Shown here: in pieces, positions 1 to 64,000 of the stretch | How positions within the stretch are numbered: the first letter of the stretch is position 1 | Layout of the letters: each line of letters opens with the position of its first letter | DNA from: Polytrichum commune | Lineage: Eukaryota; Streptophyta; Polytrichopsida; Polytrichales; Polytrichaceae | DNA: 64,000 nt | Reading direction: 5' to 3' | NCBI GenBank assembly: GCA_950295325.1 | Contig: OX485807.1 | Coordinates: forward strand, 7,901,001-7,965,000 | Translations under genes and position numbers: made by a program | Notes under the pieces: model-generated | The model's input: only the letters and a program-made list of their open reading frames with translations | Told to the model about the DNA's origin: nothing | Database searches by the model: none

Positions 1-299
1 TGAAATTTTTTGTCATCTTCATTTTTCATAGTAATTGTTTTAGTTGAATTCTGTGTCATTCTTGGTAGAAATGGTATGTTTTCTAGAAAAATATGATCAT
101 CAAATTTGGTCATGATATTTTACCCCGTAATAGATATCATGTATATCTACCTTCCAAAAAAATTTGAGAAAATTTTGACCCATTTGGTGGATGCAACTTG
201 GCAATGGAGTGACCTCCCCTGGAACATCATCAAATGTGAACCTCACGGGTGAACACCCGTGAGCCATATAACAAGTAAATTGGTTAGGTTTTAAAATCA
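1..299. other. AT-rich flank, no gene seen
   Basis: No coding region can be supported. The segment runs into the first unit of the palindromic tandem array that begins at about 300. Confidence 0.4.
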
Positions 300-1040
300 T
301 CAAGGAGGGGCATTTGGAAGAGGCCTCGGATCCGAGGCCTCATTTTTGAGTCAGGTTGTGTGCTTGAAAAATGAAAATGTTAGGTTCATTTTTGAATTCT
401 CTCGGCCATTTTCTGTAGTATGTATTTCATAAGGAGGGACATTCGGAAGAGGCCTCGGATCCGAGGCCTCATTTTTGTGTCAAGGTATGTGCATGAAAAT
501 TTAAAATATTATGCTCATTTTTAAATGCGCTTGGCCCTATTGTTTTGGGTAGTGCATAAGTAGGTATTTTGTAAAGAGGCCTCGGATCCGAGGCCTCATT
601 TTTGTGTCAAGGTATGTGCTTGAAAAATGAAAATCTTATGTTCATTTTCGAATGCTCTCGGCCTTTTTATTTTGGGTAGTGAATAAGTATGTGTTTTGGG
701 AAGAGGCCTCGGATCCGAGGCCTCATGTTTGTGTGAATTTTATGCTAGAAAAATCAAAATGTTATGTTCGTGTAAGATTGCTCTCGGCCTTCTTGTTTTG
801 GGTACTACATGAATAAGAGGTTTGTGAAGAGGCCTCGGATCCGAGGCCTCATTTTGGAGACAATGTATGGGCTTTAAAAGTCAAACTGCTATGTTCACAT
901 AACATTTCTCTCGGCCTTTTTCTTTTGGGTAGTGCATGAGGAGGAGGTAGGAAAAGAGGCCTCGGATCCGGGGCCTCTCATTCGTAGGTAGGTTAGTGCT
1001 AGAGTTTACCACTTGACTTAGCATTCGGCCATTACCATTT
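300..1040. repeat. 127-bp tandem array carrying a 22-bp compound palindrome (6 copies)
   Basis: A 22-bp palindrome built as GAGGCCTC, then GGATCC, then GAGGCCTC starts at 320, 449, 576, 703, 829 and 956. Spacing is 129, 127, 127, 126 and 127 bp. The first five copies are perfect and the sixth has one substitution (G at 971). The spacers are related to each other (for example ctcggcc and ttttgggtagtg recur), so this is a tandem repeat whose palindrome is far better kept than the rest. The array ends about 170 bp before the start codon at 1150. Inference: it covers the promoter and 5' leader of the methyltransferase-like gene and could be its control region, a protein-binding array or an element terminus. 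Confidence 0.93.
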
Positions 1041-1149
1041 GTAGTTTGCTCTCGGCCTTGTATTGTTTTTGTGAGGATTTGTTTCTTTATAGTTACGAAG
1101 TTATTGACTTTTCTTTGTGAAATTCTCATTGTCTCCATGTTCTTAGGAT

Positions 1150-4100
1150 ATGGACTCTTCACAGGTTGCGCAATCGCAACCCCAATCTGGAGAGGATGTT
1201 GTTCTTGCGGCCCCTGCGGTTGAAGTTGAAGCTGTGCAGGTTGAGAGTCTAAATTCGCAGGGCCCATTACAAGTAGAGGTGAGTTGGATAGTTGTTGAGT
1301 AATTTGTTGAGCAAGTTTTTTGAGTTCTAGCTTTCTAACATGGTTTTACTATTTGTGTTTTTGTTAGGCTCTCGCAATGAGCGAAGATGCCGTTCAAGCA
1401 GTTGCCGACACGGATCCCGTGGTGTGTGAGCTTGAGCTTCGGAAATCACAAAAGGAGGACTCCATTGGTGTTATCCAACGCCTCCGGATTAAGCCAACAT
1501 GTAAATCCCGCTTATCCATTCCTTTGTGCCGCTTGAGAGCCCTCCCTCTCGTCTGTCCTATAAGTGAGGTTGAGGTGCAGCGCTTGGAATGTGAATTTGT
1601 AATGGGATACCGAGAGGGTGATCGGGTTCTTTACGTGTCTGCTTTCAACGACGTTCTCGTGGACCTCCTCATTCCCCTTGGCATTATGGCCTCTTGGAGC
1701 CCTCTCTGGCAAGAGGCCTCCGCAAAATTTGACGCCAAACTCAAGGAGGATCCGGATCTTGCACATTTCGCCGGGAAGATGTTATTCGTCTGGGAAGGCA
1801 ATCATCGTCTCACCGCTTGGTGGAGACACATCAATAACCACCACGCCGATGACAAGAGTTGGCATATCTCGGTGGATTGCATTGTTGTTGACCCTAGAGG
1901 ATACACCGGTGTATTTCTCAATGCCATGAGCGACATTAATTGGTAAGCTCACTCATTTTTTTCATTCATTTTTCATTTTTGTTTCAATTTTTTTCCATTC
2001 TTTTCACCTCACGTTCCTCACATATTTTCTCTCAGGTCAACCGAGCATGATTATGTCAAGGCAAACATTCCGGCCAAGCTCCTTCGAATCCGCACTTTTG
2101 GAAGGTTAGAGTTGTCCACCTTCAAGGATCTCATATCGCCATCTGACTACAAAGCATGCGAGAAGATAAAGGAGAGTCGTCCAACTTGGTACACCTTGAC
2201 CGCGGATGTGTTCGTTAAGTTTCTTTACAAGGTATGGTTTGTGCATTCAATCATTTAGAACTTCCAACATAGACAATTTCTATGCCGATTATATGAACTC
2301 ACAAGATCATTTCTTGCAGACAGACATTTCGGCTCAAGCAGACCTTGCAGTGAGGCATTACCGTGAGACCACACCTGTTGCAGAGAGGTCGGCCACTGAG
2401 ATTTGGAATGTTATGACCAAAGCCCAGGAGAGGACAATCAAAAGTATTCGGGCCCGTTCTTTTGAGAAGTACATATCCGTTGCACACCCTGACAATGGAG
2501 AGGATTTCTTTCATGAGGTACTCTTTTGAACTCAAATCACTCTTGAACGCAATTCATCCAAATCACTCTTCAACTCTATTACTCTTTTGAACTCAAATCA
2601 TTTTTATTTTGTGCACAGATTGACCGCCATTTTAATGAGTTCTCTTCGACGGACATGACAATTGAAAAATTGCAAAAAATTGTCACATGCCCGGTCGAAC
2701 CTTCGTTCAAAGCTAAGTGGCTTTACTGGTGGAACGCCCCCCTTCGTGAAAGATTAGATAACAAGTTCCCCGTCGACAAGCCTATAAGGGAGAGGGCTTT
2801 GGACGACTGGCTACACAAGGCGTCCTTCTGGGCTCAGGTAAATCCATTCCTCGGCCTTCTTCATTTTTATTTTCCTCTATTCCATTTATCTCATATCTAA
2901 TCATCTCCCTCTCTGCAGTTGGAGAAGGAAGTCGCGGTTGAAATTGAGACCTTAGAGGAAAGCCTCTCCGTTGACATTGATTGGGACGCATCAGAAACTA
3001 TCTTGCGCCCTCGTGAGTACGTTGATCATTGGCGGATTGTCCTTTGGGACAAGGCCTTCAAACCTTACCTCAGCGATAAGCCTGACATCGCCTTTGCCAA
3101 AGGTGATAATCTCTTGGAGTTCGAGGAGGGGGCTCTCGCTATCAAGCGTGTGGCCTATCGGTAATACATCTATCCTCCACTTTGCACCTCTCCTTAATTT
3201 CATTTCTTGCTCGTTTTCTTGGTTTTCTTACATTCTTGTTTTGTCATGTAGGTATATCATGAGAGAATTGGTTGTGAAGAATGCATTGGCCTCATCTTCC
3301 TTGCCGGACTACCTCTCGGACTGGGTGAATATTTTTTCTAGCCTCTGCGTGTATACGACCGCGCAAACAAACAAGTTTTCCGAATTGCACTTGCAAGGTG
3401 GTGGATGGTACTTGGATTGTGCTGCAGGATTTGTCCCCGGGGAAGAGAAGGCTTTGTTTGCTAGCCTTGTGGGTAGTGCTCCGGATGATAACATTGTTAC
3501 CTTGGAGGAGCCTGACATCGTTGAGCTTCCCCCTCCTCCTTCTAAGGCACCAAGGAGAAAGAGCAGAGCAAAGAAGACCGCCACTCAAGCATCTTCCCAA
3601 GTTCTCATTCGGTCTGCTTCTAAGACCCCAGTTGAGCCACCCACCCTCCCGCACAGTCCATCTATCGTTCCCTCCGTTGCTCCCTCTCTTGCCCCCTCTG
3701 TTACTCCATCTGCATTTCATCCACAATTTCTTGCCACTCCATCTCATAGTGGCACTTCTCTCCTCTCTTTGCCTCGCAAGAGGAAGGCCGCTCTCTTGGA
3801 TACCAGTGCCACCTCTTCGGATGCCCCTAACACGCTTTCCCTCATCGAAAATGTGGACATGGTTCAATTAATGCTGGATTCCGAGGTTGCCGGAGGTCCC
3901 CTCCCCGCATATACCCGCATCCAAGAGTTCATTGCCAAGGTTTGTATACTTGCCTTTGTCAATTCTCAATTTTTTTTCCTTTGCTTTGCTTATTTCTTTC
4001 CTTCTTATTTTCTCATGAAGTTTCAATTGCAGGTTGGGGCAGGTCGTTCCCGTGTGAACACCTCGACTACAACTCACAAGGGCCTCGATTTGCTCTTCGC

Positions 4101-5348
4101 CGACATTCCCGAGAATTTGCCGGTGCCGAACATCTCCACCGATGTTCCTGCTTGGAACAAGCTCCATGAATCATACTATGAGTGTATTTTTGCATTTGCG
4201 AAATCTAACCTCTATGATCATGGTGTCCTTGTTCTTGCCCATTGTGCGAGTGCCAGTGTTTCTAGGAGTATTTTCGATTGGGCACACACTTATGACTTCT
4301 ACGTCGCGGAAGATTGGTTTGGAATGAATGATTTGGACCTCCAATCTCCCGTTGTTCCCTCTGGAGTGGTAAGCAAGTCTCCCTCTCTTCCCCTTCCGTA
4401 TTGCTTATCATTTCAATTTCAATTCAATTTCAATTCCATTTCATTTCAATTCAATTTCATTTTCATTGTTGCAGACTCGGAAGTTCAGCATCAAAGTTCT
4501 TGTTCGTGTTAACTCCGTTCTTAGAGTGCGGGAGGAGGCCATACAAGAGTATGGTTACAACCTCCAACGAGATGGATGGTTGAATACCTTCACCGATGAG
4601 AAGAGCCAGGCGATGCGCAGTGATGGGGTACCTTGGCGAGGTGCCCATGAGAAGCATCCTATTTTTTTTTCCATCCTTCTCGCTACTCTCACCGACAAGA
4701 ATGATGTTATTATGGATTGGCAGTGTGGTGTAGGTACGCCTTGTTTTTCAACTTCATCCTTACTTTGAATTTTCTATTATTTTTCCTTGACTAGTTTCCA
4801 TACTAACATTTTACCTCTCGTTGCTTTAGGTGGTTCGATTACAGCATGTCGCTCCCTTGAGCGGCATATTGTGGCCCTTGAGAGTGACCCCGTCATTTTC
4901 AATTCACTCCTACTCCCCATGCGTGATCCCCAGCCTGCGCGTATATCTCGCTCAGTTACCGCACCGTCTACATCTATCTTTGATCCTCCTCAAAAGATGA
5001 CCAAGAGGGCATTCGGATTCCTTTGTGCGTAAGTTTGCTTTTTATATTTTGCCATGTTTGCCTTGATTTCAAATTCTCATTTTCTAGTGTCATCATGTTT
5101 CTAATCATTTTGCTTGGGTGTTTAGAGAGCCAGCGGAGGTCGCAGTCATTCGTCGAGACATGTTTTCAAGTCCTCCGAAGCCGTTTGAGCTTCCCCCGTA
5201 TGCTAGTGCAATGGCGGATTGTTTTGCGAAGGCGGAGTCCCCATCTCCTCCTCGCGTTCGTCATTTCTCACGTGGGACACGAAATCTTTTCTTGTTAGAA
5301 GCAAATGAGGGTGAGGAGAGTGATAGGGAATGTTCTCCAAGCCCTTAG
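1150..5348 (+). CDS. ParB-like / DNA amino-methyltransferase-like fusion protein (11 exons, 1087 aa)
   Basis: Exons 1150-1278, 1368-1942, 2036-2231, 2320-2517, 2619-2837, 2919-3160, 3252-3939, 4033-4368, 4475-4733, 4830-5028 and 5126-5348 join at GT/AG sites in one open frame of 3264 nt. Near residue 185 is WEGNHR, the hallmark of the ParB/sulfiredoxin fold. The middle third is unrecognised and is followed by a Pro/Ser-rich linker with two basic clusters (near 618-630 and 694-699) that could be nuclear localisation signals. The C-terminal third has FADIPEN (771-777) in the place of a DPPY motif. It then has DWQCGVGGS (942-950) and an acidic pair, E965 and D967, as in a SAM-binding motif. Catalytic motif before SAM motif is the beta-class order of N4-cytosine/N6-adenine methyltransferases. 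ParB-plus-methylase fusions are known in bacteria and phage. The DPPY site is degenerate, so activity is uncertain. The start is the first in-frame ATG; exon 1 is Gln/Val-rich and the least certain exon. Confidence 0.8.
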
Positions 5349-5403
5349 TTTATCATTTTGGTTTTGGAGATTATAACTCCGTTTGTTGTTGTTATCCGGC
5401 TTT

Positions 5404-5409
5404 AATAAA
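5404..5409 (+). terminator. Polyadenylation signal AATAAA
   Basis: A canonical AATAAA lies 56 bp after the stop codon of the ParB/methyltransferase-like gene, followed by T/G-rich sequence. Position and orientation fit that gene's 3' end. Confidence 0.55.
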
Positions 5410-6325
5410 AGTTGTGTGTTGGTTTTATTTTTGATATCCGGCGCAAGTTTCATTCTTTCTCTCCATTATTTCATATTCATAATGTCAATCCGCATTGCAT
5501 TCTTTATTTTTTCTTCATCATTCGGATCTCTTAACTTCTAGTCACAAAACAATCTAGCTCTCGGCTCTTAGTGTGAGATCTTAGTTATAGGGGGACCATA
5601 CTTTCTATTAGTGTGGATGGTTTATTTTATGGTTGTGCACACTAATCACATTGGCCGTCTTCCAATCCCAATTGCTATATAGCAATTGGAAGTTTTGTTT
5701 GGCACGCGAACATAACCTCGTCAAACTTTTTAAATTGAACTTCATGTTGTTCTCAAAGAGTCGGCACGTCACCTCAAAAATTTCCAAGAGGATTCTAAGG
5801 TTGGACTTGGGGGATTTGTCTTTGAGGTCTTTGGCTAAGCTAAGGACTGAATTGGAAGGCTGTTATGGTGCGACGGAGTTTTATGGCATGTTCTTTGGAT
5901 CATTTTACCCATATTGGACATGCCCGGCAGATAGGGTGTAGATGGCCCTAAACTAGAGTATATAGCTATTTTAACTAACTACCCATTTTTGTAAGTCTTG
6001 AGGTTGGCTACATTTTGTTAACCAATAAAATATTTTGTGTATGGTATTTTGATTTCAATTTGGTGACGTCGGCCTTAATTTAATATGATACATTTGAAAA
6101 CATATACTATAAGATGTTTGATAATAAATGCAATCTTCCACGCCTATAGGATCCGTTGGTTTCTCAAACAATTATGGGTTATTATGTCCACGGGAATGGG
6201 GGTACCTTTCCAAATATAGAATTCAAACTATCTCTAATTCCACGGAAATAGGCACTGCTTCTCCTAAAATTACCCAACAAAATCTAAATTTTCCGCTCTC
6301 CAATCTCCGCTCACATACTTGAGTT
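5410..6325. other. Gap with one unassigned ORF
   Basis: A 102-codon open frame (5633-5941, +) has no recognisable domain and no supporting splice or codon signal, so I do not call it a gene. The rest is AT-rich intergenic DNA between the methyltransferase-like gene and the second palindromic array. Confidence 0.35.
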
Positions 6326-6430
6326 TCCCACCCATTCCCAACCTACAAACCTTATACCCAATCTGAAATGATACCGCAGCCATTAGGCCTCGGATCTGAG
6401 GCGTTCTCCAAGTGGGACTTAGTCCACCTC
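6326..6430. repeat. Left part of second palindromic array, degenerate copy
   Basis: A diverged copy of the compound palindrome (6384-6405) sits in a unit that is nearly the same as the one at 8700-8815. The unit shares cccattcccaacctacaaac and aatctgaaatgataccgc. The array is split by the solo LTR at 6431-8675. Subtracting the LTR and its 5-bp target duplication, this palindrome and the one at 8760 are 126 bp apart, the same period as in the upstream array. Confidence 0.85.
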
Positions 6431-8675
6431 TGTGAGCCCAAAATGGTGCCCACATGTGGTGATTAATTCTTTGAAACCAATTTTAGTTAGACTTTGAAGT
6501 GTTATGATTGTTCACAAAAATATAAAAAGAGTGAAGTGTGGTGTGGATTGAAGTTTAGACATTAGGGGGTATTGTGTGATTGTTTCAAGGTTTAAGCCAC
6601 GGGTAGATCACTTAGTGCATTTTAAAAACGACGTGCGGCATAATATAGAGAGGATTAAAATCATTTGGAATAAAAATTATAAAGGAATTCCAAATAATGA
6701 AGGGGCCATTAAATGTAGACAATCCCATTAAAAGTAAGTTAGATGGACATAAAATGTGGGCCATTATTTTTTTGTAAAATTAATATAGGGGTTGAAGATA
6801 AGGATCCTAGAAGGTATGTTTAGTATGCTATGTAAATGGGTTTAGGACTCACGGGGATGGATGATAATTGGGATTTCCGTCTATCCAAAATTACTTAAAA
6901 GGAATATAGAGTACAAAAAATTGCAGTGACCTGGACAATATAAGTAATGGAAGGGTGCAAACAAATGGACCATTTTTGAAATTTAAGTAATTATAGGGAG
7001 GCTTTAATTCAACCCTTGAAGGTAAATAGCCCCAAAACCAAAAACCCCCAGCCGCACGTGGTGCACAAAAATGCCTTAGAGTGACCTACCCGTGGTTTAA
7101 GCTCAATTAGAGAATGCCTTGATTATGTGAGTAGGGGGCAAGGTGAGGTCCGCGGGTTAAATGCCCACATTAGGATCCACCTTGTTAGTTTAGGAAGGGA
7201 AAGGCCTTGTGGATGGGATGAGTCCCTACTTAGGAGGAAGGGATTAAGGGGTTGTGATTGGAGGTGCTAATCCTCTCACCCTATCCTTACCTCATGATCT
7301 CTCTCTCTCTTTGCTACTTAAGGCTTCCCTCTCTCATTTTTGCTCTCTCTCTCAATCTCTCTCATGTGGAGGGAGCCCTTAGAATGATTAGAAAAACACG
7401 TGTGATTAGTTGTTAACTTGATAAAATTAGTAGGAGGATAGGTTAATTATGAGTTGATAGATTAGAGGAATGTTAAGTTAATTACTAGGAGTGAGAATGG
7501 TTTGTAGAACTCATTAGACTTCTGTCCAAGCACTGCTGGAACTGGGTTAGTTGCTGGAGCAGCCGAAGGGCGTGAACTGGGCTAGTTGCTAGAGCAGCCG
7601 AGGGCCTGAACTGAGCTAGTTGCTGGAGCAGCTGAGGGCCTGAACCGAGCTAGTTGCTGGAGCAGCCGAGGGCCTAAACTGGGCTAGTTGCTGGAGCAGC
7701 CGAAGGGCGTGAACTGGGCTAGTTGCTGGAGCAGCCGAGGGCCTGAACTGAGCTAGTTGCTAGAGCAGCCGAAGGGCCTGAACTGGGCTAGTTGTTGGAG
7801 CAACCGAGGGCCTGAACTGGGCTAGTTGTTGGAGCAACCGAGGGCCTGAACTGGGCTAGTTGTTGGAGCAGCCGAAGGGCGTGAACTGGGCTAGTTGCTG
7901 GAGCAACCAAGGGCCTGAACTGAGCTAGTTGTTGGAGCAGCCAAAGGGCCTGAACTGGGCTAGTTGCTGGAGCAGCCGAAGGGCGTGAACTGGGCTAGTT
8001 GCTAGAGCAGCCGAGGGCCTGAACTGAGCTAGTTGCTAGAGTAGCGGAGGGCCTGAACCGAGCTAGTTGCTGGAGCACCCGAGGGCCTAAACTGGGCTAG
8101 TTGTTGGAGTAGCCGTGGATGGTTGGGTCTCAAGAAGTAGTGGGTAGTAGGGAGCATGCTTGGGTGACCAAAGCTTAGCTCAAATTGAGTACTATCACTC
8201 AAACTAAGCATAGGTCAAGTTAGGCATTTTAGATTATTCTAGCACATATGTAAGTGTTAGATTTATTAGGCTAATTAGTGTGAGGCGTGGCTTGCTAGTA
8301 AATGTAATTGGGGTGGATCATCAAGAACAGTGTTTTTAAACACTTGCATCTTCTTGGTCAAAATAAGTTACTTGTTCAAGAATGGAGAATGTGGTTGATC
8401 CTAGCAATGGCAAGGCAAAGGAAGTAAAGATTAAGGGTGCTAGGGGAATGTCTTTACGGGGATGCGTGGCCAAAGCCGCGGGATGGACCTTTGAGAAGGC
8501 TAATGCCTCATTTGTTCAAGAAACAAGTATTAATAAAACATCATGAACTTTAGAACTAGAAAGTTCACTGAGATGAAGGATATTTCTTATATCATTGAGA
8601 TTTGATACTACACATGTGATTCACAAACCCATCATCCGGACTAGGACGCTTAAGGGTGGTGGGTTTGGCCTCACA
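6431..8675 (+). mobile_element. Solo LTR (2245 bp), perfect 5-bp target duplication
   Basis: The element begins TGTGAGCCCAAAATGGTGCC and ends TTTGGCCTCACA, so the ends are a short inverted repeat with TG/CA termini. The flanks are ACCTC at 6426-6430 and ACCTC at 8676-8680, a perfect target-site duplication. No gag or pol is inside. An AATAAA at 8532-8537 near the right end suggests + orientation. A related, shorter copy is at 13630-15248. It contains CT-rich DNA at about 7290-7360 and a minisatellite. The full-length parent is not in the window. Confidence 0.9.
7520..8118. repeat. Minisatellite of 34-35 bp inside the solo LTR
   Basis: About 17 copies of a unit containing gggctagttgctggagcagc followed by cgagggcctgaact are arrayed with few changes. 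The array accounts for most of the extra length of this LTR over its relative at 13630-15248, which has a shorter related repeat at about 14515-14690. Confidence 0.9.
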
Positions 8676-8868
8676 ACCTCAAATGACAACCTGTAACCAT
8701 CCGAGACCCATTCCCAATCTACAAACCTTATACCCAATCTGAAATGATACCGCATCCATGAGGCCTCGGATCCGAGGCCTTCTCCAAGTGGGACTTAGTT
8801 CACCTCAAATGACAACCTGTAACCATCCGAGACCCATTCCCAACCTACAAACCTTATAAGAGAACGTG
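8676..8868. repeat. Right part of second palindromic array
   Basis: The compound palindrome is at 8760-8781 with one change at the last base. The unit text cctgtaaccatccgagaccc occurs at about 8690 and again at about 8815, giving one full and one partial unit of about 126 bp. Together with 6326-6430 this forms an array that was intact before the solo LTR landed in it. Confidence 0.85.
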
Positions 8869-10508
8869 CAAGCAAATACAGTATAGGTTCCTCAACCACG
8901 GTTATAGGTTATTTTTGTCAATAAATTTGTCAATAAATATTTCAAAAGTTAGCTCTACACCGCGGTCATAGGGCATGTTTCACCACACAAAATTTCAATA
9001 TTCTAGAAAACTTACCGCTCACCGCTCGCAAAATAGCTTTTCCCAGGCTACTCCGGTGTTCCCATGCTCTTCCTCAAATGTTGGCGGCCTACGTACTACT
9101 CCCTTATTGGTTTGTTGCTTGGTGAGCTCAGCAATTGTGGCCTTCAATTTGGCCACCTCATCATCCTTGGACACTTCAACCTTCAGGTTGTCCTCTGTAC
9201 ATTCAATTGTTGGATCCTTCCCTAAATCCCTGTCATTGACCTCGTCTTGCGTGGGCTCATCGTGAGCACTTGAATCCTGAGAACCATGTTCTTGGTTTAG
9301 GGCCGGGGTGCTCACAATTTTGTCCTGAACAACCTACACATACATAAACCCGGGAGTGAGTACATTGTGTCGTGAACAACCTACACATACATAAACCCCT
9401 GTTGGTAATTGTAAGTACTTTAAAGGTTGGAGTTAAATCACCTCTGTAGGGATCGCTTCAGATGGCACTCCCGGAGCATCTGCAGAATTTGCAATCCCTA
9501 GAACTAATGTCGTGAACCAAGACTTCGTGGGCGACTTCAACGGCGACTTCGGCGGCGTAGTTACTCCAAGTGCAACACTTCGAGAGGGTGGCGTTTCCAA
9601 ACCCTTTGTTCTAATGGGTGGAACCTGTGCTTGACTAGTCTCTCCCAAACTGTATGTCCCTGTGGACTCCTTTATTCTATTTGGTGGAACCTGTGCTTGA
9701 CTAGTCTCTCCCAAGCTGTATGTCCTTGTGCACACCGAAGCTTGACCAAGGGGTGGCTGTTGAGAGGACCCTGCAATTCATAAAACAAAATATAAGAAAC
9801 AATTCACCAACAAAACACCACTTGAGTAGAATCAGGAAAGTACCATATCTATGTACTTCCAAGTATGTAAGTACACTTGTAACTACAGAGATGGGTGGAT
9901 GTACCTCTCATTAGGGACTAACTGTATGCTTATATATCCCATAAAGTGTATATAAGACTACAAGATGGCAGTGAATGGTATAATAACATAGTCTAACATT
10001 GTTTTCGGAGTATATACACATATACATAATATGTGTATGTACTTCTGAGTACCCAAAGCATACTGGCAAACTACTCTTGCATTGTATGTTAATATACACA
10101 GTAGTACATTGAAATGTACTAAGTGTACTATATCCGAGTATAACTAGTGTAGTATGTTGAAGCTCTATAAACACTTCAATATACCACAAGTCCCATATCC
10201 TGTGTACTACAAGTATATTGTCATACAATATAGATCAACAAGTGAACCCTTAAACCCTTGACCCTTGGTACACCAAATGACAACACAAACAACATGCTCA
10301 GGTGGAGGGAGGGGGGCATACCAATGTCCGCACCAGTACGTTTGGCAGCAGCTGTTCTTTCGGATAGAGCCAGATTCCTTTGCTCCTCGCAATCCAGTGC
10401 ATCGGCCTTCTCCTCAAGACTAGTTGGATGTTCCCCGAAGCTGAAACTTTTGTACTAGTCTGGGTGAAATACTGAACAATTTTTTTCTACACATTTTACT
10501 GATGTACT

Positions 10509-11312
10509 CAAGGTTGTCTATTGTGTCGTGACAGAGGCTAATCCCAACATAATGTCGTGGCGTCACGACACGTATCTGTCACGACATTATGCCGGATGCC
10601 GTCTTTATCCTGACGAACTTGAATTTTACCGTATTTTTTTGTGTAATTACATTACCCCAATCAGGACACGTAGGATTTACGATGTCCACGTATGGTGCCA
10701 TGTCAGCAAAGTAGAGGTAAAGTGGGAAAAAAATTACTAGCGCCCGTCCCCCCCCCCCCGTTCCCCCCGCTCCCTACGTTCCCCTCCCCCATCCGGCACC
10801 CCATCCGGCCCTCATCCGGCCTCCATCCGCCCCCCCCCCCTTAATCCGAACCTGGCCCCCCCCAATCCGAACCCGCCCCCCCCCCCCCCAATCCGGCACC
10901 CGGCCCCACCCATCCAAACCCCCCCCCCCCATCCGAACCCGGCCCCCCCCCCCAATCCGAACCCCAATCCGGCCCCCATCCGGCGTTCCCCCCGTCCGCA
11001 TCCGTTCCCGTCCCCGTCCGCTCCGTTCCCCTCCCCCCCACACCCTCATTTGTCATATTTTACTACTTTGATTTTAACAGAATGATAAACACAAAGGCAA
11101 AATGATTTACCTGGCAAGGGAAATATGCACATCCACGTCGGATTTTTCTGCCACATTGGATGCCACCTTGGCAAGAAGGTAAGTATTTTACCCACCCTAC
11201 TAACTTCCCCCTAGTATGACCCTACCCTATTATGTCATGACGGAGGGGTCCGCCCCGACACGACACGTCATGACGTCATGACGGTGGCAGGACGTCGCGA
11301 TAGACAACCCTG
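10509..11312. mobile_element. Non-autonomous hAT-like element, 804 bp, 8-bp target duplication
   Basis: The flanks are GATGTACT at 10501-10508 and at 11313-11320. The termini are CAAGGTTGTCTATTGTGTC on the left and, inverted, CAGGGTTGTCTATCGCGAC on the right. An 8-bp duplication and CA(G/A)GG ends are typical of the hAT superfamily. No transposase is present. The element splits an exon of the zinc-binding pseudogene, whose frame continues on both sides. Confidence 0.88.
10744..11040. repeat. C-rich repeat tract inside the hAT-like element
   Basis: Runs of 4-12 cytosines alternate with aatccgaaccc and catccggc units over about 300 bp. On the minus strand this gives many closely spaced G-runs, which could form G-quadruplexes. 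The open frames through it are Gly/Arg-rich artefacts of composition. Confidence 0.85.
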
Positions 11313-11734
11313 GATGTACTAAACCAAGACACAGCACACCATGGGTGGTAGACATGCCTGCAGCTACACACTATAATGTCATTGTAAGAAAATGCGGAAC
11401 CACACAAAACGCAGTTTGTTACTTTTAGGAAATCACTATCAAGTTGCTCAATCCCCTGTGAGTTGCACATGGGGTGGGGGTGCAATGCCAATCCAGGCCG
11501 TCCACTTCGCAAATTTGACAATTGCTTCGCCAGTAAGGATTGTTGACTCACGAGGAATGCCTCCCTCCGCACCAACTTGTCATGAAGAGTAGCTTGAAGG
11601 CCCTGGTCTGCAACAATGGCGTTGTACTCACCCTCTGTCCTCTTGAAAGTAGCCTCGTAGAAGTGGAAGGTCATCTGCATCTTCGACAACTCTTGCAACA
11701 GGGAACAACTCTCGACCTTTCCCCGTGAGAACGG

Positions 11735-12734
11735 TGAGAGGTTTGGCAATCAAACTAAAGTTTTTGACAAACCTTCTATAATAATTTGCCAATCCTAGAA
11801 ATGCCCGAAGTCGTGGTACATCATTAGGTGCGGGAATTTTCTGCAAAGCATCCACCTTCGCCTGTTGCACACCAAGACCGCCAGAAACAATTATATGGCT
11901 TAAATATTGCAATTGATCATGGAAAAACTTACATTTGCCATGATGTAAACAGAGTCCCCACCGTTGTAGTCGTTCAAATACCGCTTGCAAATGTCTCACA
12001 GGATCATGTGGACTATTACTAAAGATGATAACATCATCAATATAACATCTAGCAAAGGCTAAACCAACCAATAATTGGTCCATCACCCGCTGAAATTCAG
12101 CTGGTGCATTCTTGAGACAAAATGACAAAAATTTCCAATGATAAAATTGATCCTTGTCATCTTTATCAATTCCCCAAAATACGATCTTCACCCGATCACC
12201 CAACAACAAAGGTAATTGATGATAACCAGACCTCAAATCCAGAATGCTAAAGATTCTAGCAAATCCCAGTGCATCAAACAACTCTTCTGGCATCAGCATT
12301 GGATATCGATCCGACTTGGTCTTGTGGTTGACTGGACCATAATCACCACACATCCATTTTTCCGTCCAGTTGCCAAAGATATCTTTCTTTGAAGGCATAA
12401 CCGTGGCACAAGCATACTCTCCATTGGAGAGTTCAATCAATTCTACTGCCAATAATTTTTGTCATCGAATTTGAACACCCAACCTTTCAGATGTATTAAG
12501 TCTGTACGGCCGTCTGAAAATAGGATGGTCGTCCTCGAGTTGAATACGAACAGGTTTACCTTTATATCCTTCAAGATCATGAAGACTAAAGGCAAAACAA
12601 TTACAGTAAGAGCGAATAAATGCTTGTAATTTTCGTGCTTCGGCACCAGTAAGTTTTGGTCCCACTTCAATTGGCCAATCGTCAAACTCCATGGTTTCTT
12701 TCTTCATAGAAGGATTGCCACTTGGTGCCAGCAC
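11735..12734 (-). pseudogene. Reverse transcriptase domain, truncated
   Basis: The frame runs from 12734 with one in-frame TGA near 12464. In order it shows FRRPYRLN, the palm segment FSILDLRSGYHQLPL, the NAPAEFQRVMDQLL helix, the catalytic YIDDVIIFS box, and the thumb FLGLANYYRRFVKNF. These mark a Ty3/gypsy reverse transcriptase. RNase H and integrase should follow but are missing. Confidence 0.92.
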
Positions 12735-13116
12735 AGCCTGTGATTGCTAGTCCGTGGAGAGAGCAACACCTTTGCCCCCATCATCTGCACTTGAATCCAA
12801 ATACGTATCTTCTCCATTATAATTAGTTTGTGTAGCTAAATAACTACCCTATATATGAAGTGTCACCAAGAAATAGAAGTGAAAACATTTTATGTGCCTC
12901 CAACTTCCTAAAATCTTGGGCCAAAACCGCAAAAACACGTTGGGCTCGAAGCTCTTCCGCAACATGTTGTTTCAAAGAAAATAATCCCTCGGTGTCATTG
13001 ACCTTCATGTGATCCTTGGATTGCGGCTCCATTGCCCCCTTACCATTGTTCTCTGCCCTCAAAGGAAGCAATTGGTCATCCATTCGTTATTGAGCAGCAA
13101 GACAAATTCCAATTAT
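12735..13116 (-). pseudogene. Linker between DNMT and reverse transcriptase
   Basis: A minus-strand frame (13083-12844) contains FSLKQHVAEELRAQRVFAVLAQ and no recognised domain. It is probably the spacer of the polyprotein. Confidence 0.45.
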
Positions 13117-13629
13117 TCACACAATGCTATTAAGATCCATAGTTTGTCCCAATACGAAACGTCTCTGACCTTCCTGAAGCCCATGAGCAGCCGTGGTGCC
13201 TGTACGAAAATTTATAGCACGTTCCCGCTCATCTGCCGTAGGCTCATCATGAGTTTGGGATTTTAAATTCCAAACCATGTCTGGTCCACGAGATCGAAAT
13301 GCAAAAAACCGTGGATATGTCACAAAAGTAGGTAGTACACCTCTCAAAATTCCCACCATGTTAATTAATGCAAATGGCAAGGTGTCACCCTTGGTAACTG
13401 CCAAAGAAACACGATGATAATTTAAAATGTCATCCACCTTGCGATTCATAAGGCGGAGAATGCGGGCGATCGCCGCTGAAAGCACCTAAGGTGATACCAA
13501 ATTGGTCTAAAACCAACGAGGCCGATGCGCAAAGGATCCCAAGGATGCAGCATCCAGAAATGTTGAAGTACCCAAAATTTGGTTAATGTAGTTACCATCC
13601 TTCACCACTTTATGTCGTGTATCACCCAG

Positions 13630-15248
13630 TGTGAGCCCAAAATGGTGCCCACATGTGTTCTTAACCCTTTGAAACTATTAGAAGTTATGTTTTGATGTTT
13701 TATAATTATTCACAAAAATATTAAAAAAATGAGGCTTGAGTGAAGTTATGTTTAGACCTTAGGTTGATTAGAAGTTTAGCAGTATGAAGAAAATTCCTTA
13801 GTTAGGTGAGCATAGTGTGTGGTGAACCAAGGGTGGCTACTTGAGTTAAATGTTTGAATTATGATCTATGTTGTTGTTTTAAGAGTTGAAGGCTTAAATG
13901 ATAGGATGAGAGCCTACAAAATAGGAAATGATCAAAAGGTTTATCTTCAGCCTTGGGAATGCTCACCTACTCCCTTAAAGGCTTAAATGATAGGATGAGA
14001 GCCTACAAAGTAGGAAATGATCAAAAGGTTTATCTTGAGCCTTGGGGTGCTCACCTACTCCCTTGAAGGCTTAAAGGATAGGATGAAAGCCTACAAAGTA
14101 GAAAAAAGATCAAAAAGTTTCTCTTGAGCTTTGAGGGTGCTCATCTACTCCCTTTCACCTCACTATATAATCCTCACTCTCCTCTCTCTGTCTCTCTCTT
14201 TCCTTTGTACTCTTTGGCACCTCCACATGTTATGAGTGTGGGTGTGTGGGAAGCAAGAAAGGAGCACGTGTGTGTGCAAGGTCTCAAGGTGAAGAACCAA
14301 GATTAATTAGCCTTGAAGTTAGTTGACACTTGTTAGGAGTAGTCTTTGGTTTGAGGCATTTAGAGCTTAGCTCATTGTGTTCAACTTATAGAATTTAGAC
14401 TTATATCATTTAAATTTATAGTGTTTAGAATTATAACATTTAGAATTGTAGCAACTAGATTTATGTTAGATTTATGTTAGATTTAAAGCATTCAACCTTG
14501 TAGATTTTAAGGCGGAGGCCACTTAGGCTAGCTGTTGGTTTGAAATTGGAGGCAGTCGGCTTAGCTACTGGTTTGAAGTTGGAGGCAGTTAGGCTTAGCG
14601 GCTGGGTTGAAGAGGGAGGCTAGTTAGGCCTAGCGGCTGGGTTAAGTAGAGCCAGTTAGATTTAGCGAATGGGTTAAGGAGGAATCTAGTTCCAACTAGT
14701 TGTGCACTTCCGAGTCTAAGCTAGATCGACAAGCTAAGTTACTACTAGTTAGTGAGGATGGTTAATTAGACTAATTAGTTAGGCTAGAGGGTTAAGCTAG
14801 TTGGGTTAGGCTAGTTGGTTTAGTGGTTGCATTATGAGATGAAGTTGGGAAATATTTGTGAAGAACTTGTGGAAGAGGAGGTAATGTTTAGTTATATAAG
14901 TGTTTTCCAACACTTGTATTAAAACTTATATGCCTCATAGAATGAACACATCATAGCCTTAGCGAGGTGTCATGCACCAGTGAAAAATCGACAGCCATAA
15001 CCAAAGTTGCAAGGGGAAAATCATTGAAGGCATGCGTGGCAAAGGCAGTGGGGTGGACTCTGGAAAAAGCCAAGGATGTGTCTATGCACGAGGTTCACAC
15101 TAATAAAATGTCATGATTTGAATTAAGTTAGAAACTCATCAAGATATAACGTACATCCCATGTTACCACAAGTTGTTATGTTACACATGTGATCTCCAAA
15201 CCTATTACCCGGACTAGGACGCTTAAGGGTGGTAAGTTTGGCCTCACA
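13630..15248 (+). mobile_element. Second solo LTR of the same family (1619 bp), inserted in the DNMT domain
   Basis: It begins TGTGAGCCCAAAATGGTGCC and ends GTTTGGCCTCACA, the same termini as 6431-8675. The flanks are CCAG (13626-13629) and CCAAT (15249-15253), a decayed target duplication with one or two changes. An AATAAA is at 15102-15107 and a TATATAA at 14164-14170, followed by CT-rich DNA, which suggests the LTR promoter and polyadenylation site. Removing it restores the DNMT reading frame. Confidence 0.88.
13885..14160. repeat. Three tandem units of about 88 bp in the solo LTR
   Basis: The text gaaggcttaaatgatagg recurs at about 13888, 13978 and 14066. Each is followed by a gatgagagcctacaaa-type segment and by gctcacctactccc. 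The array ends just before the TATATAA at 14164, so it lies in the U3-like part. Confidence 0.85.
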
Positions 15249-15866
15249 CCAATAATGGCACATTTTCAAAAATGTACCCTGGCGGAGTTGATTGGTGGGT
15301 AAACCACCATTGTGTCAATCGCATCAAATCCGCAAACAAACTAGACCTAGGATCATCCAAACTCTGGCCAGTTCCTGCCCGTGAATAGCCTTGACAAGGC
15401 CATCCTGCAATAATTAAATCCACGTGGCCCAATCTTCTCAAATTCTCATCACTAATTACAGTGACATCGTGAGGAGTTGACAACAACATCCAAAAATGGC
15501 AGAGGCTGACAATTGTACGGGGTACCTCAACAACAATTATTGGATGTGGTGTCAGACGGCTCTGTTGGCTGCATATCCATTATCCACATGAATATATCGC
15601 CTAACTATAATCCCAGCCTCCAACACTGCCGCCAAACTTATGTCAATGCCCCCAAAGATTTCCACAAGGACAATACCTTCAGGTGGTGGTTGCCAACGAA
15701 TGGGTTGAGCAAAAGAAAATGACGATGACGTTGGAGGTGTCTCTCCAAGCCCCAAATCCGCTACAATGTGTCGACAATGGTCGGATAATTCCTTAGGAGT
15801 ACGCCATGGTGGAGGTGGATCCTTGAAATGTCGAGCAGAAATTTGTAAAGATGGCAAAATTTGTTG

Positions 15867-17252
15867 TTATGTTGCATTACAAGAGTAGTCCAATGTTTCC
15901 TCCAACAAAACTGGAACACAAGGCAAATCCACAACTGAACCGCTACAACCAAATATTGCCTCCGCAACCGTAGTCATAGAAGTAGTTGCAAATGCTACAG
16001 GTATAAATACCTTCTTGCCATCACCAGAAGGCCATCCCGGTCTAATCCATGCCTCTTCAGTCCAATTATCCAAACCAAAGCCAAGTGGATAAAGAGCTTG
16101 CTGACCAACAAGTATATCATAGTTGGTAGCATTAGTAACAACACACTTCATTGACAAATGAATATAGGTAGGTCATGCCCCCACATTAAAAATCAAACGT
16201 AGAGGTGCCTTGGTGTAACTTGTTGCACGTTCAGTGCCCCCTACTGAAGTCACAATTGTGAATGGACAAGGATCTAAGTTTGCTAGCGTCAATCCAAGAC
16301 TGTCAGCAAATCCTTTGCCAATCATAACCGGTTGAACACCAGAATCCATCATAACTCTCAGTGGTCTAGCACGAATAGCAGGAATATCCGCGCGTGAAAC
16401 GACAAACAAATATTTATCGTTCATCAGCCATACAACTCCAAGTTGCAAATTATGCCGCTCGCAAGCAGGCCTTGCAGAAATATCTGCAAGATATGCCGCT
16501 CCCGCTGCATAATTCGAAAATGACGTGTCCACTGCTGAAATTGTTGATGGCGGAATATCAGTGTGCTTACCAAAAACAATGATTGCTGCATCCGCAAGGC
16601 TCGCTCGCAAATTGGCTAAGTCCTCCACCTCCTCAGCTACAGGTACGTCAACAATAGCTTGGGATACTTGAAGGCATGACAAATCCGCCTTACCTTCTAA
16701 CATTCTCCCAGCAAAATGGAAAACTCCAGCAAGCTTGAAATCCGGAGCCATCAACTCCGAACCCGAGAAAATTGGCATATGGAGAATTTTATATGCCAAT
16801 GTCTGCGTAACATCCTTCGAGATGGAATCCCCATCTCTCAAAGGTACAGGGTTTTTAACCCCAACAACAGTGGTGCCTCCCAATCCAAATGAGAGAGATA
16901 AACGTGCTTGACCAACTTGATCCGCTGGTCCGGCATGGCGAGGATGTGACACCTCGTTGCTACCACCACTTGTAGAAGCCACCGCATCTGCCAATGTTTG
17001 TGATCGAGTAGAAGCCGCAGCCACCACCTCTCCAGACGCCCCAAACATATACATGTCCGAACCCGAGGTGCCACGACCTGCATGCGGCTCAGAAATTTGA
17101 GCAAAAGATACAGAAGATTTGAGTTTTTGCTCAAGCTCTGCCACCTTAGCCTCAAGACTCTGCTCCCTTGGAGATTTGCCAGTGACATTAACTGGCAGGC
17201 CGCATCTCATGATGAAGTTGGAAACAACGATCCACGTCGTGATTAGTGCCAC
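15867..17252 (-). pseudogene. Retroviral-type aspartic protease region
   Basis: The frame begins after the zinc knuckles with a short coiled-coil segment (LEAKVAELEQKLKSS) and a low-complexity Ser/Gly stretch. It then has the active-site segment MMDSGVQPVMIGKGFADSLGL, of which DSG is the catalytic triplet. An in-frame TGA at about 16173 and a TAA at about 15867 interrupt it. Downstream, in the same frame, YDILVGQQALYPLGFGLD looks like the C-terminal part of the protease fold. The protein would continue directly into the DNMT domain. Confidence 0.82.
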
Positions 17253-18420
17253 TACAATGGTTACATTTCAATTGTCTCTTCTTAGAATTGTCCCCTGTCT
17301 TTACTAGTTCTATCTTTTGTTTTAATTTTCCCAAAGGCTGGGTTTTCTTCTTCTTAGGACAATTGGGATCATTCTTCGAATGACCAGCTTCTCCACAACC
17401 CCAACAATGCAAAATATTTTGTTCCTTAACGGGTTGAGTCTCAGCTAAACTACTAATAGCTGTGACAATTCTTTTTGATTTCGTACTCTCTGTCATTCAG
17501 GATACCATGTCTGTGGCATCGTGTTGACAGAGAACCCGATCACATCTCTCAACCACGGCAAACGCTTGTGCAAGCGTAGCTCTGCCTTCGTAGTCGAGGA
17601 TAATCCGAGGTGATGCCAAATCAAATAACCGCTTGTCAATCTTAGACAAAAAGATTTTGACAAGCTGACTCTCAACAAAAACACCTCCCGACTCAACAGC
17701 AAATCGTGCGAGTCGCGTATACATGGTCCGTGGAGTGTCATCCTTCTCTCGGCAGAAATCCTGAATGCGCTGCATCTGGTCTCGCCGAATTCCACCATAC
17801 TCCACCTCCAAATGTGCGACAAATTCAGCAAGGGGATTAAATGGAGGTGGTGGACCAACAGCCGTCAATATTGCCTATGTAGCACATGCCATCCGTGAAA
17901 GGGTAGCCGTGCTACTGCCAGCCACTATTGGCCCAAGTGGCAGTTCTTTGTCTTTTGACTCCTCCAATGGTTCCTCCTCCTTTAAGGTGGGTGGAGCTAA
18001 GGTGGCAACCGCCCCATCTTTAAGGGCTGAAATAAGCTCAACCCGGGCCTCCCAATACTGCTCTACCTCTCGAAGTTGTCGCTGATGACCCTCTGTCCAG
18101 CGTTCATAAGTTTGGAGTGCCTCATACTCCAAATGCTGAGGCAGGAGTTCAAAGGCATACCAATCATTGAAATTGGAAGACCTTTGACATTTCTCTTTAA
18201 TCCAGGTACGAAACCGGAGTTTCCAATCGGGCAAGGAAATGCCCCCAGCTCGACCTGAAAACCGATCATGCACTAAACCGTGGTGATCGTCCTCCATTTC
18301 GTCGAACGTGCCGACACTCCAAATCCGAAGCCTACTAGTAGTGTCCAACGCCGAAATAGGCTCAAAAGCCTCGTTGGTATCTACCTCTGGCTCAAGATTT
18401 GTGGTATGCACGTCCTCCAA
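17188..18420 (-). pseudogene. Gag polyprotein with two CCHC zinc knuckles
   Basis: One frame runs from ATG at 18420 with two in-frame nonsense codons (TAG at about 17875, TGA at about 17497). A capsid-like helical region (IFLSKIDKRLFDLASPRI) is followed by two zinc knuckles, CWGCGEAGHSKNDPNC and CNHCSGTNHDVDRC. The second has the classical C-x2-C-x4-H-x4-C spacing and the first has two extra residues before the last Cys. A frameshift near 17200-17250 separates gag from the protease frame. Confidence 0.85.
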
Positions 18421-19160
18421 GTAATTTGGTGATGGAGATCGATCATATCAGCTCCTAGTTTGCACCATAAAATAATCACTTGAGTACCTGCAACTATCTA
18501 CAAGGTAATGGCAACCTGCACCTGTTGCGGGCTATCTAAATGGCAATCCCTTGCCAAATGCCAAGTGTTTATTTATGCCCCTAGAATTCCAAAATTGTGC
18601 AAAGGTTTCGAGGTTGGTAATTAAAATTTTAAAAATCAGCGTTGAAAATGCTAATTTCCAAGGTGATTATGGACTCCAATCAACAAACTAATTGCACCAA
18701 TGGACTTCTAGGAAGATTTCACACAAATTAGGCTCAAATTTCACTCCGTTCGGAGTTAATTTGCTCCCAAAAACAAAAATCAGCATTGAAATTAATAATT
18801 TCAGCAATGATTTCGAATTCCAATCAACAATCCAATTACACCATTGGACTCCTTGGCAAATTTCACACAAGATAGGCTCAAATTTCACTCCAATCGGAGC
18901 TAGTATGCCCCCAAATTTGAACCTCAAAGTTTGTGAGAATTAAATGCCAAGTTTGAAAGGTGAAAGTAAAAATGTAAAAATAAAAATAAAACTATAAATA
19001 AATAAAAAGAAAAGAAGAAGGGGAAGGCTTACCTGGCCTGGCTGGCGCCCGCCCGGCCCGGCCCGGCCTGCGACCGCCCGTCCCAGCACCCCACATAGAA
19101 GTACCCCTCCATAAAAGGGTGACATCACTTTTTTTTTGGACGATGTCACCCTTTTCTCAC
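18421..19160. other. Retroelement leader or LTR remnant with a 145-bp duplication and a hairpin
   Basis: No coding region. Two related copies of a segment containing ttggactcc and aggctcaaatttcactcc lie about 145 bp apart (18660-18790 and 18805-18925). At 19115-19128 AAAAGGGTGACATC pairs with GATGTCACCCTTTT at 19141-19154. Between them and the duplication is a GC-rich gcccggcccggcccggcc tract near 19045-19070. It may be the 5' end of the element, but no target duplication was found. Confidence 0.45.
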
Positions 19161-19670
19161 CCATTTAAAAAACGGACTGGGACCGGCACATGGAACTTGG
19201 CCCTAAGTGGTTTCCGTAGGTTTAAAGTGCTCATCCCTTGTAAATACCAAGCGGAAAATCTTCCCAATAGTGACATCCCAGTGACACAACAATTTGGTTT
19301 TTCTCTCCAAATTCATCCTACCTATTCTTTGGAAAGATATAATTCAAGGCACTTACCGAACTTGTTAAGAAAATTACTCAGCAAAGAAAGAAAGAATTAA
19401 GGGTGAGTTTCATGTAGGTTGCTCGTCCACTAGATTCTAGAAAATAATGGGTTGGAGGTGTTCACATGTGGTCAAGCACAAGCCACCATCCAACCACATT
19501 CTGGTAGGCCGCCAAAATGTGCGGGGCCATGAACACATGCCACTAGACTTCCATGCGTCCCACTAAAGAACCTTTAACCTACAAGTGTCAGTTACCAAAG
19601 GACTGATGACCCATTTTAGAAGGAGGAGGAGGTTAGTAGGTGAACCCAAATTTAAGAAGATGGAAGTAGC
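19161..19670. other. Intergenic DNA, no gene seen
   Basis: Short open frames only. No domain, repeat or terminal structure was recognised before the palindrome-ended element at 19671. Confidence 0.4.
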
Positions 19671-20010
19671 TATACTAAATATGATATTTAGTGTCACCGA
19701 TTCTAATTGTCTTGCTCAATACTAATTATAAACCACGGTATAATGTCACCAACACTAAATGTGAACCCAACATTATTTGTCATTTCCTATAATTTTATAG
19801 ATTTATAGTGTTGCAGTTACTGTCACTGACCAAGCGATTTTTCATCTCAATTTCAATCATCCATGACAATATTTCAACATAAGTCGTTGACAAGAAGGTA
19901 GGGTTTTGGCCGACGGATGAACTCTTCCATCATCCATGACGTTCACTTATTCGTGAGAAGTGTCATTCAAAAAGTTACTGTTGTGACATTAAATATCATA
20001 TTTAGTGTAG
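19671..20010. mobile_element. Palindrome-ended MITE, copy 1 (about 340 bp)
   Basis: The left end is TATACTAAATATGATATTTAGTG and the right end ATATCATATTTAGTGTA; each end is itself close to a palindrome. Internal text (tagggttttggcc, atgaactc, tcatccatgac) is shared, in inverted orientation, with the copies at 28950, 47083 and 50977. Confidence 0.8.
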
Positions 20011-20872
20011 TTGGCACATATGAACCCTACCCCACCAGATTCCTGGATTACATGGAAACTCACCCTAAGTTAGTTGCAGCAGAGGTGTAGATTTTGACAA
20101 AGCAAATGCTGCACTTGCGGGAAAGAGCAAACAATTGTGAATGATGATGTGGCGTGAGATATTGAATTCAAAGCCTTTACCCATGGCCCGACATGGGCTT
20201 TTTCCTCGATAGGTACAAAAGCCATGCATGACTGGTCACTGTCCTTGTGCTCGCTCTCTGGGGCACACAATGTTTCCAGCATCACTTTTCGTGTATTCTG
20301 CCCTTGCACATGGAAGCTAGTGGTTCATTGACCTAGTCAAAGGAGGCTGACAATTTCTTCTGCACACCCTTGAACATTACTTGGATTCTGAAATCTTGCA
20401 ATTCACTTATGCTCACTAATCATGCTTTAGGTAGAAATTCATGATTACCTGTATGAAGTACTAATACTGAACTCGATTTCCGATACTCAGGCCCGTCCAG
20501 AATGTCAAGAGATTCACGCACACCTTTACCAGAGTAATGTTGAGAAACCGTATTTCTCCTTTTCTGATAAATTTCTACAAGCTCTATAGTAGCTATTCTT
20601 TCGAGAAGGTTGTGTTGATGCAAAACACAATATGGACCTAACCAGAATACCATCTTACAGGAAAATACACTTGAGGGGTTCCAGGATTCATCGCAATTGA
20701 TTATCTCCCAGCAGCTATAGATGAAGAATGCCTTTAGTCATTGATGAATGATACAACAAGACATTTTTGTGCCTGACTGCCTTTTGACTATCCCTTGCCC
20801 TCCATTCTGAGTAGATTCGACTCACAGGAAAAAGGTCGAAGGGACGGATGAGTGTTTGAATCCTAAATAGTA
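20011..20872 (-). other. Possible exons of an unrecognised gene
   Basis: Two minus-strand frames (about 20651-20451 and 20298-20070) are flanked by plausible splice sites. The upstream one ends CATACAG before GTAATC and the downstream one starts after GTGCAAG. Joined, they read VLVLHT, GQNTRKVMLETL and AFVPIEEKAHVGPWV, which looks like ordinary protein. No family is recognised. They lie just 3' of the RlmN-like gene on the same strand and may be 3' UTR with chance open frames, or a gene fragment. Confidence 0.3.
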
Positions 20873-23800
20873 CTATGCTTTACAGAGTTCCTCAATATCA
20901 GTTACTTTTGGGGTCTGCTTGACCGATTGTGAAACCACAAGCTGTCCACAAGCTCCTGCAATATCTTGCCCCATCTCTTGCCGAATCGTTGTTCTGATAC
21001 CATACTGTCCTCTCAATATCTTCTGAAAGGTTGTTAGATCCTCCTGTGAAGTAGCCTTGAAATCAGATGTAGTTGCTGGGTTATAGGGAATTAAATTAAC
21101 AACCTGCAAAGAGGACACAAGCTGAAAATTCAGTACACCATACTGCCAGAAAATACTTCTAGTATAAATCTATTGACGTCAACAATTTCTCAAGCTTTTC
21201 ATATGCAAGAGCTAAGAAAATCAGACATTCTGGACATACACCATTGCCTAGGTATTTCTGTATTACCATGTAGTTCAAGAATTGCGTTTTGGAACGATAA
21301 AGGGAAGGAAAGATGACCTACCACTTTGCAATCCTTCAATAATAATCCAAGCTGGTGTGCGACCTCTTCTGAATCGTTGATACCAGCAAGCATTACATAC
21401 TCTATAAGCACGCTCCGCTCACTGATCACAATGACATATTGACAATTTAGTAATTGTGCTACATAAATGCGTTTTACTTTTATAACACAAGCAATGCCTA
21501 TGATAGGACTAATGAGGTGGGAGAAAGACTGTCCAGATGGCTTTAAGAAGACAACAAGTGCTTGAAATTAAAAAACCTCACTTGCCATACCTGGTGGTCT
21601 GATAAGAATGTAAAGCATCCATAAGTTTGTGAAGCGGATATGCTTTTGCTGTAGGAACAATCTGACACCGGAGCTCTTGTGTTGGAGCATGCAGGGAGAG
21701 TGCTAAATTCACTCCAGGCAGATCATTTGCAATCGACAGCATGCGTGGGACTACTCCAACCTAAACACACACCACCAAGAACATGTTAAGTTCATGTATT
21801 GTTGGCCAATCAGATTGTTGTGCCTGTGGTGCAATCAGATCAAACAAAAACTTCACATAGGCTTCTAGATCTGAAACACCAATGCTCTCTGGCCTAAAAA
21901 CGTCCCCTTTAAGGTATCAATTATTATAGAATTTAGACTCATGCTAAAAAGGACTTAACCATTGCCATTGTAAACAGTGACTTACACCAATGAAGCTAGT
22001 GACTTCAACCTCTATCAATTCAATTCAGTTTTTAAGCATCTATGCAACACAACATTCTCATGCACGAGGTGCACATCATACACTGAGCACATAGAATATG
22101 ACTAACTTCCCATCGACCTCAACATTACAGATGCAAAACATAAAAGTTTAGGAGAATGGCAACATGCAACAGGTTGCGTACAGTAGAAATAGTTATGTGA
22201 GTTGGTGACAGACCGAAGCAGCGCCCAGTCATGATCCGAGCCCCTTCCACCACTGCTTTGTAGTTGTTCAAAGGCTCCCCCATACCCTTCATCAATCCAA
22301 CAAGTCTACATTAGCCTGTAATCCAGTCCTTCATTTTAAACAGAACATCCTCCAGTACACAGTTATCTTTCGCATGCAATACAAGCTTGATTGCAGGTTC
22401 AGTGCAACTCAATAACTACCTATGACAGTCACTTATGCATGAAAACAAAGAGTAGGACAAGATTAAAGCCATACCATGAAGACAATGTTCCGGATCGGGG
22501 TCACTTGATAAGCATGAACTAGTTGTTCTACGATCTCTCCAGATGACAAATTGCCCTTCAGTCCCATGGTGCCAGTAGCACAAAATGTGCAGCCCATTTG
22601 GCACCCCACCTTTTGCAACAAACAAACAGATAATTTGTCATCCCTTCGTGCTGCATTTAATGGGCAACTGACCTTCATTCAAGAGAATCCCAAACAAGAT
22701 GGACCAACTGCCTTCAAATGTATGTTTAATAGATTGGCAGTGATCAGCCAATATGACCCTGATCATTCAGTAAGCAGAGAATGGCAGACTGACAACATCC
22801 AGCTGGCAACTGGAGATTTGAAGCTCGAAATGAGACATGAAAAATAAAAACCAAAAACCAACAAAAAAATCAGAGAAAAACCTGTGATGAAACACAAAGG
22901 GTGGCTCGAGGGCCACCTTGGCGAGGTCCACCAGCATACTTTCCAGCTCCAGCATCATGTCGCATAATGACAGCCTCAACCAACTGCCCACTCTACACAA
23001 AGGAACATGTGTCATGATTAGATTGGTTTCCTTGTACAAAACAATCTGCATGGAAGAAGCCACCTTCCACAATATCCCCACTAACTTCATCATCAGTTCT
23101 CAACAGCGAATCTTAAGTTTCTGATATATTTTCAAAGGTAACGGGAGACTCAAGCAAATTGTTGTATAGCATGTGTACCTAAGACCTCAAATTTGGCACA
23201 AGACACAGGAGAGGTAAGACAAAACCCTGAAGTAGGAAAAAAGAATTCCAAAGAGAACACCCTATTTTTTATACGAGGATTCTGACATAATGTGCGACAC
23301 AAGATTGGTCGTTGGCGAAAAATTGAGCAATGTTGTAAGGTCATATAAGTATGCAACCGTTCTAGAGAAACTCAACAGCACAGCGGCCAACAAGAAGCTG
23401 ACCTGTAGCCGGATCAAGAGCTTTGTTGTTGAACCATCCGCAGACGTCTGCTGATTTTGAACCTGACTTGTGAGGGTACTGAATTTCTCCTTCAACATGT
23501 TGACTGCGGCATGGGGGAGTCCGGGCACATCGTGCGCCTGTGTGTCGAGGTGTGCCAGTACATGTCTGCCACAACGTTCTTAGACATGTGAGAAAACAGG
23601 AATTATGAGTAAAATGTATTTACGAACTCAAATGCTAATGCACCTTAATTCTATAATATATCAAGAACACCGTCTGATCACGAGGGCAGTTTGATATAAT
23701 GGTGTTGGATCCTAAGTTTTTATAGAATGAGAAGTTTGTGCAGATGTCCTTAGAAGTCACTTGAGGAGCCACCAAGAACTGATCAGTTGGAATTTAGATA

Positions 23801-24225
23801 ACATCTGGATAGCTGGCCAGAATTCGAAGGCCCTTGACAACCGATGATTTTCAAACTGCTAAAAACATTCGACACAGGAGTCTTCTCTCGAGATGTCAAC
23901 AACATCTTCCAAGAAAATGACCTACTGAAGAGCCAACTAATTTTTAGGTCAGGATGCCGGCTTCTTGAACTTCTTTCCTCACTGCCAAAAGCTCATTCCC
24001 GGTCGTTTCTAAGCAGGTCCAAAGATTTCAAACCCGCCTGCACGAGTGAAGAAGGAGAAGGCATGGGGTTTAGTTTATGTGCGAAGGGACGGAAACTTAC
24101 GTCCATATGGTGTACACATGCAAAGCCTTAACCCCAATCCGCTCCAATTCAGTTTTCAGGACCTCCACATCAAACACCGAGTTCTTACGGGGCGCCTTCC
24201 GAGCAACGCCGTCACCCGCCTCCAT
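20873..24225 (-). CDS. RlmN-like radical-SAM methyltransferase (8 exons, 379 aa)
   Basis: Exons 24225-24101, 23565-23403, 22992-22882, 22609-22475, 22286-22182, 21760-21591, 21421-21322 and 21103-20873 join in frame to 1140 nt. RlmN enzymes methylate C2 of adenosine in rRNA and tRNA, using a 4Fe-4S cluster and a methyl-cysteine intermediate. The CxxxCxxC cluster ligands are C136, C140 and C143 (VGCQMGCTFCATG). The two catalytic cysteines are C129 (LCVSSQ) and C355 (ACGQL). GMGEP (179-183) is a SAM-contact motif, and NLIPYNP is near 306-312. The domain is complete and close in length to bacterial RlmN. There is no clear long transit peptide on this start, so localisation is open. Plants carry several RlmN-like genes; which one this is cannot be decided here. 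Confidence 0.93.
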
Positions 24226-25370
24226 TTTTCCACAAGATAACCTGACCTACTACTGCAACCCTGGAGATTTCTTCTCTGCTCTCCGAGTCGCGCTTTGGAC
24301 AGAACCTGTCCTGTACCCAAACCCTAAACTCGGAAGAATCTTGTTGTGCCCCAGTTGCAGCAACGAAAGCGTAAGTACCAAATTCTTGCTGTCTTGGCAG
24401 TTTTCATAATTCCGGAATGAAATCTGCTCAACTTTTCGCTCAAAAGGATCTTTAATTTAGAACCTAGTCCCGAAATTCTTCAGGGGTTTCTGGCATCGTC
24501 ACACAATCGGCCGGGGCTAAGATGCTATCTGAAGTGGGCCCCACCAAAGGGTCTACACGAGCCACGCGGCATGACCATGAAATGGTGACGGCCCTTGACT
24601 ATCATCCAAAGGCCGTACCATGCGTGTTGGGAAAGCTATCTTGTGTATTGACGGGCCCTCAAGCATAGTGTGAAGTGAGAATGGACCACGTTGAGGGACC
24701 ATTGCATATTTTACTGGTGGGAAAAGAGGGCCAACCCTATTTCACTATACTAATGGGGCCTTCTCACCTAACATTAGCTAGAAGTAGTTTTAGTCTAAAA
24801 CCGGTATTAGTTATCTAGGGTTCATAATTATCGGTGGTATTTAGTGTCGAGCCTAGGTGGACATCTGACATGGCCACTTTAAAAACGGTTTAAAACCTTC
24901 CCAGTCACCGAGCCTAGTTACTATTACTAGAAATTTGGCACACTTTCTAGATACTTAAGTATGCAATGGCAGTGGCCCCGGATTGGCTGCAACAGGTTTT
25001 AGCTATACTGGGGTCAACTGCCATATTTGCAAAAACTTAGTTTTTAAGAGCCTTGCTAAAACGAAGTCAAGTAACTTGTAGTCGTCATTACCGAGGTTGT
25101 GAGATCCCACCTGCTCTGATTTCTCAGAAGATGTCGGTTTAGATAAGCTTCAGCGAAGAAGGTCACTTAGTTTGTATATGTATCTGCTGAGGTGGCTTCT
25201 GGCAAACGTAAAACGCATACCAGGTGGAGAACACTGGTAAATCGCTAATCCCGAAATAGTAGGTCACACAAGAAAAGTTCCTTTGACCTTGAGAGCAAAA
25301 GGGACAGCTGAACCTCCGAGGTTTCAGGGCACCCCACCTGGTATTAGCTAGAGCCAGGTGGGAAAGGGGC
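24226..25370. other. Intergenic, with a fragment of a GGGCC-ended element
   Basis: No gene seen. The stretch 24525-24770 contains gaagtggg, gggccctcaagcatagtgtg and gcatattttactgg. These match, in inverted orientation, text of the element at 40914-41473. CCCACCTGG at about 25334 pairs with CCAGGTGGG at about 25353, a small hairpin. Confidence 0.5.
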
Positions 25371-25644
25371 ATAAATAGGATATTTAGTGTTTGATTATAT
25401 TTAGTGTTGTTACCACCCTACCTTGCTCAACACTAATTTTCAATTCCTTGATAAATGTGCCGTTACCTTCCTTACTACCACCTCCTTTAATATATCATTT
25501 TTTCCATATCCTTTCTAACAGTAAATTCAAGCATGTAACTCCCACATATTACCATAGTTGATATTTAGTGTTTGAGTTTACATTAAATGTTACTTATTTT
25601 CATAGGGTTATTGATATTTAGTCTATGCGTTCTTATTTAGTGTA
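25371..25644. mobile_element. MITE of a second, related family, copy 1
   Basis: It contains gttgttaccaccctacc, caacactaattttcaattcc and a right end reading TTATTTAGTGTA. The same text forms the element at 53577-53876. The left end is less clear. Confidence 0.65.
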
Positions 25645-26262
25645 GTTATGTATCTTTATTCTCTCTTTTTCACTCTCTTTTTGAGTTTTACATTGGTGAA
25701 GAAGGGAGGGAAAGCATGATGGATTATCTTGAGAAAAGAGGGGGGATTCTTGTTGCATTGGTTTTATATTGGTGTTTGCACATGATTGTGCAACATGTGT
25801 TTGATATGCAAGTGTTGGCAGTCAATGGAGAATGAGAAAATGGCATGATTTTAAGCATTTACTTTGAGAATATGAAGGTAAGTGATCATAGTGTGTGGGC
25901 ATTTGAGAGAAATGTAGGGTTCACCGATAGGTTGTTATTGGGTTTATTCATGAAAAAAACGTTCAAGCAAAGAACTCGAGTATGTTATAATACATTAAAG
26001 TTTTTTTTGTGAGAGATTAGGGTTTTTGTGCAAAGGAAGAATACACATATAAGAGAGACAATTTCAATTTAGAAGAGAATTGTAATGTCATTATAAAGGC
26101 TTGGGACTAGAAATACCTTATGTACCATAGGAGAGGTATATGAGGTGGCTAAAAGTATAATTTCATAAATAATGAGAATTTTATAGATCGATAAGAATTC
26201 ATTTGCAACAGATTTTTGTGCAGTTTCCAAGTCTAGCTTGGTTTAGAGTTTCCGTATAAGAA
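25645..26262. other. Possible 5' part of the transposase relic
   Basis: AT-rich DNA between a MITE and the recognisable transposase segment. A short frame with MMDYLEKRGGILVALVLYW (about 25720) may derive from the N-terminal exon of the transposase, but I cannot confirm it. Confidence 0.3.
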
Positions 26263-26830
26263 TTTGAGGCCCTTCATGGGATTCCTCATATTACAGAAGC
26301 AATTGATGAATATTACATTTCAATTTCTGCACCTATAATTGGAGAAGAAGATTATTATTGTTGAAAGTCACTTCATTCATATTTATTATAAAATTGTGTT
26401 AATAAAAAAATTGTGTTTTGGGATTACGAATTTGGATGGGCACGAAATATGAATGATTGGATATTATTTCAACTAACATAAGTTTAAAGGGATTGCATTA
26501 AAGTTAAATTATTTCTTTATAATCAGATTGGAGATTGTGCATATCCAATGCACTCATGAATTTACAACTCATTCAATGGTTGTGTAGAGGATTTAAAAGG
26601 TTATAAAGCAAATTGGAATTTTATTCAAAGTCCTCCTCGCATGTGTGTAGAACATACTTTCGGGATTATAAAGAAAATATGGAGAATTATTATTAGAATG
26701 GTTGATATACCATTGTGGCATATCATTGATATAGTTGCTACATATATTGTGCTACACAATATGTGTACATTTGGCAAGGACGAATTTGATATGGAATGAA
26801 TAGAAGAAACATAGAAAGAATTGAAATGAC
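26263..26830 (+). pseudogene. PIF/Harbinger transposase relic (DDE superfamily)
   Basis: One continuous frame, interrupted by several stops (TGA at 26362, TAA at 26389 and others), reads ALHGIPHITEAID, EEDYYC, LHSYLL, FWDYEFGWARNMNDW, IGDCAYPM, CVEHTFGIIKKIWRI and IVLHNMC. This series is characteristic of Harbinger-type DDE transposases. The Asp of AID, the Asp of GDCAYP and the Glu of VEHTFG are the likely catalytic triad. Most stops replace Trp, Arg or Gln codons, consistent with point decay. No Myb-like partner gene was seen nearby. Confidence 0.85.
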
Positions 26831-27734
26831 TAATATAGATTGGATCGTTAAAAGAGAGTTAAAAAATTAGGGATAAAATAACAAATATAATTGAAATAAT
26901 ATTTTTTTAAATAAATAAAATAATGCAAGAAAAATAGAAGAGGTTGACAAAGAAAAAGAAAAAGAAAATGAAGATTTATTATCAAAGGCTACAAAAACGT
27001 TTGAAGTAATAGTCAAATCATTATAGCAAATGAAGCTTCAGAAATATTAAAACCTAGAATTTCATAATATGAATACTAAATCTTATAAGAGTGAATGGTT
27101 ATAATTTTTGTACAAAGATTGTCATATAAACATCCATATTTTCTGGTGACTTTGTTATAACCTCAAAAGATGCAACCAAACTTGAAGAAGTGCTTACCAT
27201 GTGATTAAAAAAAATTCATCTTGTATTAATTTTTATTAATTTTTTGCCTTTTGTAGTGCTTGGAGGTGAATTTTTTCGTGAATCTTAGATATTATGATGT
27301 TCATCATCTTTTTAAGCACTTGTTAATATTTAATTAACAACACTTACACAAAGTTCATTCCACATATTCATCTACTCATAATATTGACATATTCGAATTG
27401 AAATATTATTGAAAATGTCTTTCATTTTTATATTCCATTATAAAACATTGTAATTTTTATTTTTATTTTTTGCAGACCAACAAAGATCTTCCAAAATTGT
27501 GCAAACTTGAAACCATATGAGCATGAAGTTCAATTCAAACATTCATTCATATTCACATACAACCGTTATAATTTAGAATATAATATTATTGGATTTAGTA
27601 CAATATGTCTTAAGTTCTATGAACTTAATGGAAGTAACTTCATGGTCTAAAGCACCTCTAAGATATTGGGCCATAACCAAAAAAAATTCGATTTACATCG
27701 CACATGTAAACCACTAAACCCTTAATTTAGGAGG
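26831..27734. other. AT-rich DNA, no gene seen
   Basis: Probably the 3' part of the decayed transposon. No coding region or element end was defined. Confidence 0.4.
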
Positions 27735-27880
27735 ACTATGATATTTAGTGTCATATGGGATTTGATGTCACTATGGTAATTTTTCGAATGACACTTCTTA
27801 AAAATAAGTTTACAAATATTGTTATGGATGATTGAAATTTGGATGAAAACTCACTTGGTAAAGGACAGTAATTGCAACAT

Positions 27881-27926
<46 letters not shown>

Positions 27927-27965
27927 ATTTCCTAGTTGATTTGATGCCAATATAAGCTATAAAGA
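27735..27965. mobile_element. Truncated palindrome-ended MITE with an (AC)n tract
   Basis: The left half matches the MITE family (gatatttagtgtcatatgg, ggatgaaaactcacttgg). The right half is replaced by an (AC)20 tract at 27884-27924. Confidence 0.7.
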
Positions 27966-28949
27966 CCCCAAAGTAGTGTACTTGAGGTCATTTGAGATCA
28001 ATCAACAACAACAACATATTAAGGGGATAAATTTGTATGTTGGATGAATGAGAGGTAACAAGTAGTGTGTTGGCATAGGAATTATTGGAAAAATCAATGT
28101 TGTCTTTGGCCAGTGAAGGGTCCGAGAAGTTTGTTAGGCATAAGCAAGTGAGGTGGCCAAGTGGTTGCATGTGATTGGAGCTACAAAAGGAAGGTTCAAA
28201 TGGTATTGTATATAAGAACCATGTGCGACTTTTAAAGTCTTTATGTTTGTGGGCCCTCTTAGGTAGTAACCACACGAGGGGCAAGGAATTTCCGGGCACA
28301 TGCTAGGAAGCTGGGCTAGGTTCCTATAGCCACGTCGGCTACCGGTCCCAGCAGGCACTAGACGAGGGGTAGGGGCGACGAGGTTGGACATGAGCAAGGA
28401 CAGGGGCGAGGGGCGAGGAGCGAGGAGGGAGCTCACGATGGAGACGAGGGAGGGAGACGTCCGGGTTGGCGCTGTGCCTTGTAAACACGGATTGCTAGCC
28501 TCTTCCCCCCGGCACTTCTGAGAAGAAGTCCACCTCGCCACATCATCTTCCCGCCGTGGAAATTGCCGCTTGTGTGGTAAGTGGGGGGCCTCCTCACCCA
28601 ATCAGGGCCCCTGGTTCAGCCTGCCTGCCCCCCGTGTGGTATGGGCCTTAGTTGTGTTGCAAACAATGGCTTACGTCAAGGAAAGCTATATTTGGAAACA
28701 ATGGGTTGGGCACCTCAATGGATGTGCCCCTTTACATGCGATTACTTCTCGTTTGAAATAAATTTGCTTATGTATACACAACCATGCCATGTGTTTTTTT
28801 GGTTCTTTTTTTGAAAGTTTTTATGGTAAGCAATTGCTACCTGTATCAATTGAACTCCCAAATAACCCAAGTAGATCATTCTTGCATATGATAATTTCCT
28901 CTCTCCAAATAGTAAGGTCCACAAACAATGAACAGGGAGAATCAACTGC
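27966..28949. other. Intergenic, GC-rich island at 28290-28640
   Basis: The segment 28290-28640 is clearly richer in G and C than its surroundings and gives chance open frames on both strands. No domain was recognised. Confidence 0.4.
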
Positions 28950-29320
28950 TACACTAAATAACATATTTAGTGTCATATGGTATTTTATGTCACTTATGGT
29001 AATTTTTTGGATGACACTTTGCATGAATAAGTGAACAAATATTGTCATGGATGATGGATGAGTTCATCCATTGGCCAAAACCCTACTTTCTCTTGTCAGC
29101 AACTTGTGATGAAATATTGTCATGGATGATTGAAATTTTGATAAAAACTCACTTGGTAAGTGACAGTAATTGGAATACTATCAATCTATAACCCCCTCAA
29201 GAAATTACAAGTAATGACAAATATTATTGGGTTGACACTTAGTGTTGATGACACTATACCACAGTTTGTAATTAGTATCAAGCAAGACAATTAAAATTGA
29301 TAACACTACAAATTATAGGT
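28950..29320. mobile_element. Palindrome-ended MITE, copy 2
   Basis: The left end is TACACTAAATAACATATTTAGTG. The interior shares atggatgatggatgagttc and tgttgatgacactataccac with copies at 47083 and 50977. The right end is degenerate. Confidence 0.8.
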
Positions 29321-31345
29321 AGTATAGTTTCTTCCCCGAAAGATGGAAAGAGTTCCACTCTTAGCAAGAAAAGCTTCCTTGATATGAAATATGATTTTTG
29401 ATGATGGGTTGGCATTGGTTTCCCAATGAGATAGGCCGCATGATGCCTTCCACATGACCGCCAGTTTGTGCCAAGTATTAGGCCCTTATTCGGCAAGATG
29501 GTGGGGGAATGATGCTACTTAATTGACTAACCATGGTGTAGGGGGAGTAGATGGGCAAACCGTTGTTGAAAGCTCATTGTTAGCTTCAAAGGGAAAGTTC
29601 TCCAAATTCAACTAATAGGAAATGATAGGAGATTCATAATGAGATTTCTCTGCTTTCCTTGGAAAGAAAATGGATTGCATTGCCATTAGAAATACAAGTG
29701 CAACTATTCGGGGAGGTTTTCAAGTTTCCAAATCAACCAGTCGAATTCATCTGATGGATCCAGAAATTTGAACCAGATGATTTTACCAATTTGCAGAGTC
29801 TCAAATTGAAAGCATGTCTACCAAATAGAAGTGAAGAAAGTAGGCATGAAGAGTATGATCATGCATGATTTTGACAGCTGAGTTGTATAGGTGTTCATTT
29901 ATCACATGTTGGATAAGGTAAATGAACTGTTGAGGGTTTATGACTTCACTCATCTTCATACATTGCCAACTCTTTTGAACAATGGTTCACAAGCTTAAGT
30001 TTGGCAGACTGCTTCTGATGACATGGGGGTGATTGGTAGAAAATGATTCAAAGAGGCTGTGTTCTTTAAAACTGTACCAAAAACTTGGAACTAACGCAGC
30101 ATGCAACTCATTTTACAGCTTCAAGGGCTTACAACACTTGCAATGTGCATAACTCTGGGTGAATTTAAGTGCATTAAGGAAAACATACTATTGAGGAGTG
30201 TACTGGTTGTCTACACCGATCCTTGCCACTTACAGCTTGAAGATCTGGTGAAGGCTTGAGCAGGTAGGTCCTGAAATCATCTAGGCGCAACACTCCTGGT
30301 TCCTCAAAGCATATGAATCTTCTCGTCGACAAGACTGTTGGATCTTCAAACTTTGCTTGCCGAATAAATGTGGAGATGTTGAGGACCAACAGGTCGAAAA
30401 ATCTAGGATCTATACCAATTTAAAGTGCAGAAAGAGCAATTTCCCTGCAAAAGGTGACCCCTTGGGTACCTAGACTCCAGCCACAAGAGGATTAATTGAT
30501 ATAAAACATTAAACTGGAGGGCCCTGCAACACACAAGTACATCATATACCGGGCCAAAGAAAATTTCCACAAGTGATTGCAGGTTACCCCGCCCACGATT
30601 TACACTTTTGATGAAATCTGTCCTGCATACAAAATAGGACTTCGCAATGAAAAAACCATTTCAATTGAATGGTTGACTTGTCACCGCCCCTGACTATGCA
30701 AAAAGTAATGAGATTGCTAACACTCACCAGATCCATATGCTGATTGCAATAAGAGCGGGCCACAATATTGACAAGCAGATGGGAGTTACAGCCATTCAAA
30801 TCTGTCAGTGCTACCTTCATTCAAAACTAAGTTATATGATCAAGATCCTGTTCCTGCTTGCTGAAACGTTGAGCTGTTGAATATGCTGCCAACAATAATG
30901 TAAACACATGCCACTTCATTCAGTAACACAACTACCTAAGGGAACATATTCAAAACAGCCTGCTGATTCATACACAAATAAAAATTTGATCACATCATAG
31001 GCACGCCATCAAGCAGTTCCAAACTCAGGCAAATAGCTCCCATGCAGCTTGATGAAGTTTAAATACTGGAATGACCTGAAAATGGTGCCCAAATACTAAT
31101 AATGGCAACCGCCAAGATTGCCATCATATATTGATTATAACACCACAGCAAATTGATAGCACATCTCCTGGTAAGGTTTCAAGGTAAGGTTCCAAGCAAA
31201 TTTTACAGACTTATCAAATTGGATTCTTCAGAATGTCGTCCATGTATCCATGTGCAAAAATTTGAATTGCTGATGAGCACATCCTCTTTTTGTTGTGGAC
31301 TAAAAACGATGTATACTGCCCGTTTCTCACCATACATCTTCATGA
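29321..31345 (-). other. Intergenic, with one unassigned candidate exon at 30234-30402
   Basis: A 169-nt minus-strand segment (30402-30234) lies between ATCCTAG and GTAAGT. It reads in part FIRQAKFEDPTVL, RRFICFEEPGVLRLDD and FRTYLLKPSPDLQA, which looks like selected protein. No family is recognised and no partner exon was found with confidence. The rest has no supported feature. Confidence 0.35.
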
Positions 31346-34300
31346 TTAATGCTCTCCTTTTGGCTTCTTGTTTGGTGGGGGACCCATGCTTCCAGCATCA
31401 GATTTGCGCTTGATGCCCAAAAAGTGAGCAACCTGAAAACAACAAAGCAGCAAAAAAGATTAACCACATATAAGGGCCAGGTCACAATGTTTCAAGCATG
31501 CCTTACTTTACTTCACATGTAGCTTCTCCAGCTCGTCAAATTTCCCACAATTTGGACTGCAAGAGCAACCACCTCCTAAACTAAGTTACAGTTAGTAGTA
31601 TGGTTGACAGTTCATAGCTAGAGTAAAGACATCAAGCACTTGCCTCAATGGAACTGTCTCACTGCCTTAATGGAACACTCACTAGCTCATTGAGGCAAGT
31701 GCACTCCATTAACATCTCTCACTTGCCTCAATGGAACATGTGAGGAGATTCAATATACAATACTCCGAGAAATATAAAGTCAGTATTCTGAAGCATGACC
31801 ATAATGTATTTCCAGCTATCAGCTCAGATATATACTCACCTTCTTATCACCTAACATCGGTGTCAAGCTGCCAATGTTTTTATTGTCCCCTAGCATGGGA
31901 GTGAGACTGCCCACAGGCTCCTTCTCCACAGTAGCAAAACCATTTCTTGGATCACTTGTTTGCCTGAACCAACAAAACAAACCATTATTTACTAAAGTGA
32001 GGTTGCAATCCCCAAGTCAATCTTATAGTATCTCATATTATCTGCAAGCTTCATGTAAGAATTTAAATTTTGTAAGATGAGGTGACAGATGGAAGTGTTG
32101 TTGATTCAGAAGTCAAGGTCTGAAATTATGCTACCTAATTTCATAGGTCTACTTTCAGTATCATGTCCTCTCTAGTAACACCCATTGTATGATGCTACGT
32201 TTGCAAATGTCAGTTAAGTACCGGTACAAAGAGACCAGTAACAATTGGATCAAATAGGTGGTTTACCCATACTTGGCACAGTGCAAACAAGAGAAATGAA
32301 GAGGTCGTCTAACCCTCAGAATCTTGTTTTGTTACTTTATGGGAAGTTCAATTGTTGGATTCTGCAACATTAATTTTTCAAGCAACCGTCGTATCTTAAA
32401 GCTCACCTACAAGTCAAACAATCATGAGCAATAGCACATTTGAGAGAGAGAATATACCCGGGTTTTATGTGGCCACTGATGACAATATAGGGTGCATGAC
32501 TCCTGGCATGGGCTTCACGAATTCGTTCCATTGACTTGAGAGGAGTATCTCCTGCATTCATCTGCTTGAGTTTCAACTCCTCCTGAAATTGCTTTTGCTT
32601 CTTTTCTTGCTTCATTTTTCCAGGTCCTTTCCCATGGAACTTGTGAGAGAGCTTTCGGAATGCCTCCTTTGGTGTCATCTGTGGAAGAGCACCATACAAG
32701 ATCTCAATAATAATCCACAACTGCCTGACATAGTCAAACACTTCCAAAGCCAAGATATTATAGATATGCCCAAATAGGAACTAAAAAGGAGTCAACAACG
32801 CAAATGATGATAAGTAAAGAAGATTTCTAGATTGTAAATGAATATAGAGCAATCAGAAGAACCTCACAGGACAGAGCAGATATACACCATGAGAGGCAAG
32901 CCTGGTAACAAGTCCTTGGCACCATAGCATCATAGAAGTATATCAATGAGGGAAATTCAGCAGAAAATAATATTGAATGAGCATATTCAAGAAGCATACC
33001 ATTCGACCAAATTCGTCAACACGATCCAGCAGGATATCCCTTTGCCCGACAACATTGTTTGATTCGTCCACAATTCCAACCAGCTTGCTCTTTTTCTTGT
33101 CCATGTTCCGGCCACCCCAATCGACTGTTTCCTTCAACGTTCCTCTTTCTTTCAGTAAGCTCAATGCTCCTGCCAAACCCCTCCCCACTGACACTTCCTT
33201 AGCATCTTCTAGGGTCTCCTCTTCCTCCTCTGCTACATTAGGGGTTTCTTCCATTTCTACATCCTTGACCTCTGTCCATCCACCTTCATCTGCTGTGGCT
33301 TCAGGCTCCTCTTCATCCTTATTATAGTCTTCTAGTTCTCCATCCTCCTTATCCTCCTCATGGAAGACGTCTTTGGGCCCAGACCTCCTAGTGAGAGCTG
33401 CATCAGGATAGAGCAGTAAACCAAATCAGTCATCTCATTGAACCTATCTATCAATAGCCCAGATCTCTTTTAGATCACATCTTACAGAAATAATGTTGTG
33501 TCTATTGGAGCCAAAAATAACTATAACCATTTGTATAGAAAGAAGTTAATATGTTTGCTGTTGCCACTGAAAACTTCAGGTTTTTCTCTAGAATTATTGA
33601 ACACATTCGGGATTGAGTTTCTTGTGCCACTTTAGATATATTTCTAATAAAACAGCACAGGTTCAGCAAGTTCATTAGTTAAGACAGGCAAACAAACTCA
33701 CCTTCATCTAGTTGTAGACTTCGGCAAAACTCGCCAGTATCACTAAAAACGAGCTTTCCATCTTCACCATCCCCACCTGCTTTGGGTCTTTCCTGCCTTG
33801 ATGCTGCCAAAACATGATCTAAAGTCAAACTTTGATATACCTTAAGGGGCATCTATGACATTCCATAACAGTGACTTTTGTACACCGGTACAACAAGAGG
33901 AGTCTACAAACAAGATGAAGCTTGATTGCAAAGTTGAATCAGCAAGGAATAAACCTGTAAACCTAACTACAAGGATCTGGCTTGAATGCCAAAAGCAATT
34001 TCCTACTTTCTGCAGAGTACTCTAGCTGCACATTTTTCTCATAGTTCCCTACATCAGTGAGTGTACCTCTCAAAGAAATTTTGGTAAACTAAGCATCAGA
34101 TTTGTACCTGCTAGACGAGCCACAACTGCTTGTGGGCCAATTGCATTTTCTGCCTGTTTCTTCAGTGCTGCTTGTCTCGCCCTTTCCAATGACTTTGCTA
34201 GAATGTCATCTTCTTCGGTATCTAAAGTAGGAACATCTTCAGTATCATCTACATCCATGGTCTTTGACTCACTTTCTTCCCTGAGTATTCTAGAAGCATC

Positions 34301-37300
34301 AGCTGCTTTTGCAACAGCATTCTCATACCGCTCTCGTCTTGCATCAGCTGCAGCCTTCATTTCCTCTTGCATCACAGTTCTCCGAGATGCTGACTCTCGG
34401 GAACCCATATCTCCAGTTCCTAGTCCCTCCATCACCGCCTCAGCTTCTAGAGCATCTAAGTCGAGCTTCTCCTTCTTGCGTAGCTTCTTCTTCTTCTTTG
34501 GTTTCTTGAACTGAGTCATTTCATCTTGTGTGAAGTATTCAGATGCAATAGTTGAAGTGCTGGTAAGAAGAGACTCTGCAAGGCGATCACCCATACCATG
34601 CTGTAGCCTCTTCCGAACCTGCGCAAGGGGGACTTGACATTAGATAAAGAGTAGAACAACAAAACAACAAACAGTTAGCTGCCAGAGAAAAAAAAAGATA
34701 ACAACCATGAAGTCCTCAGGCTACTGATTGCAAAGCATTGGACCACCACCTCCATCATATGTAGGAGTAACACATTCTCAAGCTTCCACTACATCCATCA
34801 GTTCAGAACCAATATATAAGCAGAGTACAAATCTCAGAGAACAGAGACTTCAGTTAGAACAAACACTTCAGAGACTGCAGTAAGAATGGAACACATACTA
34901 CACATGGCTCTCAAAACGCCTAGGTCACACAAATGAAAAGAAGTTGTCCTCTTCCAAATGTCAACTTGGGAGATCTATTCAATGTACAACTTGCATACAA
35001 GTAGGACAACAAATCTAAGACGTAGCTTGCATAGGGCTGCTAGTCAGACCACTATGGTTAGCAGAGGAACGTGCTAGATTGCAAAACCAATCCTCTAGAT
35101 AGTTCAACAAGTGTGCTGAAGATATTTTCACAGAGACAAAACTTGTTGGATAAAACTGGCTCGAGTACCAGTAAATTTGTCCAACTCCAAGAGAATGATG
35201 CCTTCATACAATATTGTACTCAAGAGAAATTTGATTAGTACCTCTTCCAACTTCTTCCGAGCATCCTCATCAACTCCTCCCGATTCATCCAAGGTAACTC
35301 CCTGGATTGCACCAAAATTACAGTCAGCATCAGGAAATAAGAGAGGTTTAATCCTTTGAATGATCTGATACAACTGCCTCGGTTCATGTCCCTGATGCAG
35401 CTAAACTACCAGCAGTTGATTACAAGATATATGATAAAGTATAAGAAGGTTGAATAGATTGATAGACTGGCACAAGATTTAATTCACCTCTTCCCTGACA
35501 GCGTCGTCATACTTTGACAAGATAGTCTTATTGCCAGTGATATCATTGTTGAACCTGTCACAAATGAAGATATGCCAGTGATTATAGCTGAAGGAAATTG
35601 CTGAAGAACATGGTTAAATATACAACCTTCATGTTGATTTCAGTGCTTATACATAAATCCATTATACCTATGTTTTGGTTATCTCTAGTAAAATAACAGA
35701 GCTTTATAAATTTATAATAATGGTAAAACTTCAAGGAGAAAGTCAAGTAGAGTACTTGTCTTCATATTTCCCAGGCCCCTTCTTGGCAGCTTTGTATGCA
35801 TCTTCTCGGGCTTGCTGCTGTGCTATCTCTAGATTTTCTAACTCGTCAGTTTCTGCATCACCAGAACAAGACAATAAGATCTATCAATGGCACTGCAAAT
35901 GCTTGGTGAGCAAATTGACTTTAGAATAATGGTTGAAATCAAAAACCTTGTATTCTAGAATAACCTTTGGAACTTACCATCATTTAAGTCACCATCTACA
36001 AGGATATTTGAATCCTTAAGTGTGAGTACAACAGCTCCACCCTCCATCACTTTGTCCAATCCATGTCGAACTTTTAGTCCAGAAAGGTCCTCTGCAGGTC
36101 TCCCCAAGCAAACAAATCTGAGTTGTTACAAAGGTTCATGCAACCATACTGAAAAAATCAATGACATCTCAAGAGACACTCTTTCAACTAAGACAGTCAT
36201 TTACAAAGAAAAGTCAACACATCAACTTTGAGAATCCTTCAGTCTGCACCTGCTCAAAAGAAATGAGACCTGGGATATCTTCTGGGGTGTTTCATGCCTC
36301 AACTCACCAATGACACATAGGAGCAATGGCACAGACAGATAGGGCACTCTAATCAAACCATTATAATCAGGAAGCAAACAGATATAAAAGGAACCCTCAT
36401 GTATCTCATGTGGAAGTTATAACATACTTGCACTGTATTTGCTAGATGGCCTGAACTCATCATCGCTGTCCTCTTCCTCATTTTCCTGGAATCAGCATAA
36501 GGTTCAACAAATATTAATGAAAGACATCAGTTGCAACTTCAATGTGTCACTGATATGTTCATATCCAATGCCATACACTCAGCACCAACTTTAGATGTTT
36601 GAGTGGTTCATACTTTCATGAAGTGCAGCCTAGGACTCTCCCAAAGTCCGTTGGCTGTCTCACAAACTACAAGAATCAAACCCTCCATCAGTGCACACTT
36701 ACAGTAACAATAAAACCTAAGCCTAGACTCATGTGTTGTCATCAAAAATATATGTACCTTATCTATTAAACCTTATCATTTAGAGGAAGGAGACGTCGTA
36801 ACAAGGTTTCCATAGGTGAACCTGCGGAAGGATCATTGCACACACAATGCAGCTAACTCGCAAACTGTGTGTCCCCCAAACCACCCTGAACTCGAGGGGC
36901 CACACTCGGAGGTGCGGCTGCGAACACACATGTCCGACTCCCGTCCAACAGGACAGGGGTCCTCGCATCTGAGAGTGTGAGTGAGCATGGCATGTCATTT
37001 GTGGGGCGCCTGCGCCGGCTCTCATCGCGGCCTTTGGCCCGGCGACGCAGGTGCCCCCCTTCCCCATCCTAGTGCCCCATCCCCGAGACATCAGATTCGG
37101 GAACACTAAGATAGGGCCACCTATGCACCATGCCAAACATTTACAACTGAGCATTATTCTAATTGACGAGGCAGACCGCCCGAGAGGGCGAGAGTCGCAT
37201 CAGGAGAAGAGTTGATAAACATAAACAACTCTCAGCAACAGATATCTTGGCTCTTGCAACGATGAAGAACGCAGCAAAATGCGATATGTATTGTGAGTTG

Positions 37301-39436
37301 CAAAATTCCGCAAATCATTGAGTCTTTGAACACAAGTTGCGCCTGGGGCAAACCCATTGAGGCGCAAGGAACCTGACAGGTGGGATCCCCTCGGGGAGCA
37401 CCATTGACTGACCGTGATCTTCTGTGAAAGGTTTGAGTGTCAGCATACCTGCTGGGACCCGAAAGATGGTGAACTATGCCTGAGCAGGGCGAAGCCAGAG
37501 GAAGCTCTGGTGCTCGTAGCAATACTGACATAGATTGATTATTATGTGTGTGTGTGTTTCTGAATGTAGATTTTCCGCATTAAACAACTTTCAAAAGAAC
37601 ATCCAAGGTACACATAGAAGCGCACTATGCTTTAGCACTGGCATCATTGAGGACCATAACTAACCTGATCTTCCAAAGCTTTTGCCATCCGTGCAGCTCT
37701 CTCCTTATCTTCAGCCTTCTTCTTTTCATCAATCTGCCTACTCTTGGTCACCCAGGACGAAATGTCATCCACTTCTTCCACCTTTTCAGAGGCCCTGATA
37801 CCTCTCCTCCCTGGCCTGCGATCAAAATTTGCTTTTCTTCGCTCCTCCCGCATTCTGTGTGGACAATCAGGTGTGTTAAGCCAAATGCAAGTGCAGTGAA
37901 GTGGCACTATCTGCTCACGCTCTGAATGCTAGACCCTGTCACTCCACTATGGGTAGAAGAAATTCACTTCTACCACAGCATTCTCAATAGATATTGCCAA
38001 ATAGGCTTCCAATGGCCCAGCCAAAAGATATTGTCTACACTGTAGCTTGAGTAGTATTCCCTTCAGCACATGTAGAACAGAAGATTTTTCAAATGCTAAG
38101 AATCCGACACCTCAATGGGACCACATGGGGATTGATGTAATTAGGGCAATTAATTTGATTATCAACAGCTGGAAATCAATATCTCCCACTTACAGAGATC
38201 AACAAACCCTACAAAAGTCTCAAAAGAAAAAGGCAGCTTAAGCACGTCTGATAATAAATAATGAGATGTTCAAGGTTCAGCGAGCAATGAAAAAAGAAAA
38301 TACCTAGAAATTTTGTCCGCCAATTCTGAGCTTGAGGGGTGAGATTGTTCCGAGTCTCTCGTTTTCGCTTGCTCATGATCATCCTCATTGCCTCTAGTGC
38401 GCATATCTCGATCAGACTCCTGGTCTCGATCTGAATCTCGATCTTGTTCTTTCTGCCTCATTCGTTGTCGTTCTCTTTCTCGTTCCCTATCCCTCTCCTT
38501 CTCCTTTTCCCTCTCCCTCTCCCTCTCTCTCTCCCTCTCCCTCTCTCTCTCTCTCTGTTCTCGCTCCTTCTCCCTCTCCTTCTCCCTTTCTCTCTGCTCC
38601 CGCTCCTTCTCTTTCTCTCTCTCTTTCTGCTCACGCTCCTTCTCTCGTTCCCTCTCCTTCAACTTCTCCTTCTCCTTTTCTCTATCCCTCTCCCGTTCCC
38701 GCTTTTCTTTCTCTTTCTCCTTCTCCTTCTCCTTCTCTTTTTCCTTTTCCTTTTCCTTATCCCTGTCCTTCTCTTTCACCCGTTCCTTCACCTTCTCCTC
38801 GTCTTTGATTTTATCCTTGTCACTGTGTTTCTCTCGCACTCTCTCCTCCTTCTCTTTGGTCTTCTCTTTGTCTACGTGTTTCTCTTTTTCTCTTTCCTTT
38901 TCACGTTCAACATCCTTCTCCTTCTTCAGATCTCTATCATGCTCCTTATTCTTCGAATGACCTGACTTCTCTTGATGCCGATCCCTGTCTTTTTCTTTTG
39001 CTGCGTCATGCTCTTTGTCATGCGATTGTCCAGATCTCTCCCGATGCTTGTCCCTGTCTTTCTCCTTCTCCTTCTCCCTATCTTTCTCCTTCTCTCTTCT
39101 GCCCCTTTCTTTCTCTCTCTCCCTCTCTTTCTCCTTCTCCCTCTCTTTCAGGCGGTCCCGTTCCTTCTCCTTTGCTCTCTCTTTCTCCTTCTCTCTATCC
39201 CTCTCCTTCTCCCTGTCACGGTCCTTCTCTTTGCCTCTCTCCCTCTCTTTGTCTCTGTCTCGATCCCTCTCTCTCTCTCTCTCCCTCTCTTTTTCTTTCT
39301 CTTTGTCCCTGTCCTTGTCTCTACCTCTTTCACGGTCGCTCCTCTTCGTGCGCTCCTTCTCCTTCTCACTTACTTCGTGATCGGCCCTATCTACATCCAT
39401 GGCCTCACTTCGGCCCATGGAGCCAGCCCTCCCCAC
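31346..39436 (-). CDS. DOT2: DOT2/SART1 family splicing factor (13 exons, 1053 aa)
   Basis: Exons 39436-38304, 37854-37665, 36485-36428, 36091-35978, 35852-35756, 35554-35488, 35301-35242, 34618-34108, 33803-33702, 33397-33000, 32678-32458, 31963-31840 and 31432-31346 join in frame to 3162 nt. SART1/Snu66 is a U4/U6.U5 tri-snRNP protein needed for spliceosome activation; Arabidopsis DOT2 mutants have vein and meristem defects. Residues about 20-345 are an almost pure Lys/Arg/Glu/Asp repeat. The conserved SART-1 region follows, with KVRHGLDKVMEGG, TPKEAFRKLSHKFHGKGPG and the repeated SLTPMLGD near the C-terminus. It is longer than the Arabidopsis protein (about 820 aa), mainly through the charged N-terminus. 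The intron between exons 2 and 3 contains an rDNA fragment. Confidence 0.95.
31636..31710. repeat. Short inverted repeat in the last DOT2 intron
   Basis: GCACTTGCCTCAATG and CATTGAGGCAAGTGC form a perfect 15-bp inverted pair about 40 bp apart, and a further partial copy (cacttgcctcaatggaac) follows at about 31720. It could fold in the pre-mRNA. Confidence 0.7.
36782..37533 (+). pseudogene. Chimeric rDNA fragment (18S end, ITS1, part of 5.8S, internal 25S) in a DOT2 intron
   Basis: About 36782-36836 is the 18S 3' end (gtcgtaacaaggtttcc, gaacctgcggaaggatcatt). ITS1-like sequence follows to about 37221. From about 37222 a 5.8S segment runs through caacgatgaagaacgcagc to gttgcgcctggggc near 37346. 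Instead of the 5.8S end and ITS2, the text then changes to internal 25S (aggcgcaagg, gggatcccctcgggg, gacccgaaagatggtgaact), ending near 37533. Many differences from normal plant 5.8S are CpG to TpG or CpA. It is antisense to DOT2 and not a functional rRNA gene. Confidence 0.9.
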
Positions 39437-40913
39437 TCCTCAACACCAATTACAACCTCCTTAAATAAATGGAAGATTTCGACGAGGAAACTGCGGTGGA
39501 AACTGGACATAGACCACACTTTAGTGGTCGTAATTTTACTTAAATCAATGCTTCAAATTGCACGTACCCAGGCGAGCTTCAGAGAATTAAACCACAGACA
39601 AGACAAAACCTTCGCTATTAAAAGCGGACAAAAGTACCAGCGATGCATACATGCTCTATAAATATTCCCAATCCCTTGTTGTGGATGAAGTGAACGCTTA
39701 CAAATGACGCGGACACCATCGACTACTCGTATAGAAGCTAACCAGCCCCAATCACTGCACTCTCACCGACATTGTCAGCTCTCAAACACAATTCGAATTC
39801 TTCTGCCGAATTGATGGTGTAAACCCTAAGCAATTATAGAGCAATGCATATATGCTCTATAAATATTCCCAATCAGAAACATACATCCTTGTTGTGGATG
39901 AAGTGAACGCTTACAAATGAAGCGGACACCATCGACTACTCGTATAGAAGCTTACCAGCCCCAATCACTGCACTCTCACCGACATCATCAGCTCTCAAAC
40001 ACAATTCGAATTCTTCTGCCGAATTGATAGGGTAAACCCTAATCAATTAGAGTACGATACATGTACGCTCTATACATATTCCCAATCAGAAACATGCATC
40101 ATTGTTGTGGATGAAGTGAACTTACAAATGACGCAGACACCATCGACTGCTCGTATAGAAGCTTGCCAGCCCCAATCCCTGCACTCTCACCTCTCAAAGA
40201 AAATTCGAATTCGTCTGTGGTGTTGATAGGATAAACCCTGATGAAACCCCTGAAAACGGAGGAGTTTCAAACTACACCATACTAGACCTAAAATTGGTTA
40301 TAACCACTACAGAATGGAATCCACAGCGATGAGCTCCAGATCACCAACCCTAAACAAAGCTTCAAACCCGAGTCCTGATGCCTAACAGAAGCACGAAATG
40401 GAAGACTGGAGCGATAGAAATGATCCAAATCGGTGAATAAAAAGATTAAATTCGATGCTCCGTTGCCGCAAGAGGCTCCACCGGAGGGCTCACCTGACGT
40501 TCAGAAGCTAAAATGGTGAAGAAAGGAGAACGAGAGGGCTGCGAATGCGAAGTAAAGTGAAATTTCACAGAAAAGGGGTTGTAGATTACCTTCAGAGGGA
40601 TTTTGAAGGTCCGGTAACGGATATTGCGGCGCAAAGATTAGAAGAGCGACGAGAAAACCCTCCCCTCCTGCAGCCTGCGAGAGGGAAACAAAGCAACTGA
40701 GAGAGAAGGAAAGGTAAGGTCCAAGGCGGGCTCTCGACACCCGCTGTTCCGCCGGGTCGGGTCGGACAGCACACGGCAACGTTCAAATTGCCGCTGAGGG
40801 TGGGTTTACATACGACTGGGACCTGTAAGAACGCCGGCAACGGCACCGAATGGGGAACAAACATTTCGCCTCAGTGTCGGGGTCTTTTAGTAACGGCAAA
40901 AGTGAGCTATAAA
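39437..40913 (-). other. 5' region of DOT2, probable leader intron
   Basis: No coding region. A CCCTCTGAAG followed by GTAATC (minus strand, near 40590) could be the donor of a 5' UTR exon, with the 213-bp repeats in the intron. Three units of that repeat fill much of this stretch. The GC-rich 40700-40870 segment may be the core promoter. Confidence 0.45.
39640..40245. repeat. 213-bp tandem repeat, three units, 5' of DOT2
   Basis: gtggatgaagtgaac occurs at about 39681, 39894 and 40107, exactly 213 bp apart. Each is followed by gacaccatcgact and ctcgtatagaag, and the units are about 90 percent alike by eye. The third unit has small deletions. Confidence 0.92.
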
Positions 40914-41473
40914 GGGCCACTCCACACAAGACTGAAGGCCCGTGACCATTGCAATCTAAGAGCTCTCATTGGTCGAAAGGGCGGAGACTGTCCAAGTTCA
41001 CTTCACACACGAAGCTGAAGGTCTAAAGGCCCAAAGAAAATTTCATGGATGAAAAGTCTACATGGAATTCTACATGACAGACTATGGATAAGGTTTCATG
41101 ATCTCCCGGAATTTTCGTCAATCCCACCTCCAAGAGGTGGGCCTAACGCAAATTCCAGGAGACCATGACTTTTTTTTAATAGTTTTCCCACTAGGACATA
41201 TTGCAAGGTATATTTCAGAATGTATTTCATAATAGATTCTAGGACAGACAAACACCACCAAGTAATTCTCTTAAATTGGTATATTAAATCAAATCCTACC
41301 CTCTTTTTCTGCCAACAAAATATGCAATGGTCCATTCTCACTTCACACCATGCTTGAGGGCATGTGATTACATAAAACGACTTTCCCAACACCCATGGTA
41401 TGGCCTTTGGATGAGAGTCAAGGGTCCTCACCATTACAAGGTCACAACTCTTGGCTCATGTCTGAAGTGGCCC
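40914..41473. mobile_element. GGGCC-ended terminal inverted repeat element (560 bp)
   Basis: The left end is GGGCCACTCCACAC and the right end, inverted, GGGCCACTTCAGAC. It is related to 58956-59681. The flanks (AAA and TAA) do not form an exact target duplication. Confidence 0.65.
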
Positions 41474-43354
41474 TAAGATAAGCAAGTCTTAAGCGGACCC
41501 ATTGAGCTCTGCACCCGCTTCTCGTCATATCCAACTGAAACACGCAATTAGTGCAAGATGACTGCATTCATTATCACAATTAGTGAGGGTGGTATTAATT
41601 CCTACAACGCACATTATTTAGCCAAATCTCAAAGTTACGGAGGGTTGAAATTTTTATTGAGTGGCACTAAATTCATGAATACATACTTATTTACAATACA
41701 TTTCAAGAGATTGGTTTTTGTTCTAAGTTGTTTGTAGAGCGATAAAAACATTATATGGAAACACATGCTTTGTGAATGTATAGTGTTAAGTGTTGGTACT
41801 TTCGATGGATAATGACGCTATGAATAGTATTTTCAGTGAATAATGTTGGGATGAACAATGCTGCTTGTATCTTTTGGTGGCACTAATTTCATAGCATAGT
41901 CACCTTCACTAATTTCCCACACTCACTACTAGCCAACCCTCACTAATTGGGATAATCGGTGTAGCTAATCCAAATCATGCCCATAGCCATCTTTCTCACA
42001 ACTCTTGGAGCTCGTATGATATCTTAATTTGTATCAAAGTGAAGATTCTTGTTCTTAAATTTTCGACATAATTGGGAGGATTATGTTGAATATTGAGCTT
42101 AGGATAGTACCTAGTCTTGATAATGAGGTTGACGATATTTAAGGAGAAACATGACAACCCTTTGCCCAGAACATTACTCAACACTTAGTGCTCGTTTAGT
42201 GGGCCCTTGAAATATAACAATTGCATGCTCAAAAAGTTGTGTAGGGAGACTCAAATTTTAATGAAGCTCCCAGCATCCGGCTATTATATTCTGAGGGCCC
42301 ACATCGTTGAGTGATGTTTTGCCTAGCTATAAGGTATATATGTTGTAAAGTGTTAGGAGGCGAATAGGAACACTTACTAATAGGTTGTTTCATGATCAAC
42401 CAACCATTGTGAACCACATGTCTCAAGGTGGTAGCGTATTGGTTAGCACACGCCCATTAAAAGGAGGCAGCAACCTCATTTAATGATTCTTGTAGGCTTA
42501 GAGGTGGGAATATTTGAGTTTGCTACGAAGGAATGCACGTGGCACTAGTTGTAGCCAGAGGTGGTTGCAAATTATAGTTGTTGGCGTAGCAAAGCAATCA
42601 CACACAAACATGATATGCGCTCACCCAAGCTATTAACGCTAGTTGTTGGCACAACAAAACAACCACACCCAGCCATGATCTACACCCACTCTTGCTACGA
42701 TTCATAACCCAATCCAACTACAATGCACACAATGGTATTTGAAATTGGATAGCCTAGGTGTGATCTTTTGGCTTCACACCCATTTGGATTTTGCAAAAAT
42801 TAACACTTGTAATGAGTCCAACTTTCTGATAACGTCCTCAATTTCCATATACATATTACACACAACTATAAAATACTAGTCAATGAACAATGTTGATTGT
42901 CATGAAACATTCTTTACCTACAATATGCACATGTTCCTTGTGGCTTTTTGAAATGCTCATATTCTTGACCGAACTGATAATTTTGCTATAGGCTTGAATG
43001 AGTGTGTATGTTTGACAAATTTCCATTTGATGTTCAACTTCAAATCCAAAGTGTCACGTGACGTTTTTCAAAAACAAAAATGAATGTCAATTGATATCTA
43101 TATTTTTCTTCTTCTAGAATGTCACCTCAATGTTACATGCCTAATAATACATGTCATTTCAATTTCTAACGCGTCAATTAACATGTGGTTTTTTTCTTCA
43201 CAATTCACACTACATGTCAAATTCTTCAGTGTACTTGTCAGTTGACATTCATTTCTTTTGCTGATGCAAGTTTTTGCGTGTCAAATGTCAAAAACTTTGT
43301 TAAAAAACACATACTGTCTTGAACAACGTGAACAGGCGCTGGATTAGGGTTTTG
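41474..43354. other. Intergenic, no gene seen
   Basis: AT-rich with short frames only. A partial duplication (tagttgttggc and acacccactc-type text) lies at about 42570-42710. It ends at the stop codon of the fucosyltransferase. Confidence 0.4.
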
Positions 43355-46300
43355 CTACCCAACCCAGAACTCCTCTTCGGTGTAGTTGTGAGTCACAAGT
43401 TGGTTGCCTCCGGTGTCTACTTTCAAGCATGGGGTATAGTATGGGATGTAATCTGAGACCATCTTCCCATTTACGGCATAATCATGGGGGCAATTGTATC
43501 GTGGATTTCCGCCTTGGAAGCAGATGTCCAGTGTTTGACCTTGAGTGCAAGCAGGCTGAGCAGGGTCGTCATGGAAGTTGATGTACCATGGCACAACGGC
43601 CCCATACACTTGGGCAAGGGCTCCGAAGGTGGAGGCTCCTGTGACAAAGAGAACATTGGAGAAGCTTAGGCTGAGAATCTCGACAAGCGCCTCTCGGTCC
43701 ACCTCGGTAGAGGTCATTTGGGCTTTCTCATGTGTCAGTTGCTCCACTCGGACATTGTCCCCGGATAATGTGCGGTGGCGGAGGTAAAAGCTGGTCAAGT
43801 AGTCCTTCAATCCAGGGTATAGGGACGCAATGTAGATAAGAATCAGCTTCGGATTTGGATTTTCTTGCGACTCGATCGGGGCACTAAGGTTAGTGTACAC
43901 ATTGGGAAGGAATCCGTGTTGAAGGGAGCAGTTCATGATGTTTTTGTTGACAATGTCGTTTTTCTCCTCGAATTTATTTCCTTGTATGAACCGCACTTGA
44001 AAACCCACCTGCCACATTCATAAGTACAAATGGCATCTTCAAATTGTCATTGAACAAACTTTGATTGGTCTCGTCTGTACTGATCGGTCAATCACATTTT
44101 TCTACCAGGCAAATATAAATCACATGCCTCCATTCTTCACCAGGCTGTGTCCACTTTACCCCATGTTTATCTCTGTGGTAGATTGCCCAAAAGTTCCTTG
44201 TGATTGCTAATCTCAACTTTTGATATGGAAAGGATTAGAAGAATAAAAATGCTACATGCTTTGCAACTGCAAGCAAATTTAAAGAAATCCTGAATCTCAA
44301 ATATGATCATGTGAAGGTAAATTAACCATGACATCCTACAGGAGGCAACATCAACTACATTGCGCATCGCATTTAGTTTGGTCCGAACACACTAAGAGTC
44401 TCTACTCCTCAAACACTACAGGGGCACTCAGTGCATTTTGCAATCGTACCATGACACCCCGGATCTAAACTCTCTCTCAGTTGTGGATACACAAGATGTT
44501 CACACTAGATATTAATTCTCACTAAAGTCCATGTTTGGTGTAGAGCATATCCAGCTCGAAAAAAATATTCTTGTGGTGCTCTTGGAAGGCACTTTAGGTC
44601 TAGATCAAAATTTGCTCTAACGCTCTCTAACGTTGTGTAAAACCTTCACGTAAATGAGATTGAGCCAAAATACGTACAAGTGGTCCAATGTGAATGGGAC
44701 TGAGGAACTCTCAAATTTGGAATGGAAACTTGAGGCACTGTGGGAGATATAGAAGTGGAGCGAAGGGGAGCAAGAGAGACCGTGTTTTTCTTGGTGTTGT
44801 TCTCTCTCAAGCCTCATCAACCATAACTGGTCGCTCATCCAAGTGGAGAGCACTTCCAACAACTCTCTTGTGCTTTTTTCTATGCAGGAAGAGAACATGA
44901 CATTCATAACCTCTAGTTATTTCCATGAGCAGACCCACTTTATCCCATAAACGGCTTTGAGTAGATGGATGTCTGGCTACTATTGCAGCTCGTTATCCAC
45001 TCTCCTCTCGCCGGTTATGTAGTTCATGCCACTACATTCTCCTCTAGCAATGCAGGATTGTTACGATTGCACATGATTGATTGTGAAGTGGGGATGAAGT
45101 GATGCATCACAATAAATTCTGAAAATTGCAAATAGTAGGATCCATGTTTTTGTCACCTGAACATCGGCTTTGTCTAAGTACGCTGCTTTCACCGCCTTTG
45201 TTCTTTCCCAGACGAAGTTGTTTGGCAGCATCATCGAGCGATATAGTTGCGTATACGTCAAAGAAGCATCGGGAAACAAGGCCTCCAGTGCAGGTGTGAA
45301 CGAGGGTATGGAAAATAGCTTTGGTACAAAGCTGCCACATCCATGCGAAGAAAGCCACGTGACAGTCGAGTAGAAACTCTGTTCAGTGTCGCAAAAGAAT
45401 CTGCATAGACATATTAATGGACATTAAAAGTTCGCAATTCTACCTCGGGTCCTGCGTCCTATCAAAACTTGATTCAAGAGTACGTAATGTGTACAAGCCC
45501 TGGCAATGGCACCAAAGGGGGTAAAAACCATTCCTCCTCGGTCTTGGGGCCCGGGGAGAGCCATAACATTACTCAGTTGTGCTACACTATTTATGGTATT
45601 TAGTGTCACATACATTGTTTGCGAAGGGTCAAAATTAGGTGCCTAGAGGTCTCAAAGTGTCACGACTGCTAGCTACCAGTATGATTACATTCGCTAATTG
45701 TCAGTTTGATTCTACATTATGATATTTAGAGTAGTACATTGGGATATTTTAGATGATGATCTTGTGTTTTAGTATCAAGGGAAAGATCTTCTTGAGCGTA
45801 CTAATGACAAAGGTCATGTGTTTACATTTTAGTATGCAAGAAGAAGATATTCTTGAGCATACTAAATGGCAAGTGGGTGGCAAGTGTCAATTATGTATAC
45901 TTTAGTCAGCTTGTAGACCATTATGTACCATAGGCATCCACCTCATAACATTATTGAACATACTCAAGCTGAGATACTAGTAAGCACACTCAAACGCCAA
46001 GTGTCATGAGATGACACTTATGATAAAGTTGTTAGTCATTAGTGTAACCTAGCATATGCCTCAAAATAGGGTAAGTGAAACTATTACAGATGTGACACTG
46101 AATAACATAATGGGTGTAGTTGAGTGAGTTCCATTTCTTAAGATATTTGCTGATGTAGTTAGAGCTAGCCCACTAGAGTACATCAACCTGAAGAGGAGCC
46201 AGTGCCCACATTTATATTTGCAGGGACTATAAAGATGTGTGATGGCATCATAACTTAGGCTACTGATTGTGAACAAAATTCAGGAATCAAGCACTACAAA

Positions 46301-49168
46301 TACAGTGCCTGCAAGCCAGTTGAATCTTTAATCAATATTTGATGTTAACCCCTAAGGGTCCACGCCCAATTTCCCTCGAATCTGCCCAAAAAATGTGACC
46401 TCAATTTAAGCAACCGTAATTGTTAGATGTAAAGTTATTTTGACAAATCAAATTATACTGATGTTTACAAGTTAGTGGTGACTACTCAGTTTAAATTTTA
46501 AGTGTTGAAAGCCTTCTTATGTAGGACATTATATAAGGAATGTCAATAGTGGTCTTGAAGGGGCAATAATTCAAGACTTCAATCAGGGTTGGTTTTTTGA
46601 CCGAACCTCCACTCAAATCATCTCCAAATGACAAATGTTACCCTCGTTCAAAAGAGGGGCAATAAACCTACTCAATCCAACTCACAAATCTTGAAACCAT
46701 TATGTTTTGGGAAGCTTTGCAATTTGAGGCAACAATGCCACAACTATGCACCTTCCACATGGATTTACACCCACCAACACATGTCCAACCAAAAATTCCA
46801 ACGGTAGATGATTAGAATATGCTACGTTTGGGTGTCATGCAAATTTCCAAATTAATTGGGAATCAATTGCACATAGGAATCAACAAAAAAAACATGTTTA
46901 GGATATGCTATCCTTAAACTGCAAAGGTGACAAATATCAAATAGGCGTTTATGGACCGGTCTTATTGTAAACTAGTTGAGAACAAACCCTCATATTTGAA
47001 TTAATCCAAAAATAATTAACTTTGTTGAATCAAATTTATCCACGTGGCAAGACATAGCAGACCTGAACATGAACAAGGGGAGTACACTAAATATGATATT
47101 TAGTGTCATATGGTATTTAATGTCAATATGGTAATTTTTTGGATGACACTTCTTATGAATAAGTGAACAAATATTGTCATGGATGATACATGAGTTCATC
47201 CATTGGCCAAATCCCTACTTCTCTTGTTAGCAACTTGTGATGAAAATATTGTTATGGATGATTGGAATTCGGATGAAAAAACACTTGGTAAGTGACAACA
47301 CTTGCAACAGTATAAATCTCAAATCCCCCAAAATTTCTACAATGAATGACAAATAACGTTGGGTTAACATTTCGTGTTGGTGACACTATACAGCAGTTTA
47401 CAATTAGTGACACTGAATATCATATTTAGTGCAGTTGCAACATTGGAGACACCATCCGAACTGATGTCAAAGGGATCAGAACGAACTGCTCATGACGACC
47501 AAGTTATGGTTGCGTAGGACACTAAAGGTTAAAACTGAGAAATTTAGGGGTGTTAATATACAGTGTGGAGCTGTTGGCCCCGCCCACGTCTTAATTTGCA
47601 GAGATATATAAGCACATCAGTCTACAGACGGTAGGTTCGTGTGCCGGCCATCTCATGAACAGAAGATCGTGGTGTAGTCGAAGGCTTAGAAAATTAACTC
47701 CCCTTCACCCCTTGCCTCTCACAACTGACAATCAATATTGGGCCTCAGTTGTTGGATGTCAGCCTGAATCTGGTGTTGCTGGCGAATAAACAAACATGGC
47801 TGTCTTCGCCAGAGCCACATAACGTGATCATTACATTTCAGGCCCCACACAACCCACTATGACAACTGAGCATGAATCTCATGTGGGAGACTTCAACACG
47901 AGCTCTGATTAAGGTGAGCGGATCTGAAACAGGCACTCTTAGCTGTGCACCCATTTCTTGTCAGATGTGAAACACGCACTTAGTAGTGCGAGATCAATGA
48001 TCGGCGAGAACCGACAGTTAGTTAATTACAGATGAACCAGTTGAGTTTGAGAAATAACTGGTTGAAGTTCAAGACTTCAGGAGAATTACCGATCACTTTG
48101 AAGGAATTTATGGACTATACCTCAAATGAATATAGGAAAACCGAAGGATGTCAACATGTAACCGGTTGGACCTGGAAGCACTAGGATCTCAATAGATTAT
48201 GCCCAAATTTCTCCCCGATGAGTGTGTGAGATGATGTGCTAGCTAGTAATCCAAGTCATGTTCGTAGCCCCAGGATTTTCCACATAAATTTGTAGGCCGA
48301 CGTACCTGTTATCAGGTCCCCAGTAGTTGTCCAACCTGGCAGCATAGAGGCGTTGGGTGGCGTTCCCTCCCTTCGCAGTATCCACCATGCGGAAGAACTC
48401 CTCGGTGCTGTTCCAGTAATGACCAAGTCTGTCCAAAGGGAAGTCGATTCTCCAAGTGGAGCCCTGGAATGGCTCGCAGAAAACATCAGGCACACTCGTC
48501 TCCGTGGGTATGATGAACACCCGTTGCGTGAGAACTGCGTGCAGGAAGGACGATGTCATGTGGATGAGCTTGTTCCCTAACCCATTCCTCGCAGTGGCGA
48601 ACATAAACTTACACCCAGTGCTCTCACTCCGATCCACGAAGTATTTCGTCAGGTTTCCCGCGGCCAACCTGCACACTCTGTGCATGTTGGAGTATTCGCG
48701 CAACACCATGTCCCACTGTGCGTTTGACTTCACTCCTTTACCCAGTTGCTCATATAAAAGCGGCAGCTGCTCCCTGCTCTTGCAAGTATAGGCGGCCCTC
48801 CACGCCTGGAGATTCAGGTCTGTGTTTTCGGAGACATGAGCAGATGTTGATGATGATGATGATTTTAAGGCGTTTTCGGTAACCTCCCGAATAGAGTCGA
48901 GAAGGTGCTGGACGGCAGGGTCGATGTTGAGGTCTGTTCGAGAGGGATTAAACAGCGGCGAAGAAGGAGTTGCGTGCCGAGGTGAAGCCGACTTGGTCGG
49001 CTTCGTACTGGATGCGTAGGAAGATATAAACGATGTGCTGAACAGAGGCGCATCGATGTTCATCACCAAAGAAACGGCCAAGAGAATAGCGAACAAGGAG
49101 ATGGCAATGATCTTCACTGAGCTTCCTGGCGTCCATGTTACCTGACAGTCTGCGCCGGTTTTCTTCAT
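43355..49168 (-). CDS. Xyloglucan-type fucosyltransferase, GT37 family (3 exons, 586 aa)
   Basis: Exons 49168-48306, 45400-45157 and 44008-43355 join in frame to 1761 nt. GT37 enzymes add fucose from GDP-fucose to cell-wall polysaccharides or arabinogalactan proteins in the Golgi. One hydrophobic segment at about residues 18-36 is a type II signal anchor, followed by a Ser/Pro stem. Family features are GCKFMFATARNGLGNKL, FCDTEQSFYSTVTWL, VPKLFSIPSF, then the donor-site motif VGFQVR (370-375) and TGASTFGALAQVYGAVVPW. The C-terminal Cys pattern (ACTQGQ, CFQGG, CPHDY, PCLKVDTG) fits the family. Domain length is normal. Introns are 2905 and 1148 bp; the first holds two MITEs. Which polysaccharide is the acceptor cannot be told. 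Confidence 0.93.
45583..46118. mobile_element. Palindrome-ended MITE-like element in fucosyltransferase intron 1
   Basis: The left end reads TACACTATTTATGGTATTTAGTG and the right end gacactgaataacataatgggtgta. The ends match the MITE family but the interior differs, so it may be a separate subfamily or a chance pairing of two half elements. Confidence 0.5.
47083..47433. mobile_element. Palindrome-ended MITE, copy 3, in fucosyltransferase intron 1
   Basis: The left end is TACACTAAATATGATATTTAGTG and the right end CACTGAATATCATATTTAGTG. The interior is closely like copies at 28950 and 50977. Confidence 0.85.
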
Positions 49169-49186
49169 TGGAGTAGCTAGCTAAAT

Positions 49187-49720
49187 TGGAGGAGAAGTTC
49201 CTCGTTCAATGGATTCAAGGCTTGCTACTACTTACAAGGAGGAGGGATGAAAGATAAACGTGACGGGTAGGTAATGTCAAAATCTTTCTGCATCAGAAAA
49301 AAGCTTTAAGAAGCACGAACTAGTTGAGAATGGATCGTCTCAAGGAACAGAGGGTGACCATGACAACATTTACAATTCATTCCAGTTCATGAAGGCTACT
49401 CTGAGTATTCCCTTGCAGCCTATAGTATGGAGGAGGAATCTGGGCTAGAGGTGGCTAAATTCCTCGCTCAATGCATTTTCTGTTGTACCAAGGAAAAGAT
49501 TTGCTTACAAGGAGGAGGGATGAAAAATAGACATCATGATGAAGATTGTCAAAAATCGTCTGCATCAGAATTAAAAGTCATAAGAAGCATCAGACTTAAG
49601 AATGGATCATCTCAAGGAACACAGCGGACCATGGCAACATTCACAATTCTTTCCAGTTTAAAGGAGGTCACCCAGAGTAGTCTTTCCTTACAGTCGAAAA
49701 GATGAAGAAGGAATCAGCTG
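49187..49720. repeat. 273-bp tandem duplication just upstream of the fucosyltransferase start
   Basis: cttacaaggaggagggatga occurs at about 49231 and again at about 49504. The surrounding text (gctaaattcctcg-type start, ggatcrtctcaaggaaca, ttccagtt) is shared. It lies 20-550 bp 5' of the start codon at 49168, that is, in the promoter or leader. Confidence 0.85.
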
Positions 49721-50096
49721 GGCTAGAGGTTGACACTCTTCTCTGCAAGGTATCCAAGTTCAGGGCCCGATGACATAAATTCAGCAGGACAACCATAGCT
49801 CCTGAGTTGTGAGCTGGGACAAGAAGTGCTGATCCTGCATAGGGGATATTCACCCCATCCCTCGAGCTCCGCTCAACACAATTCCGCCTCCTGCGGCCTT
49901 TGAATCTCACTACCTAACTTGTCAACTTCTATCTGCTCATCACTGTTTACTATACGGAAACCAAAGAGGTAGGATCAACCCTTACGATTCCATGCTGCTT
50001 ATCACGGCCTGTGCAAACCCTACTCCACCTCATAAGTTGTGGAAACCAACCTTTCACAACCCCGACGTTGCATGTGTGTTGATGTGAGCTAGTAGC

Positions 50097-50152
<56 letters not shown>

Positions 50153-50976
50153 GAAGATGACAACAGCTACCCGGTCGGTCTGTCGGTCAACCGTTTCTAG
50201 CCCCAAGTCGCCCATCTACCAGTCCGCTCACAACGAGCCTACAACGAACACGTAGAATGTTTTCTTCACAAATTATAACCAAGGTACGACGACACTCTTT
50301 ACATCTACATTCTGAAATGAAGAGACGTGGTACTTTCTCGAATATTCTAACCACTTTATATCTGCTAGTGCATCTCCATGAGACTCTCACACCATTCATG
50401 CTCGTACACAAAATGATTGTAATCATCTGCTACAACTATCTTCTGTATGTTTATATTCTTTTCTATGCAGCTTTCCAAAGGGATAACTCCAAATTCAGTT
50501 CATGCAGCAAATTCATCCGGCGCCCACTGCCAACGCAAAAAGAGGAAAGCAGAAATTAGGAGCAACTACATACATAATGAAGGTAACTTTACGTATAACA
50601 TTGTATGGCCCTTTATGCATCAATGTAGTCATCACCAGGATGCTAGTAAAAAAACAAATTGTGCAAAATTCAGGCCGACGGAAGAAGTGGGCCGCAACAT
50701 TGAAAGCGCAATCGTGCAGCAGCACTTGACTCGTAACGCATGATGCACCCGGCCCCCCGATTCAAGCTCACTTTCTTATCGCATCAGAAGATCCAACACA
50801 TGATGTTACCATTATAAATAATGCTCCAACACCACAACATGATGAGATTTTCCCCTCCTCATCACTCTGCAATCGCATGATCCATGCATGAGTGCCTAAC
50901 GGACACAGAGAAACATGTGCACGTCGCATAACTGCGAATGCGTGGAGTCGTCGAGGCATCACTAGGTAGGAGGTAG
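49721..50976. other. Intergenic, (CT)n tract at about 50098-50149
   Basis: A pure (CT)n run of about 52 bp lies at 50098-50149. Open frames around 50450-50740 on both strands overlap and show no domain, so no gene is called. Confidence 0.45.
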
Positions 50977-51351
50977 TACACTAAATATGTTATTATAGTG
51001 TCATATGGTATTTAACGTCACTGTGGTAACTTCTCGGAGGACACGTCTTATGGAAAAGTAAACAAATATTGTCATGGCTGATGGATGAGTTCATCCATGG
51101 GCCAAAACCCTACCTTCTCTTGTCAACAACTTGTGATGAAATATTGTCATGGATGATTGAAATTCGGATGAAAATCCACTTGGTGAGTGACAATAATTGC
51201 AACAATGTAAATCTATAATCCCCCAAAATTTACAAGGAATGACAAATAATGTTGGGTTAACATTTAGTGTTGGTGACACTATACCGGGTCTTACAATCAG
51301 TATTGATCAAGACATTTAGAATTGTTGACACTAAATATGATATTTAGTGTA
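50977..51351. mobile_element. Palindrome-ended MITE, copy 4 (375 bp)
   Basis: Ends are TACACTAAATATGTTATTATAGTG and GACACTAAATATGATATTTAGTGTA. This is the clearest full copy, with both ends preserved and TA on each side. Confidence 0.87.
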
Positions 51352-51589
51352 GGTACCTAGAATCTTTTGTGTACTTCACCTCCGGAGTATGTATGGATGT
51401 ATGTGAATAGCCTTATGGTTGTTCGTACTGCGCCTAGCCTAGGGATTGTTGTTTGTAGAAAATGTTAACATCTAAATCGGGGTCAAGGACCCCGAATTTG
51501 AGAGGCTTTTGAGGTGAGTTTAGGATGAATCGACAATAAATCTTTAGTAATTAAGGTGGATTTCTATTAACAACCCCAATGGTAGGTGA

Positions 51590-52749
51590 TAGGTGTCAGG
51601 AAATGAGTTCATTATGGGGGACATTAAAGTTCCCCCCACGAACTTATAGTGGAGGTAGACTTGGGCAAGGGCAGCCGCTCGTCCAGAAATTCCAGATTTT
51701 TTGGACCCGACCGAAAATTGTTGCCAGCCCGCTCGACTTCGAAAAAACCACTGCCCTTGCATTCTTGAAGCCCACTTATCCACAAATCCCATATTGAGTG
51801 CACTTCACCTTCAAGGTCCCAAATCCAATATATATGTTCATTTTCATTGAGTAAATAAGTAATTGATTGGGATCTCATTTTCAAAATGAAACCGCCAATA
51901 AAACATGTAAATAACTTGGAAGTCAAAAATATTATAAAACCCTCATTAGCACCGAGGTTATGATTTTTGTGACTTGCCATTGAAAGGGTCTTTGTCATTC
52001 TTAAAATGGAACTAAATTTTGTTGTTTTATTTTTAGTATGTTCAGTATAATAGTCGATTTAATACCTTCTACTTTCACAAAGTATTCATATAATTTAAAC
52101 TAATTAAGTGTGATTAAATGTATTTAAGTCTAATTAATCTTGATTAATTCTAATTAAGCCCAATTAAATCAGAAAGTATGCTTACCAATTGAATTAAGCC
52201 TTATTAATGATAAAATATACTTACTGGAATTAATCATGATTAATTCATGAACTTTCTGATTTAATTGGTCTTAATTAGGATTAATCATAATTAACTAGAC
52301 TTAATTACATTCAATCACACTTACTTAGTTTAAATGCATATGAAAACTTTGTGAAAGTAGAAGGTATTAAATAAAATATTATAATATTAAAAATGTTAAA
52401 TTTAAACCATTAATTTGAGTTCCATTTTAGAATGACAAAGGCCTTTGCAATGGCAAGTCACAAAAATCATAACCTCGGTGCTAATGAGGGTTTTATAATA
52501 TTTTTGACTTCCTAGTTATTTACATGTTTTATTGGCAGTTTCATTTTGAAAATGAATGCAAGGGCAATGGTTTTTTCAAAGTCGGACGGGCGGTCAACAA
52601 TTTTCGGTCAGGTCCAAAAAATCTAGGATTTTTGGCCGGGCGGTTGCCCCTGCCTGAATCTACCTCTACTATAAGTTCATGAAGGGAGCTTTAACATACC
52701 CCGTTCATTATCTTACATCTCGGGATGTATGTAAAGTTTCGTGACACCT
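51590..52749. mobile_element. Large foldback element (arms about 500-590 bp)
   Basis: The left arm (51590-52177) and right arm (52251-52749) are inverted copies, with a loop of about 73 bp. Paired landmarks include AGGTGTCA with TGACACCT, cgaacttatagtgg with its inverse, agcaccgaggttatga, and taccttctactttcacaaag. The left arm has an extra stretch of about 75-120 bp near 51775-51850. The loop-proximal part is made of taattaag/cttaatta motifs. No coding capacity. Confidence 0.88.
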
Positions 52750-53576
52750 AAGTTATTAGAGGGAGGGGTGAAAACGTAGAAAAACATTGTATAGTTTGTC
52801 GATTTTTATTATTAGCCAAAAGGATTCCTAGTTTGGGGTCATACAACATGATATAGGCTAATGGAACCCAGTTGAAATGAATTGACAACAAACTTGGGAA
52901 GTGCAAGTTTTATCCCCACCCCCATCCTTTATCCCCGAGCAGTAGGTGTTGTGAAGCGAAATCCTCAAGATATCATGGGCAAGGAATTTGTGGCAACCAT
53001 GCATAGGGGGTGGCAACTCTCCTCTTTAACACAACACATTGTTTGAAACACTTCTAATGTTGCTAATGGACTTTCTATTTTGTATTTTACAAAGAGGAGC
53101 AACGTGTTTGGAACGAAGACATTGCACATGCATGGAGATCCATTGAAACTATTTGTGAATGTTTGATGAAAGGTTTACACTCTTGAATGCAACTTGTAGA
53201 ACCAGTTAGAGAAAAAAAAATTCCGAAAGCAAGGGTCATCAATCAAACCTCTAGATATTTATTTTCACTTCTACAAAACTTTTAGAAACTCTTATAATTT
53301 GTAATCCTAATTTAAATGCAAATAATAATGACATTACATTATTCAACCTTGTTAGCATGTGTGATGGGCCCATGTATATGGATGAGAATATTGCTAGTTT
53401 TATCCCAATTAATTACAATCTTAGCCTGAATGTGGGTAATGGCCCTTGTGTGGGAACAAGCAACTATGGCCAAGGAGCCACCAATGTCAAAAGTAACCGG
53501 TTATAGAGATTCATGGCTAGGCTCATCCTTTGCATGTAGGGATCCTAGTGCCTTTTGGCGGACAACTACACTAAAA
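52750..53576. other. Intergenic, no gene seen
   Basis: Only short frames. No repeat or domain recognised. Confidence 0.4.
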
Positions 53577-53876
53577 AGGATATTCAGTGTTTGAATATAT
53601 CAAATGTTGTTACCACCCTACCCAGCTCAACAACATTTTTCAATTCCTTGGCAACTATTGCTATTCCCTACTGCCACCTCCCTTCTCCTTTTATCATTGT
53701 TAAATTTTTTTCATATCCTCACTAACACTAAATTCAATTATGTAACTTCCACATATTATCATAATTGACATTTAGTGTACGAGTTTACATTTAATGTTAC
53801 TTACTTTCATAGGGTTATTGACATTTGGTGTATGCGTTCATATCTGGTGTATCAAAATAAATATCATTTTAGTGTA
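53577..53876. mobile_element. MITE of the second family, copy 2 (300 bp)
   Basis: Ends are TACACTAAAAAGGATATTCAG and AATATCATTTTAGTGTA. The interior matches 25371-25644. Confidence 0.78.
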
Positions 53877-53887
53877 GTGGCATCACA

Positions 53888-54043
53888 AGTTGCTCACAAG
53901 AGAAAATAGGGTTTTGACCAATGGATGAACTCATCCATCATCCATGGCAGTAATTGTGACCTTATTCATAAGAAGTGTCATCCAGAAAATTACCATAGGG
54001 ACACTAAATACCATACGATACTAAATAACATATTTAGTATAGT
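53888..54043. mobile_element. Half copy of the palindrome-ended MITE
   Basis: caatggatgaactcatccat and the right end ctaaataacatatttagtat match one half of the main family. It directly follows the second-family element. Confidence 0.72.
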
Positions 54044-55062
54044 TTTCGTATTCAAATTTGCATTTGGATAAATGCATGTAATGAGTTACTATAGCGAGTT
54101 AGATGATGTACCAAAGTATGTTTGGCTTGGTAGTTTTCATATTCAACTTTGTGTCTTGATATATGTAAGATATGTAAGTGTTATTTGGTTTTGTTTCAAG
54201 TTCTCCAAGTTCTACAAATTACACTTACATAAAAAAATATTGTGTTGCATTTGCAAATCTACGATGAAACACCTGCAAAAATCGGATTATACCATCGCAT
54301 GTGACATTGCTTGCCCCTAGTATTTGTTGTTCACCTTGTCCCACATGCAAGATTATAATATTGGACTATATGGCAATTCAATAAATTAAAATTAAGGACA
54401 CCAAGGTAACTGCATGTCATAATACAAAGAAAGTCACAGGCACCTTCACTTACGTGTAACCACAAAATAGTTTGACATTGGAGATCAAATAATAACACTC
54501 TAGCTAGACTTAAAATATGCATAATGCGTTTAGGCATTTTTATAAACCAAATCATTCATAACCCTCAATTCTCAAACTGTGAAGACAAATTGACTCCGAA
54601 GATGAAGTCAAGGCACCACCACTTTCATCATCGGCTTGGAAGCCTTCCAACTACATGATGGATCAATTAAGTTGTAGCTACTCACCCTTAATGACTGTTG
54701 GGAACAACTACACCATGAAATATTATAAGAGATTTATTCATTGACATCTTTGAAAACACGAACACAATTGTGCAACAAATTGGATTACATGTCTTCAAAA
54801 TCGTAATTTTAATCCTTAAAACATAATCCCTTGCGCTTAAAGCCAACACTATCCGTACATGTACTTCACAACTCCAAAAAAAAAACTCTTTTTATGCATA
54901 CTTTTGCATGACTCTTGAAAGTGTTGATGAAGTTACCATTGTCTCAAGATTTATGAAATGCTTCTACTTCTTTTGTTGGTTGCACAACATATAAACAATG
55001 TGTGTTAAATTTGCAAAGCAATAATGTTTTACAACAACAACAAAAATTGATTAATTGGAGGA

Positions 55063-55093
<31 letters not shown>

Positions 55094-58000
55094 AGTATTT
55101 CAAGGGAAATGGAGATTAATGTGCAAGAATGAAAGCATCGGAGCATCCGAGAACAATATCCTCAATTGGTAGTCATTAACTTGTTCATGAGAATATTAAA
55201 ACAAGAGAGATTAACGTATAAATTCAATCAAACTGCACTTCTCTTCATAGCTAAATTACACAAATACGTATTTTTCTTCCACCTCAACTTATATCATTAC
55301 ATTATCAATACACATACATTTTGCACCCGATTGTGTAATGATGGTGTAATGATATAAGATTGTCATTCAAAAGCATGTATTATTCATAAACAATGTTGAC
55401 ATTATGGATGTAATGTTTTGCAAATTTGATATACAAACATGTTTAATCAATTGTGAACTTGTTACTAGATTAATCATAATCAATATGATAAAATTTCTAA
55501 TATCAATAGAATAGTTATCCAAAAATATTACGCATATAATTCACATCCAAATATATATTGATTGTGTAGAATTCTATAATGATACAAGTGTACTTGACTA
55601 GCTCTACTTGCTCCTCGGGTTGACCGTATCGTAATGACTAAGATAATCATCCGGACTAGATGATTAGAATTACTAACTCTACTAGTGATCCGCTAACATT
55701 CTTCTTTTAAGTACCCAATTGTGGCTTTCGTCTTGTTGATGACCGGATGCCTTCGAGAAGCTCCTCTACCTTGTATCTCTAGTGATGAATCCTTTCATAC
55801 CGTTTGAAGGGTCTCTTGTCTTGATATCTCTTCAAGTGGTTCTCTTTTAATCTTGTTCTTAATCCTTGATTAGCTAGCTTCCTTCGTGTTGTAGAGGTCT
55901 TCATGTGTCGTAGTTGTCCCTTTTAACTCAAGGGTTACTTCTTGTACTTGAGATCATAACTACTTCTTCATATGTGTCAAATGTCTTCATATGTCGTAAT
56001 TGTCTTCTTCTCTTCTTTTGGGTTTTCAATTGTAGTGATAGAAATCTCCTATATTTAATTCATATCAAGTTCCTTCTCCTAATTTTCTTGTGCTAGGCAC
56101 CAAGTACCCCCGGATCCTTGGTATCGTTGGAGTCTCAAGTAACTCTACTACGCTAAGTATCTTCTTTGGGTAACTAGGTAACTTTCTTTAATTAGTCAAG
56201 TAATTGTCTTCTAATGTCCAAGTATCTTTCTTCAATTACTCAAGAAACCTCTCTTGAGTAACTTTCTTCGAGTATCCTAATGGTCGTAAGTTTCTTCAAG
56301 TCGCCGAGTACCGAGTAACAAGTAACTTTTTCTTCAAGTGACAAGTATCCACGTAACACGTAACTTTCTTCAAGTATTCAAATAATCTTCTTCAAGTGGC
56401 CAAGCGACCGTCTTCATTGTATCCAAACAACCTTCTACAAGTGTCCAAGTGTCCTTCTTCAATTGGCCAAGCAACCATTTCGCGCTTCTTTCCAATACTC
56501 TTTCTTCTTTCTAGTTCTCGAATTGTCAATCCTATAACAAATTATGGATTCGCCACTATCTCATATGCAATTTTTTTAGCACAGTTGTAATATATTTTAG
56601 TTACATATGTAATTAGACAATGCATGTTTTTAGTACAGCCACATTATAATTTAGTTTGGTCTATAATTAGAGTTGTATATTTTTAGCTCAATCACACCAC
56701 ATCTCAATATCGGTTATAATCAGACACAATATACTTTTAGCACACACACATATATATATATATATATAATTGGATGTATTGTATTTTTAGCATACTCCTA
56801 ATATAACCAATTAATGGTTAAAGTAATATCATCATGTAATCAAATCAAAGTGAATAAAGAACTCATCGCATTTCATTCATTGTTCATAACTAACCATATT
56901 ATATTCCAAAGATATTAAAGTTGTGATTCATTAACTTCTTAGATATTGTAAGGTATATAAAGTTCATTGATACTTAGTGATAGCTGCTTATATTGTAGAA
57001 TAATAACATACTTGTAATTGAAATGATTTGATCACGGGGTTCTTCCAAATTATCAATTACCAAGCAACTTTCTTGTATTAAGATAATTATGAGATAGGAA
57101 GAACGAGAAGAATTATGTGAAGGTTAGTTTTCATGCAATAGTTGTCCGCATACAATTTTGCATTCATCACCTCTCTTTCTCTTTCTATTTTATAGTTGCC
57201 TTGTATATCAACCAATCTTCTCAAATCTATAATCTCTCAATTTCAATTGTTAACACTCATACGTAGAACCTTTCAAGTCTCACTTATTTTTGTAATAATC
57301 ACTTCGACGTAACTCCTATCCACTTTTGTGTCTATTCTCACCTCATGTGAGTATCTATGATCTCTCAACACTTACATAATTGCATTTCATGACCTTACAA
57401 TTCTCTCGTCATATGTTTGACTTCAAAAGCCACTCCTTACATAATTGCCTCTTAATTTCTATGTGAAGTTTTCCAAATCAATTTGCTACATAAGCTACAT
57501 CTTTTTAACTTATGTATCTATCTCACTTCATGTGAATTGCTATAAAACATCTCAAGTTGCATTCACAATTTCTCAACTTAACTATGCCTAAGCTAAAATT
57601 TTACTTTGTCTCTACCTTGGATAACTATGAAGAAGGCTGAGCTTGAAGCTTGTACATTCCAAAATGGTAAAGATACAAAGGACCTAGCTCTCGTGTAGCC
57701 TCCTGTTGTGAACAAGGTAAGGTATTTTATTTCTAAGCCTAACTCTATATATAGTGAAAAGAGGTGCCTAACACGTGTCCCTCTCTTATATTACCTTATT
57801 TTACTATTTTTCTAAGAAGATGAAGTTAACTCTTCCAGATTCCTCAAAGAAGGCACATATAATCCTCATCTTCTTTTACATTCAAGATGTATCAGATTAT
57901 GTTCTAAAATCTACCTTTCACTATCTAGGTTTTGAGGGCTTTCCAAGGATAACCCAAGAAGTCATTCCTTGGCCCTTGCTTACTTCCACCTCCGGTTGCT

Positions 58001-58955
58001 CACCTATGTGGCCTAGGTGAGTATCAATCACCATAGGGTTCCCTAATCCTAAGTGGCTTGCTAGGTGGCTTACTAATTAATCAAATGATCTCACTAGTAT
58101 TTACATGCCTCCTACATAGTCTACTAGTCTAAATTAGCTTACTCATTGCGGCCAATCAACTTTGCCGATTAGGTTCAAGTCTCCGCCCCCCTCCCTTAAA
58201 GCTTATTACATAATGCTTCTCATGTGGCGATTACGGTGATTCTCCCCTTTTGTCGTTGAGATGGTGGTGAACATTTACCCTCCCCAGTGAATAGATCTTG
58301 TCCTCACACAATCTCTTATCTGTCTCACTCTTGCAGGCAACTTGGAAGTTGCATAAAGTTGATATGTGCGCATTTGCCATTCCACGTGATTTTCTTGACC
58401 CTCAGCCCGTGTGTTTGCACATAATTGGTATGTGGCTTAATTGGCATGATATCCCTTGAAAACTCCTCCGAGCTAATTTCTAGGAAATCTTGGAAATAAT
58501 ATGACGGAGCCATCTGAACCGTCCAGAAAATGGGTTAAAACGGCCCGTGATATATACTCCTCGCCATGTGAATAATCGAAATACTCCTCGCCTGTGATAT
58601 ATACGACCTGTGACATATACGGCACGTGATATATCACCTTTAAATATAATATATGGGGTTGAGATCCTAGTGCTTGCAAGACTAATATACCGGGTATCTG
58701 GTGACCCTGGCGCTGCGCCGAGCTCTCTGTGACTGCTCCGCTCCGAGCTCTGCTTGGCCGCCTTGCTGGCTCCTTCTGTTGCCCCAACCGGTTCGTCTGT
58801 AATTAGCGGCCGGTTTTTCTTTAACTGGCTGTCGGAACCTGTCAACTGAACTGGTTCATGTGTAACTAATCTGCCACTTATTTTCCAACTCAACCTGAAC
58901 CGGTTCATCTGTAACTAATCTGCCGGTTCTGCTTGACGTTGAAAAACAACTCTTA
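54044..58955. other. Long AT-rich stretch, no gene seen
   Basis: Simple sequence occurs at about 55064-55092 (AT then AG) and 56745-56770 (AT). Around 56240-56480 there are many ttcttcaagtr-type motifs. At 58785-58930 a unit containing accggttcatctgtaactaa is repeated about three times. None of the open frames shows a domain. Confidence 0.45.
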
Positions 58956-59681
58956 GGGCCACTTCACACACGAGCCAAGAGCCGTGACCTTTGAATTGTG
59001 AGAGCCCAAAAGAAAGTGTCCAAAGGCCGTCCCAACACACCTCCAACATCATGTAGTGTGGTCACGGACCCTCAAGTGTAGTGTGAAGTCATATATGACC
59101 GGGCCCTCAATCAAATGCTATTTCAATGAATTTCTAATCATGCAGATTCTCACGCTTGATAAAATAGAATAAATCAACGGTTGTGAGCATTCGGAGTGCC
59201 ATGGTCTCCCGGTTTTGTATTAGGCCTACCTCCAAGAGGTGTTTTTTGAGAATAGTCCAAGTGACCATGAAACACGATCCATTCGATGCCATGTAGGAAT
59301 CCATGTGGACTTTACATCAGAGCCCTACGTTGGGTGCCCATACCCATGCCCATGCCCATACCCACCCATGCCCATGGGTTTTGGGTTTTGGGTGGGCATG
59401 GGTGCAATATTATTGTTCATGGGTGGGCATGGGTGCGCACATGTCATGCTATGGGTGGGCATGGGTGGGCATAGGTCACTGCTGATGGGCATGGTCTGGG
59501 TATGGGTGCAATTAAAAAGGAAAATGTTGGGCTCTGCTTTACATCCATCGTGCAGCCACATACTCCGTTGGTTCCTCAAGCGTAGTGTGAAGCGAACTTG
59601 GACCGGCTCCGCCCTTTCCACCAATGAGAGTGCTTGAAGTGTAATGGTCCCGGGCTCTCAGTCTCGTGTGTGAAGTGGCCC
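58956..59681. mobile_element. PIF/Harbinger-like non-autonomous element (726 bp), TTA target duplication
   Basis: The left terminus is GGGCCACTTCACACACGAG and the right terminus its inverse CTCGTGTGTGAAGTGGCCC. TTA flanks both sides (58953-58955 and 59682-59684). A 3-bp TTA/TAA duplication is the Harbinger signature. No transposase inside. It contains a tract of catgggtgggcatggg-like repeats at about 59337-59475. Confidence 0.85.
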
Positions 59682-60396
59682 TTAGCGACCTCGTGCGCGC
59701 CGATGCTCCGCCGCACCGTTGTCAACCTTCAATCAATCTAAGTTATAACAAGTGATTCGGAGGTCTGGACGTTACCCAACTCCAGCTACCCCCCAGCCAG
59801 CTTCCGCCTTCACAAACGTGGGGTTACTGGATCCCAACAGGTTTCCTGAAGTTACTTTACAGTCTGTGAGGACTAAAGTTATTTACCACTACGTAGCATT
59901 TGTCAGCATCATTCAGATCCATAACAATGTTATGTGGGAGTGACAATATTTCTGGAATATTCTTCACATTCAGTCTGAACGTGGGGAATATTTTATGGAG
60001 TACTGTCAGTCCCACATAACATTGTTATGTGAAGCCGTTGCTTGATGTGTTGTTGTTTAACATGGTTCAGTGTTTTTTTCTTTTTTCTTTTGATGCAAAC
60101 ACAAGTTGTTTAACACTTGGCTCCTGAGTCAACTGCAAGACTTCCCACATTATGGCTGAATTCGCTGCATAAGTTGTGCCTGCAGTTTTCTGGCAACAAC
60201 GTGTTCGAGCTATGAATGTATGTCATAACAAATTGCGATTCTTGGAGAAGTTTCTTTTGATGTGCTTTGGTGATTCTGACATGACTACTTGCGTGCCTCG
60301 TAAATTCTTTTATAGCCTCCTTCTGGGCCTTGGGGATTGTTAACATTAGTCACATAGTCGTGTACTGTAAATTAGTATTACGAAGAAACGTGCAAC
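59682..60396. other. Intergenic, no gene seen
   Basis: An inverted pair cacataacaatgttatgtg lies near 59922-60030. Nothing else recognised. Confidence 0.4.
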
Positions 60397-60668
60397 AGCC
60401 AGGGTTAGACACCCACCTCTTCGGGTTAAGTCCCTACCGCTATTACCAAGGCAAAGGGGGTCTAGTAAAATATGATCCAAATAAGTTTGTGGTTTTTTCA
60501 TCTCAAGTGGCTTCCTCGAGATTAACTTCGGGTTTTTTAATGTAAAATTTGGGGTCAATTTGTTTCCCAAAAATAATCTACATTTTATTATGAAATTGTA
60601 TGCATTTTCACCTCGGGTAATAGCGGTGGGGGCCCAACTCAATGAGGTGGGTGTCTAGCCCTAGCCAT
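60397..60668. mobile_element. Small hAT-like MITE (272 bp)
   Basis: The inverted termini pair AGGGTTAGACACCCACCTC with GAGGTGGGTGTCTAGCCCT. The flanks are GTGCAAC at 60390-60396 and at 60669-60675, a 7-bp match that may be part of an 8-bp duplication with one change. Confidence 0.72.
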
Positions 60669-62234
60669 GTGCAACTTAAAGGCCGTTTAACATGAGTCAA
60701 GGTCAATTTGGGGCTATACCTATGTGAATTCGTGTACATGATTGGTCCAATCCACTAAATCAACCTCAAGGCCATCCCCTCGAATTCATATTCTAAAGCG
60801 GTGAAAATATATTCTAATCTGACACCACCCGAGAAATGGAAAGCCAATTTTCTTACTTCAGCCCATGTCAAAATTTCCTCCCTTCTTCGTCCGAGTCAAT
60901 ATTTCATGTGAATTGACTTCATATTTTGAAGACCTCAACTACTCATGTAAAAAGCGGCCCTCAGTGACGGTAATCGCGACATTTAAAATGTATAGGGCCC
61001 GAACTCTTTTGCAAGAAATGGCAAATAATGTGTTGTGCATTTTGTGTTTGTGGCACCACACGGGCGGTTTACAATCACTATTGATCAAGACACATAGAAT
61101 TAGAATTAGTCACTTTGCTCATAATCTTCGGAGCTTGTAGGAACAGTCCATTCTCTATCGAAGTGAAGAAGGAAGCGCTCATGTCAAGGTCATATAGGCC
61201 CCTTTGATTTTGTTAACTATTGGGTGTATCATGGTTATCATCTTTTAAGCATGCAATCAAATCTCTTTTAAACACGTGTCTTTTTGGCATATGTTCTTGG
61301 AGCCACACCAATCCACATGCACCAAAATATAAAGGTGTCCTAATAAGAAAAGTAACTAAATATGGATTGCCTATGTTATTATGTAGTGGGTGGTACCAAG
61401 CATAAGATAGATGGGTTTTGCATGCTTGCTTTTTTTGACTAGCCTACTTCCCTTGGTTACTAAGAATACGATTGGTGCACGATGGTTAGCAAATTTTATT
61501 CAAGGTCAAAGCAAGTTCCTTACAATGCTTGGACCTCATATGAGTATCTTCGGCATTGTCAAGGTGAAGATCCTCGTGCTCATTAATCCATAACGGTTCA
61601 TCAGACCCAAACATAGTTGCATTGAAGTAGAGGTGCCCATAACCCATCACTTGAAGGATTTTGCTCAAAATTTGGAGAGACATAAGGCAATGCAAATTTC
61701 TCCCATGCTTGAAGATAGAAATCCAGAGGGCTGCAATTTTTTTTAGTAATTTTATTCCTCAATTTGAAATTAATATGAATTTTTGAAACCAAAAGTTGGC
61801 CCGAACGTATTGCCAATGTCTAGAGTATGTCATATTTTTAACCGCTCATCCTCCTCCCTTTAGCACTCAAAAACCATGACATGTGCCATGACCCTATTGG
61901 TTTTGTTGTGATCAAAATTTAATCCCAACCTGATGAAATTCTTGTACCATGTAGATTGTTGATAAGGTCACGATTGGGAATAGGCGTGTTTATTATAATC
62001 AGATCTCCCATGGTTTAAGGTTGATGAGGTTGATGTGGACACCTCTAGCTTTGTGGAGTCATCTAGCATCTGGATTCAAGCATTAAAGCTCAAGCATTAA
62101 CAACTATGGATTAGGACCAAAGAATTTGAAATCATTGAAATTAGAGTTCATGAAGGTGTTGATCTATGCTCCATAACCAAAGATTTCATGCTTCTCAACA
62201 TGGTGTTATGAAGGGGAAGGATTTTTTTATCATA
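60669..62234. other. Intergenic, no gene seen
   Basis: Short frames only. No domain or element ends recognised. Confidence 0.4.
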
Positions 62235-62460
62235 GAATGTTGTGCAAGTTGTCGATGTCATTAGCAACTTCTACATGGGTCACTTGCCATTGAAAACTAA
62301 GGATGTTTTTTTATCGGACAATTTTGTGGAAGTTGTCAATATCATTAGCAACTTCTACATGGGTCACTTGTCATTGAAAACTAAGGATGTATTTTATCGG
62401 ACAAATGTTGTGCAAGTTGTCGATATCATTAGCAATTTCAACATGGGTCAATTTCAATAT
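62235..62460 (+). repeat. 82-84-bp tandem repeat, about 2.6 units, open in frame
   Basis: gtcgatatcattagcaac-like text occurs at about 62252, 62334 and 62418. An 85-codon frame stays open across it because the period keeps phase in part. With no other support I call it a repeat, not a gene. Confidence 0.8.
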
Positions 62461-64000
62461 TGGTTGTGTTTGCCAATATCGATGTATTTTATTGTCTAAT
62501 GGTAATCAACACGTTGTTATGGATCATTGACCTTTTGAGACCCTTCAATCTCCAAATTAGATGACGTTCAATGAAGTGGAAAATTTCTACCCTTGATAAC
62601 ATGGTTCCCATGCATGGGCACCGACCTTCATTGCGACACATCAACAAAAGGATGTAAAAGAAAGCTGACAAACATAAAAGAAAATCGGCCCCATTTCTTT
62701 ACATTCAATGAATACCTCGAGAAAGTCCCTTACTCAAGCTCTCGTTCTCAAAGGGGGGGGGGTCTTTATTTACGGTAGTGCCCTCTCTCTCTTGGGCCTC
62801 ACATATTACATAAAGCACCCCCCCCCCATGGCATTCCCCTATACATAAGGTCATTCATAACTAGCTTCAACATATATTGGCCAACACCATAAGGAACCCG
62901 GAATATAGAGATTGAATATTGTGTACCACTGGGGATGCTCCAATGTTGGTGTAAATTAGGGCAAAAACTCAAGGTTTGCAATATGGATTCCTCGACCTTT
63001 GGTGTAGCGGTGATCATTATCTACAATTAGTTTTTGGTGTGCATATTGTTGCGTTGAAAAGAGAGTGAAGAGAACACTAAACAAATGTGAATTGTTATAC
63101 ACCTTGGAAGTTGCTCTTGCTAATGCATCATTTGTGAACGATACCTAGTAATAATTATGTAAACTTCAATGTGATTGGGGGATTGTAATCGTTGGCTGAT
63201 TCGAAGATGGATTGCAGTGTAAAATTATTGGTAGAGTATTGCGTTTGATGGATGATTATTGTTGTTGATAGTTGTTGTGTAGGGTTTGGGGTTTAAGAAC
63301 GTGCAGTTGGACAATGGGAGGGAATTCTTAGTGAATTGCGAGTGATGTGCAAGGCATGTGTTTGCTACTTCGAATTATTATTTGCTACTTGTAGGATTTT
63401 AGTCTTGCAAAGAGCATACATTACTTGGCGAGTGGGAGATGTTATTCTTTGAACTATATCTCTTTGCATTTGTTTGTTGTATCTCCTTTTGCAGTTTGTT
63501 GGCGACGTCAACAATGGTGACCAATTACTTTGATGCACATAACTCTATTCTCATAAACGAGCAATTGAGTAGAAAATAAATAAGGGCTGAGAAATTTCAT
63601 GTTCTTCCCGAACGCATGGAATCAATCCCTTTATGTCCTTTATTACAAACAACTTTTAGGCTTAGGTATATAATTGTGAGAACTGAACTAGATGAAAGGC
63701 CATTGAAGTCCCTTGGAAGTTACTTTATGTCATTTGCGATAGTCAATCAATTTTGTGTTATTTTGTTCCTGGGAATGCAATCTCTTACTGCATTGCAAGG
63801 ATGGATTGCAATGTCCAAGTTTTGTTGCAATGTTCGATAGATGGTCATTGTGGTTGAATTTTGATAGTTTGGGGTTTACAAGTGTGCAATTTTGGCCTAC
63901 TATGAAAGAAATCTTAGTGAATTGTGAGTGATTGGAGGGGCAATAGTTATATTCTTTGAGTTTCTTCCTTGAATTGATACTAGTAGGATTTCAATCTCGC
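62461..64000. other. Intergenic to window end, no gene seen
   Basis: Contains short G and C runs near 62752-62830. Open frames are under 80 codons without recognisable domains. Confidence 0.4.

Follow-up and report, generated by a model that had tools for sequence, protein, structure and literature searches.

The window analysed here, 64,000 nt of the Polytrichum commune genome (C5:7901001-7965000 of 408 Mb), contains at 1150-5348 on the plus strand an eleven-exon gene for a 1087-aa ParB-methyltransferase-like protein, which, judged from its sequence surroundings, belongs as an accessory gene to a DNA transposon of 16-18 kb, where it lies divergent to a transposase-like gene. Beside this gene lie arrays of palindromes that vary between transposon subfamilies, and these arrays are what is new here. 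Since the palindrome changes between lineages as the protein changes, the comparison suggests that the transposon recognises and marks its own DNA. The explanation that we favour, with a probability of about 0.5 for the whole, is that the accessory protein would load on the palindromes of its own transposon and mark or shield its own DNA; the portion that the comparisons carry directly (gene, transposon, ParB fold, methyltransferase relation, motif IV, selection and subfamily palindromes) is held with high confidence.

For the gene model, eleven exons (1150-1278, 1368-1942, 2036-2231, 2320-2517, 2619-2837, 2919-3160, 3252-3939, 4033-4368, 4475-4733, 4830-5028 and 5126-5348, all plus strand) were joined to 3264 nt, producing, as the initial annotation had stated, an unbroken frame of 1087 aa with a single stop at its end, and GT-AG borders were found in 10/10 introns (81-106 bp). 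GC content is 30-37% in the introns versus 50% in the exons. Relatives of exon 2 in public data were evaluated on the best 120 of 177 listed, of which 53 stop exactly at DINW, where the exon-2 donor GTAAG gives an in-frame stop, in agreement with the modelled exon end. In relatives with read-through of intron 8, the exons on either side are kept and the intron differs, and in P0175, P0189 and P0233 intron 9 is absent and exons 9 and 10 are fused directly. The GC contrast, the DINW ends, the intron-8 read-through and the natural exon 9-10 fusions together support the eleven-exon model, and the gene predicted from sequence was confirmed as real, beyond chance. A search with the full-length protein (8000 candidates scored) produced none at E 1e-3, in our opinion probably because the public relatives are mostly single-exon fragments; exon-by-exon queries found relatives where the full-length query had failed. 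Plant homologues, a search for which had been proposed with the initial annotation, are present in the host genome as at least 150 exon-2 copies (150 scored matches from 1266 candidates, a lower bound; 55 at >=89% identity), spread over all seven large contigs and one small contig. All 11 exons and their splice sites are intact in 3/10 fetched genomic copies, including that of the window, and the remaining 7/10 are broken or truncated.

Selection was estimated on near and on older copies. Among five near copies (c02 and c06 contain stops, which were skipped), dN/dS was 0.25-0.37 in 9/10 pairs, and 0.55 in the tenth and closest pair, which differs by only 14 changes. Relative to two older copies, dN/dS was 0.11 and 0.14 over 736 and 733 codons (two stops of L045 skipped), with 0.11 and 0.12 in exon 2 and 0.17 and 0.20 in exons 8-10, synonymous sites being saturated for two copies at ~65% identity. 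The earlier suggestion of an open frame under selection agrees with this range (0.11-0.37, one pair 0.55), and, taken with the 3/10 intact copies, the values indicate that the frame was kept by selection over the history of the transposon, with many single copies decaying. Purifying selection on the gene is thereby shown by sequence.

Pairwise comparison of the ten fetched copies delimited one shared unit, ending at window position 6329 and, in the window's copy, starting 10.9 kb left of the window. The window's own transposon is 17,278 bp long; its left end (C5:7890052) precedes window base 1 by 10,949 bases, and the window carries only its right 6.3 kb (1-6329, plus strand). Three copies were readable at both ends (17,278, 16,110 and 18,125 bp), and 3/3 are flanked by 10-bp direct repeats (ACCCATTCCC, TTCTTTTGAT and TGTTTTATGC); the duplication ACCCATTCCC of the window's copy occupies 6330-6339 (no strand assigned), and its second copy directly adjoins the transposon's left end, beyond the window border. 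The left ends start GGACGACACTTGTATGTGAGC, from which the third copy deviates at one base, and the opposite ends GGGAAACTCAAGTATGTGAGC, found in the window at 6309-6329 as read on the minus strand, and these terminal inverted repeats are imperfect, with 15/21 bases agreeing as counted by eye. With up to 1 mismatch, the right terminal repeat has 104 genome matches, and a backward-read control has 0. Linkage was scored on 100 listed of these 104 matches, and 78/100 have exon 2 <=12 kb upstream in the right orientation, with 0 in the wrong orientation. Grouped by exon-2 identity, the right end is present in 48/55 copies at >=89%, 3/12 at 70-88% and 27/83 at <70%.

A 766-aa open frame located 6-8 kb to the left of the window, on the other strand, carries the blocks YDGTY, GFMADSAQ and CFFHW, and the open frame next to it carries an NLAESVHN block that we read as transposase-like too; Pfam gave no transposase match for the 766-aa frame. 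A divergent exon 2 was found <=30 kb away from 45/59 scored transposase-like places (59 scored of 2410 candidates, a lower bound), a count made without a wrong-orientation control. Terminal inverted repeats together with a target duplication of fixed length identify a DNA transposon, and the 10-bp duplication fits the 9-11 bp range of Mutator-like elements (MULEs), to which the VANDAL elements belong; by this rule the transposon type is provisionally Mutator-like. Membership in Sola1 was rejected, the duplication being 10 bp versus 4 bp in Sola elements. The repeats at 6330-8858 were also discarded as a candidate right part of the transposon, as copy comparison sets the right end at 6329, which leaves them as flanking DNA that contains a palindrome array of a similar kind. 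The window also contains a separate Gypsy-type element carrying a fragment of a C5 methyltransferase, and xyloglucan fucosyltransferase exons mark the host as a plant.

Exon 2 (1368-1942, plus strand, aa 44-235) encodes the ParB/Srx-fold domain. Its predicted model was compared with PDB structures, giving the ParB/Srx (ParB-CTPase) fold: 30/32 listed matches were named ParB, Noc, PadC, KorB, SerK, SbnI or sulfiredoxin, the other 2/32 were unnamed proteins, and the model shows exon 2 as a ParB-type nucleotide-binding clamp fold. The GNHR signature reported in the initial annotation is indeed there, exact in 95/120 listed exon-2 relatives (12/120 without a match to the search pattern), and conforms to G-x-[HR]-R, the phosphate-binding box of the ParB/Srx fold. 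The canonical ParB motifs are GERR and ENxQR, and an ENxQR box was not seen by eye in the 1087-aa protein. In sequence searches with 76 exon-2 relatives, Pfam DUF6551 was touched by 5/76 (best E 0.048), and a ParB-like partition protein of PHROGs was matched by 10/76 (best E 0.0098), a hint only; PDB sequence searches yielded nothing useful, and in viral and bacterial contig collections no relative was confirmed.

The C-terminal region is divided between exon 8 (4033-4368, plus strand, aa 750-861), with an altered motif IV LLFADIPEN and the helix/strand region that follows it, and exons 9-10 (4475-5028, plus strand, intron 4734-4829), with the motif X/I/II region VIMDWQCGVG/GSITACRSLERHIVALESD. 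Exon 8 is matched by 107/118 relatives, and motif IV is covered by 88. Profile comparison by hhalign with beta-class amino-methyltransferases (YhdJ and 10 phage enzymes) gave E 1.5e-6 at 90% probability over 198 columns; an earlier version that lacked two genomic copies and a distant paralog gave E 8e-5 at 61% probability, and the best of 21 reversed or shuffled controls gave E 0.14. Motif IV precedes motifs X and I, as in N6_N4_Mtase. The C-terminus is shown by profile to be related to beta-class amino-methyltransferases, as had been proposed, with motif IV changed. The "DPPY-like" motif was right in part: the D and the third-position P fit, and the second-position P and the aromatic are absent, the position reading ADIPEN (general form D-[I/V]-P-E), with canonical (D/N/S)PP(Y/F/W) in 0/88 relatives. 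Among exon-8 relatives D is conserved in 82/88, P in 74/89, E in 78/89 and N in 87/90; in the distant paralog D-x-P-E is retained and motif I reads D-x-x-A-x-x-G. A Pfam search with the complete 1087-aa protein was empty even at E 10, and 95 relatives, searched at E <=1, matched none of the Pfam methyltransferase families; 14 sequences compared with PHROGs yielded a single methyltransferase hit (E 0.27), a hint only.

In characterised enzymes the motif IV aromatic stacks on the flipped base. Its replacement by Glu argues against the accessory protein acting as an N4-cytosine or N6-adenine DNA methyltransferase on the transposon, for example at the palindromes, and so protecting or activating it, with D-[IV]-P-E as a working variant; we regard this as doubtful, even with the profile match, the conserved D, P, E and N, the low dN/dS of exons 8-10, the paralog's retained D-x-P-E and motif I, and the N4mC or 6mA activity that Dinatale et al. 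predict for an Ectocarpus protein in the available text of PMC12477816, all of which speak for it. Since motif IV is altered, a catalytic role is in our opinion less certain than a targeting role.

Just upstream of the gene, a 127-bp tandem array (316-977, plus strand) carries a 22-bp palindrome, GAGGCCTCGGATCCGAGGCCTC, in each unit. The first of six copies in the window's part of the transposon is at 320-341 (no strand assigned), and the others are at 449-470, 576-597, 703-724, 829-850 and 956-977 (one mismatch). With up to 3 mismatches the window has 7 matches, 6 inside the transposon, and 100 shuffles gave 0. Exact matches number 1903 sites genome-wide, and by our reading of coordinates 49/50 listed exact sites lie in arrays beside exon-2 places. 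Allowing up to four mismatches, 353 sites were counted in the ten transposon copies (10 kb upstream being covered for 7/10), with 25-56 per copy in nine and 6 in c06, where the shared sequence stops ~1.1 kb left of exon 2. Sites are often spaced 96, 117, 126-129, 179 or ~274 bp apart. Palindrome columns are 99-100% constant, versus 59-65% in pooled 50-bp flanks and 76-96% in flanks within one repeat class, a contrast that is partly built in, because the sites were picked by their match to the palindrome.

Outside the window's subfamily, the ~3 kb preceding exon 2 was examined at ten more loci, of which 7 have repeated palindromes, 2 have one and 1 has none. L049 (85% identity) has the same palindrome core at 8 sites, and L050 and L051 (78% and 77%) have 18 sites each, mostly with one asymmetric base. 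L046 and L052 (65%) carry CCCTCTCGGAACCGAGAGGG-type sites (9 and 20), L047 and L048 (64%) carry CCTCTCGATTCCGAGAGG-type sites (5 each, including one variant), and L054 and L055 (59%) have one AATCCCACGGATCCGTGGGATT each, which does not exceed the counts from shuffling; no palindrome was found in this stretch of L053 (66%). Shuffled stretches averaged <2 inverted repeats, a baseline against which tandem copies do not count as independent events. In the diverged subfamilies both palindrome arms changed together with symmetry kept, and the CGG-NN-CCG core is retained except in L047 and L048 (CGATTCCG). The window palindrome contains GGATCC, and a Dam-type GATC target was considered and rejected, the palindromes of L046, L047, L048 and L052 having no GATC. 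L048 has an exact right terminal repeat and a transposase of 85% identity, with exon 2 at 64%, and nine such pairs have 84-89% identity in the transposase versus 62-66% in exon 2. Since the terminal repeat and the transposase are so conserved at L048, the palindrome there does not simply follow either.

The transposon thus has subfamily-specific motif arrays in its own non-coding DNA, which is the VANC-type arrangement. In the favoured explanation, the protein would load on the palindromes of its own transposon, as ParB does on parS, and would spread or cluster there; its C-terminal domain would then mark or shield transposon DNA, and for the methyltransferase-like domain, marking of DNA is one option, and binding alone, given the altered motif, is another. 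The transposon would thereby gain shelter from host silencing, as VANDAL does through VANC, or an aid to transposition restricted to its own kind. By analogy, self-recognition would work like that of the Arabidopsis VANC anti-silencing proteins, for which we know of no ParB or methyltransferase domain, and the ParB fold would add to the VANC-like scheme a way to spread from the palindromes. What the transposon shares with bacterial ParB-parS is a fold of the ParB type encoded beside clustered palindromic sites, which the protein would bind; the differences are GNHR for GERR, no ENxQR by eye and no known ParA. Tentatively, and with somewhat less confidence than in the explanation as a whole, we propose a captured bacterial-type ParB/parS partition logic, in which a protein co-diverging with its palindromes would tell self from host or rivals and mark self against silencing, the fixed D-x-P-E being new chemistry or purely structural.

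The arrays are located between two divergent genes, and their palindromes might be sites for the transposase or a host regulator in a shared promoter, the ParB protein doing an unrelated job such as transposon clustering or silencing of rivals; we consider this unlikely, as the arrays are internal rather than terminal and the L048 palindrome differs despite the exact right terminal repeat and 85% transposase. A functional domesticated plant gene with no mobility link, the host gene implied by the initial annotation, has the open frame and selection in its favour and is very improbable, because target duplications at both ends refute it for the window's copy, which belongs to a multicopy transposon with terminal repeats and a linked transposase-like gene.

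The fusion architecture itself is already known from a brown-algal transposon: Dinatale et al. 2025 (PMC12477816) describe a ParB-like and DNA methyltransferase gene in Ectocarpus Sola1-1_Ec32 and, in the portions available, refer to Iyer 2011 and Petroll 2025 for counterparts in green and red algae. Compared by description only, the two agree in the two domains (1104 aa there, 1087 here) and in an accessory gene on the opposite strand to the transposase of a large DNA transposon (21.5 kb versus 16-18 kb here), and differ in the plant host, the 10-bp duplications and the changed motif IV found here; the palindromic arrays have no mention in the available sections of PMC12477816. According to that source, accessory proteins of this type may attach to the transposon that encodes them and modify it, with the site unnamed in those sections and the Ectocarpus protein known by prediction only. 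With the subfamily-specific palindromes, which form large arrays next to the gene, a candidate target is now visible, and the idea of own-transposon binding becomes directly testable, with built-in specificity controls. Among the literature matches listed, no land-plant case and no palindromic arrays with this gene were found, which is weak evidence of absence, palindromes not having been a query and subscription papers being mostly uncovered.

According to the accessible parts of Hosaka et al. 2017 (PMC5735166) and of PMC10398659, VANC proteins bind tandem-repeat motifs in the non-coding DNA of their own VANDAL and remove silencing marks, the motifs varying from family to family. The likeness to the present transposon is an accessory gene, motif arrays in its own non-coding DNA and a motif that varies with the protein between families, and the difference is that VANC21 has a nine-base motif, YAGTATTAY, arrayed in one orientation (PMC5735166), in place of long palindromes. 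If the favoured explanation is true, VANC-type transposon anti-silencing would extend to a different protein fold of bacterial ancestry. In the ParB clamp model, as given in the accessible part of a PNAS 2025 paper (PMC12704722), ParB spreads from its sites; the phage ParB-N6_N4 methyltransferase fusions in the same source share the domain combination and differ in being phage or bacterial with a Pfam-recognised methyltransferase, whereas the present gene is eukaryotic and intron-rich, with no Pfam match and an altered motif IV. The charophyte and dinoflagellate DNMT retrotransposons, from the available text of de Mendoza et al. 2018 (PMC5890265), are likewise transposons carrying a DNA methyltransferase, and differ in that their enzymes are of the C5 type and the elements are retrotransposons.

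The element that carries the ParB-methyltransferase-like gene is surrounded by a second tandem array, composed of 126-bp repeats with an almost identical palindrome, and appears to be nested within a related element. On the right side, palindromes of this outer array lie at window 6384-6405 and 8760-8781, and on the left side the array was located on the same contig, C5, at distances from exon 2 of about 16.9-16.5 and 12.6-12.4 kb. Near this array, the first 3 kb of the sequence L039 (L039:1-3000) contain a distantly related paralog of the gene that retains equivalents of exons 7, 8, 9 and 10, with motif I reading VVDCTAATG and motif IV reading VDQPEG (ADIPEN in the window's gene).

The right flank of the element contains an LTR-like insertion (TGTGAG...CTCACA, window 6431-8675), identified by eye, bordered by a 5-bp duplication, ACCTC (6426-6430 and 8676-8680, also by eye), and enclosing a 34-bp tandem repeat array at 7539-8115. 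Upstream of the gene, a second inverted repeat, CACGGGTGAACACCCGTG, occurs in three copies within the element's upstream stretch, one at window 244-261 (seen by eye) and two more in the sequence L020 (bases 4501-10000).

Among the matches listed for the window's own genome are 83 exon-2 copies below 70% identity, of which roughly 30, counted by hand, fall on a single arm at C4:42-59 Mb, possibly a region of low recombination or sex linkage.

Elsewhere in the window, a Gypsy-type retrotransposon on the minus strand (11628-18447; reverse transcriptase, E 9.9e-22) contains, at 15247-15579, a fragment of a C5 cytosine DNA methyltransferase (PF00145, E 7e-12), and resembles the DNMT-bearing Gypsy elements described for Klebsormidium (PMC5890265). 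An open frame for a RING-like zinc finger adjoins the Gypsy end (11279-11749, minus strand; zf-RING_2 at E 2.2e-5, which does not reach the Pfam cut-off of that family), and a DDE_Tnp_4 transposase fragment lies at 26560-26796 (plus strand; E 6e-5, just under its Pfam cut-off). The SART-1-like exons (32943-34639) and xyloglucan fucosyltransferase exons (43355-49180), both on the minus strand, are host plant genes. A full-length, diverged-looking 5.8S rRNA at 37227-37367 (plus strand; 112.7 bits) is apparently an inserted piece of rDNA.
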